Below are positions 1-60,989 of a stretch of 60,989 nt of DNA, piece after piece (the first letter of the stretch is position 1; every line of letters starts with the position of its first letter). The position numbers and the translations under genes are program-made. The notes under the pieces are model-generated. The model saw only the letters and a list, made by a program, of their open reading frames with translations. It was not told the origin of the DNA and did no database searches. Source of the DNA: an uncultured Dokdonia sp. (GTDB taxonomy: Bacteria > Bacteroidota > Bacteroidia > Flavobacteriales > Flavobacteriaceae); assembly GCF_937910895.1 (NCBI RefSeq), contig NZ_CALEMI010000141.1:1-60989 (forward strand), read 5' to 3'.

Positions 1-1
1 T

Positions 2-364
2 CAATTTAAAAAAGAAGTATTTACCACCTTACTTCAAGACAAAGAAACGATCTGTACGGGCTATGCGTATTTAATTAAGGTCATGTGTTCCTTAGCGGGT
101 ATCGAATGTGAAATCATTGATGGATACGCCGCAAATGATTTGAAAATAAAAAATCTAGATCTCCCTAACCATTCTTGGAATGCGATAAAACTCAACGACA
201 CTTGGTATCTCTGTGATGCTACCTAGTCAGCTGGTTATACAGATATGTCTACGTATTTATTTGAATTTGATTATGATAACTCTTACTTTCTTCAAGAACC
301 TGATGCCTTTATAAAAAGCCATCAACCGCTAGATAAGAAATGGACGTTGTTACCTGAGAATTAA
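2..364 (+). pseudogene. Transglutaminase-like protein, 3' fragment with in-frame stop
   Basis: The reading frame is open from the window edge to the TAA at 362-364 except for a TAG at 224-226. It encodes the core of a transglutaminase/protease-like fold: a Cys in ICTGYAYLIK, a His in NHSWNAIKL and an Asp in WYLCDAT, in the order of the family's Cys-His-Asp triad. The TAG follows directly after DAT, where relatives usually have Trp (DATW), so a single TGG to TAG change explains it. The frame continues sensibly after the stop for 46 codons. The 5' end lies outside the window. Either the gene is recently inactivated or the base is a sequencing error; I cannot tell which. Confidence 0.7.
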
Positions 365-383
365 GTAGTGGTATACAAAACCG

Positions 384-1187
384 TTAATACTCCCACTGTC
401 GTTTTTTATTGAGCTCTTCTTCTTTTTCAAGTTCTTCTATAGGAATTACTTTAAGGAAAGAAGGATGTTGCTCTATGGCGTATTCGAGTTGTTCTACGAT
501 CTTTTCTACAGAGTCATTTTCGTAATCGATATCCAAAGGTTCTTTGATTTCAAAGGTTTGTAAAATATTACGTTTTTTGATCCGCAATCCCTTTTTATCA
601 AAGCTACGTCTAAATCCATCAATCACGATAGGGACAACGACTGGCTTGTATTGCTTAATAATATGTGCTGTTCCTTTACGGATAGGTTTCCATGGTTTTG
701 TGGTTCCTTGTGGGAAGGTAATGACCCAACCATCATCAAGGGCAATTCCTATGTTTTCTGTATCTTGAAAATTCACTTGGCGATCGATTTCTTTTCCCTT
801 CTCGCGCCACGTTCTACTCACGGTGATGGCTCCTGCATACGCAAGAATACGCGGTAGTAAGCCACTTTTCATAGTTTCGCCTGCGGCTACGTAATACAAA
901 TTTAATTTAGGATTCCAGAGATACCCTATGTTCTTAATAGAATCATCTCTCCCACTAAGACTCGCATTAAACACATGAAACATCGATACGACATCTGCAA
1001 AATACGTTTGGTGGTTAGAGACAAATAAAACGTTGGTTTCTGGTAAGTCTCTCAACACTTCTGAACCTTCAATTTGCAATTCGTTAAAGCCGCGGTAACG
1101 CCTGTGTGTTAATGCACCTGCTATACGAATAAGCCATCTTTTTAAGAAAAGTATATGTCCGAATGGATTGGTTTTAAATAGACCCAT
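384..1187 (-). CDS. PlsC-like 1-acylglycerol-3-phosphate acyltransferase
   Basis: Likely transfers an acyl chain to lysophosphatidic acid (or a related lipid) at the inner membrane. The 267-residue product has the family's first block NHQTYFAD at about residues 58-65, a second block AITVSR and a third block FPQGTT. Two details differ from the textbook motif: His and Asp are separated by five rather than four residues, and the Glu of FPEGT is Gln. I chose the start MGLFKTN at 1187; the longer frame adds 17 residues not expected in the family. It lies downstream of the Nudix gene on the same strand with about 60 bp between them. A CAAAGATA at 1228-1235 reads as TATCTTTG on the coding strand and could be its -7 box. 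Confidence 0.8.
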   Translation of the reverse strand: MGLFKTNPFGHILFLKRWLIRIAGALTHRRYRGFNELQIEGSEVLRDLPETNVLFVSNHQTYFADVVSMFHVFNASLSGRDDSIKNIGYLWNPKLNLYYVAAGETMKSGLLPRILAYAGAITVSRTWREKGKEIDRQVNFQDTENIGIALDDGWVITFPQGTTKPWKPIRKGTAHIIKQYKPVVVPIVIDGFRRSFDKKGLRIKKRNILQTFEIKEPLDIDYENDSVEKIVEQLEYAIEQHPSFLKVIPIEELEKEEELNKKRQWEY

Positions 1188-1245
1188 GTATGATATTAGA
1201 TAAATCTTTGTTATAAAAACAGAATCACAAAGATACAAAACCTTC

Positions 1246-1890
1246 CTATTCTTGACCAGAAAGTAATAAGACCTTTACTTCATTAAGCATCATCGCTGTT
1301 GCTCCCCAAACGACATGTCCATTTAGAAAGAACGCAGGGACATCTATATCATCCATATATGAGGTAGACATTTTTTTACTAATCACTGCGGTATCTGATA
1401 AAAAATCCTCCAGTGTCACCTCGATAAGACCTTCTACTTCTTCTTCTTGAGCTACAAAATCTAAAGGCGAGGTACTATAACCCAAGAAGGGATACACAAA
1501 AAAATTACTCGGCGGGATGTAACTTGTTGTCATTTCCTTTACAACAGTAATTTTATGTCTGGCAACGCCAATCTCTTCTTCAGTTTCGCGCAAAGCGGTA
1601 TCCAGCATATCTCTATCCTCATCTTCTACTTTCCCTCCTGGAAATCCCACCTGATTAGAATGTACGCCTTTATAGGTTTTTCTGAGTATTAAGATCATTT
1701 TTGTTACTTGTTTCTGATCTGGATACAAAAGCACCATCACGCCTGCTCTGCGTGGATTCAGCTTTTCTATATCCAAATGACTAAACTCCTTTACACGCTC
1801 CATTGGCGCCATCATAAATTGTGCATTTTTCCCTGGTAATGGCAAATTGCTTATTTTTGAAAGTAATCGTAAACACGTATCAAATTCCAT
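1246..1890 (-). CDS. CoA pyrophosphatase-type Nudix hydrolase
   Basis: Predicted to hydrolyse CoA or related nucleotide-linked pyrophosphates in the cytoplasm. The 214-residue protein carries a complete Nudix box starting at about residue 86 (GGKVEDEDRD, then RETEEEIGV), preceded by HSNQVGFPGG, which resembles the extra motif of the NudL/PCD1 CoA subfamily. The N-terminal stretch through APMERV is also family-like and supports the start at 1890. That start codon lies only 2 bp from the divergent start of the cyclophilin gene, so each gene's promoter should lie inside the other's coding sequence. The plsC-like gene follows on the same strand. Confidence 0.85.
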   Translation of the reverse strand: MEFDTCLRLLSKISNLPLPGKNAQFMMAPMERVKEFSHLDIEKLNPRRAGVMVLLYPDQKQVTKMILILRKTYKGVHSNQVGFPGGKVEDEDRDMLDTALRETEEEIGVARHKITVVKEMTTSYIPPSNFFVYPFLGYSTSPLDFVAQEEEVEGLIEVTLEDFLSDTAVISKKMSTSYMDDIDVPAFFLNGHVVWGATAMMLNEVKVLLLSGQE

Positions 1891-1892
1891 GT

Positions 1893-2600
1893 ATGTATAG
1901 GTCTATTCTTCTTTTGTTAGCCGTTTCCATTTTCTTAAGCTGTAAAGATACTAAATCTACAAAAAAAGAGGTATCTCAAACGCCTATAATTACAGATACC
2001 CTTCCAGAAAAAAAGGAACTAGAAGCTCCCAAAGGCACACCTGGAAATCCGATGATTGCTTCACAGGCAGAACTGATTCCGTTCTTGACCAAGTATGGTG
2101 AAGAGAACCCTGAAACCAAAATCCGTATCGAAAATCGTTTTGGAACTATTGAAGTAGAACTTTTTAAAGACACGCCATTGCATAGAGCAAATTTTATTAT
2201 GCTTGTTAAAAATGGCTATTTTAATACCACCCAATTTCATAGAGTATCTCCAGATTTTGTCGTTCAAGGTGGAAATAATGACACAAAAACCACGGCTCGT
2301 AATCGTGAAGGAATGGGTAGATATTTACTACCTAATGAAGCCTTAAAGAAGTATCCACATGTGCGAGGTGCCTTTTCGGCAGCGAAGTATAGTGAGCAAA
2401 ATATAAGTAAAGCCTCCTCCCCTTTTGAGTTTTTTATTGTGCAATCACATCGTGGTGCACATCACATAGATGGAGAGCATACCGTTTTTGGGAGAGTGAC
2501 CAAAGGCATGGATGTGGTGGACAAAATGAATGAAGTCTCCGTAGATGGTACGGAGTGGCCAGAGGAAAATATTTATATGAATGTGACGATTGTTGAGTAG
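1893..2600 (+). CDS. Cyclophilin-type peptidyl-prolyl isomerase, lipoprotein
   Basis: Predicted to catalyse cis-trans isomerisation of Xaa-Pro bonds in envelope proteins. The start MYRSILLL at 1893 gives a signal peptide ending in IFLSC, a lipobox with Cys17, then a charged linker and a cyclophilin domain over about residues 77-235. Recognisable motifs are TQFHRV with the catalytic Arg, and VVQGG. Product length is 235 residues. The next upstream Met in frame would add 24 residues that read through the divergent Nudix gene and give no signal peptide, so I reject it. TATTTTTG at 1852-1859, inside the Nudix gene, matches a Bacteroidota -7 box, but I see no well-spaced TTG upstream. Confidence 0.88.
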   Translation: MYRSILLLLAVSIFLSCKDTKSTKKEVSQTPIITDTLPEKKELEAPKGTPGNPMIASQAELIPFLTKYGEENPETKIRIENRFGTIEVELFKDTPLHRANFIMLVKNGYFNTTQFHRVSPDFVVQGGNNDTKTTARNREGMGRYLLPNEALKKYPHVRGAFSAAKYSEQNISKASSPFEFFIVQSHRGAHHIDGEHTVFGRVTKGMDVVDKMNEVSVDGTEWPEENIYMNVTIVE

Positions 2601-2647
2601 ATTTTAGCTGTTGGTCGGTAGTCGGTAGTCGAAAAAATAATTATTTC

Positions 2648-2661
2648 GCTTTCGCGAAAGT
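2648..2661. repeat. Palindrome copy, one end changed
   Basis: GCTTTCGCGAAAGT between the cyclophilin and Ste24 genes; the last base departs from the 14-mer. Confidence 0.7.
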
Positions 2662-2790
2662 AAAATCAAAATCAATGACGTCATTTCAACAAAGCGAGGA
2701 ACGAGCGACAAGAAATCACATCATCTGACTTCACTTGAAACCGAAGCTGAAATCGAAATCAAAACCACTAGATGTCATAAAACAAATTTA

Positions 2791-2836
2791 AAAATAGAGT
2801 ATTGTTCTATTTTAGAGTAGTACTCTATTTTTTATT
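2791..2836 (+). terminator. Long hairpin with T-rich tail downstream of the cyclophilin gene
   Basis: An 11-base arm (AAAATAGAGTA) and its complement at 2821-2831 enclose a 19-base loop, followed by a T-rich run. It is 190 bp after the cyclophilin stop, so it may be a late terminator or only a folded repeat. The rest of 2601-3105 holds a degenerate palindrome copy and no gene that I can see. Confidence 0.45.
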
Positions 2837-3105
2837 TTTACAGAAACAGAACTTCAATACTATTTCATTTCTACCTTTCGGCGAAATAAAATCACCCAGC
2901 CACCTTACATTTTCCCCCAATTATGTTTTAAAATATGCTATATCAAATAATGAAATATTAACCTAAAAACGGTCAACATATATCAGGGAATGACAGATAT
3001 GCAACCTCTAAAAGCTAACGACTAAAAGCTTGGTGTGTGATCTCTCCTAACGTCGAGATGGCGACTTAGATCTATATGCTATTTTCTATGAGCGATAGCG
3101 GTCTC

Positions 3106-4341
3106 TTATCTTTTTTCTAGATTCTCCACACGCTGTAACAAAGTAGGATGCGAATACTTCAGTTTTACATACAACGGGTGTGGTGTTAGATTACTTAAGC
3201 TGTTTTTAGATAGCTTTTTAAGCGAACTAATCAGCGATTCGGCGTTGTAAGTTTCGGCGGCATAATTGTCTGCTTCGTATTCATGCTTTCGCGAAAGCGC
3301 ACTCATAAAAAATCCTGTCACTGCTGAAATAGGGGTATATAAAATGCCAAATACCACCATCCCGACATGAAAAGAAGGCGTCGATACTCCTACCGCCTCT
3401 GCAATTATAGGTTGTGCTAGGCATAAAGAGAATAGCCATAGTGTAAACCCAGTAATGGCTACAGAAAGTAAAAGATTAGTAATGACGTGTTTTTGTTTAT
3501 AATGCCCTACTTCATGAGCTAGTACAGCTACAATTTCGGTATTCTCCAGATCATTGATCAAGGTATCGTATAGGGTAATTCGTTTTTCGCGTCCAAGCCC
3601 AGAGAAATAAGCATTTGCTTTGCTGCTTCGCTTTGAACCATCTATTGTAAAAATATGGGTAAGATTAAAACCAACCTTTGATGCGTATGTTTCAATTTGT
3701 GAACGTAATTCGCTCTTTTCCAAAGGAGCTTGCTTGTTAAATATAGGAACAATTAAACGAGCATAAAATAGATTTGCTCCTATTGAAAATAAGGTAATCA
3801 CTCCCCAAGCATACAACCAGAATAGATTTTGTGTCGCTTCATAAATCCAGATAATGAGTGCCAATAAGCCACCACCTATCACAATCCCCATAAGCCAACC
3901 TTTCAATTTATCTGCAAAAAAAGTGATGGGTTTCATGTTGTTAAATCCAAATTTTTCCTCGATCACAAACGTATTATAATATTCAAAAGGTGTTGTAAGA
4001 ATATCACTCGCTAGCATAATCGCTCCAAAGAAGATCAATGCCACCCCAATAGGATGCTCGGTAAACGTTCGCGCCCATTGATCTAAAATCGCAAAACCAT
4101 CAAAAAAGAAAAAAGCCAATGTTAGTATCAAACTAAAGGTTGCTGTATAAACCCCAAAAAGGTCTTTGGTAATTTTATAGTCTTGTGATGTGAGATACTC
4201 TTGTTCTGTATATACATCTTGTAGGATTTCTGGGATGGGTTTTTTAGCATGTTTTGCATTGAGGTAGCTCATCACAAGATCTACCAAATAGCTAATGACA
4301 AGAATAAAAATGATAATGTAAAATAAAATGTTTGCCGTCAT
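3106..4341 (-). CDS. Ste24-type M48 family zinc metalloprotease
   Basis: A membrane protease of the CAAX-prenyl-protease (Ste24) type; bacterial members are thought to act in membrane protein quality control, since prenylation is absent. The 411-residue protein has several hydrophobic segments, the zinc motif HEVGH at about residues 276-280 and the third zinc ligand in EHEYEAD near residue 355. Length and layout match the family. The 14-bp palindrome at 3285-3298 is read through here as LSRK just before the third ligand, so a repeat lies within a structurally important region and seems tolerated. No partner gene is obvious; the RNA methyltransferase upstream is on the same strand about 70 bp away. 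Confidence 0.9.
   Translation of the reverse strand: MTANILFYIIIFILVISYLVDLVMSYLNAKHAKKPIPEILQDVYTEQEYLTSQDYKITKDLFGVYTATFSLILTLAFFFFDGFAILDQWARTFTEHPIGVALIFFGAIMLASDILTTPFEYYNTFVIEEKFGFNNMKPITFFADKLKGWLMGIVIGGGLLALIIWIYEATQNLFWLYAWGVITLFSIGANLFYARLIVPIFNKQAPLEKSELRSQIETYASKVGFNLTHIFTIDGSKRSSKANAYFSGLGREKRITLYDTLINDLENTEIVAVLAHEVGHYKQKHVITNLLLSVAITGFTLWLFSLCLAQPIIAEAVGVSTPSFHVGMVVFGILYTPISAVTGFFMSALSRKHEYEADNYAAETYNAESLISSLKKLSKNSLSNLTPHPLYVKLKYSHPTLLQRVENLEKR
3285..3298. repeat. Palindrome, exact, in Ste24 gene
   Basis: Read as LSRK next to the third zinc ligand. Confidence 0.9.
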
Positions 4342-4411
4342 AAATGAATTAAAATAGGTACGCTAGGTATTCGGGTTTGTATGTTATATACGATTTTTGT
4401 CTTCGTAGGAA

Positions 4412-5212
4412 TTAGTTGAAATTTCGTTGTCGTTTTGCTTCAAAAGTAAGAATTCCTGCGGCAACACTTACATTCATACTATCAATAATACCAGACATAG
4501 GAATCTTAATATTCTGTGTGCTTGCTGCTCTCCATGGCGTTGTTAAGCCCGTCGCTTCTGTACCCACCACGATCGCAGTGGCTTGTGTGTAATCTTGTAT
4601 ATGATATGGTTCTGCTTCTTGTAGAATAGCACTAAAAATCTGAATCTTACGATCCTGTAAAAATAAAATCACCTCTTCTGTTGGCGCCAAGGCGATTTGA
4701 TTGGTAAATACACAACCCACACTGGATCTAATGATATTAGGATTATAGAGGTCGGTTTTAGGGTTGGCGATAATTACAGCATCGACAGCTGCAGCATCGG
4801 CGGTGCGTAGTATAGCACCAATATTACCTGGTTTTTCAGGAGCTTCCGCGATAAGCAACAACGGATTTTTAGGTAATTGTAAGGATTCTAAAGTGGTTTT
4901 TTTTGCTTTCGCGAAAGCGATCACAGACTCCGTCCCATCACGATACGCAACCTTACTATATACCTCATCAGACAGCGTTGTTACCGAAGCATTTTGTAAT
5001 GAATGGATCAATGCCACCACCGAAGCATCCTCGGTAAAACCTTCTTTTATATAAAGTTCTGTAATCATGTAATTACCAGAAATTGCAAGACCAATCTCTC
5101 GGAGTCCTTCTATAATAAAGCCGTCTTCTTTTTTACGCGTACGCGATTTCTCCTGTAACAGTAAAAGTCTTTTTACAGCGGGATTTTGAGCGCTTGAAAT
5201 GTGTTTGTGCAT
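4412..5212 (-). CDS. SPOUT (TrmH/SpoU-type) RNA 2'-O-methyltransferase
   Basis: Predicted to methylate a ribose 2'-OH of rRNA or tRNA using S-adenosylmethionine. The three SPOUT motifs are present: NIGAILRTADAA, VVGTEATGL and IPMSGIIDSMNVSVAA, preceded by the substrate-binding N-terminal domain with QNPAVKRLLLL. I chose MHKHISSAQNP at 5212 (266 residues), because family members begin with this ISSxQNP segment; the longer frame adds 12 unconvincing residues. A palindrome copy at 4905-4918 encodes AFAKA in the linker between the domains. The target nucleotide cannot be told from sequence. Confidence 0.88.
   Translation of the reverse strand: MHKHISSAQNPAVKRLLLLQEKSRTRKKEDGFIIEGLREIGLAISGNYMITELYIKEGFTEDASVVALIHSLQNASVTTLSDEVYSKVAYRDGTESVIAFAKAKKTTLESLQLPKNPLLLIAEAPEKPGNIGAILRTADAAAVDAVIIANPKTDLYNPNIIRSSVGCVFTNQIALAPTEEVILFLQDRKIQIFSAILQEAEPYHIQDYTQATAIVVGTEATGLTTPWRAASTQNIKIPMSGIIDSMNVSVAAGILTFEAKRQRNFN
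4905..4918. repeat. Palindrome, exact, in RNA methyltransferase gene
   Basis: Read as AFAKA in the inter-domain linker. Confidence 0.9.
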
Positions 5213-5216
5213 ATCA

Positions 5217-5248
5217 CAAAGGTACATCCTTATACCTATACTAATCAA
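5217..5248 (-). promoter_or_regulatory. Bacteroidota-type promoter for the RNA methyltransferase
   Basis: On the minus strand, TTG (5248-5246), a 21-base spacer and TACCTTTG (5224-5217) fit the flavobacterial TTG/TAnnTTTG pattern. The -7 box ends 5 bp before the chosen ATG at 5212, so transcription would begin at or next to the start codon. Confidence 0.45.
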
Positions 5249-5303
5249 ATGCTGTTATATTTATGATGTGGTAGAATCCTGTAAAGTTCCTTACTTTTAT
5301 AGG

Positions 5304-6197
5304 ATGAAAAAAACTACTTTAAAATTGCTAGGGATACTATGTGTTCTTACTTCGTTTACTGCGGTATCACAGGTAACGGCAAATGAACCTCAAGATCTCA
5401 TTACGTGTGATATTAACAATCCTGGAGATGGGGTTGAGATTTTTGATCTTACGACAACGATTCCAGAGATTATTGGAGATCAGACCAATGTAACGGTCAC
5501 GTTTCATCTTACGTCTGGAAGTGCCTTAGGAAATGGTCCTGGATTTCCAAATCCTGAGAATTATGAAAATATTGTCAATCCGCAACTGGTGTTTGTACGT
5601 GTACAAGGCAACGGAGATAGTGTCATCACCACCTTTACGATTGAGGTTCGCTTACCTTTTGAGCCCGATACAACAACTCCAGATCCTCTTGTGCTTGCAG
5701 ATCCTAACAATGATGGTTTTGAGGTATTTGACTTAACAGACATCATTCCTCAGTTTACGAATGATCCTTTTGTGGTGGATATTTCTTATTACGAGACCTT
5801 ACAAGATGCAGAAACAGCATCTAATCCTATTACAGATCCTGAGAATTATACGAACATTACCAATCCGCAAACGATTTATGTTCGTTTTCAAAATGCACCT
5901 CAAGAGGAATGTGTGACGATTGTTACTTTTGATATTTTTGCAGATGCTAACTTAAGTATTGAAGATGAAAGCCTCCCGGTTATACAGCTATACCCGAATC
6001 CTGCTTCCTCTGTAATGTCTATAGAAAATATCGACTTAGATGCTTCGATCATCATATATGATACTTTGGGACGTACGGTAGCATCTTTTATAAATGATAT
6101 TACAACCACCTATACACTAGATGTGAGTACGCTGACTAAAGGGATTTATTTTATGAGAATCGACAATAGACAACCTGTATCATTTATTAAAAATTAA
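5304..6197 (+). CDS. Secreted protein with type IX secretion C-terminal domain
   Basis: The 297-residue product has a signal peptide (MKKTTLKLL through TAVSQ) and two Asp/Asn/Pro-rich repeats of about 100 residues. Each contains an ADPNNDG- or CDINNPGDG-like start, a VFDLT motif and a PENY...NITNPQ motif. The end is a type IX sorting domain (IQLYPNPASS, then LGRTV, then KGIYFMRI). The repeat motifs resemble the adhesin-like repeats common in flavobacterial gliding or surface proteins. Export through the type IX system and surface attachment are inferred from the C-terminus. Binding partner unknown. The start was chosen for the signal peptide; the longer frame runs into the upstream divergent gene. 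The next gene begins 7 bp downstream. Confidence 0.8.
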   Translation: MKKTTLKLLGILCVLTSFTAVSQVTANEPQDLITCDINNPGDGVEIFDLTTTIPEIIGDQTNVTVTFHLTSGSALGNGPGFPNPENYENIVNPQLVFVRVQGNGDSVITTFTIEVRLPFEPDTTTPDPLVLADPNNDGFEVFDLTDIIPQFTNDPFVVDISYYETLQDAETASNPITDPENYTNITNPQTIYVRFQNAPQEECVTIVTFDIFADANLSIEDESLPVIQLYPNPASSVMSIENIDLDASIIIYDTLGRTVASFINDITTTYTLDVSTLTKGIYFMRIDNRQPVSFIKN

Positions 6198-6204
6198 TCA
6201 TCTC

Positions 6205-7002
6205 ATGAAAAAAATTATGTTTTTCCTTGTTGTGGCTATTTTCGCTTTAAGCTGTAAAGAGACGACGCAACAAACTACGACAACAACACCTACTCCTGAA
6301 GTCACAAAGACTCCTGAGAAAGAATATCCAACCGCAATGGCTGCGATATTTAAAGCGCATGGCGGAATGGATACTTGGAACGCTATGAATGAACTATCTT
6401 TTACTTTGGAAAAAGAAGAGGGTAATGAAGTCCATACCGTAGACTTAAAGTCTCGTAAAGTAACCGTCAAAACCGATCAATACACCATAGGATTTGATGG
6501 AGAAGATGTATGGCTTGCACAAGATTCTACATACTTCGAGCCAGGACGTGCTCGTTTTTATCACAACCTAATGTTTTACTTTTATGCGATGCCGTTTGTC
6601 TTAGGTGATGATGGAATTATGTATAGCGACGTACCTGCCCTAGAATTTGATGGCATATCGTATCCTGGAACTAAAATTTCTTTTGGTGCTGGTGTAGGCG
6701 ATGCTCCAGATGATGAGTACATCGTTTATCATAATCCTTCTACAAATCAAATGGAATGGCTTGCGTATACAGTGACTTATGGCAAAAATGAAAAGAGCCC
6801 TAATTTTAGTTATATAAAATACGATCAGTGGACGGAAGTCAACGGCTTACAATTACCAAGTGTTTTACAATGGTACAAGGTAATAGATGGGAAACCAACA
6901 GAAATTAGAAGTGAGCGTACCTTTATAGACGTTACCGCTTCTGCTACAAAATTGGATGCTTCTCAGTTTGAGAAACCAGCAGGTGCTGAGATTGCTGAGT
7001 AA
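6205..7002 (+). CDS. Conserved lipoprotein, DUF6503-like
   Basis: A 265-residue lipoprotein with a lipobox at FALSC and a Thr-rich linker after the Cys. The body (HGGMDTW near the start, FDGEDVW, then a C-terminal Phe/Tyr-rich beta pattern) resembles flavobacterial DUF6503 proteins, which look distantly like LolA/LppX outer-membrane lipid carriers. Family naming is from memory and moderate in certainty; function unknown. It is 7 bp after the T9SS gene, so the two are probably co-transcribed and end at the hairpin 22 bp downstream. Confidence 0.6.
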   Translation: MKKIMFFLVVAIFALSCKETTQQTTTTTPTPEVTKTPEKEYPTAMAAIFKAHGGMDTWNAMNELSFTLEKEEGNEVHTVDLKSRKVTVKTDQYTIGFDGEDVWLAQDSTYFEPGRARFYHNLMFYFYAMPFVLGDDGIMYSDVPALEFDGISYPGTKISFGAGVGDAPDDEYIVYHNPSTNQMEWLAYTVTYGKNEKSPNFSYIKYDQWTEVNGLQLPSVLQWYKVIDGKPTEIRSERTFIDVTASATKLDASQFEKPAGAEIAE

Positions 7003-7023
7003 GTAGAATTTTAAACTTTATAA

Positions 7024-7058
7024 AAAGCCTTTGAGAATTTTTCTCAAAGGCTTTTTTG
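7024..7058 (+). terminator. Rho-independent terminator
   Basis: AAAGCCTTTGAGAA pairs with TTCTCAAAGGCTTT around a short loop and is followed by a T run. It closes the T9SS protein/lipoprotein pair. Confidence 0.85.
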
Positions 7059-7274
7059 TGTTTAGATATGAGACTGCAAATTATGAGATGTATCATTTGG
7101 ATGACTCCGAAGGAACAACATGTATATTCCGAATTTAGAAAAAGTAATTAATACCAACTAAATCCTAAGCTGAGCCTGAATCCCTAAACCCACAAACTTT
7201 TAAACTTAAAAAGCGACCATCTCTCGATAATCGCTTTTTAAATATTTATAAATACTATTTAAAGTATATCTATT

Positions 7275-9305
7275 TTACTTCAAAAACCCATAGGTCTTCG
7301 CATATTCAAGCATTTGTGTTTCAAAGTTGGCTGGATGTTCTATAGTAAATCCTGTAATTTCTCCATTTTCTGTGGTAGGCACAATCATTGGATTGACAAA
7401 CCCACTATATGGAGCGCTTTTAAACTGGCTATTACGATCTAATACTTCCTTATGAAGGTTCTGGTCTACTTTCACACCATAATCTTCTACAAGCGCTTTA
7501 GCGGCTTCGTAATCTCCTTCTGAAGTGATTCGTTGTGTCTCACGTAATAATTCTCCAAAAATGGCTCTCAGCTTTGTATAATCGTTGATATTATAATAGG
7601 TCTTCCCGTCACGAGTCACTTTTTCGATGACATTTTCTTCTTGTCCTCTTTCAAAAGCCCAAGCACTTACCCACTGGCGATTGACCATGTGCGCTTCTTC
7701 TACATCATCTCCCAATTCTAAGCGAATAAGTTGCGTCACGAGTCCGTTACGGATATACCCATCATACGCGGCTTTTCCTGTTTTCTCCCAATCTTCCACC
7801 AATCCAAGTTCTTGAAGTTTAGGATCCATTAGGTAATACAGACCAAAAAGGTCTGCACGTCCTTCTTCAATCGTAGATTTATAGCGTTTTAAAGTTTCTT
7901 TAGGTGTTCCCACACCTTCGTTGATTTGTCCAGAGGCATGCCCTACAACTTCGTGTAATGCCGTATGAAGCTTATCGCCTAGTTGTCCATATTCTTCTTC
8001 CAGTGCTACTTCTTCTGGGTCATGCGCAAACTCTTGTAAACGACCAGATCCACCAGCACTTGCATAGGCACTTATGATATTCCCTAATGATACCGATTTA
8101 CTTCCGTGCGTTTGTCTGATCCAGTTGTTATTAGGAAGGTTGACTCCTATAGGTGTACTTGGTGATGCATCTCCTGCTTCTCCTGCCACAATCACTGTTT
8201 TGTATGAAACGCCTTTAACACTGTCTTTTTTATGCTCTGGCATTAATGGAGAGTTATCTTCAAACCATTGTGCGTCTTGAGAAAGTACTTCCATTTTTTT
8301 AGACATATCAAAGTCTTTAATCTGAACGATCGTTTCATAAGACCCTTTGTAGCCTTTTGGATCGTTATATACTTCTATAAATCCGTTGATCCAATCTATA
8401 TTTCCTGACGTTGTCGTTGCCCAAGCGATACAGTAATCATCCCACGTATCTAGACTTCCAGTTTTATAATACTCAATAAGGAGTCCTAATGCTTCCGCTT
8501 GTTTTGGGTTTTCGGCAACACCTTTTGCTTTTTCTAACCATCCAATAATTTGATCGATGGCTTCTCCATATAATCCTCCACTTTTATACACCTGCTCTAC
8601 AAGTTTGCCATTTTCTTTAATAAGACGTGTATTTAAACCTACTTCGATAGGCTCATTCTTATCTACCTCAATCGCTTTATAATAAGCCTCAACTTCGGCA
8701 GTCGTTACGTCGGGTCCGTAAAAATTAATAGCACTTTCCAATACAATATCTGCATCTTTAGAAAGGTTTACTTTTTTTGCATCTTTGTCATTAAAAATCA
8801 CATCAAAAGCTTCTCCTTCTAGTGTAGCTCCAGAAGCTGCTAAAAGTTCTTTTAAATAATCTGCAGAAAATGCTGGTTGCAATTTTGCGTTGCTATAATG
8901 ATGGTGGATTCCGTTAGAAAACCAAACACGCTTTAAGTACTCTTCAAAATGTTTCCAATCGTCAGATGTTTTATCGCCATCATACATTGTATATACTTTT
9001 TCTAGTGCTTCTCTAATTGCTAAATTATGACGGTAGTTTTGTGCCCACATAATATCACGTCCAGCCAGTCCTGCTTGCGTCATATAATAGACTAGTTTTT
9101 GTTCTTTAAGAGTCAAATTTTCAAAACCAGGGATTTGGTATCGTAAAATTTTGATATCTGCAAATTGATCTACAGGTTCGTTAAATGCTATTTCCGCTTT
9201 CGCGAAAGCGGTATCAGTAGCCTCACCATTTTTTTGTTGATCTTCACCACAACTTATCGCTAATAATGCCATAAGTCCAAAACTATATATTGCTTTAAAT
9301 TTCAT
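7275..9305 (-). CDS. Dipeptidyl-peptidase III (M49), lipoprotein
   Basis: Zinc exopeptidase that removes dipeptides from the N-terminus of oligopeptides. The M49 signature HEVVGH is at about residues 451-456 and the second metal motif EEGRAD at about 480-485, the usual HExxGH/EExxAD arrangement. The start at 9305 gives a signal peptide ending in LLAISCGED, so the 676-residue enzyme should be anchored in the envelope, unlike cytosolic eukaryotic DPP III. A palindrome at 9196-9209 encodes AFAKA in the linker just behind the lipidated Cys. Transcribed alone; CAAAAATA at 9339-9346 gives a -7-like TATTTTTG on the coding strand. Confidence 0.92.
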   Translation of the reverse strand: MKFKAIYSFGLMALLAISCGEDQQKNGEATDTAFAKAEIAFNEPVDQFADIKILRYQIPGFENLTLKEQKLVYYMTQAGLAGRDIMWAQNYRHNLAIREALEKVYTMYDGDKTSDDWKHFEEYLKRVWFSNGIHHHYSNAKLQPAFSADYLKELLAASGATLEGEAFDVIFNDKDAKKVNLSKDADIVLESAINFYGPDVTTAEVEAYYKAIEVDKNEPIEVGLNTRLIKENGKLVEQVYKSGGLYGEAIDQIIGWLEKAKGVAENPKQAEALGLLIEYYKTGSLDTWDDYCIAWATTTSGNIDWINGFIEVYNDPKGYKGSYETIVQIKDFDMSKKMEVLSQDAQWFEDNSPLMPEHKKDSVKGVSYKTVIVAGEAGDASPSTPIGVNLPNNNWIRQTHGSKSVSLGNIISAYASAGGSGRLQEFAHDPEEVALEEEYGQLGDKLHTALHEVVGHASGQINEGVGTPKETLKRYKSTIEEGRADLFGLYYLMDPKLQELGLVEDWEKTGKAAYDGYIRNGLVTQLIRLELGDDVEEAHMVNRQWVSAWAFERGQEENVIEKVTRDGKTYYNINDYTKLRAIFGELLRETQRITSEGDYEAAKALVEDYGVKVDQNLHKEVLDRNSQFKSAPYSGFVNPMIVPTTENGEITGFTIEHPANFETQMLEYAKTYGFLK
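9196..9209. repeat. Palindrome, exact, in DPP III gene
   Basis: Read as AFAKA about 25 residues after the lipidated Cys. Confidence 0.9.
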
Positions 9306-9397
9306 TGAGATTAGTTTTTTATTTGTGTGTAAATATACCAAAAATAGAAGTTTTAAAAATCCTTTATCTTAGCCTAAGCTAACGAACCCCTTTAACT

Positions 9398-10420
9398 ATG
9401 AAATTTTTAAAACTTATATTCTTCCTTTTACTCATTTTTTTAATTGGTGGTACTATTTATTTTGCTTCAAAAGACGGTACTTATGATATTAAAGAAAGTC
9501 GAATCATAGATATACCTCCGTCTATTTTATACAATACTGTAAACGATTACACAACTTGGGAGTATTGGGGACCTTGGAAAAAAGAGGACTCCACGATGGT
9601 ATTTACGTATGATGCTAAGACTGTTGGTGTGGGCGCTGGGTATTCTTGGGATGGTGAATTTCTAGGATCTATGAAAACAACAGCTGTTTTAGAAAATACA
9701 GCCATAGAGCAGGACCTTACCATTGTGACACCAGGAGGAGAACGTTCTTCAAATGTAAGTTGGGAATTCATACCTACAGATACAGGAGCTGTAAAGGTTA
9801 CTTGGCAAGTTGAAGGGGAGCATACGCTTATGGATAAAGTGTATTTTGCCTTTTCAGGAATGGATTTTGAAGAAGATATGCGCACGATGTACACAGATGG
9901 TTTGAAAGGATTGGAAACGTATGTAAGAGAAAAAATGGAAGATCACTCCGTAACCATACAAGGAATTACAGAATATGGCGGTGGGTTTTATTTGTATAAA
10001 ACAACATCTGCTAGTGGTACTAATATCAGTGCCATCATGGGACAGAATTATGGTGAGATCATGCAGTTCATGAATCAAAGAGGTATTACACAATCTGGAA
10101 TGCCTTTTACTATTTATAATGAAATGAATCCTGACGGTTCTATTATTATGAGTAATGCTATTCCTGTTCCTAATGCTATAGAAATTACAGGAGAAGGTAC
10201 GGTACTAAGCGGATACTTACCAAGAACCAAAGCAGTGAGAGTTACTTTGAAAGGGAATTACAGCTATCTAGGAAAAGCGTGGACAGAAGCTATGCAATAT
10301 ATTACGCAGTATCAATTAACACAAAGTGAACAAAAACCTTTTGAAATCTACACAAACGATCCTGGAGACTATCCTAATCCAGCAGATTGGGTAACAGACA
10401 TCTATATTCCGGTAGAATAA
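9398..10420 (+). CDS. SRPBCC-domain protein with GyrI-like C-terminal domain
   Basis: The 340-residue product has one N-terminal membrane segment (about residues 4-24). A START/SRPBCC lipid- or ligand-binding-like domain follows (about 30-165, motif DYTTWEYWGPW). A second domain of about 150 residues (from about 190) resembles GyrI/effector-binding folds. This architecture is frequent in flavobacteria and is usually annotated as polyketide cyclase-like, which is a fold name and not an activity. The ligand is unknown. crcB follows 50 bp downstream on the same strand. Confidence 0.7.
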   Translation: MKFLKLIFFLLLIFLIGGTIYFASKDGTYDIKESRIIDIPPSILYNTVNDYTTWEYWGPWKKEDSTMVFTYDAKTVGVGAGYSWDGEFLGSMKTTAVLENTAIEQDLTIVTPGGERSSNVSWEFIPTDTGAVKVTWQVEGEHTLMDKVYFAFSGMDFEEDMRTMYTDGLKGLETYVREKMEDHSVTIQGITEYGGGFYLYKTTSASGTNISAIMGQNYGEIMQFMNQRGITQSGMPFTIYNEMNPDGSIIMSNAIPVPNAIEITGEGTVLSGYLPRTKAVRVTLKGNYSYLGKAWTEAMQYITQYQLTQSEQKPFEIYTNDPGDYPNPADWVTDIYIPVE

Positions 10421-10470
10421 TATAGTTGCTTACGAAGATCTATTTTATTTAAATAAGGGTGTAAAATAAT

Positions 10471-10842
10471 ATGAAACAGTTACTACTTGTTTTTATAGGT
10501 GGCGGTACAGGAAGTATAGCAAGATATTTACTTAGCAAGGTATGGAACACTTCAAGTACTAGTATTCCTTACGGAACATTTACGGCTAATATTATTGGGA
10601 GTCTTATTATAGGAGTCGTATTAGGTTGGGCTATAAAGAATAATACATTATCTAGTAACACTACGCTTTTACTGGCTACAGGTTTTTGTGGAGGGTTTAC
10701 CACCTTTTCTACCTTTGCTTATGAACATCATAACTTTCTGAAATCTGGTGATCTCTTACTATTTGCTATCTACGCCATTGCTAGTTTTACAGTGGGTATT
10801 CTTGCTGTTTTTGGAGGGATGTGGCTTGGTAAAGCGTTATAA
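10471..10842 (+). CDS. crcB: Fluoride exporter CrcB/FluC
   Basis: A 123-residue, four-helix membrane protein of the Fluc fluoride channel family, which works as an antiparallel dimer to let fluoride leave the cell. Family motifs are GGGTGSIARY near the N-terminus, GTFTANIIGS and the TGFCGGFTTFSTFA stretch that lines the pore. Length is normal for the family. I looked for a fluoride riboswitch in the 50 bp leader and see none. The following 475 bp to 11317 contain only the neighbour's terminator and an imperfect TTCGCTT/AAGCGAA palindrome at 11041-11055. Confidence 0.93.
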   Translation: MKQLLLVFIGGGTGSIARYLLSKVWNTSSTSIPYGTFTANIIGSLIIGVVLGWAIKNNTLSSNTTLLLATGFCGGFTTFSTFAYEHHNFLKSGDLLLFAIYAIASFTVGILAVFGGMWLGKAL

Positions 10843-11244
10843 ATAGGAAATAGCTGGTTTGGCTAATTTCATTTTAACTATTCTTAAATCTATAGAAAAA
10901 ATCAATAACGTTTCTGTACTCACATTGTTAATCTAAGGTACTATCAAAAAAGGTTCATTCTATAGTTTGGTTTCTTTTGACAGCTTCTATTTGAACTAAC
11001 TTGAGTTTGATATATATTGTTAATTCACTCTTATTTCAATTTCGCTTAAAGCGAAAAACTACAAGAAATTTCCATCGCTGTTTCTCCTCGCCCAAAGCTC
11101 ATGACATTATTCTTTTAAAAAGTTTCAAAAAAAAATACCACCTCTTGACCTCTGCCAAAACTTACGTTCTATATATACTGGAAAAAGAAGAGAAATCTAA
11201 TCCCTCATCTCGAACTCAAGTTAAATTATAAAAATAGGTAAAAA

Positions 11245-11283
11245 GCAAAAGGACTATTACCTAATGATAATAGCCCTTTCTAT
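11245..11283 (-). terminator. Terminator of the T9SS carbohydrate-binding protein gene
   Basis: A stem of about 10 bp (AAGGACTATTA with TAATAGCCCTT, one mismatch) lies 35-70 bp beyond the stop codon, with a T-rich stretch following on the minus strand. Confidence 0.55.
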
Positions 11284-11317
11284 ACTAAATTAAAATAATC
11301 CCCCTAGGATTAACTAT

Positions 11318-13042
11318 TTAGCGTTTGATTAATTTTATAGTTTCTTGACCTTGATTTGTTGTAATCGTTGCCAAATAAATACCCGTTCTAAGGTTTGAAG
11401 CATTGATATCAAATGTAGTTGCATTTGGTGTTGCTAATGCTACTCTTCTACCTAGAAGATCATATACTGCTACAGATGTAATACTATCAGAACTTGTAGA
11501 TACTGTCCAACGATCTGTTGAAGGGTTAGGATATACCGATACATCTAATGATGTAAACTCTTCAGTACTAAGCGTTGTATTATTGTGTAAGTATAAGTTG
11601 TCTATAAAGATCGTTCTTGTTCCAGGTTCTGCTCCTGCAAGTGTCAATACAAATTGTCTCAAGGCATCTCTTTGTTGCGTAGCATCACCATCAACAAAAA
11701 CGGTAAGAGGTACATCTATAGATACCCACTCTCCAAAAGTAACAACAGGGTTTGTTAATTGGAAAAAAGATGTTTCTCCTCCATCACCAACATGGTTAGA
11801 CCATTTAGGATTTGCAATTAAGCCAGTAGACAAAGATGTATCTATCCAATAATCCATGTGGAAATGAGTCAATGCTGAAAGGTCAAGAGGCTCTCCCCAA
11901 TCTACTAATAAAAATTCTGAGGCTGGTTGGTTTAAAACTAACTGTTGTGTATTATCACCTTCAATTTGAATGGTTGTGATATCTTGAGTTCCTACACCAA
12001 ATGCTCCAAAAACAGTATTAGGCTGTTGTGTATATGCATCGCTAAAAAGAGAAAATACCGTATTTGGATCTCTCTCTGGAGGTGTTGGTGCTGCCACGGC
12101 TGGAAGAACTGGATCTGTGTTACCATTACCTTGTACTAAAGATACATTGTCAATCACTACAACCCCAGTAGCAGCTCCCATATCAAATAACACACGGCTA
12201 TCTGTAGAGCTAAAATTTGCTACGAGTTCTAATGAGAATGTTTGTGTTACATCGGTTACGGTAACTTCCATACTTTGGTTTGTAAAAGGATCTACAAAAA
12301 GACCTATTCCTGCAATCATCGTACGACTTCCTGTTGTTGCATCTGTAGATGCATCAAAAGTTAATGTAAAAGTTTGTCCCTCTGCAATATTGATTCCTCT
12401 TTGACTTAAGTTGACAGCGAAAGGTTCTCCAGCAGAAGCAACATCTACAAAGTTAAAACTGTTTCCTCCATCTGTTTGTACATTGAATCCATTTCCTTCC
12501 CATACAACCATTCCTTGTTCAAAATCACCGTTCTCTAGTAATTCATCTCCTCCTGTATTTTCATTTAAAGTAAGAGTAACGTTATCAATTACTACGACAC
12601 CAGTAGCAGCTCCCATATCGAATAACACACGGCTATCTGTAGAACTAAAATTTGCAACAAGTTCTAGTGAAAATGATTGAGTTACGTCTGTTACGGTAAC
12701 TTCCATACTTTGATTTGTAAATGGATCTACAAAAAGACCTATTCCTGCAATCATCGTACGACTTCCTGTTGCTGCATCTGTTGAAGCATCAAAAGTTAGA
12801 GTAAAAGTTTGACCTTGAGCGATATTAATTCCTCGCTGACTTAGGTTGACAGCAAAAGGTTCTCCAGCGGAAGCAACATCTACAAAATTAAAGCTATTCC
12901 CTCCATCTGTTTGGACGTTAAACCCATTTCCTTCCCATACAGTCATTCCTTCTTCGAAATCACCGTTGGTTAGTAAGTTTTGGGCTTGCATTGTAATTCC
13001 TCCAAGAAAAGCGAGAAGGAAAAATAAAGTAATTTTTTTCAT
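11318..13042 (-). CDS. T9SS-secreted protein with two laminarin-type carbohydrate-binding modules
   Basis: A 574-residue surface or secreted protein of the glucan locus. After a signal peptide (to MQAQ) come two near-identical modules of about 145 residues (about 20-165 and 167-310), each opening with NGDFE(E/Q)GM and closing with VVVIDNV. The jelly-roll pattern resembles CBM4/CBM9-like modules; binding to beta-1,3-glucan is inferred from the neighbourhood. A third, different beta-rich domain (about 325-490) and a type IX sorting domain (VSVYPNPSTD, then KLIKR) follow. Two further copies of the module lie in the lipoprotein at 19823-22111. No catalytic motif was seen, so it probably captures polysaccharide. 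It is transcribed away from the rest of the locus. Confidence 0.8.
   Translation of the reverse strand: MKKITLFFLLAFLGGITMQAQNLLTNGDFEEGMTVWEGNGFNVQTDGGNSFNFVDVASAGEPFAVNLSQRGINIAQGQTFTLTFDASTDAATGSRTMIAGIGLFVDPFTNQSMEVTVTDVTQSFSLELVANFSSTDSRVLFDMGAATGVVVIDNVTLTLNENTGGDELLENGDFEQGMVVWEGNGFNVQTDGGNSFNFVDVASAGEPFAVNLSQRGINIAEGQTFTLTFDASTDATTGSRTMIAGIGLFVDPFTNQSMEVTVTDVTQTFSLELVANFSSTDSRVLFDMGAATGVVVIDNVSLVQGNGNTDPVLPAVAAPTPPERDPNTVFSLFSDAYTQQPNTVFGAFGVGTQDITTIQIEGDNTQQLVLNQPASEFLLVDWGEPLDLSALTHFHMDYWIDTSLSTGLIANPKWSNHVGDGGETSFFQLTNPVVTFGEWVSIDVPLTVFVDGDATQQRDALRQFVLTLAGAEPGTRTIFIDNLYLHNNTTLSTEEFTSLDVSVYPNPSTDRWTVSTSSDSITSVAVYDLLGRRVALATPNATTFDINASNLRTGIYLATITTNQGQETIKLIKR
12105..12990 (-). repeat. 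Two tandem carbohydrate-binding module coding repeats
   Basis: Two units of about 440 bp encode almost the same protein sequence; long stretches also match at the DNA level, with scattered synonymous changes. They are likely substrates for recombination or gene conversion with each other and with the pair at 21250-22108. Limits are approximate. Confidence 0.75.
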
Positions 13043-13425
13043 AATAGTATATTTAAAAAATATTAAACAATTTTTTCAGAATTTTCAAGAACCACAACTA
13101 ATAAAATAAGTGCTTTCCGTTATTTACTGAATCGCACTTGTTATTAGTGTTTTATTGCGTATTTATTAAAATATAATTCTTTAAAATTCTAAACTATTCA
13201 AATTTAAGTTCAAATCCTGAGGATTCTGCAAATATTCCCTATACAAAAAACATACACTGCAATTTTTAACTTTATTTATTGCGATATTATTAAATAATAA
13301 TAATTTGATTGCCTATTTATAGGCTATAAGCTGAAAAGACAGAATTAGTATGATCTAAAAAAAATTAACATAAATACAGCTATGTTGTACTTATGTTGAG
13401 TTTTAAAAATAATATGTTGTATAAC

Positions 13426-16230
13426 CTAAAGGTTAATGAAGTAGTCGTTTAGATTGATATCTCTTGACAGATCAAGTTTTTTACGGAGCCTGTAACGTTT
13501 TATTTCAACGCTACGTGAGGAGATGTTTAGTAATGGAGCAATTTCTTTTGAAGACATATTCAACCGTAGATACACGCATAATTTTAAATCGTTTGCCGTT
13601 AATGAGGAGTGTATTTCTTTAACCTTTCTGAAAAAATCTTTATCCGCATGGTTGAATGCCTCTTCAAAGAAGTTCCAATCTTCTTCGTTTTCAATAGTCT
13701 TATCTACTAAAGATACAATTGCTTTTATATCTTCAACTTTTTCTGTTTTTAGCAAAGCACTTTTAATAGCATTCAGTGTCTTATTTTTATTAATCATGTT
13801 CATCGTAGAAACAGCAAGTTCTCTATTACGTGCATCAATATCTTGTTTAAGATTGGCATTATTCAACTCTACTATTTGCTTTTCACTCTCTAGCGTCTTA
13901 AGTTCCATATCTTTTTTTGTACGATTGAGAGCAAGTTCTTGTTGCTGTCTATAATATCGCTTATAGAATCCATTTAATAGTATAAATAGAAATATAGTTA
14001 ATATGATATATATTCCTATACTCAAATTAGATAAATACCAAGGACGTGCAATCGTAAAATTATATACTATTTCGTTACTAGTTTCTTTTCCTCCTACACG
14101 AGCTTTTGCTTTAAATGTATAAGAACCATGAGGTAAATTTTCAAAATGTATATTTGAATTGGAAGTCCAAGGACTCCAAAAATCATATAATCCGTCTAAT
14201 AAATAGGAGTACTCTGTTGTAAGAAATTTATCATATTCAGGAACACCAAAGGAAAAACTTAAGTTATTGTCAAAAGACGGAAACTCTATATTATCCTGAT
14301 AAGAGACCAATCTGGATTTTTCTCCTAAACGATGAACAGCAATAGACTTTAGGTTAATCTTATACTCTTGGATGGTATTTTCATTTTTAGATAGATCTAC
14401 AATAATATATCCATTTGAAGTTCCTAGCAAGTATTCATTTTCTCGTATGTTCACTAGGCTTTCATACCCTTCTACGGTATTTCGTAAACTAAATGGTATA
14501 GATATTTTTTTTACCGTGTATGCCCCATCAAGTTTATCTCGTGCAATTCTAATAAGATTTTCTTTTGTAAATGCCCATAATTTATCCTGATCTTCAATAA
14601 GTTTTCCTGTAATAAAAGTATCATCATTCAGCACATTACTCAGATTTTCTTCACGGATAAAGTTTCTCTCTTCAGCATTATATGTAAAAATCCCTTCTTC
14701 ATTTGAGTAAAAAATAGTATCGTCTAGTCTTGACAAACTAGAATGTTCCCCTATACTAATACCTGTATGTTTAAATACTTCTAAAGCTTGTTCATATTGA
14801 GGATCTATTTTTATTTCAAATACTCCCTTATATTCATGGTTCACAAGTATTTTGTTGTCTTTCGTGATTTCAAAATGCTTAGAAGAATTTACAAAGTTTT
14901 CAATTTTATTTCTAATACGCCATCCATCTGAAGATTGTTCTAAAACATACAAACCTCCATAATTTCCTTGTAAAAGAAGATTTTCTTTACCAGGAATTTT
15001 CTTAATATCCCAGGTTCCCTCAATATCTGCGATTAATCGTTGTTTGTCATTCTCAATAATATATGTTCCGTTATTATGACCACAAAAAAGAGTTCCATCT
15101 ATAAGACGTAAGTTCCATACTTGTCCTTCAGTTCCGGGCATTCTTATGAAATCTAGCGATGACGTTTCAGGCTTATAAAAGAGTCCTTGATTTGTACCTA
15201 AATACATATAACCATTTGCAAATGCTGAGGCATATATAGTTCCTAGCTTTCCACTTACGTCAATGTATTGATGAAAAGGGCTTTGACTATTGATACAATC
15301 AATACCAGCATCTAAACCAATCCATAAATTTTGATCCGTATCTTCTAATAATGCTAATGCCGTATTATTACTTAAACCACTCTCTTGTTTTATTTGATAT
15401 TCAAACGTACCATCTTTTGAGAGTTGGACAATTCCATTTTCAATAGTGCCTAAAACAATAGATTTATTTTTACGCTGAATAGCACTATAGACAGTAAACT
15501 GTTTTATAGATTCGTTATATGCTATATCCCAAGATGTTACACGTTGTCTATCTATACTATAAAATCCCTTATTTGCAGTGACGCCTATTAATTCTCCTTC
15601 AACATTAAAGAGATTAATCAAACGTTCCTGAATAAGTATAGGATTGGAATTAAAGAGATTTGTTTGTCCTTTCTCTATAGTATACAGTCCTTTATCTTTT
15701 ACCTGAAAAAATAAATCATCATCTACCAAAAATAAACGTACTACTTGCCCATCGGGGGTAATCATTTCTATTTTACCGTCTAAAGTATCATATATATAGA
15801 TCCGGTCTAAAGATTGGAAAAGCACATATTGTCCATAACGCTCAATATTCCAAATATGCTCATCTTCAATCATCGTTACTTGCTGCTTTTTTACAATAGA
15901 TGTGTATTGTAAAATTCCAGTCTCATCCTTTACCCAAACACCAAAATCCATGTAAGCCCCAGTGTATAATTTATCATCGACTGCCTTAACTCCTCTAACT
16001 ATGGTTCCATTAGGAGAAGGATACAAATCCCATTGCGCTCCATTAAAAACTAACAAACCTTTATTGTTTGCTACATATATAGTTTTATCTGGACCTTGGG
16101 TAAGCATCCAGTTCTGGTTGTCTGCATTGTATATATTAGGAGTATAATTTACAACGGGAGGAAGTCCTTGAGCATGTACAAAAGTCAAAGAAAATAGTAA
16201 AAACCCTATGCGTATTACAAACTGTATCAT
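13426..16230 (-). CDS. Sensor-regulator: propeller, Y_Y_Y domain, membrane helix, LuxR-type HTH
   Basis: A 934-residue one-protein signal transducer, probably the switch for the glucan locus. Order: signal peptide; periplasmic beta-propeller built from two-component-regulator repeats (about 25-640; for example NLWIGLDAGID); Y_Y_Y domain (about 665-740; YSYLLDGLYDFWSPW); one transmembrane helix (about 750-770); coiled coil (about 775-835); C-terminal HTH (about 870-934; MSSKEIAPLLNISSRSVEIKRYRLRKKL). There is no kinase or receiver domain, so DNA binding would respond directly to the periplasmic signal, as in SusR-like regulators. It is divergent from the barrel-fusion gene across a 466-bp gap. 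The 383 bp between its stop and the binding-protein gene hold no gene that I can see. Confidence 0.85.
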   Translation of the reverse strand: MIQFVIRIGFLLFSLTFVHAQGLPPVVNYTPNIYNADNQNWMLTQGPDKTIYVANNKGLLVFNGAQWDLYPSPNGTIVRGVKAVDDKLYTGAYMDFGVWVKDETGILQYTSIVKKQQVTMIEDEHIWNIERYGQYVLFQSLDRIYIYDTLDGKIEMITPDGQVVRLFLVDDDLFFQVKDKGLYTIEKGQTNLFNSNPILIQERLINLFNVEGELIGVTANKGFYSIDRQRVTSWDIAYNESIKQFTVYSAIQRKNKSIVLGTIENGIVQLSKDGTFEYQIKQESGLSNNTALALLEDTDQNLWIGLDAGIDCINSQSPFHQYIDVSGKLGTIYASAFANGYMYLGTNQGLFYKPETSSLDFIRMPGTEGQVWNLRLIDGTLFCGHNNGTYIIENDKQRLIADIEGTWDIKKIPGKENLLLQGNYGGLYVLEQSSDGWRIRNKIENFVNSSKHFEITKDNKILVNHEYKGVFEIKIDPQYEQALEVFKHTGISIGEHSSLSRLDDTIFYSNEEGIFTYNAEERNFIREENLSNVLNDDTFITGKLIEDQDKLWAFTKENLIRIARDKLDGAYTVKKISIPFSLRNTVEGYESLVNIRENEYLLGTSNGYIIVDLSKNENTIQEYKINLKSIAVHRLGEKSRLVSYQDNIEFPSFDNNLSFSFGVPEYDKFLTTEYSYLLDGLYDFWSPWTSNSNIHFENLPHGSYTFKAKARVGGKETSNEIVYNFTIARPWYLSNLSIGIYIILTIFLFILLNGFYKRYYRQQQELALNRTKKDMELKTLESEKQIVELNNANLKQDIDARNRELAVSTMNMINKNKTLNAIKSALLKTEKVEDIKAIVSLVDKTIENEEDWNFFEEAFNHADKDFFRKVKEIHSSLTANDLKLCVYLRLNMSSKEIAPLLNISSRSVEIKRYRLRKKLDLSRDINLNDYFINL

Positions 16231-16564
16231 TTTAATAATGTTTTATACATATAAGCTAAGCCAAAGGTTATATTTCTATGAAAAAAACAACAATGCATTA
16301 CCTAATGAATGATGTATTATACGTGTAAGCGAGCAAGAATTATAACTTTCGTTAGCATCAAGATGACAATAACACCTCTACAAGGAATAAAATCACTACA
16401 ACATACATACAACATTAACAAAATATTAACACAAAAGAATAATGAATCGGTATTTTTTTATTCGAAATACAAGTGATAAAAAATAGTAATATTATCAATA
16501 TATTAGATCAAAAATCAGTAAATTCTCAATAAAAACGATTTAGATACGTAAATGTATAGTTTTT

Positions 16565-16584
16565 GTTAGTTTGTTTTTACTAAC
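16565..16584. promoter_or_regulatory. Inverted repeat in the divergent regulator/glycosidase region
   Basis: GTTAGT and ACTAAC flank 8 bases, 113 bp before the ATG of the barrel-fusion gene and 335 bp before the regulator start. A binding site for the regulator is a guess from position alone. The remainder of 16231-16696 is A+T rich with nothing I recognise. Confidence 0.3.
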
Positions 16585-16696
16585 ATTAACAATTCATAAT
16601 GATATATTTACTTCAAAGACATTACACATATTATTTATTAAAGGATAATCATCATATTCCTGATGGATCTATATACTTACTAAAACCAACAATCCT

Positions 16697-19600
16697 ATGA
16701 AACATTATTTGTTAAGACTATTTCTATTTTTAGCCTCAACATCATTATTAGCTCAAGCAAATAAGGTCACAATTGCTAGTGCAGCCGATGGCAAAATACT
16801 AATGGTAGACGGACAAGAATTCATGATTAACGGTATGAACTGGGATTATATCCCTATTGGTCAAACCATCGCTACTACATCATATCAATTTTGGAATCAG
16901 TCTGATGATATTATCAAAGCTGCGATAGATCCTGAAATGGAACTTTTGAGAAATATGGGAGTAAATACCATTAGACAATATGTAGGGGTACCACCTAAAT
17001 GGGTACAATATATCTATGAAAAACATGGTATTTATACCATGATTAATCATGCCTTTGGTCGTTATGGTCTTACACTAGATGGCGCTTGGGAGCCTAACAC
17101 AGATTATGCAGATCCTCGTGTTAGAGAGGTTTTACTTAGGGAAACAACAGCCATGGCAAGGCAATTTAAAGATACACCTGGTATTTTGATGTTTCTTCTC
17201 GGAAATGAAAATAATTATGGCCTTTTCTGGGATGGTGCCGAAACAGAAGATATCCCAGAAGAAGATAGTAAGACTAAGCCACGCGCCAGAGCAATGTATA
17301 AGCTTTTTAATGAAGCAACTGTGGCTATGAAACAAATTATTGATTCACATCCAGTGGCTATATGTAATGGAGATTTACTTTTCTTAGATATTATAGTAGA
17401 AGAATGTAAAGACATAGATATTTATGGTACAAACATGTATCGAGGAGTTTCTTTTGGTGATGCCTTTGAAAGGGTAAAAAATGAATATGGAAAACCATTT
17501 ATGTTTACTGAATTTGGTGCCGATGCTTTTAATGCTGTGCAAAATCAAGAAGATCAGAAAGCACAAGCCTATTATATGGTGGGTAATTGGAAAGAAATAT
17601 ATGCAAATGCAGCTGGCTTAGGAAAAGCAGGAAATTCTATAGGTGGATTTACTTTTCAATTTAGTGATGGCTGGTGGAAATACGGTCAAACTACCAATCT
17701 AGACATTCACGATAATAACGCTTCTTGGGATAATGGAGGCTATCAAAGTGATTATGTTGAAGGTGAAAATAATATGAATGAAGAGTGGTTTGGGATCTGT
17801 GCAAAAGGACCAACTAATGAAAAAGGTCTTTATACCTTATACCCAAGAGCAGCTTATTATGCTTTAAAGGAAGCACATCAATTAAATCCGTATGCAGATG
17901 GTGCTACAGCAGAAACTGTTGAGAATTATTTTAATAATATCCAACTCATAGATGCTGTACTAAGAGCGCGAGGAGATAAAGCCGCATCTGGAAGTGGTTT
18001 GGGAGGTAATAAAGTTAAAATAAGTTCTTTAAGAGCTGAATTTACGACGTTCAATACTGGAGGTGAACGCATAACCACACCAGAAGATCGAGATCCAAAT
18101 GCAAATGTCTACCCTGATCAACTTGGCTTTGACAATATGGAATCTTACTATATTGGTGTAGAAGCCAATCCAACGCCAGGTTTAAGAGCTAATGTGGAAG
18201 TTAATATTTTAGGAAATGTTGCTGGAAATCCTATTGATGAAATTTTCTTTGAAAATAGAGGACGTCCTATAACTGTTGAGTCAAATAATGGAGATATCGT
18301 TCTTACAGATAATAATAGAGTCCAAATATATCAAGCTGAATTTGATTGGAACACAAAGTATACTAATGTAAAAGGATTCTATAGAACAGGACACTACCAT
18401 TGGGGGTATGAAGGAGATTTCTTTGGATTATATCCAGAAGCTAATTACGGCCCAAACATAGATATATATAATGGTGTGGCGCCTTTTGGTTTTGAATTTG
18501 AAGGAAAAAAAGCATTTAAAGGATTTAAAGTAGCATTTGGTCCAGAGCTATGGTGGGGTGCCAATCCTGCCCTCTTGGTCAAATATGAAAAACAAGTTGG
18601 AAATTACAAACTTGCAGGTATTTTTCACGAAGATATTTCAGAACAAGCTGGTGCTGGGGTAACTTCAGGAGCGATTCCTCAACCAAGAACACGAAGATTT
18701 ACAGCCTATGCACAACGTAAATTCGGTAAGTTTGATATTGAATTAGGAGGTATTTGGGGTGGACAACCTTTAAATGGAAGAGAATATCAAGTAGTAAAAA
18801 CAGATGCAGATGGAAATACCAATGTATTTGTAAATACCGTAAAATCTGATGATAATTGGGGAGGTAAAATAAAAATAAAATACACCGATGGTAAATTTAA
18901 TTGGTATGCGCAAAGTGCTGCTCAAGGCATAGTTGCTTTTGGAGGCGCAGATTATACTAAAACTTTTACTGGATGGAGATTAAAAGATAGCGGAAGCGGT
19001 AATCAATACAACTTCTTAACAGGTTTTACATACAATATAGGAAATCTGCAAATCGCACCAAACTTCTTATGGCAAGAACCATTAGTAGATCCTATTCCAT
19101 TAGGATCACCTGCGCCAGCTAGAGCTAGAAACATTCTCGCAGATCCTTTTGTTGTAAGAGCAAATAGAAGAACCACAGCAGGTGAAATTTTATTAACCTA
19201 TGATCCTACTCCAGGTTCTTGGTTTTATGAGTGGGATAATGACCGAGCAGAAGATGCTCCATTTGCAGCTAGTTTAGGGTTTGTATATCGTCATCTTCCA
19301 ACAACACAAGATGCTGCTATTGGATTCTTCGGAGATAGTCGTGAGCCTGTGGCTTTTGAATCTGCTCCTTCTGCACAAGATTTATGGGAATTTAATGGTA
19401 GAGTTGTTTCTAAATTCACGCCAGATTTCGGACTGATTGCAAACTTTTTTGGAGGAAATGGTCAGGCACGAGGAAGTGACGACAGAGTTATTTATAGATA
19501 TGGTACGGATGTACGTGTGATCTATAATAAGCTTAAATTAATGACAGAAGTAAAAATAGATGATTGGGGGCCTTTTGATTTTCATCGAGATTTTAACCTT

Positions 19601-19816
19601 ACTTTCCCACTACAATTTAAAGTAGATCTTTCTACGACCATAGGGAAGCAAGATTGGTTCATTTTACCAAATACCCGTATTGGTATTCGGTATACTTGGC
19701 GTTCTTTAGACAATTTCTCTCCGAGATATGAATTTCAAAGCCCAATTGACTTAGGATTCCCTAACGGAAGTGAGTGGGAAATCAGAACATACTTACATAT
19801 TAACATTGGAAAATAA
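16697..19816 (+). CDS. Clan GH-A glycosidase fused to an outer-membrane beta-barrel
   Basis: A 1039-residue protein with a signal peptide to about residue 19. A TIM-barrel glycosidase domain spans about 25-410, and about 600 residues of outer-membrane beta-barrel follow. The catalytic pair of clan GH-A is visible: acid/base Glu171 in LLGNENNYG and nucleophile Glu272 in FTEFGAD; the domain looks GH2- or GH5-like, but I cannot give the family. The C-terminal part is a series of alternating aromatic/polar strands with Asn/Gly/Asp turns (LWWGANPALLVKYEKQVG, RTYLHINIGK at the end), typical of porin-like barrels. I infer an enzyme and pore in one chain in the outer membrane. It is first in the rightward run; the next gene starts 6 bp later. 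Confidence 0.75.
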   Translation: MKHYLLRLFLFLASTSLLAQANKVTIASAADGKILMVDGQEFMINGMNWDYIPIGQTIATTSYQFWNQSDDIIKAAIDPEMELLRNMGVNTIRQYVGVPPKWVQYIYEKHGIYTMINHAFGRYGLTLDGAWEPNTDYADPRVREVLLRETTAMARQFKDTPGILMFLLGNENNYGLFWDGAETEDIPEEDSKTKPRARAMYKLFNEATVAMKQIIDSHPVAICNGDLLFLDIIVEECKDIDIYGTNMYRGVSFGDAFERVKNEYGKPFMFTEFGADAFNAVQNQEDQKAQAYYMVGNWKEIYANAAGLGKAGNSIGGFTFQFSDGWWKYGQTTNLDIHDNNASWDNGGYQSDYVEGENNMNEEWFGICAKGPTNEKGLYTLYPRAAYYALKEAHQLNPYADGATAETVENYFNNIQLIDAVLRARGDKAASGSGLGGNKVKISSLRAEFTTFNTGGERITTPEDRDPNANVYPDQLGFDNMESYYIGVEANPTPGLRANVEVNILGNVAGNPIDEIFFENRGRPITVESNNGDIVLTDNNRVQIYQAEFDWNTKYTNVKGFYRTGHYHWGYEGDFFGLYPEANYGPNIDIYNGVAPFGFEFEGKKAFKGFKVAFGPELWWGANPALLVKYEKQVGNYKLAGIFHEDISEQAGAGVTSGAIPQPRTRRFTAYAQRKFGKFDIELGGIWGGQPLNGREYQVVKTDADGNTNVFVNTVKSDDNWGGKIKIKYTDGKFNWYAQSAAQGIVAFGGADYTKTFTGWRLKDSGSGNQYNFLTGFTYNIGNLQIAPNFLWQEPLVDPIPLGSPAPARARNILADPFVVRANRRTTAGEILLTYDPTPGSWFYEWDNDRAEDAPFAASLGFVYRHLPTTQDAAIGFFGDSREPVAFESAPSAQDLWEFNGRVVSKFTPDFGLIANFFGGNGQARGSDDRVIYRYGTDVRVIYNKLKLMTEVKIDDWGPFDFHRDFNLTFPLQFKVDLSTTIGKQDWFILPNTRIGIRYTWRSLDNFSPRYEFQSPIDLGFPNGSEWEIRTYLHINIGK

Positions 19817-19822
19817 AAAATC

Positions 19823-22111
19823 ATGAAAAAGATATTCACAAAAAGAACAATTAGCTATTTGATGTCTGCCCTATTTCTGGTGATTAATTATGGCTGTCAA
19901 CCAGATGATGGGAATTTAGAAGAAGCAACATTTCCTACTATTGCAGACGTTTTCATAGACACATTTAGTGCTGGTTTACAATATGATGCATTTGGAGATT
20001 CTAGAGTAACTGCATTTGCTGTAGATACCGATGTTGTATTTCAGGGAAGCGCCGCTATGCGATTTGACATTCCAAATACCAACGACCCGCAAGGAGGCTA
20101 CGCAGGAGGTATATTTTCTGTTGAAGGCGGTAGAAATTTAACAAGTTATAATGTATTAACTTTTTATGCCAGAGCATCCCGTGGAGAAACGATAAACGAA
20201 ATAGGATTTGGTTTAACCTTTGGAGGAGAAGTGTATAGAACACAAGTTAATAATCTTCAAGTAGGCACCGAATGGCAAAAATACTTTATACCCATCCCTG
20301 ATGCTGCTAAACTTACACAAGAAAGCGGAATGTTATGGTATGCAGAAGCTGCAGATAATGGCGAATCTTACCAACTATGGCTAGATGAAGTGAAATATGA
20401 AAACTTAAATACTGTTCTTCTAGAAAGTGCTACCATTCTTAATGGAGTAGATCAAGTAACCGCAGCCTCAGCAGGAAATACAATTACCATAGACGGAACT
20501 TCTGCTACCTACAATTTACCTACAGGAACGTTACAAACCGTTACAACAACCCCTGCCTTTTTTGACTATACATCATCAAACGAATCTGTTGCTACTGTAA
20601 ATGAATTTGGTGTCGTATTAGTTCTAAGTAACGAAGGTTCAAGTATCATAAGTGCGACATTAGATGGTCAGGAAGCAGACGGTTCCATCACATTTATGGA
20701 TGTAGACGCATCAGGAAATGTGGATGATTCAGATGCAACTGAAGTAGCACTACCGCTAGGCTTTGAATCAACAATACTTAATTACAACCCTATAGGCTTT
20801 GAAGGTGCCGTTCCATCCATAGGAGCAAACCCTGTAGTAGGAGGTTTAAACAATAGCTCTAATGTATTAAGGTCTTTAAAAAGTGAAGGATCTGTATTCT
20901 TTGCAGGTCAGTTTATTGACCTAGATGTCCCTGTTGATTTTTCTACAGATCAAATTGTAAGTGCACTCGTACTCTCACCAAATGCTGGAACTCCTGTGAG
21001 AATCGCATTTGAAAACAGTGGTGATCCTGGTACTCAAATTAGAGTAGACGTAAGTACTACAGTGAGTAATCAATGGGAAGAATTAATCTTTGATTTTAGC
21101 GGATTAATCAATACTGGTGTAGCTTATGATAGAATGGTTGTCATTTTTGATATTGATGAAGCAAACCCAACTGCTGGTGATGGTTCTGTCTATTATATAG
21201 ATGATATTCAATTAACAGACGGTTCTGGCGGTGGCGGAAATATGGGTGGTGACAATTTATTGGAAAATGGTGACTTTGAACAAGGAATGACTGTATGGGA
21301 AGGAAATGGTTTTAATGTACAAACAGATGGTGGAAACAGCTTTAATTTTGTAGACGTAGCAACAGCAGGAAATCCTTTTGATGTCAACTTAAGCCAAAGA
21401 GGATTAGCAATTACCGAAGGTGATACATACACCCTTACCTTTGATGCTTCTACAGATGCTGCGACGGGTACCCGCACAATGCTCGCTGGAATAGGTCTTT
21501 TTGTAGCCCCTTTTACAAATGCCGTTTCAGAGATTAATATTACCGATACAACACAAACATTTACGGTGGAACTTACGGCTAATTTTAGCTCTTCAGACGG
21601 TCGTGTATTGTTTGATATGGGAGCAGATACTGGGGTTATCGTAATAGATAATGTTTCTCTAGTCGTATCAGATGGAGGAAACTCAGGTGGGGATTTCTTG
21701 TCAAATGGTGATTTTGAAGAAGGAATGACCGTATGGGAAGGAAATGGATTTAACGTACAAACAGATGGTGGAAACAGCTTTAATTTTGTAGATGTCGCTA
21801 CCGCTGGAAATCCTTTTGACGTCAACTTAAGTCAAAGAGGATTAGCCATTACCGAAGGACAAAGCTTTACCTTAACCTTTGATGCTTCTACAGATGCAGC
21901 AACAGGAAGTCGTACTATGATTGTAGGGATAGGTCTCTTTGTCGCCCCCTTTACCAATCAAAGTATGGAAGTGACTTTGACAGATGCCACGCAAACCTTC
22001 AATGTAGAACTCATCGCAAACTTCAGCTCGACAGATGGTCGCGTGCTGTTTGATATGGGAGCAGACACAGGGGTTGTCGTTATTGACAATGTCACGTTAA
22101 CATTAAACTAA
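19823..22111 (+). CDS. Surface glycan-binding lipoprotein with two carbohydrate-binding modules
   Basis: A 762-residue lipoprotein (lipobox NYGCQPDD). It contains an N-terminal carbohydrate-binding-like domain (about 35-195), a Big_2-like domain (about 200-290), another beta-rich domain (about 305-470) and two copies of the module seen in the 11318-13042 protein (about 478-620 and 630-762). No catalytic residues are evident. It is 6 bp downstream of the barrel-fusion gene and presumably works beside it at the cell surface, taking the role that SusD-like or SGBP proteins play in other loci. The module sequence (NGDFEQGMTVWEGNGF) is nearly unchanged between proteins. Confidence 0.8.
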   Translation: MKKIFTKRTISYLMSALFLVINYGCQPDDGNLEEATFPTIADVFIDTFSAGLQYDAFGDSRVTAFAVDTDVVFQGSAAMRFDIPNTNDPQGGYAGGIFSVEGGRNLTSYNVLTFYARASRGETINEIGFGLTFGGEVYRTQVNNLQVGTEWQKYFIPIPDAAKLTQESGMLWYAEAADNGESYQLWLDEVKYENLNTVLLESATILNGVDQVTAASAGNTITIDGTSATYNLPTGTLQTVTTTPAFFDYTSSNESVATVNEFGVVLVLSNEGSSIISATLDGQEADGSITFMDVDASGNVDDSDATEVALPLGFESTILNYNPIGFEGAVPSIGANPVVGGLNNSSNVLRSLKSEGSVFFAGQFIDLDVPVDFSTDQIVSALVLSPNAGTPVRIAFENSGDPGTQIRVDVSTTVSNQWEELIFDFSGLINTGVAYDRMVVIFDIDEANPTAGDGSVYYIDDIQLTDGSGGGGNMGGDNLLENGDFEQGMTVWEGNGFNVQTDGGNSFNFVDVATAGNPFDVNLSQRGLAITEGDTYTLTFDASTDAATGTRTMLAGIGLFVAPFTNAVSEINITDTTQTFTVELTANFSSSDGRVLFDMGADTGVIVIDNVSLVVSDGGNSGGDFLSNGDFEEGMTVWEGNGFNVQTDGGNSFNFVDVATAGNPFDVNLSQRGLAITEGQSFTLTFDASTDAATGSRTMIVGIGLFVAPFTNQSMEVTLTDATQTFNVELIANFSSTDGRVLFDMGADTGVVVIDNVTLTLN
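21250..22108 (+). repeat. Two tandem carbohydrate-binding module coding repeats
   Basis: Two units of about 420-440 bp separated by a short Gly/Ser linker. They encode almost the same protein but differ at many synonymous sites, and both match the pair at 12105-12990. Limits are approximate. Confidence 0.75.
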
Positions 22112-22152
22112 AACATAAAATACATGAAGCCCTTGTAAGTGTTCCTTTTTAC

Positions 22153-22166
22153 GCTTTCGCGAAAGC
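22153..22166. repeat. Palindrome, exact, before GH16
   Basis: Extends to a perfect 18-bp palindrome (ACGC...GCGT) in the 134-bp gap between the binding lipoprotein and GH16. Confidence 0.9.
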
Positions 22167-22245
22167 GTACTCAGAAATAATTGAACAGGGAGCTACATAC
22201 TACTAATTATTGATAATTTTTTATCGAAACTAAAAAAAAAGAAAA

Positions 22246-23106
22246 ATGAAAAATGTAATCTTAAAAAGTATCATCTGCGGCTGTCTTCTTTTTACGGCGT
22301 GGAGCTGTATTGATGATGAAGGCACTGATCTTGGTTTATCCAATCTTAATCTTGTATTTGAAGATAATTTTAATGGCGAAGCAGGGCAATCTATTAACAC
22401 AGATGTTTGGAACTTTGACATAGGAACAGGTTCTAACGGCTGGGGAAATAATGAATTACAGTATTATACAGACCGCCCAGAAAATATTTCACTAGATGGA
22501 GAAGGAAATATGGTCATTACCGCTCGTAGAGAAAATTTTCAAGGATCGCCTTTTACCTCTGCGAGAATAAATACTAAAGATAAAATCGAACAAAAGTACG
22601 GTCGTTTTGAAGCACGGATCCAATTACCAGGAGGACGCGGCATTTGGCCAGCCTTTTGGATGTTAGGCAATAATATTGAAACCGAGGCAGACGAAGATCC
22701 TGCAACGGTACAATGGCCATTCTGTGGTGAAATAGATATTACAGAACTTAGAGGACAAGAACCTTCAAAAAGCATTGGTAGCATTCACGGTCCTGGATAT
22801 TCTGCGGGTGGTGCCATATCTGGCGAATATGAACTTGAGGATGATCGCTTTGATGCAGGTTTTCATGTATTTGCGATTGAATGGACTCCAGATTTTATCG
22901 ATTATTTTATTGATGGCGTTCGTTTTAATAGAATAAATAAAGAAGATGTTCCAGAAGGAGGAGATTGGGTTTTTGATGACCAGCCGTTCTTTTTATTATT
23001 AAATGTTGCTGTTGGAGGTGCTTTTGTAGGCTTTCCAGTAGACTCAACCCCATTGCCTCAACGTATGATCGTAGACTATGTACGTGTGTACGAAATAGGA
23101 GAATAA
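22246..23106 (+). CDS. GH16 endo-beta-1,3-glucanase (laminarinase), lipoprotein
   Basis: Predicted to cut internal beta-1,3 bonds of laminarin at the cell surface. The 286-residue product has a lipobox at AWSC and one GH16 domain with WPAFWMLG and the catalytic ExDxxE motif as E162-I-D164-I-T-E167. This beta-bulge form, together with the flanking residues, is typical of laminarinases and lichenases. There are no extra binding modules, which fits the presence of separate binding proteins next door. The gap before it (134 bp) carries a palindrome copy. The 246 bp after it hold a CACCTCT/AGAGGTG hairpin at about 23313-23333 and no gene. Confidence 0.9.
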   Translation: MKNVILKSIICGCLLFTAWSCIDDEGTDLGLSNLNLVFEDNFNGEAGQSINTDVWNFDIGTGSNGWGNNELQYYTDRPENISLDGEGNMVITARRENFQGSPFTSARINTKDKIEQKYGRFEARIQLPGGRGIWPAFWMLGNNIETEADEDPATVQWPFCGEIDITELRGQEPSKSIGSIHGPGYSAGGAISGEYELEDDRFDAGFHVFAIEWTPDFIDYFIDGVRFNRINKEDVPEGGDWVFDDQPFFLLLNVAVGGAFVGFPVDSTPLPQRMIVDYVRVYEIGE

Positions 23107-23308
23107 ATCAAAAAACAAACAAAACAGGAATACTATCAATTCATCTGTATAGCATTAGAATAGTGACAATACATATAACAAGATAATTCGATGAGAATTA
23201 TTTGAAAACTGTTTGCTGTTTTCTTGAGCCATTTTACAAGGCTACAAAATTCTATATAGTGACGTATTATCCCGTTAGATAATAAAAATAAATAGTGCCA
23301 ATCAATAA

Positions 23309-23340
23309 TAATCACCTCTAAAAATAAGAGGTGTTATTAT
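23309..23340 (+). terminator. Hairpin upstream of the phosphorylase gene
   Basis: CACCTCT and AGAGGTG pair around a 7-base loop, followed by TTATT, ending about 14 bp before the phosphorylase ATG. The tail is weak; it may be a partial terminator, a processing site or a translation control of the downstream gene. Confidence 0.35.
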
Positions 23341-23352
23341 GAAAAATAACAA

Positions 23353-26300
23353 ATGACAAAACAATCCATTTATATAGGTAACAAACGAGCTTCTTTTAAC
23401 CAACATGAAATTAAAGGAGAACTCATCACTTTTGATAACGAAGTATATTATAAGATTTCTAACAGTGATCAAATGAGACCTTTCTTTATGAGTCTTATTA
23501 GCAATTCAAATCATTGGATGTTTATCGCTAGTAATGGAGGACTCTCTGCAGGTAGGAAAGATTCCGATCATGCCTTATTTCCCTATTATACAGATGATAA
23601 AATCACTGAGAATTCTGAAAATACAGGGAGTAAAACCCTATTGAAAGTTCATAAAGAGGGAAAGGTGTTTTTATGGGAACCCTTCTCAGATAAATATGAA
23701 GGCATTTATGACATCACCCGAAATCTCTATAAAAGTAATCACGGGAATAAAGTCATTTTTGAAGAATACAATACCGATCTAGGACTTACCTATCGGTATC
23801 AATGGAATACAAGTGATCTATATGGTTTTGTTAAAAAATCTACGCTAGTCAATCATCTAGAAGATACTACTAAGGTAACCGTACTAGATGGGGTACAGAA
23901 TATCATTCCATATAGTGTTGGCGAAGACATACAAAAGACAAGTAGTAATCTTGTAGATGCGTACAAGCGAAATGAACTTGTTCCTGATTCAGGCGTTGGT
24001 ATTTTTGCACTTAGTGCGACCATTGTTGATAAGGCAGAACCCAGCGAGGCTTTAAAAAGTAACATCGTCTGGTCATTAGGTTTGGAAAATCCTAAATATC
24101 TAGTATCCTCCCTTCAGCTGGATACATTTAGACACGGAGAAGCCATCCGTCAGGAAACGGATGTAAAGGCTGAGCGAGGCGCTTATTTTGTGTATGAAGA
24201 AATGGAATTAGATCCTGATACAAAAAGAGAGTGGATGCTGATTGCCAATACAAATCAAACCATCAGTTCTATTATAGAAATTTCTGAAAAAATAAAGACA
24301 ACTCCAGACTTTATGGCGTTGGTTCAAGAAGATATTGAACTAGGAACTACTCACCTTTTAGAACTTGCTGGCGCTTCTGACGCGATGCAATTGAGTGCTA
24401 ACAAACTTAGAAATACACGCCATTTTTCAAATACCCTCTTTAATATTATGAGAGGAGGTATTTTTGATCAAAACTATCAAATTGAAAAATGGGATTTTGA
24501 AAACTATATAGCCAAAGCCAATACAACCGTTTTTGAAAAAGAAACAGCTACCATAAAAGCATTGCCTAGTGAATTTTCGCTCTTCCATTTAAAAGAAATA
24601 GCATCTCAAAGTGATGATGCCCATTTTAAAAGGTTGTGCTATGAATATATGCCACTTAAGTTTAGTAGAAGGCATGGAGATCCAAGCAGACCTTGGAATA
24701 AATTCTCAATCAATACTCGAAATGAAATTGATGGTTCTAAAGTATTAGATTATCAAGGTAACTGGAGAGATATCTTTCAAAACTGGGAAGCATTGGCACT
24801 CGCCTATCCTGAGTTTATTGAAAGTATGATTCATAAATTCTTAAATGCAACTACTTTTGATGGGTATAACCCATATCGTGTTACAAAAGATGGTTTTGAT
24901 TGGGAAACGATTGAAGAGGACAATCCTTGGGCATACATAGGCTATTGGGGAGATCATCAAATCATCTACTTACAGAAGTTTTTAGAGATCATCGAAAATC
25001 ACAACCCAGGGAAATTAGGAAGTTATTTTGATAAAGATCTTTTTGTTTATGCTAATGTTCCTTATAAAATAAAAAGTTATTCAGAAATACTTAAAAATCC
25101 AAAGGATACCATTGAGTTTGATTTTGATCTCGACGAAACAATACATTCGCGAAGAGCTTCTCTAGGAGTAGATGGTGCACTCTTGCAAAATGCAAAAGAT
25201 GCGATCTACAATGTCAATTTTATTGAAAAAATTCTGGCAACCGTACTCGCCAAAGTATCCAATTTTATTCCTGAAGCGGGAATCTGGTTAAATACACAAC
25301 GCCCAGAATGGAATGATGCCAACAATGCACTCGTAGGTAATGGAGTGTCTATGGTGACTTTATATTATCTAAGACGGTTCTTACATTTCTTTGGTGAGAT
25401 TATTGCTAAAAGTGCTATCAAAGAAACCCATATTTCTGAGGAATTAGAAACATTTTACACACGTGTTACCCTTACCCTAAGTACCCACAAAAACCTCTTA
25501 AAAGGAACGATTTCGGATACAGATCGTAAAACGATTTTAGACGGTTTAGGAATTCCAGCAAGTGAGTACAGAACAAAAGTATATCAAAATGCGTTTTCAG
25601 GCAAAAAGAAACTGATTTCGTTACATAGCATTTCTCAATTTATAACAACGAGTCTCGCCTATATTGAACATACAATAGATGCCAATAAACGAGAAGACAA
25701 TTTGTACCACGCATACAACCTCATGACCCTTACGGGTGAAAAAGAAGTGGCGATACGTCATCTGGAAGAAATGCTAGAAGGACAAGTAGCCGTATTAAGT
25801 TCTGGATATTTAAGTTCTAAAGAAAATCTTGACGTACTAGACGGTTTAAAAAATAGTGCCTTGTTTAGAGAAGATCAATACAGCTACCTCCTCTACCCTA
25901 ATAAAGAATTAGCTAAATTTTTAGACAAGAATCAAATCCCTCAAAAAGCTGTTCAAGCATCAAAACTCCTACAGCAACTTCTTGAAAACGGTAATACTCA
26001 AATCATTCAAAAAGACATCAAAGGAAATTATCATTTTAATGGTGGTTTTAATAATGCAAAAATGCTCAATGAAGCACTTGATACGCTCAGTAATACTAGT
26101 TATCAAAAACTTGTAGAAAAAGAACGCAAGCATTTGCTAGATACGTACGAAGCGGTCTTTAATCACAAAGCATTTACCGGACGATCAGGCACCTTTTTTG
26201 GATATGAAGGGCTTGGCTCTATCTACTGGCACATGGTTTCTAAATTACTATTGGCTACACAGGAATGTTGCTTAAAAGCCATCAGAGAGCATGCAGATAA

Positions 26301-26826
26301 AGAGACTATTGGTCGTTTGTTAGAACATTATTATGAAATAAATGAAGGTATTGGAGTACATAAATCTCCAAAGCTTTATGGAGCCTTTCCGACAGATCCG
26401 TATTCACATACACCAGCAGGCAAAGGTGCCCAACAACCTGGTATGACTGGGCAAGTTAAAGAAGATATTTTAAGTCGTTTTGGAGAATTAGGCGTCTTTG
26501 TGAGTGAAGGCAAACTTCAGTTTAGCCCAGATATGCTTCGTAAATCAGAATTTTTAGACACCGCACAGCCATTTGATTATACAGATATTCATCTTGAAAA
26601 ACAACGTATTAACATCCCAAAGAATTCTATAAGCTTTACCTATTGTCAAGTACCTGTTATCTACACTATTTCAGAAAAAACAGGAATAGAAGTACTTTTA
26701 AAAGACAGGAATACAAAGGCTTTTGAGCAATTAAGTTTAGATCAAGATACAAGTCATAAAGTATTCAACCGTACAGGAAATATCATTCAAATAAACGTAG
26801 CGATCACTGATGACTATCTAAAATAA
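23353..26826 (+). CDS. Beta-1,3-glucan phosphorylase, GH149-type
   Basis: A large (1157-residue) protein without a signal peptide, so cytoplasmic. It resembles inverting disaccharide/oligoglucan phosphorylases of the GH94/GH149/GH161 group: RRHGDPSRPWNKFS near residue 440, then EEDNPWAYIGYWGDHQ near 520, within a long (alpha/alpha)6 C-terminal region after an N-terminal beta-rich domain. With the surrounding laminarin genes and this length, GH149 (beta-1,3-oligoglucan plus phosphate giving glucose-1-phosphate) is the best fit; GH161 is the main alternative. I do not assign the catalytic Asp by number. Phosphorolysis would save ATP on imported laminari-oligosaccharides. Confidence 0.78.
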   Translation: MTKQSIYIGNKRASFNQHEIKGELITFDNEVYYKISNSDQMRPFFMSLISNSNHWMFIASNGGLSAGRKDSDHALFPYYTDDKITENSENTGSKTLLKVHKEGKVFLWEPFSDKYEGIYDITRNLYKSNHGNKVIFEEYNTDLGLTYRYQWNTSDLYGFVKKSTLVNHLEDTTKVTVLDGVQNIIPYSVGEDIQKTSSNLVDAYKRNELVPDSGVGIFALSATIVDKAEPSEALKSNIVWSLGLENPKYLVSSLQLDTFRHGEAIRQETDVKAERGAYFVYEEMELDPDTKREWMLIANTNQTISSIIEISEKIKTTPDFMALVQEDIELGTTHLLELAGASDAMQLSANKLRNTRHFSNTLFNIMRGGIFDQNYQIEKWDFENYIAKANTTVFEKETATIKALPSEFSLFHLKEIASQSDDAHFKRLCYEYMPLKFSRRHGDPSRPWNKFSINTRNEIDGSKVLDYQGNWRDIFQNWEALALAYPEFIESMIHKFLNATTFDGYNPYRVTKDGFDWETIEEDNPWAYIGYWGDHQIIYLQKFLEIIENHNPGKLGSYFDKDLFVYANVPYKIKSYSEILKNPKDTIEFDFDLDETIHSRRASLGVDGALLQNAKDAIYNVNFIEKILATVLAKVSNFIPEAGIWLNTQRPEWNDANNALVGNGVSMVTLYYLRRFLHFFGEIIAKSAIKETHISEELETFYTRVTLTLSTHKNLLKGTISDTDRKTILDGLGIPASEYRTKVYQNAFSGKKKLISLHSISQFITTSLAYIEHTIDANKREDNLYHAYNLMTLTGEKEVAIRHLEEMLEGQVAVLSSGYLSSKENLDVLDGLKNSALFREDQYSYLLYPNKELAKFLDKNQIPQKAVQASKLLQQLLENGNTQIIQKDIKGNYHFNGGFNNAKMLNEALDTLSNTSYQKLVEKERKHLLDTYEAVFNHKAFTGRSGTFFGYEGLGSIYWHMVSKLLLATQECCLKAIREHADKETIGRLLEHYYEINEGIGVHKSPKLYGAFPTDPYSHTPAGKGAQQPGMTGQVKEDILSRFGELGVFVSEGKLQFSPDMLRKSEFLDTAQPFDYTDIHLEKQRINIPKNSISFTYCQVPVIYTISEKTGIEVLLKDRNTKAFEQLSLDQDTSHKVFNRTGNIIQINVAITDDYLK

Positions 26827-26840
26827 AAGGTGTTTGTGCG

Positions 26841-26864
26841 TATACGCTTTCGCGAAAGCGTATA
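26841..26864. repeat. Palindrome, extended to 24 bp, before GH17
   Basis: The longest symmetric copy: TATACGCTTT and its exact complement meet at CGCG. It lies 15 bp after the phosphorylase stop. Confidence 0.9.
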
Positions 26865-26910
26865 AAGACCTTATTAAAAAATATAAATAGTAAATAACAA
26901 CGCAAGGCAC

Positions 26911-28206
26911 ATGAAAACAACAAAACACATCTTAGTCTTATTCCTTTTGACGATGTGTGTTTTATCTTGTAAAGACCCTATGAAAGCTCCCAAAACACCT
27001 ACGCCACAAACAACACCTAAAAACGTGACAGCACAACAAATATTAGGAAATCCAGATTATTTAGCCATTTCTTATGGTGGATATCGCATGACCACTCGTG
27101 ATAGTCAACCCTCTGTAGCAGCATTAAAAAATGATATGAAATTGCTTCACGCAATGAATATTCGATTTTTAAGAACCTACAATGTGCAACTAGCACATGC
27201 ATCCAATGTCCTTAAAGCCATCCAAGAATTAAAGCAAGAAGATCCAAGCTTTGAGATGTATGTGATGCTAGGTGCTTGGATAGACTGTATAAATGCGTGG
27301 ACAGGTCATACACCAAACCATAACGTAGAAAGTCCTCTTAACGTAGCAGAAATTGGTAGAGCCGTTGCGCTGGCACAACAATACCCAGACATTGTCAAAG
27401 TTATTGCCGTAGGTAATGAAGCAATGGTGAAATGGGCTACTGCCTATTACGTACAACCCGATGTTATTTTAAAATGGGTCAATCACCTACAAGAACTTAA
27501 AAACAAAGGAGAACTCTCTAAAGATCTATGGATTACCAGTTCTGATAATTTTGCCTCTTGGGGAGGTGGTGAAAAACAATACCACGTCAAAGCCCTTGAA
27601 GAACTTATTGAAGCGGTAGACTATCTTTCAGTTCACACCTACCCTATGCACGATACGCATTACAATCCTGCATTCTGGGGCGTATTTGGCAAAGAAAACG
27701 AAGGCACTAAAATAGAAAAAATAGATGCCGCGATGGAGCGTGCAAAAAGATACGCAATGACGCAAGTGGATAGTGTTGCAAATTATGTTAAAAGCTTAGG
27801 GATTGACAAACCTATTCATATTGGCGAAACAGGCTGGGCAAGTGCTTCTAATGAGCTGTATGGTGCCAACGGCTCCAAAGCGACAGATGAATATAAGGAA
27901 GCGCTATACTATAACCACATGCGTGATTGGACCAATAAAAATGGAATGTCCTGCTTTTACTTTGAAGCCTTTGACGAACCGTGGAAAGATGCTCACAATC
28001 CTGGGGGATCAGAAAATCATTTTGGCTTATTTACCGTGGACGGGAAAGCAAAATACGTACTTTGGGAACAAGTAGATCAACATACTTTTAAAGGCTTAAC
28101 GCGTGGTGGAAATCCAACAACCAAGACATACAATGGAGATAAAAAAGCATTACTAGCAGATGTACTTGTGCCTCCAACAAAAGGAAAGGTCTTAATACAT
28201 AAATAA
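26911..28206 (+). CDS. GH17 family beta-1,3-glucanase, lipoprotein
   Basis: A 431-residue lipoprotein (lipobox CVLSCKD) with a Pro/Thr-rich linker and a GH17 catalytic domain from about residue 45. Clan GH-A catalytic residues are visible: acid/base Glu170 in AVGNEAMV and nucleophile Glu306 in HIGETGW. GH17 enzymes are endo- or exo-acting beta-1,3-glucanases, some with transglycosylating activity; which applies here cannot be read from sequence. GH30 starts 2 bp after its stop, so the two are translated together. It is distinct from the two shorter cytoplasmic-type GH17 domains further down. Confidence 0.85.
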   Translation: MKTTKHILVLFLLTMCVLSCKDPMKAPKTPTPQTTPKNVTAQQILGNPDYLAISYGGYRMTTRDSQPSVAALKNDMKLLHAMNIRFLRTYNVQLAHASNVLKAIQELKQEDPSFEMYVMLGAWIDCINAWTGHTPNHNVESPLNVAEIGRAVALAQQYPDIVKVIAVGNEAMVKWATAYYVQPDVILKWVNHLQELKNKGELSKDLWITSSDNFASWGGGEKQYHVKALEELIEAVDYLSVHTYPMHDTHYNPAFWGVFGKENEGTKIEKIDAAMERAKRYAMTQVDSVANYVKSLGIDKPIHIGETGWASASNELYGANGSKATDEYKEALYYNHMRDWTNKNGMSCFYFEAFDEPWKDAHNPGGSENHFGLFTVDGKAKYVLWEQVDQHTFKGLTRGGNPTTKTYNGDKKALLADVLVPPTKGKVLIHK

Positions 28207-28208
28207 TC

Positions 28209-29702
28209 ATGAAACTAATAAAATTTTTTAGTGGACTTATACTTGTGACAACAATAATGGCTTGCTCAAAAGATAACACGCTTCAGGTTAAAGTTTACGA
28301 AACTTCAGCCAAGGGAAATAATTTAACTTTAGTGAATACGGTTTCTCAAGCAGAAGCGACAGAACAAATTACACTATTTCCCGAAAAGGAATTACAAACC
28401 ATTACAGGATTTGGAGGCGCTTTTACAGAGTCTTCTGCCTATTTACTCAATCAATTAAGTAAGAAGAATAGAGATACCATTATACAAGCGTATTTTAGTA
28501 AGGAAGGAGCCAATTATTCGCTTACCAGAACCCACATGAATTCTTGTGATTTTTCTCTATCACAATACTCGTATTCACCGGTGGTAGATGATATGGAATT
28601 GGAGCATTTTACCATCCAAGAAGATAAAGAGGATTTAATCCCAATGATTAAAGATGCCATGGTCGCTTCTGAAGATGGATTTAAATTATTTGCATCCCCT
28701 TGGACAGCATCCCCTTGGATGAAAGACAATAACGAATGGGTGGGTGGAAAACTGTTACCGAAATACTACGATACCTGGGCGTTATTTTTTTCAAAGTATG
28801 TAGATGCTTACAAAGCGGAAGGTATCGATATATGGGGATTTACCGTTGAAAATGAACCGCACGGAAATGGAAACAATTGGGAAAGTATGCACTTTACACC
28901 CGATGAAATGACCAATTTTGTACAAAATCACTTAGGCCCCAAACTAGAAGCAGACGGGCATGGAGATAAAATAATATTAGGCTACGACCAGAATAGAAAA
29001 GGCTTAAAAGAATGGGTAGACTCTATGTATGCCAACGAAGAAACTTCAAAATATTTTGACGGCACTGCGATACATTGGTATGAAAGCACCTTTGAAGTAT
29101 TCCCAGAAGAATTACAATATGCCCACAACAAAGCACCTAACAAACTACTCATAGAAACCGAAGGCTGTGTAGACTCTGAAGTCCCTGCTTGGAAAGATGA
29201 TCTATGGTATTGGAGTAAAGAAGCAACCGATTGGGGTTGGGATTGGGCTGCCGAAGAAGACAAATACTTACACCCAAAATATGCACCTGTTAATCGCTAT
29301 GCCAGAGATATAATAGGTTGCCTGAATAATTGGGTAGATGGCTGGGTAGACTGGAATATGGTACTGGATAAACAAGGCGGTCCTAACTGGTTTAAAAACT
29401 GGTGTGCGGCTCCTATCATTGTAGATCCAGATGCAGACGAGGTCTATTTTACACCACTCTATTATACCATGGCGCATTTTAGTAAATACATCCGTCCAGG
29501 TGCAAAAGTAATTGAGCTAGAAAAACCAGAAGACAAAAAGTTTATGGTCACTGCGGCAAAGAATCCTGATGGGTCTATTGCTGTAGTTGTATTTAATGAA
29601 GAACCTGTAGCCCGCGATTTTAAACTGACACTTCGAGAAAAAACAATAAGCCTTCACATTGAAGGGCAAGCATTACAAACCATTATAATCCCGAATCTTT
29701 AA
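28209..29702 (+). CDS. GH30 beta-glucanase, probably beta-1,6-specific, lipoprotein
   Basis: A 497-residue lipoprotein (lipobox TIMACSKDN). The GH30 domain opens with GFGGAFTESSAYLLNQLS and has acid/base Glu216 in VENEPHG; the nucleophile is in LLIETEGC (Glu316 or, more likely, Glu318). A small beta-sandwich closes the C-terminus, as usual for GH30. GH30 enzymes in laminarin loci commonly remove beta-1,6-linked glucose branches, which would prepare the main chain for GH16/GH17; that specificity is inferred from context. Close coupling to GH17 upstream suggests a fixed ratio of the two. Confidence 0.87.
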   Translation: MKLIKFFSGLILVTTIMACSKDNTLQVKVYETSAKGNNLTLVNTVSQAEATEQITLFPEKELQTITGFGGAFTESSAYLLNQLSKKNRDTIIQAYFSKEGANYSLTRTHMNSCDFSLSQYSYSPVVDDMELEHFTIQEDKEDLIPMIKDAMVASEDGFKLFASPWTASPWMKDNNEWVGGKLLPKYYDTWALFFSKYVDAYKAEGIDIWGFTVENEPHGNGNNWESMHFTPDEMTNFVQNHLGPKLEADGHGDKIILGYDQNRKGLKEWVDSMYANEETSKYFDGTAIHWYESTFEVFPEELQYAHNKAPNKLLIETEGCVDSEVPAWKDDLWYWSKEATDWGWDWAAEEDKYLHPKYAPVNRYARDIIGCLNNWVDGWVDWNMVLDKQGGPNWFKNWCAAPIIVDPDADEVYFTPLYYTMAHFSKYIRPGAKVIELEKPEDKKFMVTAAKNPDGSIAVVVFNEEPVARDFKLTLREKTISLHIEGQALQTIIIPNL

Positions 29703-29781
29703 CCTATAAAATCATCAGAATAAAATAGTATATAACAACATAATAGGTAGATCTCAATATAATTTAAATAAACAATAGATC

Positions 29782-29795
29782 GCTTTCGCGAAAGC
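29782..29795. repeat. Palindrome, exact, before the transporter fusion
   Basis: Sits in the 152-bp gap between GH30 and the MFS-GH17 gene. Confidence 0.9.
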
Positions 29796-29854
29796 GGACT
29801 CAACATGATTTGATTTATCCTTGACAACGATTAACTAACCAAAAACTAAAAAAT

Positions 29855-32194
29855 ATGTCCAGAATTACCCAAAAAGTCCCCTTCGGCCAGAAAGTCGCCT
29901 TCGGTGTCGGTATGCTTGCCAATCAAATGTTTCCTGCCGCATTAGGAATATTTATGGTAGTGCTGGTACAAGATTTAGGTTTTCCTGGTTGGATGTGGGG
30001 AGTCATTTACTTTTTCCCAAGAATTTTTGATTCTATTACAGACCCGATTATGGGGTTTATTTCTGACAACACAAAATCCAGATGGGGGCGACGTAGACAA
30101 TATGTAATTATTGGTGCACTTATTATGGGAGGAGCGTTTATCGCTATGTGGCAACTATATAGAGTAGATGGTTTAGATTACAACTTCGTCTATTTTATGA
30201 TCTGGTCTTTTATATTTTATTTAGGATTAACCATTTTTAGTGTTCCTTATGTAGCCATGGGCTACGAGATGAGTAATGATTTTCATGAGCGTACAAGTAT
30301 CATGGGAACTGCTCAATGGATTGGGCAGTGGGCGTGGGTAATTGCTCCTTGGTTTTGGGTAATAATGTACGATCCAGAATGGTTTGAATCTGCCGATGTC
30401 GCTACCCGGTCTCTAGCCGTTTGGGTAGGAATCATTTTTGCTATTTGTGCCATGGTGCCAGGGATCTTCATAAAAGGAAAATCAACGTTAAATGAAGACT
30501 ACTCCCCACTCAATTTAAAAAGTATAGGCAGTAGTCTTAAGGAAATATGGGATGGTTTTTTTACCGCTTTTAAGATCAAACCCTTTAGGAAACTTTGTAT
30601 TGCGACTTTTTTAGTATTTAACGCATTTAATACCATTGCAGCTTTTTCATTTTTTATTATTGTCTATCATCTTTTTGATGGAGATGCAGGTGCCGCAGGA
30701 ATCTGGCCTACACTTTTTGGCTGTTTGGGAGCATTAGGTACTACCTTTTTAGTGATTCCTATCGTTACAAGATTATCAAAAAAAGTAGGTAAAAAGAAAG
30801 CCTTTTTAATTTCACAGGGAATATCAGTAATAGGGTATATAATGCTTTGGTTTCTATTTGTCCCAGGAAAACCTTATTTATTCATATTTGCGTTACCTTT
30901 TTTCTCTTTTGGGATCGGAAGTTTATTTGTGCTCATGATGTCTATGACTGCCGATGTAATTGACTTAGATGAACTCAATACAGGGAAGAGAAGAGAAGGA
31001 ACTTTTGGAGCTATATACTGGTGGATGGTAAAATTTGGTTTTGCCATTGCCGGAGGTTTAAGTGGTGTTATTATGAGTACCGTAGGATTTGACTCTGGTG
31101 CAGATGTACAACCTGAAGGTGCTGTTGACGGATTAAGAGCATCCTTCTCAGGACTTCCGATACTTGGAACACTCATCGCTATGTACGTGATGCGTGACTA
31201 TGATGTAACCGAAGAAACCGCAAATAAAGTTCGTGAAGAACTAGATGCACGTTATGATGCACTTGATCAACTCACATCCTACTACCAAACAGGGAAACTA
31301 GCTTCCCTAATGGCAACTACTGCGGATACCCATTCCAAAAGCGATACGGACTTCAGTAATATGTCAACTTCTGAAATTACAGCCTTGTTTACAAAAACAT
31401 TACATAACGGTGTACACGGCATGTGTTTCAGTCCGTATGCAGAAGGGCAAAATATTGGTGATCAATTATCTGTAAGTCAAATCAAACGACGTATGGATAT
31501 CATTGCGCCACATACAAAATGGGTACGCTCTTTCTCATGCTCAGATGGAAATGAATTGATCCCTAAAGTCGCTTACGAAAAAGGATTAAAAACCATGGCA
31601 GGCGCTTGGATAGGTCGTGATAAAGCTAAAAACAATAAAGAAATTACAAGGCTTATAGACCTTGCTAAAAAAGGATATGTAGATATTGCAGTTATTGGAA
31701 ATGAAGCCTTAATGAGAGGAGATGTAAGTGAACAAGAAATTATACAGTATATCCATACTTTCAAGAAAGCATTGCCAGACATTCCTGTAAGCTATGTTGA
31801 TGCCTATTATAAATTTCATGAGCATCCAGAATTAATAGAAGCTTGTGATGTAATTTTAGTCAACTGCTATCCCTTCTGGGAAGGAGCTAGTATCGAAGAA
31901 TCGTCTCGCTATCTAAGACAGATGTACGCAGTAACAAAAAGCATTTCTAACGGGAAGCCTGTAATGATTACAGAAACAGGGTGGCCTAATCAAGGAAAAA
32001 ATACAAATAATGCTGTCCCTTCACCAGAAAATGCCATGAAATACTTTATAGATACCGCAAATTGGTCGCAACAGGATGAAGTTCCATTGTTCTATTTCTC
32101 TTCTTTTGATGAGTCTTGGAAAGTACATCAAGAAGGAGATGTAGGAGCACGTTGGGGACTATGGAATACAGAAGAAAAATTAAAATATAAATAA
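29855..32194 (+). CDS. MFS (GPH family) sugar transporter fused to a GH17 domain
   Basis: A 779-residue fusion. Residues 1 to about 455 form a 12-helix glycoside-pentoside-hexuronide:cation symporter (motif DPIMGFISDNTKSRWGRRRQ). After a short linker (about 456-500), residues 502-779 form a complete GH17 barrel with acid/base Glu617 in VIGNEAL and nucleophile Glu707 in MITETGWP. With 12 helices the C-terminus faces the cytoplasm, so the enzyme sits at the transporter's exit. The GH17 part is closely related to the free protein encoded 2 bp downstream (shared WVRSFSC, NCYPFWEG, FYFSSFDE). The frame is continuous with no sign of a lost stop at the joint. Confidence 0.85.
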   Translation: MSRITQKVPFGQKVAFGVGMLANQMFPAALGIFMVVLVQDLGFPGWMWGVIYFFPRIFDSITDPIMGFISDNTKSRWGRRRQYVIIGALIMGGAFIAMWQLYRVDGLDYNFVYFMIWSFIFYLGLTIFSVPYVAMGYEMSNDFHERTSIMGTAQWIGQWAWVIAPWFWVIMYDPEWFESADVATRSLAVWVGIIFAICAMVPGIFIKGKSTLNEDYSPLNLKSIGSSLKEIWDGFFTAFKIKPFRKLCIATFLVFNAFNTIAAFSFFIIVYHLFDGDAGAAGIWPTLFGCLGALGTTFLVIPIVTRLSKKVGKKKAFLISQGISVIGYIMLWFLFVPGKPYLFIFALPFFSFGIGSLFVLMMSMTADVIDLDELNTGKRREGTFGAIYWWMVKFGFAIAGGLSGVIMSTVGFDSGADVQPEGAVDGLRASFSGLPILGTLIAMYVMRDYDVTEETANKVREELDARYDALDQLTSYYQTGKLASLMATTADTHSKSDTDFSNMSTSEITALFTKTLHNGVHGMCFSPYAEGQNIGDQLSVSQIKRRMDIIAPHTKWVRSFSCSDGNELIPKVAYEKGLKTMAGAWIGRDKAKNNKEITRLIDLAKKGYVDIAVIGNEALMRGDVSEQEIIQYIHTFKKALPDIPVSYVDAYYKFHEHPELIEACDVILVNCYPFWEGASIEESSRYLRQMYAVTKSISNGKPVMITETGWPNQGKNTNNAVPSPENAMKYFIDTANWSQQDEVPLFYFSSFDESWKVHQEGDVGARWGLWNTEEKLKYK

Positions 32195-32196
32195 TT

Positions 32197-33105
32197 ATGT
32201 CATATAGAGGAGACCATAACTTTTTACTCGAAAACACAGATTATACAGAGCATAAAGGTGTTGATTTTAGTAAACACACAACCGAAGAATTAGAAAACCT
32301 TTGGCGTAAAACGTTAAAAGCTGGAATGCACGGACTCTGTTTTAGCATGTATGAAGATGGGCAAAAACCAGGAGATATCATTACAGAAGCACAAGTAGAG
32401 CGAAGAATAAACATTATTAAACCTTATACCAAATGGGTACGCTCTTTTTCTTGTATTGAAGGAAATGAGTGTGTCGCTCGTATTGCCCATAAACATGGAC
32501 TTAAGACCATGGTAGGTGCATGGTTGAGTGATGATTTAGAAAAAAACGAAGAAGAAATTGAAGCCTTAATCGCATTAGCCAAAGAAGGCTGTGTTGATAT
32601 AGCTGCTGTAGGAAATGAAGTACTTTACCGAAATGAATTGACAGAAGAGCAACTCTTGGATTATATCTATCTTGTAAAAGAAGCCTTGCCTGATATTCCT
32701 GTTGGATATGTAGATGCGTATTATGAATTTTCCCATCATCCCAAAATTACAGAAGCCTGCGATGTGATATTATCCAATTGTTACCCGTATTGGGAAGGAT
32801 GTGATATTGATCATTCTTTAAATCACATGCAGCAAATGTTTGGACAAGCAAGTCATGCGGCACAAGGAAAAAGAGTCATCATCACTGAGACGGGTTGGCC
32901 TAGTCATGGCACCAACTTAAAAGGTGCTTTTCCTTCACGTGAAAATGCGATCAAATATTTTATCAATGCCCAAGCATGGTCTTCAACAGCTAACATAGAA
33001 ATGTTCTATTTTTCATCCTTTGATGAAGCCTGGAAAGTGGGACCCGAAGGTGATGTAGGTGCCTATTGGGGACTTTGGGATAAAGATGAAAAATTGAAGT
33101 TTTAA
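32197..33105 (+). CDS. Cytoplasmic GH17 glycosidase
   Basis: A 302-residue GH17 domain with no signal peptide, starting 2 bp after the transporter fusion. Catalytic residues are Glu141 (AVGNEVL) and Glu231 (IITETGWP). It is a paralogue of the transporter's C-terminal domain and probably arose by tandem duplication, either before or after the fusion. Cytoplasmic GH17 next to a phosphorylase suggests trimming or rearranging imported laminari-oligosaccharides; hydrolysis versus transglycosylation is open. It is the last gene of the locus and is followed by a clear terminator. Confidence 0.85.
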   Translation: MSYRGDHNFLLENTDYTEHKGVDFSKHTTEELENLWRKTLKAGMHGLCFSMYEDGQKPGDIITEAQVERRINIIKPYTKWVRSFSCIEGNECVARIAHKHGLKTMVGAWLSDDLEKNEEEIEALIALAKEGCVDIAAVGNEVLYRNELTEEQLLDYIYLVKEALPDIPVGYVDAYYEFSHHPKITEACDVILSNCYPYWEGCDIDHSLNHMQQMFGQASHAAQGKRVIITETGWPSHGTNLKGAFPSRENAIKYFINAQAWSSTANIEMFYFSSFDEAWKVGPEGDVGAYWGLWDKDEKLKF

Positions 33106-33128
33106 TAAGATACTTAAAAAAATAACAT

Positions 33129-33163
33129 CCTCATTCGGTACTAACTGAATGAGGTTTTTTTAG
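33129..33163 (+). terminator. Terminator at the end of the glucan locus
   Basis: CCTCATTC and GAATGAGG pair around a short loop, followed by seven T. It lies 24 bp after the last GH17 stop. Confidence 0.9.
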
Positions 33164-33255
33164 TTTAAAATTCACTAGTGCCTGATTAAAATTTATACCA
33201 AATACACATTAAATTTTACGTCTTATGTTTTATTCGGAAACGACAATTTTAAAAT

Positions 33256-33900
33256 CTATTCTTGCATTTCAAAATCCTTCACCCCTGCTTCTATCCGAAT
33301 CATAAGATCGTTCTCTTCAGGAGGAATCGGACAATTATAGCCTGTAGTATAGGCACAATACGGATTGTAATTTTTATTAAAATCTATAATAAGCGTATTC
33401 CCAACAATAGCAGCTTGTTCCATATCAATATAACGTCCTCCGCCGTAGGATCCGTTGCCACTTGTATAATCGGTAAACGGTAAAAAGAGGCTTTGCCCAT
33501 ATTCGTGTTCTGGATGATCTCTGTAATACGTATTTTGATAGATAGGTAGTGTAAATACCTTCCCTTCTATTTCAAATTTGGCAATCCCATACATCACATA
33601 TTCACGGGTACGTCCAGAAGACAATGCCATATCAAATGGAATCGCATCTGGTGTTTTGGTAAAGGTAGCGCTTACGCGAAATTTTAAATCGATGGGATAA
33701 AACTCTAATCCATGGAAGTCTTTTAACTGTTTGGCACTCAAAATAGACGTCGCTGGATTTTGATATACTTCAGAAAGAGAATCCTGATATTTTTGTGCCT
33801 GTTCAATCAACATTTGATCCTTGGAATTCAGGGAAGCGTGTGTTTGAGAAGTCGCTACTTTCGCGAAAGCGAAAATCACTAAAAAAATATAAAATTTCAT
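33256..33900 (-). CDS. DUF1684 domain secreted protein
   Basis: A 214-residue protein with signal peptide and the DUF1684 pattern, including NPYCAY, then CPIPPEEN near the C-terminus. Function of the family is not established. The start at 33900 gives the signal peptide; the longer frame adds 11 residues with no support. A palindrome variant falls in the signal peptide and encodes AFAKV, as in two other exported proteins here. Transcribed toward the glucan locus and ending 90 bp beyond its terminator. Confidence 0.8.
   Translation of the reverse strand: MKFYIFLVIFAFAKVATSQTHASLNSKDQMLIEQAQKYQDSLSEVYQNPATSILSAKQLKDFHGLEFYPIDLKFRVSATFTKTPDAIPFDMALSSGRTREYVMYGIAKFEIEGKVFTLPIYQNTYYRDHPEHEYGQSLFLPFTDYTSGNGSYGGGRYIDMEQAAIVGNTLIIDFNKNYNPYCAYTTGYNCPIPPEENDLMIRIEAGVKDFEMQE
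33857..33870. repeat. Palindrome variant in DUF1684 signal peptide
   Basis: ACTTTCGCGAAAGC; read as FAFAKV. Confidence 0.75.
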
Positions 33901-34003
33901 TTTTCTTATTTTAAGAAGATACAAGTAACACAAATTTTACTTAGTTTTGAGATATCAAATAAACAAAAATGAAACGAGTCAATACATTTTGCACAAACCA
34001 GAA

Positions 34004-34100
34004 GTGGGTTTCCCACGGTCGGATGCTATGTATTGTCGCTATATAACTATCACAAGTAACAATAATAAAAAGTCTGACCTAGCGTCGGACTTTTTACTTT
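34004..34100 (+). promoter_or_regulatory. Two hairpins upstream of the MFS gene, possible leader or small RNA
   Basis: A small perfect hairpin (GTGGG-TTT-CCCAC, 34004-34016) is followed at 34068-34097 by a terminator-like stem (AAAAGTCTGAC with GTCGGACTTTT) and T run. Both lie between two divergent gene starts, where a terminator is not needed. TACTTTTG at 34095-34102 could then be the -7 box of the MFS gene. A 25-codon frame begins at 33969 but has no other support. Confidence 0.4.
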
Positions 34101-34145
34101 TGTAAAGCTGGCGCAGGATATATACACATTTTAAATCCTTGTATT

Positions 34146-35378
34146 ATGAAACTCATACTGCGCAATTATATTAAAACCTTTGAAGGGCTCTCTAGAGAGA
34201 TTTGGTGGCTTTCTTTGATCACACTGATCAATAGGACGGGGGCCATGGTGATTCCCTTTTTATCACTGTATTTAACTGAAGACTTACATTTTACCATGAT
34301 CGATGCGAGTTGGGTTATGACTGCGTATGGGCTAGGATCGTTTACAGGTGCTTGGGCTGGAGGAAAATTATGTGATCGTATTGGGTACTATAAAGTTATT
34401 TTGTTAAGTCTCATCTTCACAGGGATTAACTTTTTATGGGTGATGCACGTACAGGAATTTTGGATGATGTGTTTCTCCTTTTTTATCCTGATTGCCGTAG
34501 CAGATATGGGACGCCCCGCTTTCTTTGTCGCATTAAGCGCCTATTCAAAACCTGAAAATAAGACAAGATCACTTACCTTAATTAGACTTGCGATTAATCT
34601 AGGATTTTCGGTAGGACCTGCTTTGGGAGGTTTGCTTATTGCTACGATGAGTTATGAAGCATTGTTTTATGTAGATGGTATCACGTGTATTCTCGCTGGG
34701 GTATTGATGACACAGGTATTAAACCCTCGTAAAGTCAAAGAACTAGATAAAGAAGTACGTGTAGAAAATCCGCTGCCACCTCAAAAGGATCTTCCCTACA
34801 TATTATTCTTAATCGCGTTGTCCTTATTTGGTGTGATATTCATTCAGTATTTTTCTACTGTTCCACTGTTTTACAAACAAGTCCATCTTCTTAGTGAAGG
34901 TACTATTGGGTTGGTCCTAGCATTAAATGGTGCCTTGATTGTGATTCTAGAAATGCCACTGATCGCATGGATGGATCGTAAAAGTTGGTCTAACATCCAA
35001 AATACCATTGCAGGACTTCTACTTACAGGCGTAAGCTTTTTGCTACTCTTATGGGAATCTTGGGTGGGGATTGTTGTGGTAGGAATGACCGTGGCAACTA
35101 TAGGAGAAATGATCTCCTTTCCTTTTAGTAATAAGTTTGCACTTAATCGCTCTAAAAAAGGGAGACAAGGAGCTTACATGGGCTTGTATAGTATGTCCTT
35201 TTCTGTAGCACATATATTTGGACATACCAGCGGGATGCAAATTACAGAGCATTTTGGCTTTAGGTCTACTTGGTATTTTCTTGCTTTCCTTAGCCTTATT
35301 GCATGGGGGTTGCTATACTTAGCACAACATTATATGAAAAAAGAACACGTATCTTTAGTACCAAAATTAGATGTATGA
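34146..35378 (+). CDS. MFS transporter, drug-efflux type
   Basis: A 410-residue major facilitator with about 12 hydrophobic helices and the loop 2-3 motif GGKLCDRIGYYKV (form of GxLaDrxGrkxx). The N-terminal part resembles multidrug/YdeE-like exporters. Substrate unknown. Its TGA overlaps the ATG of the following DJ-1/PfpI gene (ATGA at 35375-35378), so the two are translationally coupled, which hints at a shared job. Confidence 0.8.
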   Translation: MKLILRNYIKTFEGLSREIWWLSLITLINRTGAMVIPFLSLYLTEDLHFTMIDASWVMTAYGLGSFTGAWAGGKLCDRIGYYKVILLSLIFTGINFLWVMHVQEFWMMCFSFFILIAVADMGRPAFFVALSAYSKPENKTRSLTLIRLAINLGFSVGPALGGLLIATMSYEALFYVDGITCILAGVLMTQVLNPRKVKELDKEVRVENPLPPQKDLPYILFLIALSLFGVIFIQYFSTVPLFYKQVHLLSEGTIGLVLALNGALIVILEMPLIAWMDRKSWSNIQNTIAGLLLTGVSFLLLLWESWVGIVVVGMTVATIGEMISFPFSNKFALNRSKKGRQGAYMGLYSMSFSVAHIFGHTSGMQITEHFGFRSTWYFLAFLSLIAWGLLYLAQHYMKKEHVSLVPKLDV

Positions 35379-36175
35379 AAGACTTAATAGCACTCTTCAT
35401 CCTATTCACTACGGTCTCTTGCGGAGATACTTCTCAAGACAAAGAGATAGCTAATAAGCAACAGACTGTTTCGTATGATCAAGAGAAGGAGTCCGCAGGA
35501 GTTTATACTGAGCAAAATCGAAGTAAGAAAGCAAAACCAGTACTCAAAGAAGGGCGCTATAATGTCGCCTTTCTGGTGATGGATGGCACCTATAACACAG
35601 AACTTACCGCCCCTTTTGATATTTTTCAACATACTCAGTACAGAGAAAACATCAAACAGATGAATGTGTTTCTAGTGGCAAATACGCTAAATCCTATCCG
35701 TACGTTTGAAGGGATGTACCTCCTACCCGACTTTGATTACACTGCTGCATCAGATTTACCAAATATTGATATTCTAGTCATTCCAAGTGCAGAGCATCAT
35801 CTAGACACGGATCTTAATGATGAAGTGATGCTCAATTTTGTGAAAAATGTAGATCAAAATGCATTATACATGACTTCTCATTGTGATGGAGCTTTTGTGT
35901 TGGCTAAAGCTGGTCTTTTAGATGGGAAGGTGTCGACTACCTTTCCTAGTGATATAGACAAGATGCGGGAGACGTTTCCACAATTGGATATCCGTAAAGA
36001 GCTATTATTTGTACACGATGGAAAATACATTACCTCAGCGGGTGGTGCCAAAAGTTTTGAAGCTGCTTTGTATCTCGCAGAACATTTATATGGTGCTGAA
36101 ATTGCACGCTCCCTTGCAGGAGGATTAGTCATTGATTGGAAACTTGAGGAAGTACCTCATTTGGTTTTAGAATAA
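35375..36175 (+). CDS. DJ-1/PfpI family lipoprotein
   Basis: A 266-residue protein with lipobox (FTTVSCGD), a linker, and a DJ-1/PfpI (class I glutamine amidotransferase-like) domain from about residue 65. The nucleophile elbow is MTSHCDGAFVLAKAGLL with the reactive Cys, followed by the GG-rich SAGGAKSFEAALYLAEHL typical of the group that includes AraC-linked PfpI domains. Localisation outside the cytoplasm is unusual for the family. Chosen start overlaps the MFS stop. Function could be a glyoxalase-like or protease/chaperone activity; not decidable here. Confidence 0.78.
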   Translation: MKDLIALFILFTTVSCGDTSQDKEIANKQQTVSYDQEKESAGVYTEQNRSKKAKPVLKEGRYNVAFLVMDGTYNTELTAPFDIFQHTQYRENIKQMNVFLVANTLNPIRTFEGMYLLPDFDYTAASDLPNIDILVIPSAEHHLDTDLNDEVMLNFVKNVDQNALYMTSHCDGAFVLAKAGLLDGKVSTTFPSDIDKMRETFPQLDIRKELLFVHDGKYITSAGGAKSFEAALYLAEHLYGAEIARSLAGGLVIDWKLEEVPHLVLE

Positions 36176-36179
36176 GTAC

Positions 36180-36205
36180 GCTTTCGCGAAACTGCCGCCA
36201 GCAAG
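36180..36205. repeat. Palindrome broken on its right arm
   Basis: GCTTTCGCGAAA runs directly into CTGCCGCCAGCAAGC, which resembles the CCTGCC/GGCAGG repeat seen inside the copy at 51286-51325. Confidence 0.6.
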
Positions 36206-36239
36206 CAAAAATAAACTTGTCTAACTTGTTTGTATATCA

Positions 36240-37409
36240 TCAATCGCACCCAACATACGGTTGTGCAAACTCCATAGGGTTCTTTGCCCAAGTCAATGTG
36301 ATTTTATCTCTAGAAATTGTTGGATTTTCAGGAACTGCCGCTGTGTAGGGATCGCCTATACAAAAGCCCACCGAATCAAACTCTAATTTTCCGCTTTTCA
36401 TTACCGTAATCGTACTATATCCAAAGAAAGGAGCGGCTCCTTCGCTTCCGCCATTCCCCGCTACAATTTGGTACGTTCCCCCACCTAAATTATCATTGAT
36501 GGGTTGCCAGCGTTGGTAATCATGTACATGGGCAGAGAGTAATGCTGCCACATGATTTTCTTGAAATACAGGCCACAATTCGGGTCCTTGTGGTAACCCA
36601 TGGTGTCCTGTTTCTGTTTTTCCATCTACGTAATAGGGACGATGCGCCAATACAAAAATATGTTCGACGCTTGCATCTGCTTTATAGGCTTTTACTTGAT
36701 CTGTTACCCATTGTGCAGGAACCTGTCCTTCTAAGCCTAATCCGTGAGGATTATCTGGGCTATCTGGATTATACGTATCTGAGTTCATTACGATAAATCC
36801 TACGTTATGACGTTTAAAAGCAAATGTAAGTCGGTTATCCATCGTATCAGAACTCGGTGCCGTGACGCGTCCAGAAGGCATATACGGTTTCATGTAATTC
36901 AGCCAAATGTCGGTACTTCCTTTAAGTGGAAACTCCTTCCATTTTCCATTTTTATGATGCTTTGTTTTTACTTTTTTAGCATATAACATCTCATGATTCC
37001 CAGGTACTGCAACAAGTTCGATCCCAGAAGAACTAAACGCATCACTTTTATACAAAGATTCCCATGCTTTAAGCTGACTATCAAGATTGGGTAATGTTGT
37101 TTCTGCTAATACCAGATCTCCTAAAAAGAAAAACAATTCTGGCTGATCTTGGGTTACCGTCAATTCTTTAAAAATACGTTGTAGCGCATACTTATTAGCC
37201 GTAGATGGAATGGAGTCTACCGCATCACCACTATTCACACGATTACATCCCATAAATGAGAAGCTAAAAATAGGTGTGTCTTCTGCTATATTTTCTTCAG
37301 AAATGACTTCTGTCGCTACGTCTGTAGCGGTATTAGCATCAGTGTTTGATTTACAACTATGAAATACAATTGAAAGTATACAGACACTTAGTACATGACG
37401 AATTTTCAT
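36240..37409 (-). CDS. Calcineurin-like metallophosphoesterase, lipoprotein
   Basis: A 389-residue lipoprotein (FHSCKSN) with the metallophosphoesterase pattern: FLGDLVLAE, VPGNHEMLY, AHRPYY and SAHVHDYQRW supply the two-metal ligands. The layout resembles purple-acid-phosphatase-like enzymes of the envelope. I chose MKIRHVLSV at 37409; the longer frame adds 12 residues before the signal peptide. It stands alone between a broken palindrome and a pair of folded repeats. Confidence 0.82.
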   Translation of the reverse strand: MKIRHVLSVCILSIVFHSCKSNTDANTATDVATEVISEENIAEDTPIFSFSFMGCNRVNSGDAVDSIPSTANKYALQRIFKELTVTQDQPELFFFLGDLVLAETTLPNLDSQLKAWESLYKSDAFSSSGIELVAVPGNHEMLYAKKVKTKHHKNGKWKEFPLKGSTDIWLNYMKPYMPSGRVTAPSSDTMDNRLTFAFKRHNVGFIVMNSDTYNPDSPDNPHGLGLEGQVPAQWVTDQVKAYKADASVEHIFVLAHRPYYVDGKTETGHHGLPQGPELWPVFQENHVAALLSAHVHDYQRWQPINDNLGGGTYQIVAGNGGSEGAAPFFGYSTITVMKSGKLEFDSVGFCIGDPYTAAVPENPTISRDKITLTWAKNPMEFAQPYVGCD

Positions 37410-37575
37410 ATTTGATGGTTTTACAGCTATATATTTTGCGTTCATATTGCTTATGAGAAGGTACTAAAATATAGAAATTCAAAATGATATCTATAGGTAT
37501 AATTACGCATATACAAATTGTATAAATCGCTAGATATAGAATAAGTAGGCTTGTTAATAAAAGATATGAACCATA

Positions 37576-37652
37576 GATCCTACCAAAAAAAGGCGGGATT
37601 CCTTCAACTAGCCGTTTTGAATGCGCCTTTCAGGCTTTGATAAACGACGTTC
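37576..37652 (+). repeat. Folded intergenic repeat, copy A (diverged)
   Basis: Starts GATCCTACC, has a CC/GG first stem ending GGCGGGATT, then TTCAACTAGC and a GTTTT...AAAC second stem. It is the most diverged of four copies and lies immediately before copy B. The rest of 37446-37575 is A+T rich with no gene. Confidence 0.6.
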
Positions 37653-37653
37653 A

Positions 37654-37734
37654 GATCCCGCTAAAAAGCGGGATTAGTTCAACTAGCCGTTTTAAATTCG
37701 TTGCTTCGCAACTTTTTAAAACAGCGTTTCACTA
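37654..37734 (+). repeat. Folded intergenic repeat, copy B
   Basis: Stem 1 is ATCCCGCT-AAAA-AGCGGGAT; then TAGTTCAACTAGC, a second stem GTTTTAAA/TTTAAAAC around TTGCTTCGCAA, and AGCGTTTCACTA. Its last bases contain the stop codon of the hydrolase gene on the other strand. Confidence 0.75.
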
Positions 37735-39102
37735 ATAGAATTTTGATTTGCCTAGATAGGCTTTAATAATGGCGTTCCACTCTTCGCCTATTCGTAAGGC
37801 AGTAGTACCATCTATATTATAGAGAAATTCATAATCTGTAAATCCGCTTTTGAGTAATTCTTCTAAGTAAAACAAGGATGCATTTGCATCCCCTTCTTTA
37901 GCACTTAGTGAGATGGCATTGATAAAAGCTTGCTGATTGTTAGGATCTACCAGCGTTCGCAACACATTCATAAAAAGTAATTTCTCTATTTTAGGATTTT
38001 GTTTTAAAATCTCTTGGTATTGATCTTCTACCAATGTTTTTACAAATCCCTTTAAACGAATCGATGCTTTGCGTTCTTGATCGTTAGAAGCGGTACTGTC
38101 AATTTTTTGGTCAAGATCATTCATTTGAAAACTCCACCATCCCAAATTATCAAAATAAGAGTTTTTAGCATCTTCAGTAAGATAATATTGAAAATCTTCT
38201 GCCAATAAAATTTCTGCATATTTTACAGATGTCTGTCTCGTACGTTTTGCTTTAAAAGCAGCATTACTTCGGATGGTTCTTAATAAATCCTTTTGTGAAT
38301 CTATATCTACCAGCCCTTTGTATTGCTTCCTTAAATCCTGTACAAAACTAAAAGCAGCTAAATGTTTTTGCTGTCTGTATAATAATTCGCCAAAAGCAAG
38401 ATCGCTTCCATAATATGTTTGCACTACGTCTTCAGGTGTGTTTTTTGTGAGTAAGATATCGACCATCGCTGCCGACAGAAATCCAGCTTCAGGCCAATCG
38501 GCACCACCATTGTACTCATAATATCCTGAAAAACTATTGCTGGACCGGAGTATATTTTGATACCCTCTTAGCTTATAATAATTAGGATTTTCATCACCAG
38601 ATATTAATGTAAGTTTAATTCCTGAATCTTTTTTAAAGATGGTATTATCTAGAAAAATATCATTGACGGCAATCACTCCTTTAATTTTCTGAGTGGTATA
38701 CGCTCCTGCACTCGCCACCAATGCACCATCTCCTCTCCCAGCAAGAATAATTTGTGTCGCATCTATCGCATAGCGTTGATACACCGTATTGATCAATTTT
38801 TCTGTTCTTTTGAGTCCCGCTTTTAAAGAATCTTTAATCGCAAAATTAGCGCCTACAATAATACTATTAGTTAGTTCTGCTCCTATCGTAAACTGTTGCA
38901 CTGCCTTATCACCTTCATTTGTTTCGTCAAAAATAAATACCACAGGATGACTTCGGTTTTCATCATAGTTTCTGGGAAGGTATAATGCGTATGTATCCTT
39001 TTGATCGTCACCTAAAGCGACAGAAGAAACAATAGTTCCTGGAACAATCTCTTGTCCTAAAACAGGTATCGTGATGAAGAGAAAAAAGAGTAGAAAACGC
39101 AT
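37732..39102 (-). CDS. Alpha/beta-hydrolase-fold secreted protein lacking the nucleophile
   Basis: A 456-residue exported protein (signal peptide to VLGQ) with an N-terminal esterase D/PHB-depolymerase-like hydrolase half: VFIFDE, then ILAGRGDGALVA at the nucleophile elbow. In active members this elbow is GxSxG; here Gly occupies the Ser position (GRGDG), so hydrolase activity is doubtful. The C-terminal half is helical and unlike anything I recognise. Start at 39102 chosen for the signal peptide. Divergent from the M14 peptidase gene. Confidence 0.65.
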   Translation of the reverse strand: MRFLLFFLFITIPVLGQEIVPGTIVSSVALGDDQKDTYALYLPRNYDENRSHPVVFIFDETNEGDKAVQQFTIGAELTNSIIVGANFAIKDSLKAGLKRTEKLINTVYQRYAIDATQIILAGRGDGALVASAGAYTTQKIKGVIAVNDIFLDNTIFKKDSGIKLTLISGDENPNYYKLRGYQNILRSSNSFSGYYEYNGGADWPEAGFLSAAMVDILLTKNTPEDVVQTYYGSDLAFGELLYRQQKHLAAFSFVQDLRKQYKGLVDIDSQKDLLRTIRSNAAFKAKRTRQTSVKYAEILLAEDFQYYLTEDAKNSYFDNLGWWSFQMNDLDQKIDSTASNDQERKASIRLKGFVKTLVEDQYQEILKQNPKIEKLLFMNVLRTLVDPNNQQAFINAISLSAKEGDANASLFYLEELLKSGFTDYEFLYNIDGTTALRIGEEWNAIIKAYLGKSKFY

Positions 39103-39235
39103 AAGCAATTTTAAATTTTCAACAATCAATATCAAATATCGTGCAAGAAATAGTTATATAAAAAAATAAATGAACTTATATTCAGAGCAATCCTGTTATT
39201 TTTTAATTATTTTTAGTCAACTAAAACTTTTGTGT

Positions 39236-41749
39236 ATGAAACGCTCATTACTCGTTATTATTCTTCTTTTATCCGCTTTCGCGAAAGCGCAAGACTACTA
39301 CTTTGCAAAATATACTCCCTTCCAGCAAAATATTCCGACACCAGAACAGTATCTGGGCTATGGTATTGGAGACCAACATACCCGTCATGATCAGATTGTT
39401 TCCTATCTAGAAAAACTCGCTGAAGTATCTGACCGAGCGACCATTATAGAATACGGTCGTACGCATGAAGGCAGAAAACTGGTGATGTTTACGGTCACCA
39501 CACCAGAGAATCATACCAATCTAGCCAGTATCAAGCAACAACACCTTGCCTTTACCAATACCTCACAAAAAGTCAGCAACTATGACCAAGTTCCTATTTT
39601 TATACAATTGGGCTATAATGTACACGGGAATGAGCCTTCTAGTTCTGAAGCTGCTTTATTAACCGCCTATACCCTAGTTGCTTCTGAGCATCCAGAAGTA
39701 GTAAACTATAGAAAAAATGCTATTATTTTTATAGACCCCACCATAAACCCTGATGGTCGTGATCGCCACACCCAATGGGCAAATAGTTTTAAGGGATCAC
39801 CTCTTGTATCTGATAATATCGATGCAGAGCATACCGAAATGTGGCCACGCGGACGTACCAATCATTATTGGTTTGACTTAAATCGTGACTGGTTACTCGG
39901 TATCAACCCTGAAAGTAGAGGTAAATTAAACTGGTATCATGAGTGGTATCCAAATGTGGTGACTGATTTTCATGAAATGGGAACCAACAGTACGCACTTC
40001 TTTGAACCGATGGTACCCATAGGAAGCCTTGATCCGATTATGCCTAAAGAAAATTATGAGGATCTCAACGATTTGTTTGCTCCTTATTTTTCGGATGCGT
40101 TGGATCAGATTGGTTCTTTCTATTTTACCAAAGAAGCCTTTGACGGTACCTATCCTGGCTATGGAAGTTCGTATCCAGATTTGCAAGGCGCCTTAGCGCT
40201 CCTTTTTGAGCAAGCTAGTAGTAGAGGGCATTTACAAGATACCGATTTTGGAACCATCTCTTTTCCGTTTACCATTCGGAATCAGTATACCTCTGGTTTT
40301 GCCACTGTAAAAGCAGCAGTTGAAAATAAAGCGCAGTTACGTAAATACCAGCAGGATTTCTTTGTTTCCGCTTTCGCGAAAGCAAAAACAGATCAAGCAA
40401 CCGCCTACGAATTTGGAGACCCTAAAGATCGTAATCGTACCAAAGCCTTTATAGACAAACTGCTTTTACACCGTATCAAAACGTATAAAAAAGGAGATGG
40501 TACGTACGTCGTACCTGTTGCACAACCACAAAAACGGATGGTCCAATCGTTCTTTGAAACCTATAGTAAATACCGAGATAGTGTCTATTATGACGCGAGT
40601 GCTTGGAGTGTCGCTAACTTTTATAATATGCGTTCTAAAGCGCTAAGCAGTGCGCCAAGTTTACAAAATGAAATCACTAGCACCGATAATCTTGCGACAG
40701 TCACACCTGTTTCTAAAACGGGATATGCGTATTTAATTAATTATGATGATTATAACGCTCCTGCCTTGTTAAATCATTTACAACAAAAAGGCATTGTTGT
40801 TTCTACAGCATTTAAGCCGTTTACTGCCAAAACACAAAGCGGTACTATCGATTTTAATTATGGGACACTGATGGTACCTGTAAGCAGACAATCACTAGAT
40901 GCTGATGAAGTATTTACCATTATTTCGGAAGCACAACAACGTTTTCAAGTGCCTATCTATGCGACCAATACTGGTTTTAGCGTCAAAGGAATTGATTTAG
41001 GAAGTCGCAACTTTGCGAAGGTAGACACGCCGAAAGCAATGATGCTTATTGGTAATGGTACAAGTTCAACAGAAGCTGGAGAGGTTTGGCATTTACTAGA
41101 CACACGTGTCCACATGCCGATCACAAAAGTACTTATGGATAATTTCAGAGCTGTTAATTTAACTGACTATAACACCTTAGTGATGGTTTCTGGGAATTAT
41201 AATAATCTCTCAGAAAACGAGGTAAAAAATATCAAAGATTGGGTGTCACAAGGAAATACGCTTATTACCATTGGACGTGCTGTTTCATGGGCAATCAATA
41301 AAAAGGTGGCTACTGGAAAACTCACTGAAAAGAAAAAAGATACCACCAAAGTGACCGAACGTAAAAACTATGTAGATGAAGATCCTAATCGTGGGAAACA
41401 ACGTCTGGGAGGTGCTATTTTTGAAGTCGACTTAGATGTAACACATCCATTAGGATTTGGTTATACAGCTCGTGAGCTTCCTGTTTATAAAAATAATAAT
41501 GTATGGTTAGCTCCTAGTGAAGATGAATACAATACTGTAGCCAAGTATACTAAAGAGCCACATATTGATGGATTTATCTCAGATGAGAACTTAGAGGATA
41601 ATTTAAAGCCTTCAGCATCGCTGGTGGTGAGTCCGCAAGGTCAAGGTCGCGTGATTCTCTTTGCCGATAACCCCAACTTTAGAGGTAGTTGGTATGGTAC
41701 GAATAAACTATTTTTAAATGCGTTGTTCTTTGGGAGTTTGATTAACTAA
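39236..41749 (+). CDS. M14 family zinc carboxypeptidase, secreted
   Basis: An 837-residue peptidase with signal peptide ending AFAKA/Q. The M14 domain has VHGNEPSSSEA (first zinc His and Glu), DPTINPDGRDR, and VTDFHEMG with the third zinc ligand. It is followed by a GATase-like region (about 620-700) and a beta-rich C-terminal domain, as in other large flavobacterial M14 proteins. I chose the start at 39236; the upstream ATG at 39170 would put 22 residues before the signal peptide. Two palindrome copies lie inside it, one at the signal peptide and one at 40370-40383 (SAFAKAKTD). Its last 40 bp and the following 50 bp are repeated 145 bp downstream. Confidence 0.88.
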   Translation: MKRSLLVIILLLSAFAKAQDYYFAKYTPFQQNIPTPEQYLGYGIGDQHTRHDQIVSYLEKLAEVSDRATIIEYGRTHEGRKLVMFTVTTPENHTNLASIKQQHLAFTNTSQKVSNYDQVPIFIQLGYNVHGNEPSSSEAALLTAYTLVASEHPEVVNYRKNAIIFIDPTINPDGRDRHTQWANSFKGSPLVSDNIDAEHTEMWPRGRTNHYWFDLNRDWLLGINPESRGKLNWYHEWYPNVVTDFHEMGTNSTHFFEPMVPIGSLDPIMPKENYEDLNDLFAPYFSDALDQIGSFYFTKEAFDGTYPGYGSSYPDLQGALALLFEQASSRGHLQDTDFGTISFPFTIRNQYTSGFATVKAAVENKAQLRKYQQDFFVSAFAKAKTDQATAYEFGDPKDRNRTKAFIDKLLLHRIKTYKKGDGTYVVPVAQPQKRMVQSFFETYSKYRDSVYYDASAWSVANFYNMRSKALSSAPSLQNEITSTDNLATVTPVSKTGYAYLINYDDYNAPALLNHLQQKGIVVSTAFKPFTAKTQSGTIDFNYGTLMVPVSRQSLDADEVFTIISEAQQRFQVPIYATNTGFSVKGIDLGSRNFAKVDTPKAMMLIGNGTSSTEAGEVWHLLDTRVHMPITKVLMDNFRAVNLTDYNTLVMVSGNYNNLSENEVKNIKDWVSQGNTLITIGRAVSWAINKKVATGKLTEKKKDTTKVTERKNYVDEDPNRGKQRLGGAIFEVDLDVTHPLGFGYTARELPVYKNNNVWLAPSEDEYNTVAKYTKEPHIDGFISDENLEDNLKPSASLVVSPQGQGRVILFADNPNFRGSWYGTNKLFLNALFFGSLIN
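39275..39288. repeat. Palindrome, exact, in M14 signal peptide
   Basis: Read as SAFAKA immediately before the predicted cleavage site at Gln. Confidence 0.9.
40370..40383. repeat. Palindrome, exact, inside M14 gene
   Basis: Read as SAFAKAKTD between the peptidase and later domains. Confidence 0.9.
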
Positions 41750-41930
41750 TATCTCGTATATGCCAACGTGGATGTTGGTGGTTGTTATTTGTTTTTTGTA
41801 AAATGCGAAGCACAAAAAAGAAATAACTTTCCGTTACTCAGCCTTCTATAAGTTATTTTTAAATGCGTTGTTCTTTGGGAGTTTGATTAACTAATATCTT
41901 ATATATACCAACGTGGATGTTGGTGGTTAT
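41708..41930 (+). repeat. Direct repeat of the M14 gene's 3' end
   Basis: About 75-80 bp covering the end of the peptidase gene and the sequence after its stop (41711-41790) recurs at 41856-41930 with a few changes. The 65 bp between are unique, and a palindrome copy begins about 10 bp after the second unit. The second unit cannot be expressed as part of the enzyme. Confidence 0.85.
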
Positions 41931-41939
41931 GTTTAATAC

Positions 41940-41953
41940 GCTTTCGCGAAAGC
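41940..41953. repeat. Palindrome, exact, after the M14 direct repeat
   Basis: Begins about 10 bp beyond the second unit of the 3'-end duplication. Confidence 0.9.
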
Positions 41954-42062
41954 AAAATATTCCTATTCCCCGTCCTTAAAGGGTGGGAATATTAGCTCAG
42001 AAATCACTTTAAAATTTTTGGTGTATTGATGAAAATGAATATCACAAATCTAAAATAAATTA

Positions 42063-42752
42063 ATGAATGAAAATTTAATAGCAACATTAATCCTCTTGGT
42101 ATACTTTTCACCCGTTTTTTATCAATTAAGAATCGTTATTAAGGAAAGTAAAAAAGGAAACCGCATACCATTAAGAAAGTTTTTAAAATTTTTGAAATAC
42201 AGTTTTTTAATTCTAATTCCAATACTTATTGGTTTTACAATTTTAAGTCACACAAATTTCTTGAATTACGAAAGACCCTTGACTTTTGATAAATATGATC
42301 AAATTACCTTTGAAAATTTTAGAGGATTGGAGTTTTTTAAAAAATCATTATATGGCAATGAAAGATTTGCTTACGTAGTAACATCTATTGAAAGTGATAT
42401 TAATGATGACTCTGTAATCATTCAATCTTTATTCTATCCTTCACGTTCATTTGTTTATAAAAAAAATATGAATAGTAAAGAGCTTTTAAATCACGAAAAA
42501 TACCACATAAAAATTACAGAACTGTTCACTCGAAAGGCGAAAGAGAAAATATCAAATCTTAATCAATTTGAAAAAGAGGAAATTGAAAAGATAATTAAAG
42601 AAATAAAAAAAGACGAAAGGAAGTTTCAAAAAGAATATGATTATGACACTTTCCACAGCTATGTTTTAAGCGAACAAAAAAGATACGAGAAAGAAGTTGA
42701 TAGTTTACTAAATTTACTGACTGAATATAAAAAACCAAAAATTCAATTTTAA
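42063..42752 (+). CDS. Hypothetical membrane protein with charged C-terminus
   Basis: I do not recognise this 229-residue protein. Two hydrophobic segments (about 5-25 and 47-68) are followed by a globular stretch and a Lys/Glu-rich, helix-prone tail (about 145-229) that could be a coiled coil. Its TAA overlaps the ATG of the next gene (TAATG), so the two are coupled. No transport or enzyme motif was seen. Confidence 0.6.
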   Translation: MNENLIATLILLVYFSPVFYQLRIVIKESKKGNRIPLRKFLKFLKYSFLILIPILIGFTILSHTNFLNYERPLTFDKYDQITFENFRGLEFFKKSLYGNERFAYVVTSIESDINDDSVIIQSLFYPSRSFVYKKNMNSKELLNHEKYHIKITELFTRKAKEKISNLNQFEKEEIEKIIKEIKKDERKFQKEYDYDTFHSYVLSEQKRYEKEVDSLLNLLTEYKKPKIQF

Positions 42753-43507
42753 TGACAAGAATTAAAATTATCCTATTTGCCGCACTATGTATTACACTTA
42801 CAAGTTGTAAAACTGAAGAACATGAATTTCCACTCGATAAAAGATATTGGGATGTAAATGATTACGACAATGTAATCCTTGAATTAAATTATGGGTATGA
42901 AAGTGATGAAAAACTTCCAACTTTTAATAATCCAGAAACTCGGATTATTGTAGAAAAACTTACTGACCAACAAAATTTTAAAATTGTACTTGATGACAAC
43001 GAATTAGGTTTAAAACATAGAAATGATGTTGCTGAAAAATTCTTTAAAGAATGGAGAGATATGAATAATATCTATGATGCTATTGACAGAAAAGACCAAT
43101 ATCTATATGATAAAGAGATGCTTGCCGTTTGGCATTTTGGATTAGAACTTCAACGTAGCTATTTTAAGCTAGGTAATGATCAAATAAAAGAAAGTGCTGA
43201 CGATCCAAACACTGCGGGAGTGAAAAACAGTATCAACTCAAATGTGGGTACTCTAATTAAAAATTACTTAATTTATTTAGATGAGATTAATAATGAAAAT
43301 GCTTTCTCAGAAGATGGAAAAATAGCATTTGCTAAAGGAATTGACATCTATTTTTCAAAATTGATAGAACTCTACCCAGATGCAAACTATAATGGAATGA
43401 AAAATAAAGCAGAATTGATGCTTAAAAAAAGTGAATCAGATAAAATAAAGACTTCACTAAATAAATTAATTGAACTAATTAAATCAAAAGAAACTAAAAA
43501 CACATAA
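42752..43507 (+). CDS. Hypothetical lipoprotein
   Basis: A 251-residue lipoprotein with lipobox ITLTSCKTE (Cys19). The rest is hydrophilic and mostly helical with no family I recognise. The start overlaps the preceding membrane protein gene by one base. A periplasmic or outer-membrane partner for that protein is plausible. Confidence 0.6.
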   Translation: MTRIKIILFAALCITLTSCKTEEHEFPLDKRYWDVNDYDNVILELNYGYESDEKLPTFNNPETRIIVEKLTDQQNFKIVLDDNELGLKHRNDVAEKFFKEWRDMNNIYDAIDRKDQYLYDKEMLAVWHFGLELQRSYFKLGNDQIKESADDPNTAGVKNSINSNVGTLIKNYLIYLDEINNENAFSEDGKIAFAKGIDIYFSKLIELYPDANYNGMKNKAELMLKKSESDKIKTSLNKLIELIKSKETKNT

Positions 43508-43635
43508 AGGTCTAACACCCTATAAAACTCATTACTAATGTAAACCTCCTTATAAAAACCTCTTCAGATTTTATTGGCTATTTTTAGTTACTAAATTAGT
43601 TAGTTGAACAACTTAATCAATCATTCATAAACATC

Positions 43636-44082
43636 TTGAAAATAATTATAAAAAGAATACTCTTAATATCCCTTATTTTGATTTCAAATCTGACATTTTC
43701 CCAAGAGGACTACCTAGAAAAAGGAAAATATATCTGGCAGCATTTTGTTCCCAAATCTGGGCAAGCTGAATTTGTACAAGGAGAATTATTAAGAGCTATC
43801 GAAAAACTTAGAGACGAAGCCCTTCGAAATGGTAATGGGAATTTTAATGAGAAATGTCATGAAATTCTAATTCAATATTTAAGAGAGAAATTGACTGATA
43901 AAGAAATTTTTGATAACAAAACAATTCAACAAATAAAAAAAGATTTAAAGAGATTGAATATTGAAAATCAACCTTATACGGATGATGATATTTATGACCG
44001 GATTAGTAACCGAATTGTTGATTGGTATTTATATTATGGAGAACAAATTAAACATAAAAAGAATTCTAAATTATATTGTTAA
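43636..44082 (+). CDS. Hypothetical small secreted protein
   Basis: A 148-residue product with a signal peptide (ILLISLILISNLTFSQ) and a helical body. The start codon is TTG; no ATG in frame keeps the signal peptide. No family recognised. It is a third small exported protein in a row, 128 bp after the lipoprotein. Confidence 0.5.
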   Translation: MKIIIKRILLISLILISNLTFSQEDYLEKGKYIWQHFVPKSGQAEFVQGELLRAIEKLRDEALRNGNGNFNEKCHEILIQYLREKLTDKEIFDNKTIQQIKKDLKRLNIENQPYTDDDIYDRISNRIVDWYLYYGEQIKHKKNSKLYC

Positions 44083-44240
44083 TCAAGATCACAGCAAATC
44101 CTATATAAGATTATTCTGCACAATCAGTACATTCAAAAAAATAATTAGAGTTAAATAAATTCTATATAACTACAACAGATTCAAATCCTAAATCATTCAA
44201 AATCAGTAGACTGCATAAGTTAAAATCTAAACATTAATAC

Positions 44241-44549
44241 ATGGAAATTAAGTATTGCTGGAGGTGCAAAATGGAAGTTCCAATGTTGAATAATGAAGAA
44301 TATGCAATCGCTTCTAAACTTTATTCCAAAGGATTAAAAGTTTTAAAGAAAAATAGACAAGAACATTTCAAAGAGGTATTAGATTATTACAATGACTTGA
44401 CTGGATTTGGAGAAACGCAACCCAATGCTATTATGCACCATGCTCTTGAATATATTGGACCAGATTGTGAATGTTGTGGAAAACCATACAGAACACCAAA
44501 AGCTATATTATGTGTAGCTTGTGGAAATAAAAGAATCACCGCTAAATAA
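44241..44549 (+). CDS. Hypothetical zinc-ribbon-like protein
   Basis: A 102-residue protein with three cysteine groups: CWRC near the N-terminus, CECCGKPYRTPKA, then CVACG near the C-terminus. These look like split zinc ribbons around a helical middle. Function unknown. Its final codons and stop begin a 64-bp tandem duplication. Confidence 0.6.
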   Translation: MEIKYCWRCKMEVPMLNNEEYAIASKLYSKGLKVLKKNRQEHFKEVLDYYNDLTGFGETQPNAIMHHALEYIGPDCECCGKPYRTPKAILCVACGNKRITAK

Positions 44550-44626
44550 AGCTTTCGCGAAAAAAGCTATATTATGTGTAGCTTGTGGAAATAAAAGAAT
44601 CACCGCTAAATAAAGCTTTCGCGAAA
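44499..44626 (+). repeat. 64-bp tandem duplication ending inside the palindrome
   Basis: Two head-to-tail copies with a 64-bp period, covering the last 50 bp of the zinc-ribbon gene plus the left part of the palindrome. The first copy's palindrome is cut after GCTTTCGCGAAA, where the second copy begins; the second copy's palindrome (44615-44628) is intact. The 210 bp that follow to the Crp-type gene hold nothing I recognise. Confidence 0.9.
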
Positions 44627-44628
44627 GC
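44615..44628. repeat. Palindrome, exact, end of the 64-bp duplication
   Basis: The intact copy of the pair; its truncated twin starts at 44551. Confidence 0.9.
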
Positions 44629-44837
44629 GGAATAAAGCTATTTGAGATTTGAAAAATATAAAATTTGATCCTATCTTCATTTGAAAATTATTTATACATT
44701 TTAAAATCTGCATGAAATACAAAACCCTACAGATTTTCCTTTGTTCTATTTTCTTTTATTAATTTAGTTCTAACATAACTACACTAGACAACTACAACAA
44801 ATTAAACACCAACCTACTTTAGCTCATTTTACAAACT

Positions 44838-45425
44838 TTGGATCCATATAAAAGCATATTAAATAACATCAGTAAATATGTTACTCTTGAAAAAGAAGAG
44901 ACAGAAAAACTCATTGCAATCATCCGAGCCACCAAGATCAAAAAACGTCAGTTTATTGACCAACCAGGGTATGTATGTCAATACAGAAATTATGTAGTTA
45001 AAGGAGCTTTTCGCTCCTATTTTATAGATGCCGAAGGAAAAGAGCATACTGTACAAATCGCTATTGAAGATTGGTTTGTAAGTGATTTTTACAGTTATAT
45101 TACACAAACCCCTGCTACCCTATTTGTAGAGGCTTTAGAAGATGCTACCATCTTCCAGATGACATACAACGATATTGAAGGACTTTGTAAAGAAATTCAC
45201 GGCTTAAGTGAATATTTCAGGATTTCTACAGAAAGAGCATTTGCTTTTTCAAGAAAAAGAGCCTTGTCTAATTTGAGTATGACCGCCGAAGAACGGTATT
45301 TGGAAATCCTAGAACGGTATCCAAATATAGTCAAGCGTGTGCCACAAAAAGTAATCGCTTCCTATTTGGGAATGACCCCTGAGTTTATGTCTAAAATCAG
45401 AAAGAACCTTACTTCAAAAACTTAA
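44838..45425 (+). CDS. Crp/Fnr family transcriptional regulator
   Basis: A 195-residue regulator with an N-terminal cyclic-nucleotide-type beta-roll (about 20-115, including VVKGAFRSYFIDAEGKEHT) and a C-terminal winged helix (VIASYLGMTPEFMSKIRKNL) typical of Bacteroidota Crp/Fnr proteins. No Cys cluster for an iron-sulfur sensor was seen. The start codon is TTG. It is followed by a peroxiredoxin and an SDR gene, which it may control; a perfect inverted repeat lies in the gap. Confidence 0.85.
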   Translation: MDPYKSILNNISKYVTLEKEETEKLIAIIRATKIKKRQFIDQPGYVCQYRNYVVKGAFRSYFIDAEGKEHTVQIAIEDWFVSDFYSYITQTPATLFVEALEDATIFQMTYNDIEGLCKEIHGLSEYFRISTERAFAFSRKRALSNLSMTAEERYLEILERYPNIVKRVPQKVIASYLGMTPEFMSKIRKNLTSKT

Positions 45426-45462
45426 TCTAGTTCAATAGTATTTCATAATCTAGTTCATTTTT

Positions 45463-45487
45463 AAAGTTGGCGTATCGCCACAACTTT
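45463..45487. promoter_or_regulatory. Inverted repeat, candidate operator for the Crp-type regulator
   Basis: AAAGTTG and CAACTTT flank 11 bases that themselves carry GCG/CGC. It lies between the regulator stop (45425) and the peroxiredoxin ATG (45525). A near-consensus -7 box CAATTTTG occurs at 45495-45502. Position and symmetry suggest a regulator site; not proven. Confidence 0.45.
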
Positions 45488-45524
45488 GTCACGTCAATTT
45501 TGACCATATCTAAAACAAAGGAAC

Positions 45525-46184
45525 ATGAACACAAAAACAAATTCTTATCAAGATGGTTTAAAGGAACTACGCAAAAACTTAGGCACCATGTTGCCAGAAG
45601 ATGCATTAGCTGTTTTTGACAGTGATGCAGAAAGTCTACAAGCAAATCATCCATCAATTTTAAAATTACAGATTGGCGACAAAGCACCTGACTTTTCGCT
45701 TTCAAATGCGATTGGTAAAACCATCAGACTTTCTGATCTTCTAAAAAAAGGAAAGGTTATCCTTACCTTTTATAGAGGTTCTTGGTGTCCTTATTGTAAT
45801 TTACAACTAGCACATTATCAAAGCGCTTTAAGTGAAATTCACAGTTTGGGAGCGCAATTGATCGCTATTTCGCCGCAAACTCCAGACGAATCTTTGAACA
45901 TCAAAGAAAAGAACGAACTCAGTTTTGAAGTCTTAAGCGATAACGGAAATATCGTTGCTCAAAAATACACCACCGTATTTAAAAATGCAGATGCAGCTGT
46001 AAATACAATGACAGCATTGGGCTTTGATTTTGACGCGCATTATTCAGACGATGCAAGAGAATTGCCTATTCCTGCTATTTTTATTATTGAAAAAGATGGT
46101 CGTGTCGCTTTCGCGAAAGCGGAAGGTGGAGATTATAGAAACCGAGTAGATGTTTCCGAAATCATAAACGTTTTAAAAAAATAG
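45525..46184 (+). CDS. AhpC/TSA-type peroxiredoxin
   Basis: A 219-residue thioredoxin-fold protein with the redox motif GSWCPYCN (CxxC) and DKAPDFSLSNAIGKT, as in peroxiredoxin-like family 2 proteins. Expected to reduce peroxides or disulfides in the cytoplasm. A palindrome copy at 46107-46120 is read as AFAKA close to the C-terminus. The SDR gene starts 3 bp after its stop. Confidence 0.85.
   Translation: MNTKTNSYQDGLKELRKNLGTMLPEDALAVFDSDAESLQANHPSILKLQIGDKAPDFSLSNAIGKTIRLSDLLKKGKVILTFYRGSWCPYCNLQLAHYQSALSEIHSLGAQLIAISPQTPDESLNIKEKNELSFEVLSDNGNIVAQKYTTVFKNADAAVNTMTALGFDFDAHYSDDARELPIPAIFIIEKDGRVAFAKAEGGDYRNRVDVSEIINVLKK
46107..46120. repeat. Palindrome, exact, in peroxiredoxin gene
   Basis: Read as VAFAKAEGG near the C-terminus. 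Confidence 0.9.
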
Positions 46185-46187
46185 GAC

Positions 46188-47018
46188 ATGAAAAATAAAA
46201 TTTGGTTCATCACAGGTATATCAAGCGGATTAGGCAAAGCACTCGCCGAATCTGTTATCGAAAAAGGGGATGTTGTCATCGGTACGTTCAGGCAAGAATC
46301 TCAAGTCACAACATTCAATAAAAGGAATATTCAAAATGCAAAAGCCGTCGTATTGGATATTACGAATGAAAAAAATATTGAACATACGGTTGAGCAAATC
46401 ATCTCTGAATACGGAAAAATAGATGTTTTGGTCAATAACGCAGGAATGGGTTTTGTAGGTGCTATCGAAGAAACGTCTTTGGAAGAAGTCAGAAGCATTT
46501 TCGAGCCTAACTTTTTTGGAACGTTAAAATTAACGCAGACCGTCTTACCGTTTATGCGTAAAGAAAAGAGCGGACATATCGTTCAAATTTCATCGCACGG
46601 TGGTATCAAAGCCTTTGCTGGTTTCGGCATCTATAATGCGAGTAAGTTTGCTTTAGAAGGCTTTAGCGAGGCAATGGCACAAGAAGTAGCGCCACTAGGC
46701 ATAAACGTTTCTATCGTTGAACCAGGACCCTTCCGAACAAAATTTGCAGGAAACGGTCTCGGACTTGCCAAAAACGTAATAGGCGACTATTCACAAACCG
46801 CAGGTACATTCAGAACAAAATTAAAAGGTGTTGACGGAAAACAAGAAGGCGATCCAATCAAAGCAGCAAAAGCGATTATTGACTTGGTCTACGCTGAAAA
46901 TCCAACGCTACGATTGCCACTAGGTAAGACCGCGCTCATCACTATTGGAATGAAACTAGAAAGCGTAAAATCAGATTTAGAAACACATAGAAAGACAGCA
47001 GAAGATGCTGTGTATTGA
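46188..47018 (+). CDS. Short-chain dehydrogenase/reductase
   Basis: A 276-residue classical SDR: nucleotide-binding TGISSGLGKALAE, VNNAGMG, catalytic Ser in ISSHGG and YNASK as the YxxxK motif. The TGxxxGxG form fits NADP(H) or NAD(H). Substrate unknown. Translationally close to the peroxiredoxin and ended by a strong terminator 30 bp downstream. Confidence 0.88.
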   Translation: MKNKIWFITGISSGLGKALAESVIEKGDVVIGTFRQESQVTTFNKRNIQNAKAVVLDITNEKNIEHTVEQIISEYGKIDVLVNNAGMGFVGAIEETSLEEVRSIFEPNFFGTLKLTQTVLPFMRKEKSGHIVQISSHGGIKAFAGFGIYNASKFALEGFSEAMAQEVAPLGINVSIVEPGPFRTKFAGNGLGLAKNVIGDYSQTAGTFRTKLKGVDGKQEGDPIKAAKAIIDLVYAENPTLRLPLGKTALITIGMKLESVKSDLETHRKTAEDAVY

Positions 47019-47049
47019 TTGAATCTTGTTATGAGAAAATGATAATTAA

Positions 47050-47078
47050 GAAGCCTCTTTTATAGAGGCTTTTTTATA
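47050..47078 (+). terminator. Rho-independent terminator
   Basis: AAGCCTCT and AGAGGCTT pair around a TTTAT loop, followed by six T. Ends the Crp/peroxiredoxin/SDR group. Confidence 0.88.
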
Positions 47079-47217
47079 TTCTCTCTCAGAGAGATCATAA
47101 CTTAAAAGAGTTTTATTATAAAGCTAAAGAAGTAATAAAAGTTGTTCTCAACTAATCAGACAACTATTTGATAAAAATAAACGTCTATTCATTTAGTAAC
47201 TCTATAATCAAGTCTAG

Positions 47218-48021
47218 ATGAAAAATACGGTAAAAATTATTCTCATTGTTTTCATATCATTTACCATTTACTTTGTGCTTGATGGTTTATACTTCAAAGA
47301 CCTGAGAACGTGGTTTTATGAATTGACCAACCAATTGGGAACCAGTCATATCATAACATATATGATTTCTGGGATCCCTCTTCTTTTGGGAACTTTTTTG
47401 ATTCATCGTAGAGCGTCTTTTTTTAAATCTTGGGGGCTTAACAAAGCTATTCTAAAAGGCTTTATGTTTGCCTTGATCTGTACGATACCATTATATATTG
47501 GTTTTAGCTTCGTATTCGATTTTAATCCAAAAATCTCAATAGATACCGTTTTAATTTCTATAGTAGCTGCTGGGTTCTTTGAAGAAGTTTTTTTTAGAAG
47601 CTTTTTATTCGGAGAACTATTTAAAAATACGAAATTGGGTTTTATTCCTTCTGTATTCTTTGGCGCACTTTATTTTGGAATATTACATCTATATCAAAGT
47701 ACTGAATTAGGGGAATCTATAGGTATTTTCTTGATTACTTTTTTAGGAGGTATTTTATTTGCGTGGACGTATGCTGAATGGAGCTATAATATATGGGTTC
47801 CTATTTTCTTGCACATGCTGATGAACTTATCTTGGGAACTTTTTTCTGTTAGTGATAATGCGCTCGGAGGAATCTATTCTAACGTATTTAGGCTAGTAAG
47901 TATAGGTTTAGTGATTATATTAACGGTTCTATACAAAAAGAAAAAAGGGATAAAACTCGAAGTTAATAAAAAGACACTTTGGATAAAAAAACGCACTACA
48001 CCAACAATAACCATTGTATAA
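47218..48021 (+). CDS. CPBP (Abi/CAAX-like) intramembrane metalloprotease
   Basis: A 267-residue membrane protein with the family motifs FFEEVFFRSF (EExxxR), FGILHL and HMLMNLSW, which supply the glutamates and histidines of the active site. Bacterial members process or protect against peptides, bacteriocins among them. The lanthipeptide-like precursor lies 3.4 kb downstream, too far to claim a link. The reading frame after its TAA stays open for another 36 codons. Confidence 0.88.
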   Translation: MKNTVKIILIVFISFTIYFVLDGLYFKDLRTWFYELTNQLGTSHIITYMISGIPLLLGTFLIHRRASFFKSWGLNKAILKGFMFALICTIPLYIGFSFVFDFNPKISIDTVLISIVAAGFFEEVFFRSFLFGELFKNTKLGFIPSVFFGALYFGILHLYQSTELGESIGIFLITFLGGILFAWTYAEWSYNIWVPIFLHMLMNLSWELFSVSDNALGGIYSNVFRLVSIGLVIILTVLYKKKKGIKLEVNKKTLWIKKRTTPTITIV

Positions 48022-48132
48022 GGTATCATTCCAGATTTCTTAACCGAACGTAACAGAATAGACATCCCAAAATTCCGAACAGTAAACTACGTCGGGGCAG
48101 ACTCACGAGACATTTTAAAAAATAATACCTAG
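48022..48132 (+). pseudogene. Possible gene remnant after the CPBP gene
   Basis: Directly after the CPBP stop, in the same frame, 36 codons read with protein-like composition (FLTERNRIDIPKFRTVN) and end at TAG. There is no start. It could be the tail of a lost gene or chance. Confidence 0.25.
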
Positions 48133-48256
48133 GAATACAGGAATCTACATCTGTCTCTTTTACAGTATCACTTTTCACATTCAAATCAATTACTTAAAGC
48201 TATTATTTAATATTAAGCATCAGGCAACTATTGTAACTTTCTGTGCGTCTATAGAT

Positions 48257-48664
48257 ATGGATACTAACTTCACAATCATGACCTCATCAAAGGAAAATTC
48301 AAAAAAAACTAAAATACTCATCTGTATTGGTTGTGTATTTCTAATTTTTATGGCATTTTTTCACGGAAGTGGCATCTTCTATATTACAGATTTGATTCAA
48401 CAATCCAACACAGAATCTTTTCTTAAAGAAATTATCCCAGTACTATTTGCTCATCCCTCTATACATCTCTTAGGGCTTGCAGTCCTTTGGATAGTCACAT
48501 TATATATGGGGAGAGATGCTATAAAAACTATGTTTACATTTGCTGTCCTAGTATGCATAGATGCTTTGATAGCGTTTTATTTGGGTGCTATCATACCTGG
48601 GATTTTATTGTTAGTACCTGCTACTAGTTTTGTTTTCGGAGGAATCCAAAAGAAAGTTCAATAA
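48257..48664 (+). CDS. Hypothetical small membrane protein
   Basis: A 135-residue protein with about four hydrophobic segments and no motif I recognise. The first ATG is used here; the Met at 48278 (MTSSKEN) is an equally good start. The 260 bp downstream, to the EEP-family gene, show nothing I recognise. Confidence 0.55.
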   Translation: MDTNFTIMTSSKENSKKTKILICIGCVFLIFMAFFHGSGIFYITDLIQQSNTESFLKEIIPVLFAHPSIHLLGLAVLWIVTLYMGRDAIKTMFTFAVLVCIDALIAFYLGAIIPGILLLVPATSFVFGGIQKKVQ

Positions 48665-48925
48665 AGAATTCATACTTTCAAAAACCTGAAATAAATTGAA
48701 TAGTAATTTTAGGAAACTCAAGAAAATCTCAAAGCTTGCTATATCATTTGTATTCCTTTAGAAAAGGAAATAAATTACTGGTTTGTTTACATACTTAAAA
48801 ATCCTATTTTCTATTTTGGTTAACTTTCTTTTACTAAATTAGCCAACTATCACAACCGAAACTAATACGAGTATGTTATTTTGTTTGAACACTAGACAAA
48901 TAGTTATACTATTAAAACAAGCCAT

Positions 48926-49978
48926 TTGATTATTACTTTCATTATCATATCGTATATTTTTTCTTTAGTATGCTTTCTTCCTGCTTTTAGAGTAACACAT
49001 TGGTCTTTTCGAGGATTTGATTTTATTCGGTTACAGCTTCTATTTTTACAGATAGTTCTTTTTATAATAGGACTCTTTTTGTATGAAGAAAAAAATATCC
49101 CGTTGCTAATATCTCAAATAGTATTAGTGATCGCTATCCTATATCAAGCATCTATTATAGTGCCCTATTTGCCTCTTAAATTTTATAAAAAGCAAGAAGA
49201 AAATAAACATACAATGACAATCATCAGTGTCAATGTTTTGCAAAAAAATGAAGAGTATCCCAAACTAATCAAATTAATAAAAGATATTCAACCCGACATC
49301 GTATTAACGATGGAAACAAATAAAACTTGGGAAAAGGAGCTAGAAAAAATTGAAACAGATTACCCATTCACTCATAAAATTCCACAAGATAACCGATATG
49401 GGATGCACTTTTATACCAAATTAAAAGTGAATGATCTGAAAGAACATTATTTTATATCCGATCAAACGCCTGCCATTGAAGTTCATTTGGAAGACAAAAA
49501 CAACTCTAATTTTGTCTTATTTGGAATTCATCCTCCCCCACCAAGTCCTACCGAAAAACCGACTTCAAGACAAAAAGATGGCGAGTTGATGAAAGCGGCA
49601 AAGTTAATTAGAGAGTTTGAGGTTCCCTGTATCACAACCGGAGATTTTAATAATGTCTGCTGGTCAAGAAGCGCAAAGCTATTTGCCAAAGTTTCTGGGA
49701 TGAAGGATGCGCGATTAAAAAATGGAATTCACGGATCTTTCCCTACTGGACCTGCTATTTTTAGAATCCCCATTGACCTTATATTTAGTTCAAAAGGAAT
49801 AGAAGTTAATAAGATCAAAACACTCCCAGATATAGGATCTGATCATCTACCTATTTTCTCAAAATTTACTGTCACAAGTTCAAATTCAAATGAGGCTGAA
49901 AACTTAGATTCAGATTTGGAGGACAAAGCAGATACTATGATCAAGGAAGGAGACGAAGCGGTTCAAGAAGAGGAATAG
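48926..49978 (+). CDS. Membrane-anchored endonuclease/exonuclease/phosphatase family protein
   Basis: A 350-residue protein with three N-terminal membrane helices and an EEP-fold domain (about 95-325): SVNVLQKNEEY, VLTMETN with the metal-binding Glu, TTGDFNNVCWS and GSDHLPI. This architecture is often annotated as YafD-like. The start codon is TTG. The acidic tail of about 25 residues is unusual. Whether it cuts nucleic acid or phospholipid head groups is unknown. Confidence 0.8.
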   Translation: MIITFIIISYIFSLVCFLPAFRVTHWSFRGFDFIRLQLLFLQIVLFIIGLFLYEEKNIPLLISQIVLVIAILYQASIIVPYLPLKFYKKQEENKHTMTIISVNVLQKNEEYPKLIKLIKDIQPDIVLTMETNKTWEKELEKIETDYPFTHKIPQDNRYGMHFYTKLKVNDLKEHYFISDQTPAIEVHLEDKNNSNFVLFGIHPPPPSPTEKPTSRQKDGELMKAAKLIREFEVPCITTGDFNNVCWSRSAKLFAKVSGMKDARLKNGIHGSFPTGPAIFRIPIDLIFSSKGIEVNKIKTLPDIGSDHLPIFSKFTVTSSNSNEAENLDSDLEDKADTMIKEGDEAVQEEE

Positions 49979-50120
49979 ACATATTGTTTTCTTACACCTA
50001 TACTATCATCTATATAAAGGAATCGTTGTACTTTTTTGACATATTTTTTACAATTGATATTGCTAGAATACCATATTTCTCAGTACGTTTGAAAAAATAT
50101 ACACTTATAAAAACGATACT

Positions 50121-51239
50121 ATGATAAACAAAAAACTACGTAAAAGATGGTATCAGAATCTTACAATTACATCTATCCTACTTCTTTTTTTTATATGTAT
50201 AACCTCCTGTAATAGTCAAGATCATAAAACACTAAAAAAAGTAACGACCACAACTCAAGACACTATAACCAAACAACCCGTCGTTACCGTTCAAGAGTTT
50301 CAGTATCCCCTTACCATGCTTACATCGCCACGAATCAGTGATTTTGTACGAAGAATTTTTCAAGATAAAAAGGGACATTTCTGGTTCGGAACAAATGGGG
50401 ATGGCGTTGCTCGTTACAATGGAGAATTTCTAGAATATTTTACCATCAAAGATGGCTTTGGCGGTGCTGCGGTACGAAGCATTCTAGAAGATAAAAAAGG
50501 AAATGTCTGGTTTGGTACCTCAGGAGGTATCACCAAATATGACGGAACCGTATTTACCAATTATACAGAAAAAGATGGTTTAACGCATCGGGATGTTTGG
50601 AGTATGATGATAGATGATCAAGGAATTCTATGGATCGCCACACTACAAGGTGTTAATCAATTTGATGGAACGACATTTACCTATTTTCCACTTCCAGAAT
50701 CCAAGCCTGATCCTAGAAGAGGTGTGAGCAGTTCAAAAATTATACATAGTCTGATGCAAGACAGTAAAGGTAAGATATGGTTTGGGGCTAATGACGGTGC
50801 ATATAGCTATGACGGTATCTCACTCACTCATCTTTCTGAAAAAGATGGGCTTGCAGATAACACAGTTAATGATATTTTGGAAGATTCAAAAGGCAATATC
50901 TGGTTTGCTACCCATTACCAAGGTGTAAGCAAATATGACGGTACCACATTTACTAATTTCACAAAAGAGGGTGTCATACTAGGCGATGAAGTCTGGAGTC
51001 TTTATGAAGACACCAACGGACATATCTGGTTTCCTGCTGAGAATTATGGGCTATACCGCTATGATGGTGACATATTTAATAACTATCGACAAGCACAAGG
51101 ACTTGATACAAATGCCATACAATGCGTTTTTCAAGATCAAGATGGGAACATTTGGGCAGGTGGCTGGAAAGGACTCTTCCGTAAAGATGGAAATGATTTC
51201 GTAAATATCTCTACCAATGGACCGTGGACGAGTAACTAA
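50121..51239 (+). CDS. Two-component-regulator-type beta-propeller lipoprotein
   Basis: A 372-residue lipoprotein (CITSCNSQ) made of about seven propeller repeats of 42-46 residues, each with a D.KG..WFGT..G...YDG core (for example EDKKGNVWFGTSGGITKYDG). It equals the sensor half of hybrid regulators without membrane helix, kinase or HTH. It could be a detached sensor or ligand-binding protein. There is no regulator beside it. Confidence 0.8.
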   Translation: MINKKLRKRWYQNLTITSILLLFFICITSCNSQDHKTLKKVTTTTQDTITKQPVVTVQEFQYPLTMLTSPRISDFVRRIFQDKKGHFWFGTNGDGVARYNGEFLEYFTIKDGFGGAAVRSILEDKKGNVWFGTSGGITKYDGTVFTNYTEKDGLTHRDVWSMMIDDQGILWIATLQGVNQFDGTTFTYFPLPESKPDPRRGVSSSKIIHSLMQDSKGKIWFGANDGAYSYDGISLTHLSEKDGLADNTVNDILEDSKGNIWFATHYQGVSKYDGTTFTNFTKEGVILGDEVWSLYEDTNGHIWFPAENYGLYRYDGDIFNNYRQAQGLDTNAIQCVFQDQDGNIWAGGWKGLFRKDGNDFVNISTNGPWTSN

Positions 51240-51285
51240 AATCCCATCTATTACGATTTCTTATTTCTAATATATAAAGTAGTTG

Positions 51286-51325
51286 TATACGCTCCTGCCT
51301 ACTAGCAGGCAGGCTCGCGAAAGCG
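51286..51325. repeat. Palindrome copy interrupted by a second inverted repeat
   Basis: The left arm (TATACGCT) and right arm (CTCGCGAAAGCG) of the common palindrome are separated by a 20-bp insert, 51294-51313, with arms CCTGCCT and AGGCAGG around ACTAGC. Confidence 0.75.
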
Positions 51326-51413
51326 CACTCAAAATTCAAAGAAATCAGAAATCAAGACTTTTACATTTTGATTCCAATTCGATACCCTTAATCACCACTA
51401 GCTAAGAAGCACC

Positions 51414-51441
51414 TAAAAAAAAGCGAACCGAAGCTCGCTTT
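51414..51441 (-). terminator. Terminator of the lanthipeptide-like precursor gene
   Basis: On the minus strand the nine-base stem AAAGCGAGC pairs with GTTCGCTTT (one G-T pair) around a TTCG loop closed by C-G, the very stable C(UUCG)G form, followed by at least six T. It starts 12 bp after the precursor stop. Confidence 0.9.
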
Positions 51442-51452
51442 CTATAGTTCAA

Positions 51453-51626
51453 TTATGCACAAGGGTCTATGGAAAGACACGTATCAGGAATACCAATACC
51501 TATACAAAAAGAAAGTTCACGAGTATTCACAGTAGGTCTTGAATCATTTCCTCCTCCATTCACATTTTTCAGATTAGAAATTGTGGTTTTGTCAAGCGTT
51601 AAGCCTTTTAGATTCTTTTTTTTCAT
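51453..51626 (-). CDS. Class I lanthipeptide-like precursor (GG-leader natural product precursor)
   Basis: A 57-residue product. It begins MKKKNLKGLTLDKTTISNL, the Lys-rich then hydrophobic leader common to Bacteroidota class I lanthipeptide/GG-leader precursors, followed by NVNGGG and a 31-residue core. The core has three Cys (41, 50, 56) and several Ser/Thr (SFC, DTC, LSIDPC), so thioether rings are possible. No LanB, LanC, transporter or protease partner lies within the window, so it is an orphan precursor or uses distant enzymes. Its own terminator supports a real, separately transcribed gene. The rest of 51240-51877 holds the interrupted palindrome and A+T-rich sequence. Confidence 0.78.
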   Translation of the reverse strand: MKKKNLKGLTLDKTTISNLKNVNGGGNDSRPTVNTRELSFCIGIGIPDTCLSIDPCA

Positions 51627-51877
51627 GATATGAATATTTAGGATTAATAATTACATCTAATTTAATCAAAATAATTGATAATCAGTTTTTTATGGTTTTA
51701 CCGTAATTCTAAATCTACTATTGGTTTTGGAAAAGAAGTCTTATGCTAAGAAAGAAAATACCATCAAAAATAGGTTTTCTGTACACGTTTGTCCACAACA
51801 TGTAAGTCACAATACGTATCTTTAGCGGTAGCGGACACGCTAACTTTTATTAAAAATGTTAACTATATATAGTACCT

Positions 51878-52363
51878 ATGATTAAAAAAATAATTTACAC
51901 GACTATCTTTCTTATTGCCATTTGCCAAGTAGGAATAGCTCAAGAAACCTATACTTCAGAAAAATATCATTTTTCATTTGAAACAACCGCAGAAATAGAA
52001 TTATATGATACCGAGTCAGATCGTGTTGTAGGCTATGAAAATGACGATCTTGCGGTAGACACGGAGATCTTTTATCCTAATGAAGTAGCAAAAGATTACT
52101 TTGTTAACCTTTCTAGAACTACCGAAGTTATAGCGAGTCAGTTAAGCCTATATGAAGTACAAACGGCTCAAAAACTAACCACTGTTGCACAAGGCTATTA
52201 TGTAAGAGCAACAGATCTAGATGGAGAGACTAAAACCCCAGTTTTTGTAGTGGTCATGTATCATCCTCAAAAAAAGATCATATACGAAGCAACGATCTAT
52301 TGTTATGACAATGACGTAGAAGCTGGCGAAAAAATAGCGCAAAGTTTTAGATTAACATATTAG
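51878..52363 (+). CDS. Hypothetical secreted protein
   Basis: A 161-residue product with signal peptide (IAICQVGIAQ) and a single beta-rich domain with no family I recognise; it has the look of small PsbP/DUF-type folds with YHFSFETT near the start. Downstream, 41 bp away, is the amidohydrolase gene on the same strand. Confidence 0.65.
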   Translation: MIKKIIYTTIFLIAICQVGIAQETYTSEKYHFSFETTAEIELYDTESDRVVGYENDDLAVDTEIFYPNEVAKDYFVNLSRTTEVIASQLSLYEVQTAQKLTTVAQGYYVRATDLDGETKTPVFVVVMYHPQKKIIYEATIYCYDNDVEAGEKIAQSFRLTY

Positions 52364-52404
52364 TTTCTTCTTAAATAATTTTCCATAGAATCAAACCATC
52401 AACT

Positions 52405-53970
52405 ATGAAAAAACAAATACTTCTAACGTTCCTATTTGCTTTTACAGTATACGCTTTCGCGAAAGCGCAAACCCAACAAGGTCCATTTGATCAATTAATC
52501 ATTCGAGGAGTCACCCTCATTAACGGAGACGGCTCACCACCGATAGGTCCTGTAGATATTGTGGTAGAAAATAATATCATTAAAGAAGTAAAAGTAGTAG
52601 GCTATCCTGGTGTTCCTATTGATAATTCTAAACGCCCACAACTTAAAAGTGGTGGAAAAGAACTGGATGTCAACGGGATGTATCTCCTGCCTGGTTTTAT
52701 AGATATGCACGGACATATAGGAGGCACAGCACAAGGTGCAGATTGGGATTATGTGTTTAAACTTTGGATGGCACATGGGGTGACAACGGTAAGAGAACCT
52801 TCAGGAAGAGGGATTGATTATGCGCTAGATCTAAAACGTAGATCTGCAAAAAACGAAATTATCGCTCCGCGTATTATAGCTCATACTGGTTTTGGGCAAG
52901 GAAGCAAAACCCCTATCACTACTGCTGAACAGGCAAGAGAATGGGTTCGCAATAACGCTCAAAAAGGCGCTGACGGGATTAAATTTTTTGGGGCAGAACC
53001 ACACATTATGCAAGCTGCGCTTGAAGAAAATAAAAAACTAGGACTTACCTCATCCATGCATCACGCACAAATGAGTGTCGCCCGATGGAATGTATTAAAC
53101 TCGGCGAGAGCTGGACTTACCTCTATGGAGCATTGGTATGGATTACCCGAAGCCCTTTTTACAGATCGCACCGTACAAGATTACCCTTTGGATTATAACT
53201 ATAACAACGAGCAACATCGTTTTGGAGAAGCTGGACGTCTTTGGAAACAAGCTGCTGCCCCCTACTCCGATCATTGGAATGCGGTGATGGAAGAATTGCT
53301 TGCGTTAGATTTTACCCTAGATCCAACTTTTAATATTTATGAAGCAAGTCGTGACTTGATGAGAGCCCGCCGTGCCGAATGGCATGAGGACTACACTCTA
53401 CCTTCATTATGGCGTTTTTACCAACCTAGTAAAATCTCTCATGGATCGTACTGGCATTTCTGGGGAACGGAGGAAGAAGTTGCTTGGCGCGAAAATTACC
53501 GCCTATGGATGACCTTCATCAATGAGTATAAAAACCGTGGTGGTCGCGTGACCGCAGGATCAGATTCTGGATTTATCTTTCAATTATATGGATTTGCTTA
53601 TATCCGAGAATTAGAATTGCTGAGAGAAGCTGGTTTCCATCCTATGGAAGTCATCAGAGCAGCTACTCTTAATGGTGCTGAAGCTTTGCGAATGGATGAC
53701 AAGATAGGATCTGTACAAGTAGGTAAACTCGCCGACTTTGTGATTGTAGAAGAAAATCCGCTCCAAAACCTAAAAGTACTGTATGGTACGGGTGCTATTA
53801 AACTTACTGAAGATAACGAAGTAATCCGCGCAGGCGGTGTAAAATATACCATTAAAGATGGCATTATCTATGACGCCAAACAGTTATTGCGGGATGTAAA
53901 AGCCATGGTGGATAAAGCAAAAGCCAATGAAGGTGGCTTTGAGATCAAACAGCCTGGGATTAAGGATTAG
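52405..53970 (+). CDS. Secreted amidohydrolase
   Basis: A 521-residue metal-dependent hydrolase of the amidohydrolase superfamily with signal peptide ending YAFAKAQ. The metal motif HxH is in PGFIDMHGHIGG, a further His in SSMHHAQM, EHWYG, and the late Asp in TAGSDSGF; the C-terminal composite domain ends with KLADFVIVEENP. Relatives are often annotated as imidazolonepropionase-like or prolidase-like; substrate unknown. A palindrome copy forms the end of the signal peptide. Confidence 0.85.
   Translation: MKKQILLTFLFAFTVYAFAKAQTQQGPFDQLIIRGVTLINGDGSPPIGPVDIVVENNIIKEVKVVGYPGVPIDNSKRPQLKSGGKELDVNGMYLLPGFIDMHGHIGGTAQGADWDYVFKLWMAHGVTTVREPSGRGIDYALDLKRRSAKNEIIAPRIIAHTGFGQGSKTPITTAEQAREWVRNNAQKGADGIKFFGAEPHIMQAALEENKKLGLTSSMHHAQMSVARWNVLNSARAGLTSMEHWYGLPEALFTDRTVQDYPLDYNYNNEQHRFGEAGRLWKQAAAPYSDHWNAVMEELLALDFTLDPTFNIYEASRDLMRARRAEWHEDYTLPSLWRFYQPSKISHGSYWHFWGTEEEVAWRENYRLWMTFINEYKNRGGRVTAGSDSGFIFQLYGFAYIRELELLREAGFHPMEVIRAATLNGAEALRMDDKIGSVQVGKLADFVIVEENPLQNLKVLYGTGAIKLTEDNEVIRAGGVKYTIKDGIIYDAKQLLRDVKAMVDKAKANEGGFEIKQPGIKD
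52453..52466. repeat. Palindrome, exact, in amidohydrolase signal peptide
   Basis: Read as YAFAKAQ at the predicted cleavage site. Confidence 0.9.
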
Positions 53971-53980
53971 ACTTTTTTAT

Positions 53981-54058
53981 TAGTGAGATGCAGTTTTGTC
54001 AAGTGTTCAAGACGTTTACAAAAGAGTTCGTTGAACTAATCCCGCTTGAAAGTGGAAT
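53981..54058 (-). repeat. Folded intergenic repeat, copy C (inverted)
   Basis: On the minus strand it reads GATTCCACTTTCAAGCGGGAT, TAGTTCAAC, a CTTTTGTAAAC/GACAAAAC stem region and CTCACTA, the same order as copies B and D. It lies 11 bp after the amidohydrolase stop. The remaining 300 bp to the SelO gene contain only that gene's promoter. Confidence 0.65.
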
Positions 54059-54342
54059 CAAATACTAAAGTCAATTTTTAGTATTTCGCTTTTTGCTAAT
54101 TGGAGTTAAAAGTACGTGAGGAAATCAAGAGTCACACTATTGTTTCAAGATCATCCCAGTAGTTTCAATGCTTTTTAAAAACCCTTTCGATAACTACCTA
54201 GCGATATATTTACACCTTACTTCTTCGTATTATTGGCACTCCGTGATCTTGATTTCCATTATGAAAACGTACACTCCAAAAATAGACCAAGACCTCATAA
54301 ATCAGAGGCTATTTTCAAAATCAAATCAGTAGTTTCAGTATC

Positions 54343-54376
54343 TTGTATGTAGATCAAATAAGTCATTGTAACTTTG
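54343..54376 (+). promoter_or_regulatory. Bacteroidota-type promoter for selO
   Basis: TTG at 54343-54345, a 23-base spacer and TAACTTTG at 54369-54376 match the flavobacterial consensus exactly. The ATG is 24 bp further on. Confidence 0.7.
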
Positions 54377-54400
54377 ACAGCACCTATTTAAACCCGTCGT

Positions 54401-56065
54401 ATGCAATTACATATAAAAAATACTTTTACTAAAGAACTTCCCGCAGACCCTATAGAGCAAAACACAAGAAGACAAGTCGAGAAAGCCTGTTTTTCGTATG
54501 TAACTCCTAGAATTCCATCGGCTCCTTCGTTAGTGCATGTTTCTAAAGACATGGCAACTACCCTTGGTCTATCTGAAGATGATCTAGAAACGCAACGGTT
54601 TTTAAATATGGTCACAGGTGCTAAAGTTTTAGAAGATACCGCTCCCTATGCCATGTGCTATGGCGGTCATCAGTTTGGGCATTGGGCAGGACAATTAGGA
54701 GATGGTAGAGCTATTAACCTTACGGAGATTACACATAATAATAAGCGATGGGCACTACAGCTTAAAGGTGCTGGAGCAACGCCGTATTCCCGTACTGCAG
54801 ATGGTCTGGCAGTACTGCGTTCTTCTATTCGAGAACATCTGTGTAGCGAAGCGATGTATCATTTAGGCGTCCCAACCACACGCTCTTTATCATTAGCGCT
54901 TTCTGGAGACAAAGTCCTAAGAGATATGTTATACGATGGTAATGCTGATTATGAAAAAGGAGCCATTGTATGTCGGGTAGCGCCAAACTTTATACGTTTT
55001 GGAAGCTTTGAAATCTTTGCTAGTCGGCAGGATTCGGAAACGCTTAAGACATTAGTCGATTATACAATCAAACATTTCTACCCACAGTATGAAGGAGGAA
55101 CTAAAGAAGGCTATCTTGGTTTCTTCAACGAAGTTGTCCAGAATACTCTAGAAATGATTGTGCATTGGCAACGGGTTGGTTTTGTACACGGTGTGATGAA
55201 TACGGATAATATGTCGATACTTGGTCTTACGATAGATTATGGTCCGTATGGATGGTTAGAAGGCTATGATCCGGGATGGACGCCTAACACCACCGATCGT
55301 CAAAACAAACGTTATCGCTTTGGGAATCAACCGCAAATTGGGTTATGGAATCTCTTACAACTTGCCAATGCTTTGTTTCCGTTGATTGAAGATGCCGCAC
55401 CACTGGAAGCTATTTTACAAACCTATCATACGGAGTATCCTAAAAAATACATCGCGATGATGCGTGAGAAATTAGGACTTCAATCGGCACTAGACACCGA
55501 TATTCAACTCATCGCCGATCTGGAAAAAAATCTACAAGCTTCAGAAACCGATATGACCATTTTCTTTCGGAATCTGGCGCTGGTTTCTAAAGATGAATCT
55601 AAAAATGTGGAAACTACTTTTTTTGCTTTCGGCGAAGCCGAAGTCCACGCTGAGCGCAGCCGAAATGCGAAAGCGGAAACAGAAAGTCACACTGAGCCTG
55701 TCGAAGTGCCAAGTCATAGTCTAAAATCAGCCTTTTACAAACCTGAAGAAATCACAGGAACGATTCTCTCTGATTGGGAAGCATGGTTGCTTGCCTACCA
55801 AAAACGTCTCTCACAAGAACACCTCACAAATGCTGAACGAGCCACACAAATGAATCGTGTCAACCCTAAATACGTACTCCGTAATTATATTTCACAACTC
55901 GTCATCGATGAAGCGGATAAAGGAAATTATGAGCTTCTTAATGAAATATACACCTTATTAAAGAAACCCTACGACGAGCAACCTGAATATGAACACTGGT
56001 TCACCAAACGTCCAGAATGGGCGCGGAATAAAGTAGGGTGTTCTATGTTGTCGTGTAGTTCTTAA
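54401..56065 (+). CDS. selO: SelO-type protein adenylyltransferase (YdiU/UPF0061)
   Basis: A 554-residue pseudokinase of the SelO family, which transfers AMP from ATP to Ser/Thr/Tyr residues of proteins, linked to redox stress in other bacteria. Visible family features are GGHQFGHWAGQLGDGRA, LKGAGATPYSRTADG, HGVMNTDNMS and the C-terminal CSMLSCSS, where vertebrate SelO has selenocysteine. A linker at about residues 404-445 is foreign to the family: a 12-residue in-frame insertion splits an AFAKAE palindrome reading, and it is followed by a second known repeat type. Own promoter; convergent with heme A synthase, with 18 bp between the stops. Confidence 0.9.
   Translation: MQLHIKNTFTKELPADPIEQNTRRQVEKACFSYVTPRIPSAPSLVHVSKDMATTLGLSEDDLETQRFLNMVTGAKVLEDTAPYAMCYGGHQFGHWAGQLGDGRAINLTEITHNNKRWALQLKGAGATPYSRTADGLAVLRSSIREHLCSEAMYHLGVPTTRSLSLALSGDKVLRDMLYDGNADYEKGAIVCRVAPNFIRFGSFEIFASRQDSETLKTLVDYTIKHFYPQYEGGTKEGYLGFFNEVVQNTLEMIVHWQRVGFVHGVMNTDNMSILGLTIDYGPYGWLEGYDPGWTPNTTDRQNKRYRFGNQPQIGLWNLLQLANALFPLIEDAAPLEAILQTYHTEYPKKYIAMMREKLGLQSALDTDIQLIADLEKNLQASETDMTIFFRNLALVSKDESKNVETTFFAFGEAEVHAERSRNAKAETESHTEPVEVPSHSLKSAFYKPEEITGTILSDWEAWLLAYQKRLSQEHLTNAERATQMNRVNPKYVLRNYISQLVIDEADKGNYELLNEIYTLLKKPYDEQPEYEHWFTKRPEWARNKVGCSMLSCSS
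55625..55710. repeat. Nested repeats inside selO: palindrome split by 36 bp, plus a CACTGAGCC repeat
   Basis: The palindrome halves GCTTTCG (55625-55631) and CGAAAGCGG (55668-55676) are separated by exactly 36 bp (55632-55667) containing CTGAGCGCAGCCGAA. Fourteen bp later CACTGAGCCTGTCGAAGTG (55690-55708) follows, a form of a repeat that I know from many flavobacteria. Confidence 0.85.
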
Positions 56066-56083
56066 AACCCTCACCTCTCTTTT

Positions 56084-57151
56084 CTAGGAGGGAATGGATT
56101 GTGTTACTGCTTTTTCTCTCTTCCTGCTAAAACTCTCCAACAACACATAAAACTGTACCCCAAATAGCAACGATGCTATCACAAGATGCAACGGTTGTGT
56201 TCCAAATGGGAAATCTATGTAATACATTAGAATGCCAGTGATGACTTCTAAAGCGATTAAGATCAATACCCACTTTAATAAGCTTGTATGTCCAAGTATA
56301 TATTTTCGGTTGCGCCAGAAAAGGTAAATGTTCAGAAGTGTCACCAATATAGAAAATGACCTATGTACATAGAACATCACAGTAGGTGGATTCAGCCATT
56401 GGTCTTTGGCATCATAGCCCACTACCATGACTTGCTCGTCTACATATTGACGTACTTGGGTTCCAAAAGCCACTTGTACTAGGGTCAATACAACCGCTAG
56501 TAGCATTAAATTCTTAAATTGAGGATCATACTTTTTAAGCTTTCGCGAAAGCGTACCCACAACACTTTCCTTCTCCTGAGATTTGTACCATAAATAGAGT
56601 AATAACGCAACAATAAGTAAGGCCGCAATCATGTGTATGGTAATCTTTACAGGTAATAAATTGGAGTCTACTACTTGTTTTCCTAACCATGCTTGAAAGC
56701 CCATAAGCGGAAGTACAAAAAAGGAACCAAAAATAAGCCACGGACGTCGTTTCCAATACCAAAAAGCACTGATAATCATTAATAAAATAGGAATCCCTGC
56801 CAACACCGTTACTAAACGATTGATATACTCGATCCACGTATGCCATACATTAAATGCCGCATAATCATGTTTATCATAGGTAGCCCAATTGTTTTCTGTA
56901 TATGTTGTTGCAGATGTAAAATCTTTGGGAGCAATACGTAAAGATTCTTGTACTATAATAATCTGTCCTTCTGTATAATCCTTATTAGGCTCCCATTGCA
57001 GTTGTGACTCTTCTGTAGGCGGAATATAAAAGCCAAAACATTTAGGCCAATCGGGACATCCCATCCCACTACCCGTCATCCGAACTACAGCGCCTGCAAT
57101 GATAATGAGATACAAAAATATGATAGAAATTTTAAGCGTCTTTCTGTACAT
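56084..57151 (-). CDS. ctaA: Heme A synthase (COX15/CtaA)
   Basis: A 355-residue integral membrane enzyme that converts heme O to heme A for cytochrome oxidase. About eight hydrophobic helices, GAVVRMTGSGMGCPDWPKCFG at the N-terminus with its Cys, and heme-ligand His in VWHTWIEYINR, ITIHMIAAL and FYVHRSFS are seen. A palindrome copy at 56539-56552 is read as LSRK in the loop between the two four-helix halves. No cyoE-type neighbour lies in the window. Confidence 0.9.
   Translation of the reverse strand: MYRKTLKISIIFLYLIIIAGAVVRMTGSGMGCPDWPKCFGFYIPPTEESQLQWEPNKDYTEGQIIIVQESLRIAPKDFTSATTYTENNWATYDKHDYAAFNVWHTWIEYINRLVTVLAGIPILLMIISAFWYWKRRPWLIFGSFFVLPLMGFQAWLGKQVVDSNLLPVKITIHMIAALLIVALLLYLWYKSQEKESVVGTLSRKLKKYDPQFKNLMLLAVVLTLVQVAFGTQVRQYVDEQVMVVGYDAKDQWLNPPTVMFYVHRSFSILVTLLNIYLFWRNRKYILGHTSLLKWVLILIALEVITGILMYYIDFPFGTQPLHLVIASLLFGVQFYVLLESFSRKREKAVTQSIPS
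56539..56552. repeat. Palindrome, exact, in ctaA
   Basis: Read as LSRK in the central loop. Confidence 0.9.
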
Positions 57152-57236
57152 AATAAGTTAACTAAAATAAAAGGTATTAAACCATAGAACAAGCTATAGA
57201 CAATAAAATCGACCCAAAGGTCGAGGTATTAAACCA

Positions 57237-57319
57237 TAGATCCCGCTGAAAAAGCGGGATTAGTTCAACTACCTATTTTGTATGGGTCTTTCTGACTTTA
57301 CAAAACAGTGTTTCACTAA
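57237..57319 (+). repeat. Folded intergenic repeat, copy D
   Basis: Stem ATCCCGCT-GAAA-AAGCGGGAT, then TAGTTCAACTACC, a TTTTGTA/TACAAAA stem and CAGTGTTTCACTA. It lies between ctaA and the lpd terminator. The rest of 57152-57396 shows nothing else but the terminator. Confidence 0.75.
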
Positions 57320-57345
57320 AAAAAATCCCGCGACGAGCGCGGGAT
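57317..57345 (-). terminator. Terminator of lpd
   Basis: On the minus strand ATCCCGCG and CGCGGGAT pair around a short loop, followed by eight T, about 50 bp after the lpd stop. Confidence 0.85.
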
Positions 57346-57396
57346 GTATTGAGTAATTTGTTTTAAGTGCGCTACACTTCTTAAAAACATCTTTCT

Positions 57397-58344
57397 TTAC
57401 ACGTGTAAGGCTCTATCTTCTGTCGCAGCTAATGCGGCTTCTTTGACGGCTTCTGCATACGTAGGATGTGCGTGACTCATACGAGCAATATCTTCTGCAC
57501 TGGCACGAAATTCCATAGCGGTCACTCCTTCCGAAATTAAATCGGCGACACGAGCGCCTACCATGTGTACGCCTAATACTTCATCTGTGGTTTTATCTGC
57601 AAGTATTTTTACAAACCCGTCGATATCACCACTCGCACGGCTACGTCCTAAAGCACGCATCGGAAATTGTCCTGACTTATATTCAACACCCGCTTCCTTC
57701 AGTTGCTCTTCTGTTTTCCCAACGGATGCTACTTCTGGCCATGTATACACAACACCAGGAATTAAATTATAATCGATATGTGGTTTTTGACCTGCTAAAT
57801 ATTCTGCTACAACTACACCTTCTTCTTCTGCTTTATGTGCTAACATGGCACCTTTAACAACATCACCAATGGCATAAATATTAGAAACAGAAGTTTGTAA
57901 GTGATCGTTAACTTCTACTTGGTTTCTTTCATTTAATTGAACGCCTGCGTTTTCTAATCCTAAACCTTCGGTAAAAGGTTTTCTACCAACAGCCACTAAA
58001 CAATAATCTCCAGTAAACTCAACTTCTCTTCCTTTTTTATCAGTTGCTTTAACAAGTACCTCATCGCCATTTCTTTCTACAGAAGTTACGCCATGACTAA
58101 TTGCGAATTTCATTCCTTGTTTCTTCAGTACTTTTTGTAATTCTTTAGAAACATCAGCATCCATGGTTGGTGTGATTTTAGGAGCATATTCTACAACAGT
58201 AACTTCTGCACCTAAACGCTTATATACAGACCCTAATTCTAATCCTATAACTCCACCACCAATTACTATTAAATGTTTTGGTACTTCTTTTAGTTTTAAC
58301 GCTTCTGTAGACGTAATAATACGTTCTTTATCTAAGTTGATAAA
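57397..58344 (-). CDS. lpd: Dihydrolipoyl dehydrogenase, 3' part only (broken by a chimeric join)
   Basis: FAD-dependent E3 subunit of 2-oxoacid dehydrogenase complexes. The visible part begins in the middle of the protein: FINLDKER, the NAD-binding VIGGGVIGLELGSVYKRLGAEVTVVE, AIGDVVKGAMLAHKAEEEG and the C-terminal dimer domain with the catalytic HAHPT...E. An ATG at 58164 gives an apparent 255-residue gene, but family-like sequence continues upstream of it to about 58344 and then stops abruptly. The FAD-binding domain with the redox CxxxxC is missing because the sequence changes to other DNA. Confidence 0.9.
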   Translation of the reverse strand, partial: FINLDKERIITSTEALKLKEVPKHLIVIGGGVIGLELGSVYKRLGAEVTVVEYAPKITPTMDADVSKELQKVLKKQGMKFAISHGVTSVERNGDEVLVKATDKKGREVEFTGDYCLVAVGRKPFTEGLGLENAGVQLNERNQVEVNDHLQTSVSNIYAIGDVVKGAMLAHKAEEEGVVVAEYLAGQKPHIDYNLIPGVVYTWPEVASVGKTEEQLKEAGVEYKSGQFPMRALGRSRASGDIDGFVKILADKTTDEVLGVHMVGARVADLISEGVTAMEFRASAEDIARMSHAHPTYAEAVKEAALAATEDRALHV

Positions 58345-58402
58345 TATATCTCCAAAATCGAAGATGATGTTTTTAAATGCTTAGACAATAGACCAAGTAT
58401 TT
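58345..58402. other. Junction between flavobacterial and cyanobacterial DNA
   Basis: These roughly 58 bp fit neither gene. Lpd homology ends at about 58344 and KaiC homology ends at about 58403, each in mid-protein. The bridge is A+T rich like the left side. Limits are good to a few bases. Confidence 0.8.
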
Positions 58403-59859
58403 TAAAAGCGCGTGAAATTGGAGAAAGAATCTTGAATTTGCGGTCCATTACCAGTGATCAAGAATTCTCGAATACCGCGATCATGCCAGGACCCACGCAT
58501 CTTGAAAACATTGATCGCTCGAGCCATCTCACCACGTATCTCAACATACTGGAGCAATAAAATCGTGTCAGTGATGGTTGAGATATGGGAATCAGTGATC
58601 GAATGACTCCCCATGAATTCTTCTGATGTATTGGTAAAGAAGCCGGCAATTTCTTCTTGCTTTGCATATCCAGTCAATGCGATCACAAACTGCCTAAAGG
58701 CATTGCGGCTTACACCACGCGCCAACGCAGATAATGAGTCAATCGCCATTCGGGTTGGCTTGAATTGACTGATTTCAGTTTTAATAATCTGCAAATGGTC
58801 TTCCAGACCAGTGGACTCTGGGTAGGCGCAAATAATCTTCAGCAGGCCATCTTGCTCCATCTGCTCAAAATCAATACCCCAGCTTGTGCCATTACGCATT
58901 AATTGAGCACGTGATTCTTCATAGGCAAACAAAATTGCTCGCTCTTTATTACTGCAGGCATCCTCAATAAATTTCGAGACCAATAAGGTCTTGCCTGTAC
59001 CAGTCGCTCCCGTCGCGAGAATGATTGAATCCTTGAAATAGCCGCCGCCACACATCTCATCGAGCCGTGGCACACCAGAACTCACGCGCACATTGGATGA
59101 GCGCTGCGTGAGCCTCATCGCACCAAGAGGGAAGATACTGATCCCATGGGCCCCCATCGTGAACGGGAACTCACCCTTCATATGGGTGGTGCCTCGCAAT
59201 TTGAGAATCTCAACGGTCCTTCTTCGGCGCTCGCCCTCAAGCACATTACGGAGAATCACAACATTGTCAGAGACAAACTCTTCAACGCCGTAACGCGCGA
59301 TTGGCCCGTATTCATCGATTCGTTCAGTGGTCATCACAGTTGTGACACCGATCTCCTTCAAGCGTGCGATGAGACGGAAGATCTCCCGGCGCACAACAAA
59401 CACCGCATCATATTGTTGAAATACAGCCGTAATCGAATCGATTGCCACCCTTTTGGCTTTGTACTTTCGGATGGCGTAATTAATTCTTTCAATCAGGCCA
59501 GACAGATCGAAACTGCCCGCCACATCCTGACCATCTGGATCCGGTGAAGCATCAAGAATAAAGAGCTTATCTTGCTCCACCATCTCCTGCAAGTTCCAGC
59601 CGAAACTTGCAGCGTTACGCAGAATATCGAGTGGCGACTCTTCAAACGTGACAAAAATTCCGGGCTCATCGTAATGAGCAATTCCATTGTGGAGAAAGTG
59701 CAAGGAAAAAACAGTTTTACCCGTTCCGGACGTTCCGCTAATCAGGGTGCTGCGTCCAATTGGCAAGCCGCCATGACACACATCATCGAAGCCCTCAATT
59801 CCAGTGGGGAGCTTCTGGACCTGCATCTGAGGAGAACCGCTTGAGCTAGAAATCTGCAT
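58402..59859 (-). CDS. kaiC: Circadian clock protein KaiC, C-terminus cut by the join
   Basis: The central clock ATPase/kinase. Both halves are present: CI with Walker A GTSGTGKT and catalytic FEESPLD, CII with GATGTGKT and YEESRAQL. The phosphorylation sites lie in SITDSHISTITDT. The product ends ...SFSNFTRF and then meets a chance stop; full-length KaiC continues about 30 residues (the A-loop and KaiA-binding tail), so that part is lost. I prefer the start MQISSS at 59859 over the in-frame ATG at 59880. Base composition is unlike everything left of 58,345. The source is most likely marine Synechococcus, since Prochlorococcus lacks kaiA. Confidence 0.92.
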   Translation of the reverse strand: MQISSSSGSPQMQVQKLPTGIEGFDDVCHGGLPIGRSTLISGTSGTGKTVFSLHFLHNGIAHYDEPGIFVTFEESPLDILRNAASFGWNLQEMVEQDKLFILDASPDPDGQDVAGSFDLSGLIERINYAIRKYKAKRVAIDSITAVFQQYDAVFVVRREIFRLIARLKEIGVTTVMTTERIDEYGPIARYGVEEFVSDNVVILRNVLEGERRRRTVEILKLRGTTHMKGEFPFTMGAHGISIFPLGAMRLTQRSSNVRVSSGVPRLDEMCGGGYFKDSIILATGATGTGKTLLVSKFIEDACSNKERAILFAYEESRAQLMRNGTSWGIDFEQMEQDGLLKIICAYPESTGLEDHLQIIKTEISQFKPTRMAIDSLSALARGVSRNAFRQFVIALTGYAKQEEIAGFFTNTSEEFMGSHSITDSHISTITDTILLLQYVEIRGEMARAINVFKMRGSWHDRGIREFLITGNGPQIQDSFSNFTRF

Positions 59860-59925
59860 AACCGCGACCTTGCTCTCCAACGTTAATAAGGAAAATCCTC
59901 AGTACCCTCTAGATCACCCCGTGAC

Positions 59926-60285
59926 TTAAGAATCTGCCTCTTCGATGTCCGGAACTTCCAACGCATCCATCAGGGAAGAGCTGAGGTCGTTGTCAACAAG
60001 CTCGTCGTAAAGAAGATCAAGCCCGATCAGCACTCGTTCACGATCAGAAAGGTCACCAATAATCCGACGCACAGGAGGGGGGAGAATTTTGGACAACGTG
60101 GGTGTTGCCAGAATTTTGTCTTCTTCTGCAAGCTGAGGATTTTTCAAGACATCAATGACCTTCAAGGCATAGACACCCTTGAATTCCGTTTCAAGAATAT
60201 TGCGAAGCGTTTTGAGTGCACGCATCGAATTCGGAGTATTCCCAGCTACATAAAGCTTGAGGATATAAGTCTTGCGCGGGCTCAT
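59926..60285 (-). CDS. kaiB: Circadian clock protein KaiB
   Basis: A 119-residue thioredoxin-like fold-switching protein that binds KaiC CI in the night phase. It opens [18 protein letters not shown] and contains the [20 protein letters not shown] segment that refolds on binding. An acidic C-terminal tail extends beyond the fold. Its ATG overlaps the kaiA stop by four bases (ATGA), and kaiC begins 66 bp downstream, the standard kaiABC order. Confidence 0.95.
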
Positions 60286-60989
60286 AAGATCACTTCCGAA
60301 TCCTGAAGCTGACGGCGCTTAGATCCAGCAGAAGCCAAGGGAATATCTCCAGGGACTGACCGTCGGTACATTTCGCAAAGGTGAGCCATGACATCCAACA
60401 GTGCAAGGCGGTAATCCTGAAGGAAGTCGTCTTTATGCCCTTCAAGTCTGAGTTGTTTCCAAAAGTCGTCAATCAGATTCATGTGAATCTCAACGGTTTG
60501 AGTAATGGGCAGGTCGCCAAAAAAAGCGGTATTTACAAAACTCTCTAACGCCTGGTTGGCAGCAGCAGGGTCACGGAAGTAACCAATCAACAGATCTCGA
60601 TAGGTGCGCTGCAGCGACTGCAGCAGCTCACGCTGTTCATGGGGAGGAAGATTGGCCAAGAATCGCGAGGGATCTCGCTTGTAGAACACCCCGAGGTAAC
60701 CAAGCCTCTCCTGCAAGCGGCTCGACAACTTCCAAGCACGTCCCTCAGGCTGCCCACCAACCTGATCCGATTCGGTGGATCCATCTTCAGGGCGAATATC
60801 TTTCTGACCGTGGCGAAGAAAGCGTGAGATCGCTGCGTCAACGTTGTAACCAAGCTGCTCAAGCTGATCGTCTGGCAGATGAACCTCTTCAGGGTGGTAA
60901 TCGACACGGCCCATCAATTCGCCCACCACAACGGCAGGAAAGAGCAAACCACGAGCTAGTAGGTCTTCACGTGTCTTGTCTTGCAGGAG
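60282..60989 (-). CDS. kaiA: Circadian clock protein KaiA, 5' end outside the window
   Basis: Stimulates KaiC autophosphorylation. The frame is open to the window edge; it reads ...[18 protein letters not shown] from the pseudo-receiver domain, through a linker, into the helical KaiC-binding domain ([20 protein letters not shown] to [10 protein letters not shown]). The apparent TTG start at 60947 is internal. About 235 residues are visible. Confidence 0.93.

Follow-up and report, generated by a model that had tools for sequence, protein, structure and literature searches.

Laminarin is a major sugar of the ocean and one of the largest pools of algal carbon. Predictions that Bacteroidota take it up commonly rely on the genes for SusC/SusD, a TonB-dependent glycan importer with a lipoprotein lid. 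The DNA studied here, a contig of 60,989 nucleotides from an uncultured Dokdonia sp. (henceforth the window), carries a putative beta-1,3-glucan cluster headed by a gene that appears to join a glycosidase to an outer-membrane barrel. We asked what this protein is, and whether it could provide the outer-membrane step in a cluster that has no SusC/SusD pair. The features on which the argument rests are as follows.

11318..13042, minus strand: CBM4_9 protein with a Por_Secre_tail, paralogous to the CBM region of the lipoprotein below; its tie to the system is uncertain
13426..16230, minus strand: divergent Reg_prop/Y_Y_Y/LuxR-type regulator (Pfam, NCBIfam)
16697..19816, plus strand: fusion protein of 1039 aa, a GH-A glycosidase domain followed by a C-terminal predicted outer-membrane beta-barrel
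16697..16756, plus strand: putative signal peptide, approx. residues 1-20, without a lipobox (by eye; helix 2-18 in the AlphaFold2 model)
16766..17881, plus strand: TIM-barrel domain of clan GH-A, at about residues 24-395, which contains Glu171 and Glu272 (Pfam, alignment, fold match)
17909..17989, plus strand: linker helices, residues 405-431 (DSSP of both AlphaFold2 models; low confidence in the second)
18014..19807, plus strand: predicted outer-membrane beta-barrel of about 24 strands between approx. residues 440 and 1037 (AlphaFold2, Foldseek, amphipathy)
19823..22111, plus strand: CBM4_9 lipoprotein with two CBM4_9 stretches (Pfam); its acidic start, CQPDD, is typical of lipoproteins exported to the surface
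22246..23106, plus strand: GH16 lipoprotein with an acidic CIDDE start, putative surface laminarinase (Pfam, NCBIfam)
23353..26826, plus strand: GH149 beta-1,3-glucan phosphorylase (NF058639, 1805.5 bits, cut-off 1150)
26911..28206, plus strand: GH17 lipoprotein, putative periplasmic beta-1,3-glucanase (Pfam; relatives without an acidic lipobox tail)
28209..29702, plus strand: GH30 glucosidase/glucanase (Pfam, NCBIfam)
29855..32194, plus strand: MFS (GPH-type) transporter and GH17 domain joined in one protein (a single frame matching both PF13347 and PF00332)
32197..33105, plus strand: GH17 protein (Pfam)

A fusion protein at the head of a putative glucan cluster

The first-pass annotation had read 16697..19816 as a single uninterrupted frame encoding both a glycosidase and what looked like an outer-membrane barrel. 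The frame indeed runs through all 1039 codons without interruption, and domain searches, AlphaFold2 and Foldseek confirmed that a GH-A glycosidase and an outer-membrane-type barrel (the latter as a prediction) are combined in one polypeptide. A lipobox-like pattern was found in 6 of 80 fusion homologues among the matches listed, none of the six having two or more acidic residues after it. The N-terminal 'KVTIAS' stretch was considered as a TonB box and rejected, since the GH domain opens with a hairpin that includes this stretch, just as in 6pal.

As also noted in the first pass, the fusion heads a rightward run opposite the regulator. Among the matches listed, from which 80 loci were kept for a locus survey, 45 of the 66 loci with room for it had a relative of the regulator upstream of the fusion at a distance of at most two genes (21 had none there). 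The CBM4_9 lipoprotein relative was the next gene after the fusion in all 75 loci with room, GH16 was no more than three genes away in 64 of 65, and GH149 was nearby in 52 of 63. Across 99 related genomes, 19 carried the fusion, 26 carried GH149 and 17 carried both. An acidic tail after the lipobox is described as a mark of surface lipoproteins in the available part of PMC5080379; among the matches listed, such tails were present in 46/62 relatives of the CBM4_9 lipoprotein and 35/47 of GH16, and in 1/33 of GH17 and 3/13 of GH30.

Comparison of gene orders revealed that the head of this cluster is exchanged among relatives. Four related genomes without the fusion (G022, G025, G034 and G042) share its tail, GH149-GH17-GH30-MFS-GH17, and their clusters start with regulator-SusC-SusD-lipoprotein-large GH16 where that of the window starts with regulator-fusion-lipoprotein-small GH16. 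The exchanged unit is the whole head module: the lipoprotein and GH16 of the SusCD loci are weakly similar to those of the fusion loci, and the fusion-less clusters of these four genomes contain a separate GH-A protein of about 339 aa. Like SusC/SusD, the fusion belongs to a module placed between a related regulator and the GH149-GH17-GH30-MFS-GH17 tail, and a large outer-membrane barrel is predicted for it. Unlike SusC, it carries a glycosidase, has about 24 predicted strands (the SusC barrel has 22), and yielded no plug domain (PF07715), CarboxypepD_reg domain or TIGR04056 at E <= 0.1 in Pfam and NCBIfam.

The catalytic domain

Both clan GH-A glutamates named in the first pass stood up to alignment: Glu171 (in GNE) and Glu272 (in TEFG) are invariant in 74/74 aligned sequences among the matches listed, and in 6/6 sequences of a second alignment that includes single-domain relatives. 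The TIM-barrel domain by which GH2 membership is judged, PF02836 (GH2_C), was found on residues 80-281 in the Pfam scan of the full protein, where it scored 24.9 bits (cut-off 21); the N-terminal half alone gave 28.0 bits. PF02837 and PF00703, which we take to be the sugar-binding and Ig-like domains preceding the GH2 TIM barrel, gave no Pfam match at E <= 0.1 in the full protein or at E <= 1 in the N-terminal half.

The features that mark GH158, namely a clan GH-A fold and two glutamates in GNE and TEFG motifs, are likewise present. The top fold match of the fusion protein in Foldseek was GH158(Pro), and in the profile search both glutamates fell on the corresponding motifs, GNE and TEFG, of this solved enzyme (E = 5e-4), with the uncharacterised 6pal scoring better (2.7e-4) and GH2 enzymes close behind. 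The domain is best compared with GH158 and GH2-C-type GH-A glycosidases, which are its top fold match and among its best profile matches and share both glutamate motifs, although its sequence relation to them is weak and it has a barrel fused to it. Compared with single-domain relatives, it has extra stretches at about 57-78, 120-138, 183-196 and 327-360; the active-site loops 172-186 and 327-362 are of low confidence in the whole-chain AlphaFold2 model.

The barrel half

AlphaFold2 predicted about 24 long strands over residues 440-1037, both in the whole chain (mean pLDDT 74.2, pTM 0.51) and in residues 398-1039 alone (pLDDT 76.6, pTM 0.75), so that confidence in the model is moderate. Foldseek matched the barrel half to outer-membrane barrels including MOMP, BtuB, OprC, AlgE and a sucrose porin (best 50 of 313 matches at E <= 0.001), the TM-scores of these closed barrels being 0.16-0.41 among the same best 50 of 313. 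With strands picked by hand from DSSP, and three short hairpins within loops excluded, hydrophobic alternation was 0.97 against 0.48 for shuffled strands; two of the 24 strands (440-457 and 911-923) were no more amphipathic than shuffles. In the predicted topology odd strands are followed by a mean of 22.6 residues and even strands by a median of 2, and the model has the general make-up of an outer-membrane barrel: its amphipathic strands are even in number, with short turns on the inner side and long loops on the outer. Outer loops 3, 4, 7 and 11 are 91-96% conserved, compared with 74% for strands and 75% for all outer loops. No fitting sequence family was found in Pfam, NCBIfam or PDB, nor did any known porin family or solved barrel match there; the sole PDB match of the barrel-half profile was one antibody chain (E 0.69).

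The first-pass annotation had placed the enzyme at the outer mouth of its own pore, for which we found no support. Going by the strand order of the model, the barrel would begin and end in the periplasm, which by default leaves the enzyme on that side of the membrane as well. The exception would be a linker that runs through the pore. In that case the glycosidase would be displayed at the surface in the manner of an autotransporter, with the barrel as an anchor and not a sugar porter. Type Va autotransporters do consist of a signal peptide, a passenger and a C-terminal barrel of about 12 strands, an order that the fusion follows, and helices 405-431 lie before its first strand. We nevertheless consider such display unlikely, given that about 24 strands are predicted instead of about 12, that no autotransporter barrel (presumably PF03797) was among the Pfam matches at E <= 0.1, that the four outer loops are so strongly conserved, and that surface cutting is already served by the neighbouring GH16 with its acidic lipobox tail. 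A mere anchor would also leave unexplained why the module stands in the place of SusC-SusD.

SusC and SusD in fusion-bearing genomes

That SusCD is absent around the fusion was borne out in the window, with no SusC or SusD match on its contig and no plug domain in 22 scanned ORFs; the combination of a SusCD pair with CAZymes that defines a canonical PUL was not found on this contig. The window's genome has three SusC over the cut-off, all on other contigs, and no orthologue of the SusC of G025. One of the three, on contig C65, was rejected as a laminarin porter: it adjoins genes of GH3 and of PF10091, which we take to be GH144, a beta-1,2-glucan family. The neighbours of the other two, on C31 and C138, are known as ORFs alone.

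The suggestion that the fusion could replace SusCD holds in part: its head module stands where related loci have the SusC-SusD module, but both coexist in some loci. Of the 51 loci among the matches listed that are complete both before and after the fusion, 5 have SusC and SusD close to it, at a SusC limit of 150 bits that leaves a 69-bit SusC-like frame in L032 uncounted; two of the five (L054 and L096) have SusC cut by the locus edge. Replacement is therefore not universal. Orthologues of the SusC of G025 were detected in 7 of 51 fusion-bearing genomes (3/19 related genomes and 4/32 others, these being the 35 genomes with barrel-profile matches less the window's genome, G215 and G328), in a search that scored the best 25-33 candidates per genome and that a diverged laminarin SusC could escape outside the family.

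Taken together, these co-occurrences mean that the fusion may add to SusCD, for example as an enzyme that brings along a leak pore through which small oligosaccharides pass, and so assists SusCD-type import without being the main porter. Some SusC over the cut-off was indeed present in 17 of 18 fusion-bearing relatives. Against such an accessory role, which we judge improbable, none of the 9 Dokdonia genomes with the fusion shows an orthologue of that SusC (best match 35% identical), and G073, which is 98% complete and has the fusion, has neither a SusC over the cut-off nor a SusD match. The fusion of G073 lies on a 5.8-kb contig, and no GH149 match was found in this genome. The GH149 loci of G072, G083, G089 and G097 have neither a SusC-SusD pair nor the fusion within 20 kb.

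Sugar could also pass the barrel in the other direction, as through an AlgE- or PgaA-like export pore of an exopolysaccharide system with a built-in glycosidase. AlgE was among the best 50 of 313 Foldseek barrel matches, and exopolysaccharide export pores work with glycosidases elsewhere; even so, export is very improbable here, as no glycosyltransferase or synthase family was found by Pfam in 22 of the window's 53 ORFs of at least 100 aa (all 10 of at least 500 aa included), and the cluster has a phosphorylase, hydrolases and a GPH-type sugar transporter.

Distribution of the fusion

The survey of homologues proposed in the first pass found the fusion in all 80 loci among the matches listed, in frames of 1025-1103 aa and with no halves in separate genes; alignments A2 and A4 use 73 of these loci (L056, L068, L081, L090, L097, L099 and L100 excluded). 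The 19 related genomes with a full-length fusion include that of the window. By frame length, the N-terminal halves being outside the alignment, 33 of 36 barrel-profile matches lie in frames of 1028-1084 aa; the other three are all partial (G328, a second piece in G298, and G215 with two stops), and no free-standing barrel gene was seen among the 36. An apparently split fusion in G093 (L024, L105) was rejected as such, since the 449-aa protein encoded there can be aligned with the GH-A domain and no contig neighbour matches the barrel. With all listed loci fused, 19/19 full-length matches in related genomes free of internal stops and 33/36 barrel matches in long frames, an assembly or annotation artefact joining two genes is refuted. 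At least 552 of 593 candidate genome-contig stretches encode a relative of the fusion, and as judged from sequence the family is widespread.

A proposed outer-membrane entry step

On balance we favour the reading that the cluster takes up laminarin (beta-1,3-glucan) without SusCD and that the fusion serves as its outer-membrane entry step, with periplasmic trapping by hydrolysis. The fusion itself, its conservation, its active-site residues, the synteny and the swap of head modules can be read from sequence, and fold and topology of the barrel come from prediction; the remainder of the scheme, from transport and substrate to the lipoprotein as partner, is inferred. The neighbouring GH16 would make glucan fragments at the cell surface, and the adjoining CBM4_9 lipoprotein would capture them as a partner of the fusion. 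A wide, sugar-selective barrel of about 24 strands would pass them to the periplasm, where the GH-A domain at its inner end would cut or trim them on emergence; uptake would in this way run in one direction with no need of TonB. Glucan breakdown would then be completed by GH17, GH30 and the MFS-GH17 fusion, and each of the two membranes would have a transporter-glycosidase fusion serving the same pathway.

Parallels to parts of this scheme exist. The available part of PMC6246565 describes an MFS-GH17 fusion in Formosa, which likewise joins transporter and glycosidase in one chain in a laminarin locus and has a counterpart at 29855..32194; it differs from the barrel fusion in its inner-membrane location, helical transporter and other GH family. 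The fusion is proposed to work like LamB/ScrY-type porins, as a passive sugar-selective barrel, and a sucrose porin was among the Foldseek matches noted above (best 50 of 313); unlike these porins, with which no sequence relation was found in Pfam, NCBIfam or PDB, it has about 24 strands and an attached enzyme.

The gene itself has probably been seen before. Laminarin PULs of Muricauda are reported to have a 'GH2' gene at the place of the fusion (PMC13188888), and PMC5827456 reports 'CAZyme clusters' with GH149 that lack susCD; going by the gene order described, these are probably the same gene and locus type, and the available portions of the two papers neither mention a barrel nor treat the gene as a transporter. 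A search of titles and abstract openings, with subscription papers and preprints mostly outside its coverage, found no paper describing the fusion.

Implications for laminarin uptake

SusCD-less clusters are classed as 'CAZyme clusters' with no outer-membrane step stated in the available parts of PMC5827456 and PMC10108472. Since the fusion stands where the algal-sugar clusters of close relatives carry SusC/SusD, it may be an overlooked route of laminarin uptake. More tentatively, and with somewhat less than even confidence, it might represent a second, TonB-independent class of Bacteroidota outer-membrane glycan importer: a 24-strand channel with a covalently bound periplasmic glycosidase, one-way uptake by cutting and a surface lipoprotein partner, used by many Flavobacteriia, Saprospiria, Cytophagales and Bacteroidales instead of SusCD to import beta-1,3-glucan. 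If the fusion is the missing outer-membrane step, a widespread importer has been annotated as no more than a glycosidase, SusCD-based predictions of laminarin use would miss it, and G073 and the Dokdonia relatives would be test systems for uptake without a laminarin SusCD.

A glycosidase and a predicted barrel in one reading frame

The fusion occupies one unbroken frame of 1039 aa and comes first in a run of genes continuing with a CBM4_9 lipoprotein, GH16, GH149 (NF058639, 1805.5 bits), GH17, GH30, MFS-GH17 and GH17. A Reg_prop/Y_Y_Y regulator lies opposite this run, and Pfam and NCBIfam annotation of the cluster bears out the position that the first-pass annotation had given the fusion. The features discussed individually are:

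11318-13042, minus strand: T9SS-tailed protein with CBM4_9 modules
16697-19816, plus strand: glycosidase-barrel fusion
19823-22111, plus strand: CBM4_9 lipoprotein adjoining the fusion
29855-32194: GPH-type MFS transporter and GH17 domain in one chain

The CBM4_9 modules of the first and third are closely alike (77-78% in the best local match), a likeness that, at the sequence level, suggests recent duplication or gene conversion.

Within the N-terminal half, PF02836 (GH2 TIM barrel) was matched over its cut-off (24.9 bits against 21; residues 80-281) and PF11790 under its cut-off, while the fusion had zero matches in NCBIfam at E <= 0.1. A profile search of this half found 6pal (2.7e-4), GH158(Pro) (5e-4) and GH2 enzymes; Foldseek, run with the whole model, placed GH158(Pro) on top (including a crystal soaked with laminaritetraose) and GH2 glucuronidases next. 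Glu171 and Glu272, which had been proposed as catalytic, are invariant across 74 aligned sequences and remain so in a second alignment, which brings in four relatives with a single domain and a protein of genome G093. We place this half among the GH-A glycosidases, intermediate between GH2-C and GH158, and infer its activity from the locus. The earlier description of a glycosidase and a barrel-like half in one frame holds.

For residues 398-1039, AlphaFold2 gave a pTM of 0.75 and a mean pLDDT of 76.6, and its strand list contains 24 long strands (three short hairpins omitted). Linkers average 22.6 residues after odd strands and have a median of 2 after even strands, in the model the pattern typical of a barrel that starts and finishes in the periplasm. 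Hydrophobicity alternation in the strands was 0.97 vs 0.48 when shuffled, with strands 440-457 and 911-923 no higher than their own shuffles. Foldseek returned many outer-membrane barrels at low TM-score, and a sequence-profile search of the PDB found no relatives of this half. The outer-membrane barrel first proposed is kept as a prediction, of about 24 mostly amphipathic strands with both ends periplasmic, and may be closed. Outer loops 3, 4, 7 and 11 are 91-96% conserved and the strands 74%, although the outer loops taken together (75%) are not above the strands. Judging from conservation, two long inner turns, 836-856 (87%) and 982-993 (78%), are a possible dock for the enzyme domain.

Conservation of the fusion and its neighbours

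The full-length fusion was found in 19 of 99 related genomes, own genome counted, and five more had a weak match to the N-domain only. At least 552 contig stretches, of 593 scanned, encode a relative; we kept 80 of these loci, which the record titles assign to Flavobacteriia, Saprospiria, Cytophagales and Bacteroidales. All 80 are fused (frames of 1025-1103 aa), so the protein is no lone assembly artefact. Among 394 genomes sampled across the phylum, 35 had a match to the barrel profile, and 33 of the 36 matches were inside frames of 1028-1084 aa. One fusion (L053) comes from a record titled Thermoanaerobaculia MAG, on a 5.8-kb contig that may have been binned wrongly.

The fusion is directly followed by a lipoprotein relative in 75/75 loci with at least 1.5 kb downstream. 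GH16 lies at most three genes away in 64/65 loci with 5 kb, GH149 nearby in 52/63 with 9.5 kb, and the regulator at most two genes upstream in 45/66 with 4 kb. Of the 99 genomes, both the fusion and GH149 occur in 17, the fusion alone in 2, GH149 alone in 9 and neither in 71. A minimal set in G004 (L160) comprises a CBM4 protein, fusion, lipoprotein and GH16; GH149, GH17, GH30 and MFS were not found within the 20 kb examined. At L104 (1-9800), a 3253-aa frame just upstream of the fusion carries modules about 51% identical to the CBM4_9 proteins listed above.

Exchange with a SusC-SusD module

Four genomes (G022, G025, G034, G042) encode the N-domain relative as a stand-alone protein of 336-347 aa (our ORF calls), after GH17 and adjoining GH30. 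Their loci run regulator, SusC, SusD, lipoprotein, GH16, GH149, GH17, GH-A protein, GH30, MFS, GH17, with these departures: two GH17 ahead of the GH-A protein (G025); one additional 619-aa frame (G034); and a post-SusD protein without match to the lipoprotein, an additional GH30 and an MFS-GH17 fusion (G042). Their lipoproteins match the window's weakly (58-137 bits) or match a related CBM4 protein instead, and in three of the four GH16 has 553-561 aa vs 286 in the window. Where both types occur (e.g. L052, L096, L161), SusC-SusD comes first with its own lipoprotein, joined at L052 and L096 by an approximately 545-aa GH16, and fusion, lipoprotein and small GH16 follow. Since lipoprotein and GH16 differ by locus type and both modules stand side by side, the exchanged unit is the head module, of which the fusion would be the only member able to cross the outer membrane.

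In G049, SusD lies at the edge of the examined stretch and a PF02836 lipoprotein beside GH149. Loci L156-L159 (G072, G083, G089, G097) are GH149 clusters with GH16 and GH30; the 20 kb examined at each hold no SusC-SusD pair and no fusion, and L157 has a weak SusC-like frame (39 bits).

Of 51 loci with at least 9.5 kb on each side, five depart from the expected absence of SusCD around the fusion and hold both genes, in every case upstream and in the fusion's orientation. By coordinates, SusC lies within 15 kb of the fusion in 4/19 fusion genomes (G019, G026, G051, G061). Orthologues (at least 49% identity) of the G025 SusC, the reference from a laminarin-type locus without the fusion, occur in 3/19 (G019, G026, G036; E-value limit 1e-150, at most 33 candidates scored per genome) and in 4/32 further fusion genomes (1e-220, at most 25), all from the window's family; within its genus none of nine fusion genomes has one (best match 35%). 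All 16 further fusion genomes examined, from within the family and beyond it, carry one or more SusC, of whatever kind. In G073 (98% complete) the fusion is present, and searches of the genome found 11 weaker TonB-receptor-like matches, no SusC over the cut-off, no SusD and no GH149. The window's own genome has a SusC-SusD-PF10091-GH3 locus (L114, G000:C65), probably for beta-1,2-glucan, as we take PF10091 to be GH144.

Relation to known systems and proposed mechanism

A Muricauda laminarin PUL is reported to have a GH2 gene upstream, together with GH16 and GH149 (PMC13188888), and GH149 clusters without susCD-like pairs are reported (PMC5827456). The locus type is already known, the likeness to those genes being by description, not sequence; the available portions of both accounts make no mention of a barrel on such a GH2-type protein. 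A literature search of titles and abstract openings found no published description of a glycosidase-barrel fusion, which relates to two known kinds, the transporter-glycosidase fusion and the outer-membrane importer.

Acidic residues follow the lipid cysteine of Bacteroidota surface lipoproteins, according to the available part of PMC5080379. At least two acidic among the five residues after the cysteine were found in 46/62 downstream lipoproteins and 35/47 GH16, and in 1/33 GH17 and 3/13 GH30; these counts omit proteins without a recognised lipobox (16/78, 20/67, 14/47 and 23/36, respectively), and a few picked cysteines fall within the signal peptide. Capture and first cutting are therefore probably outside and GH17 and GH30 inside, as far as such sequence signals tell, and the fusion would sit between them. 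The first-pass annotation had glucan cut at the pore's mouth; the predicted strand order would instead place the barrel ends, and with them by default the enzyme, on the periplasmic side. In an autotransporter-like alternative, the linker may be threaded through the barrel lumen. On the best reading, the fusion would be a channel for sugars that carries its cutting enzyme on the periplasmic side.

MFS and GH17 are separate genes in many loci homologous to the window's; their fusion is a type known from Formosa, where it is taken to suggest hydrolysis coupled to uptake (PMC6246565, in the portion available). The window's MFS-GH17 fusion would be the inner-membrane counterpart of the outer-membrane fusion.
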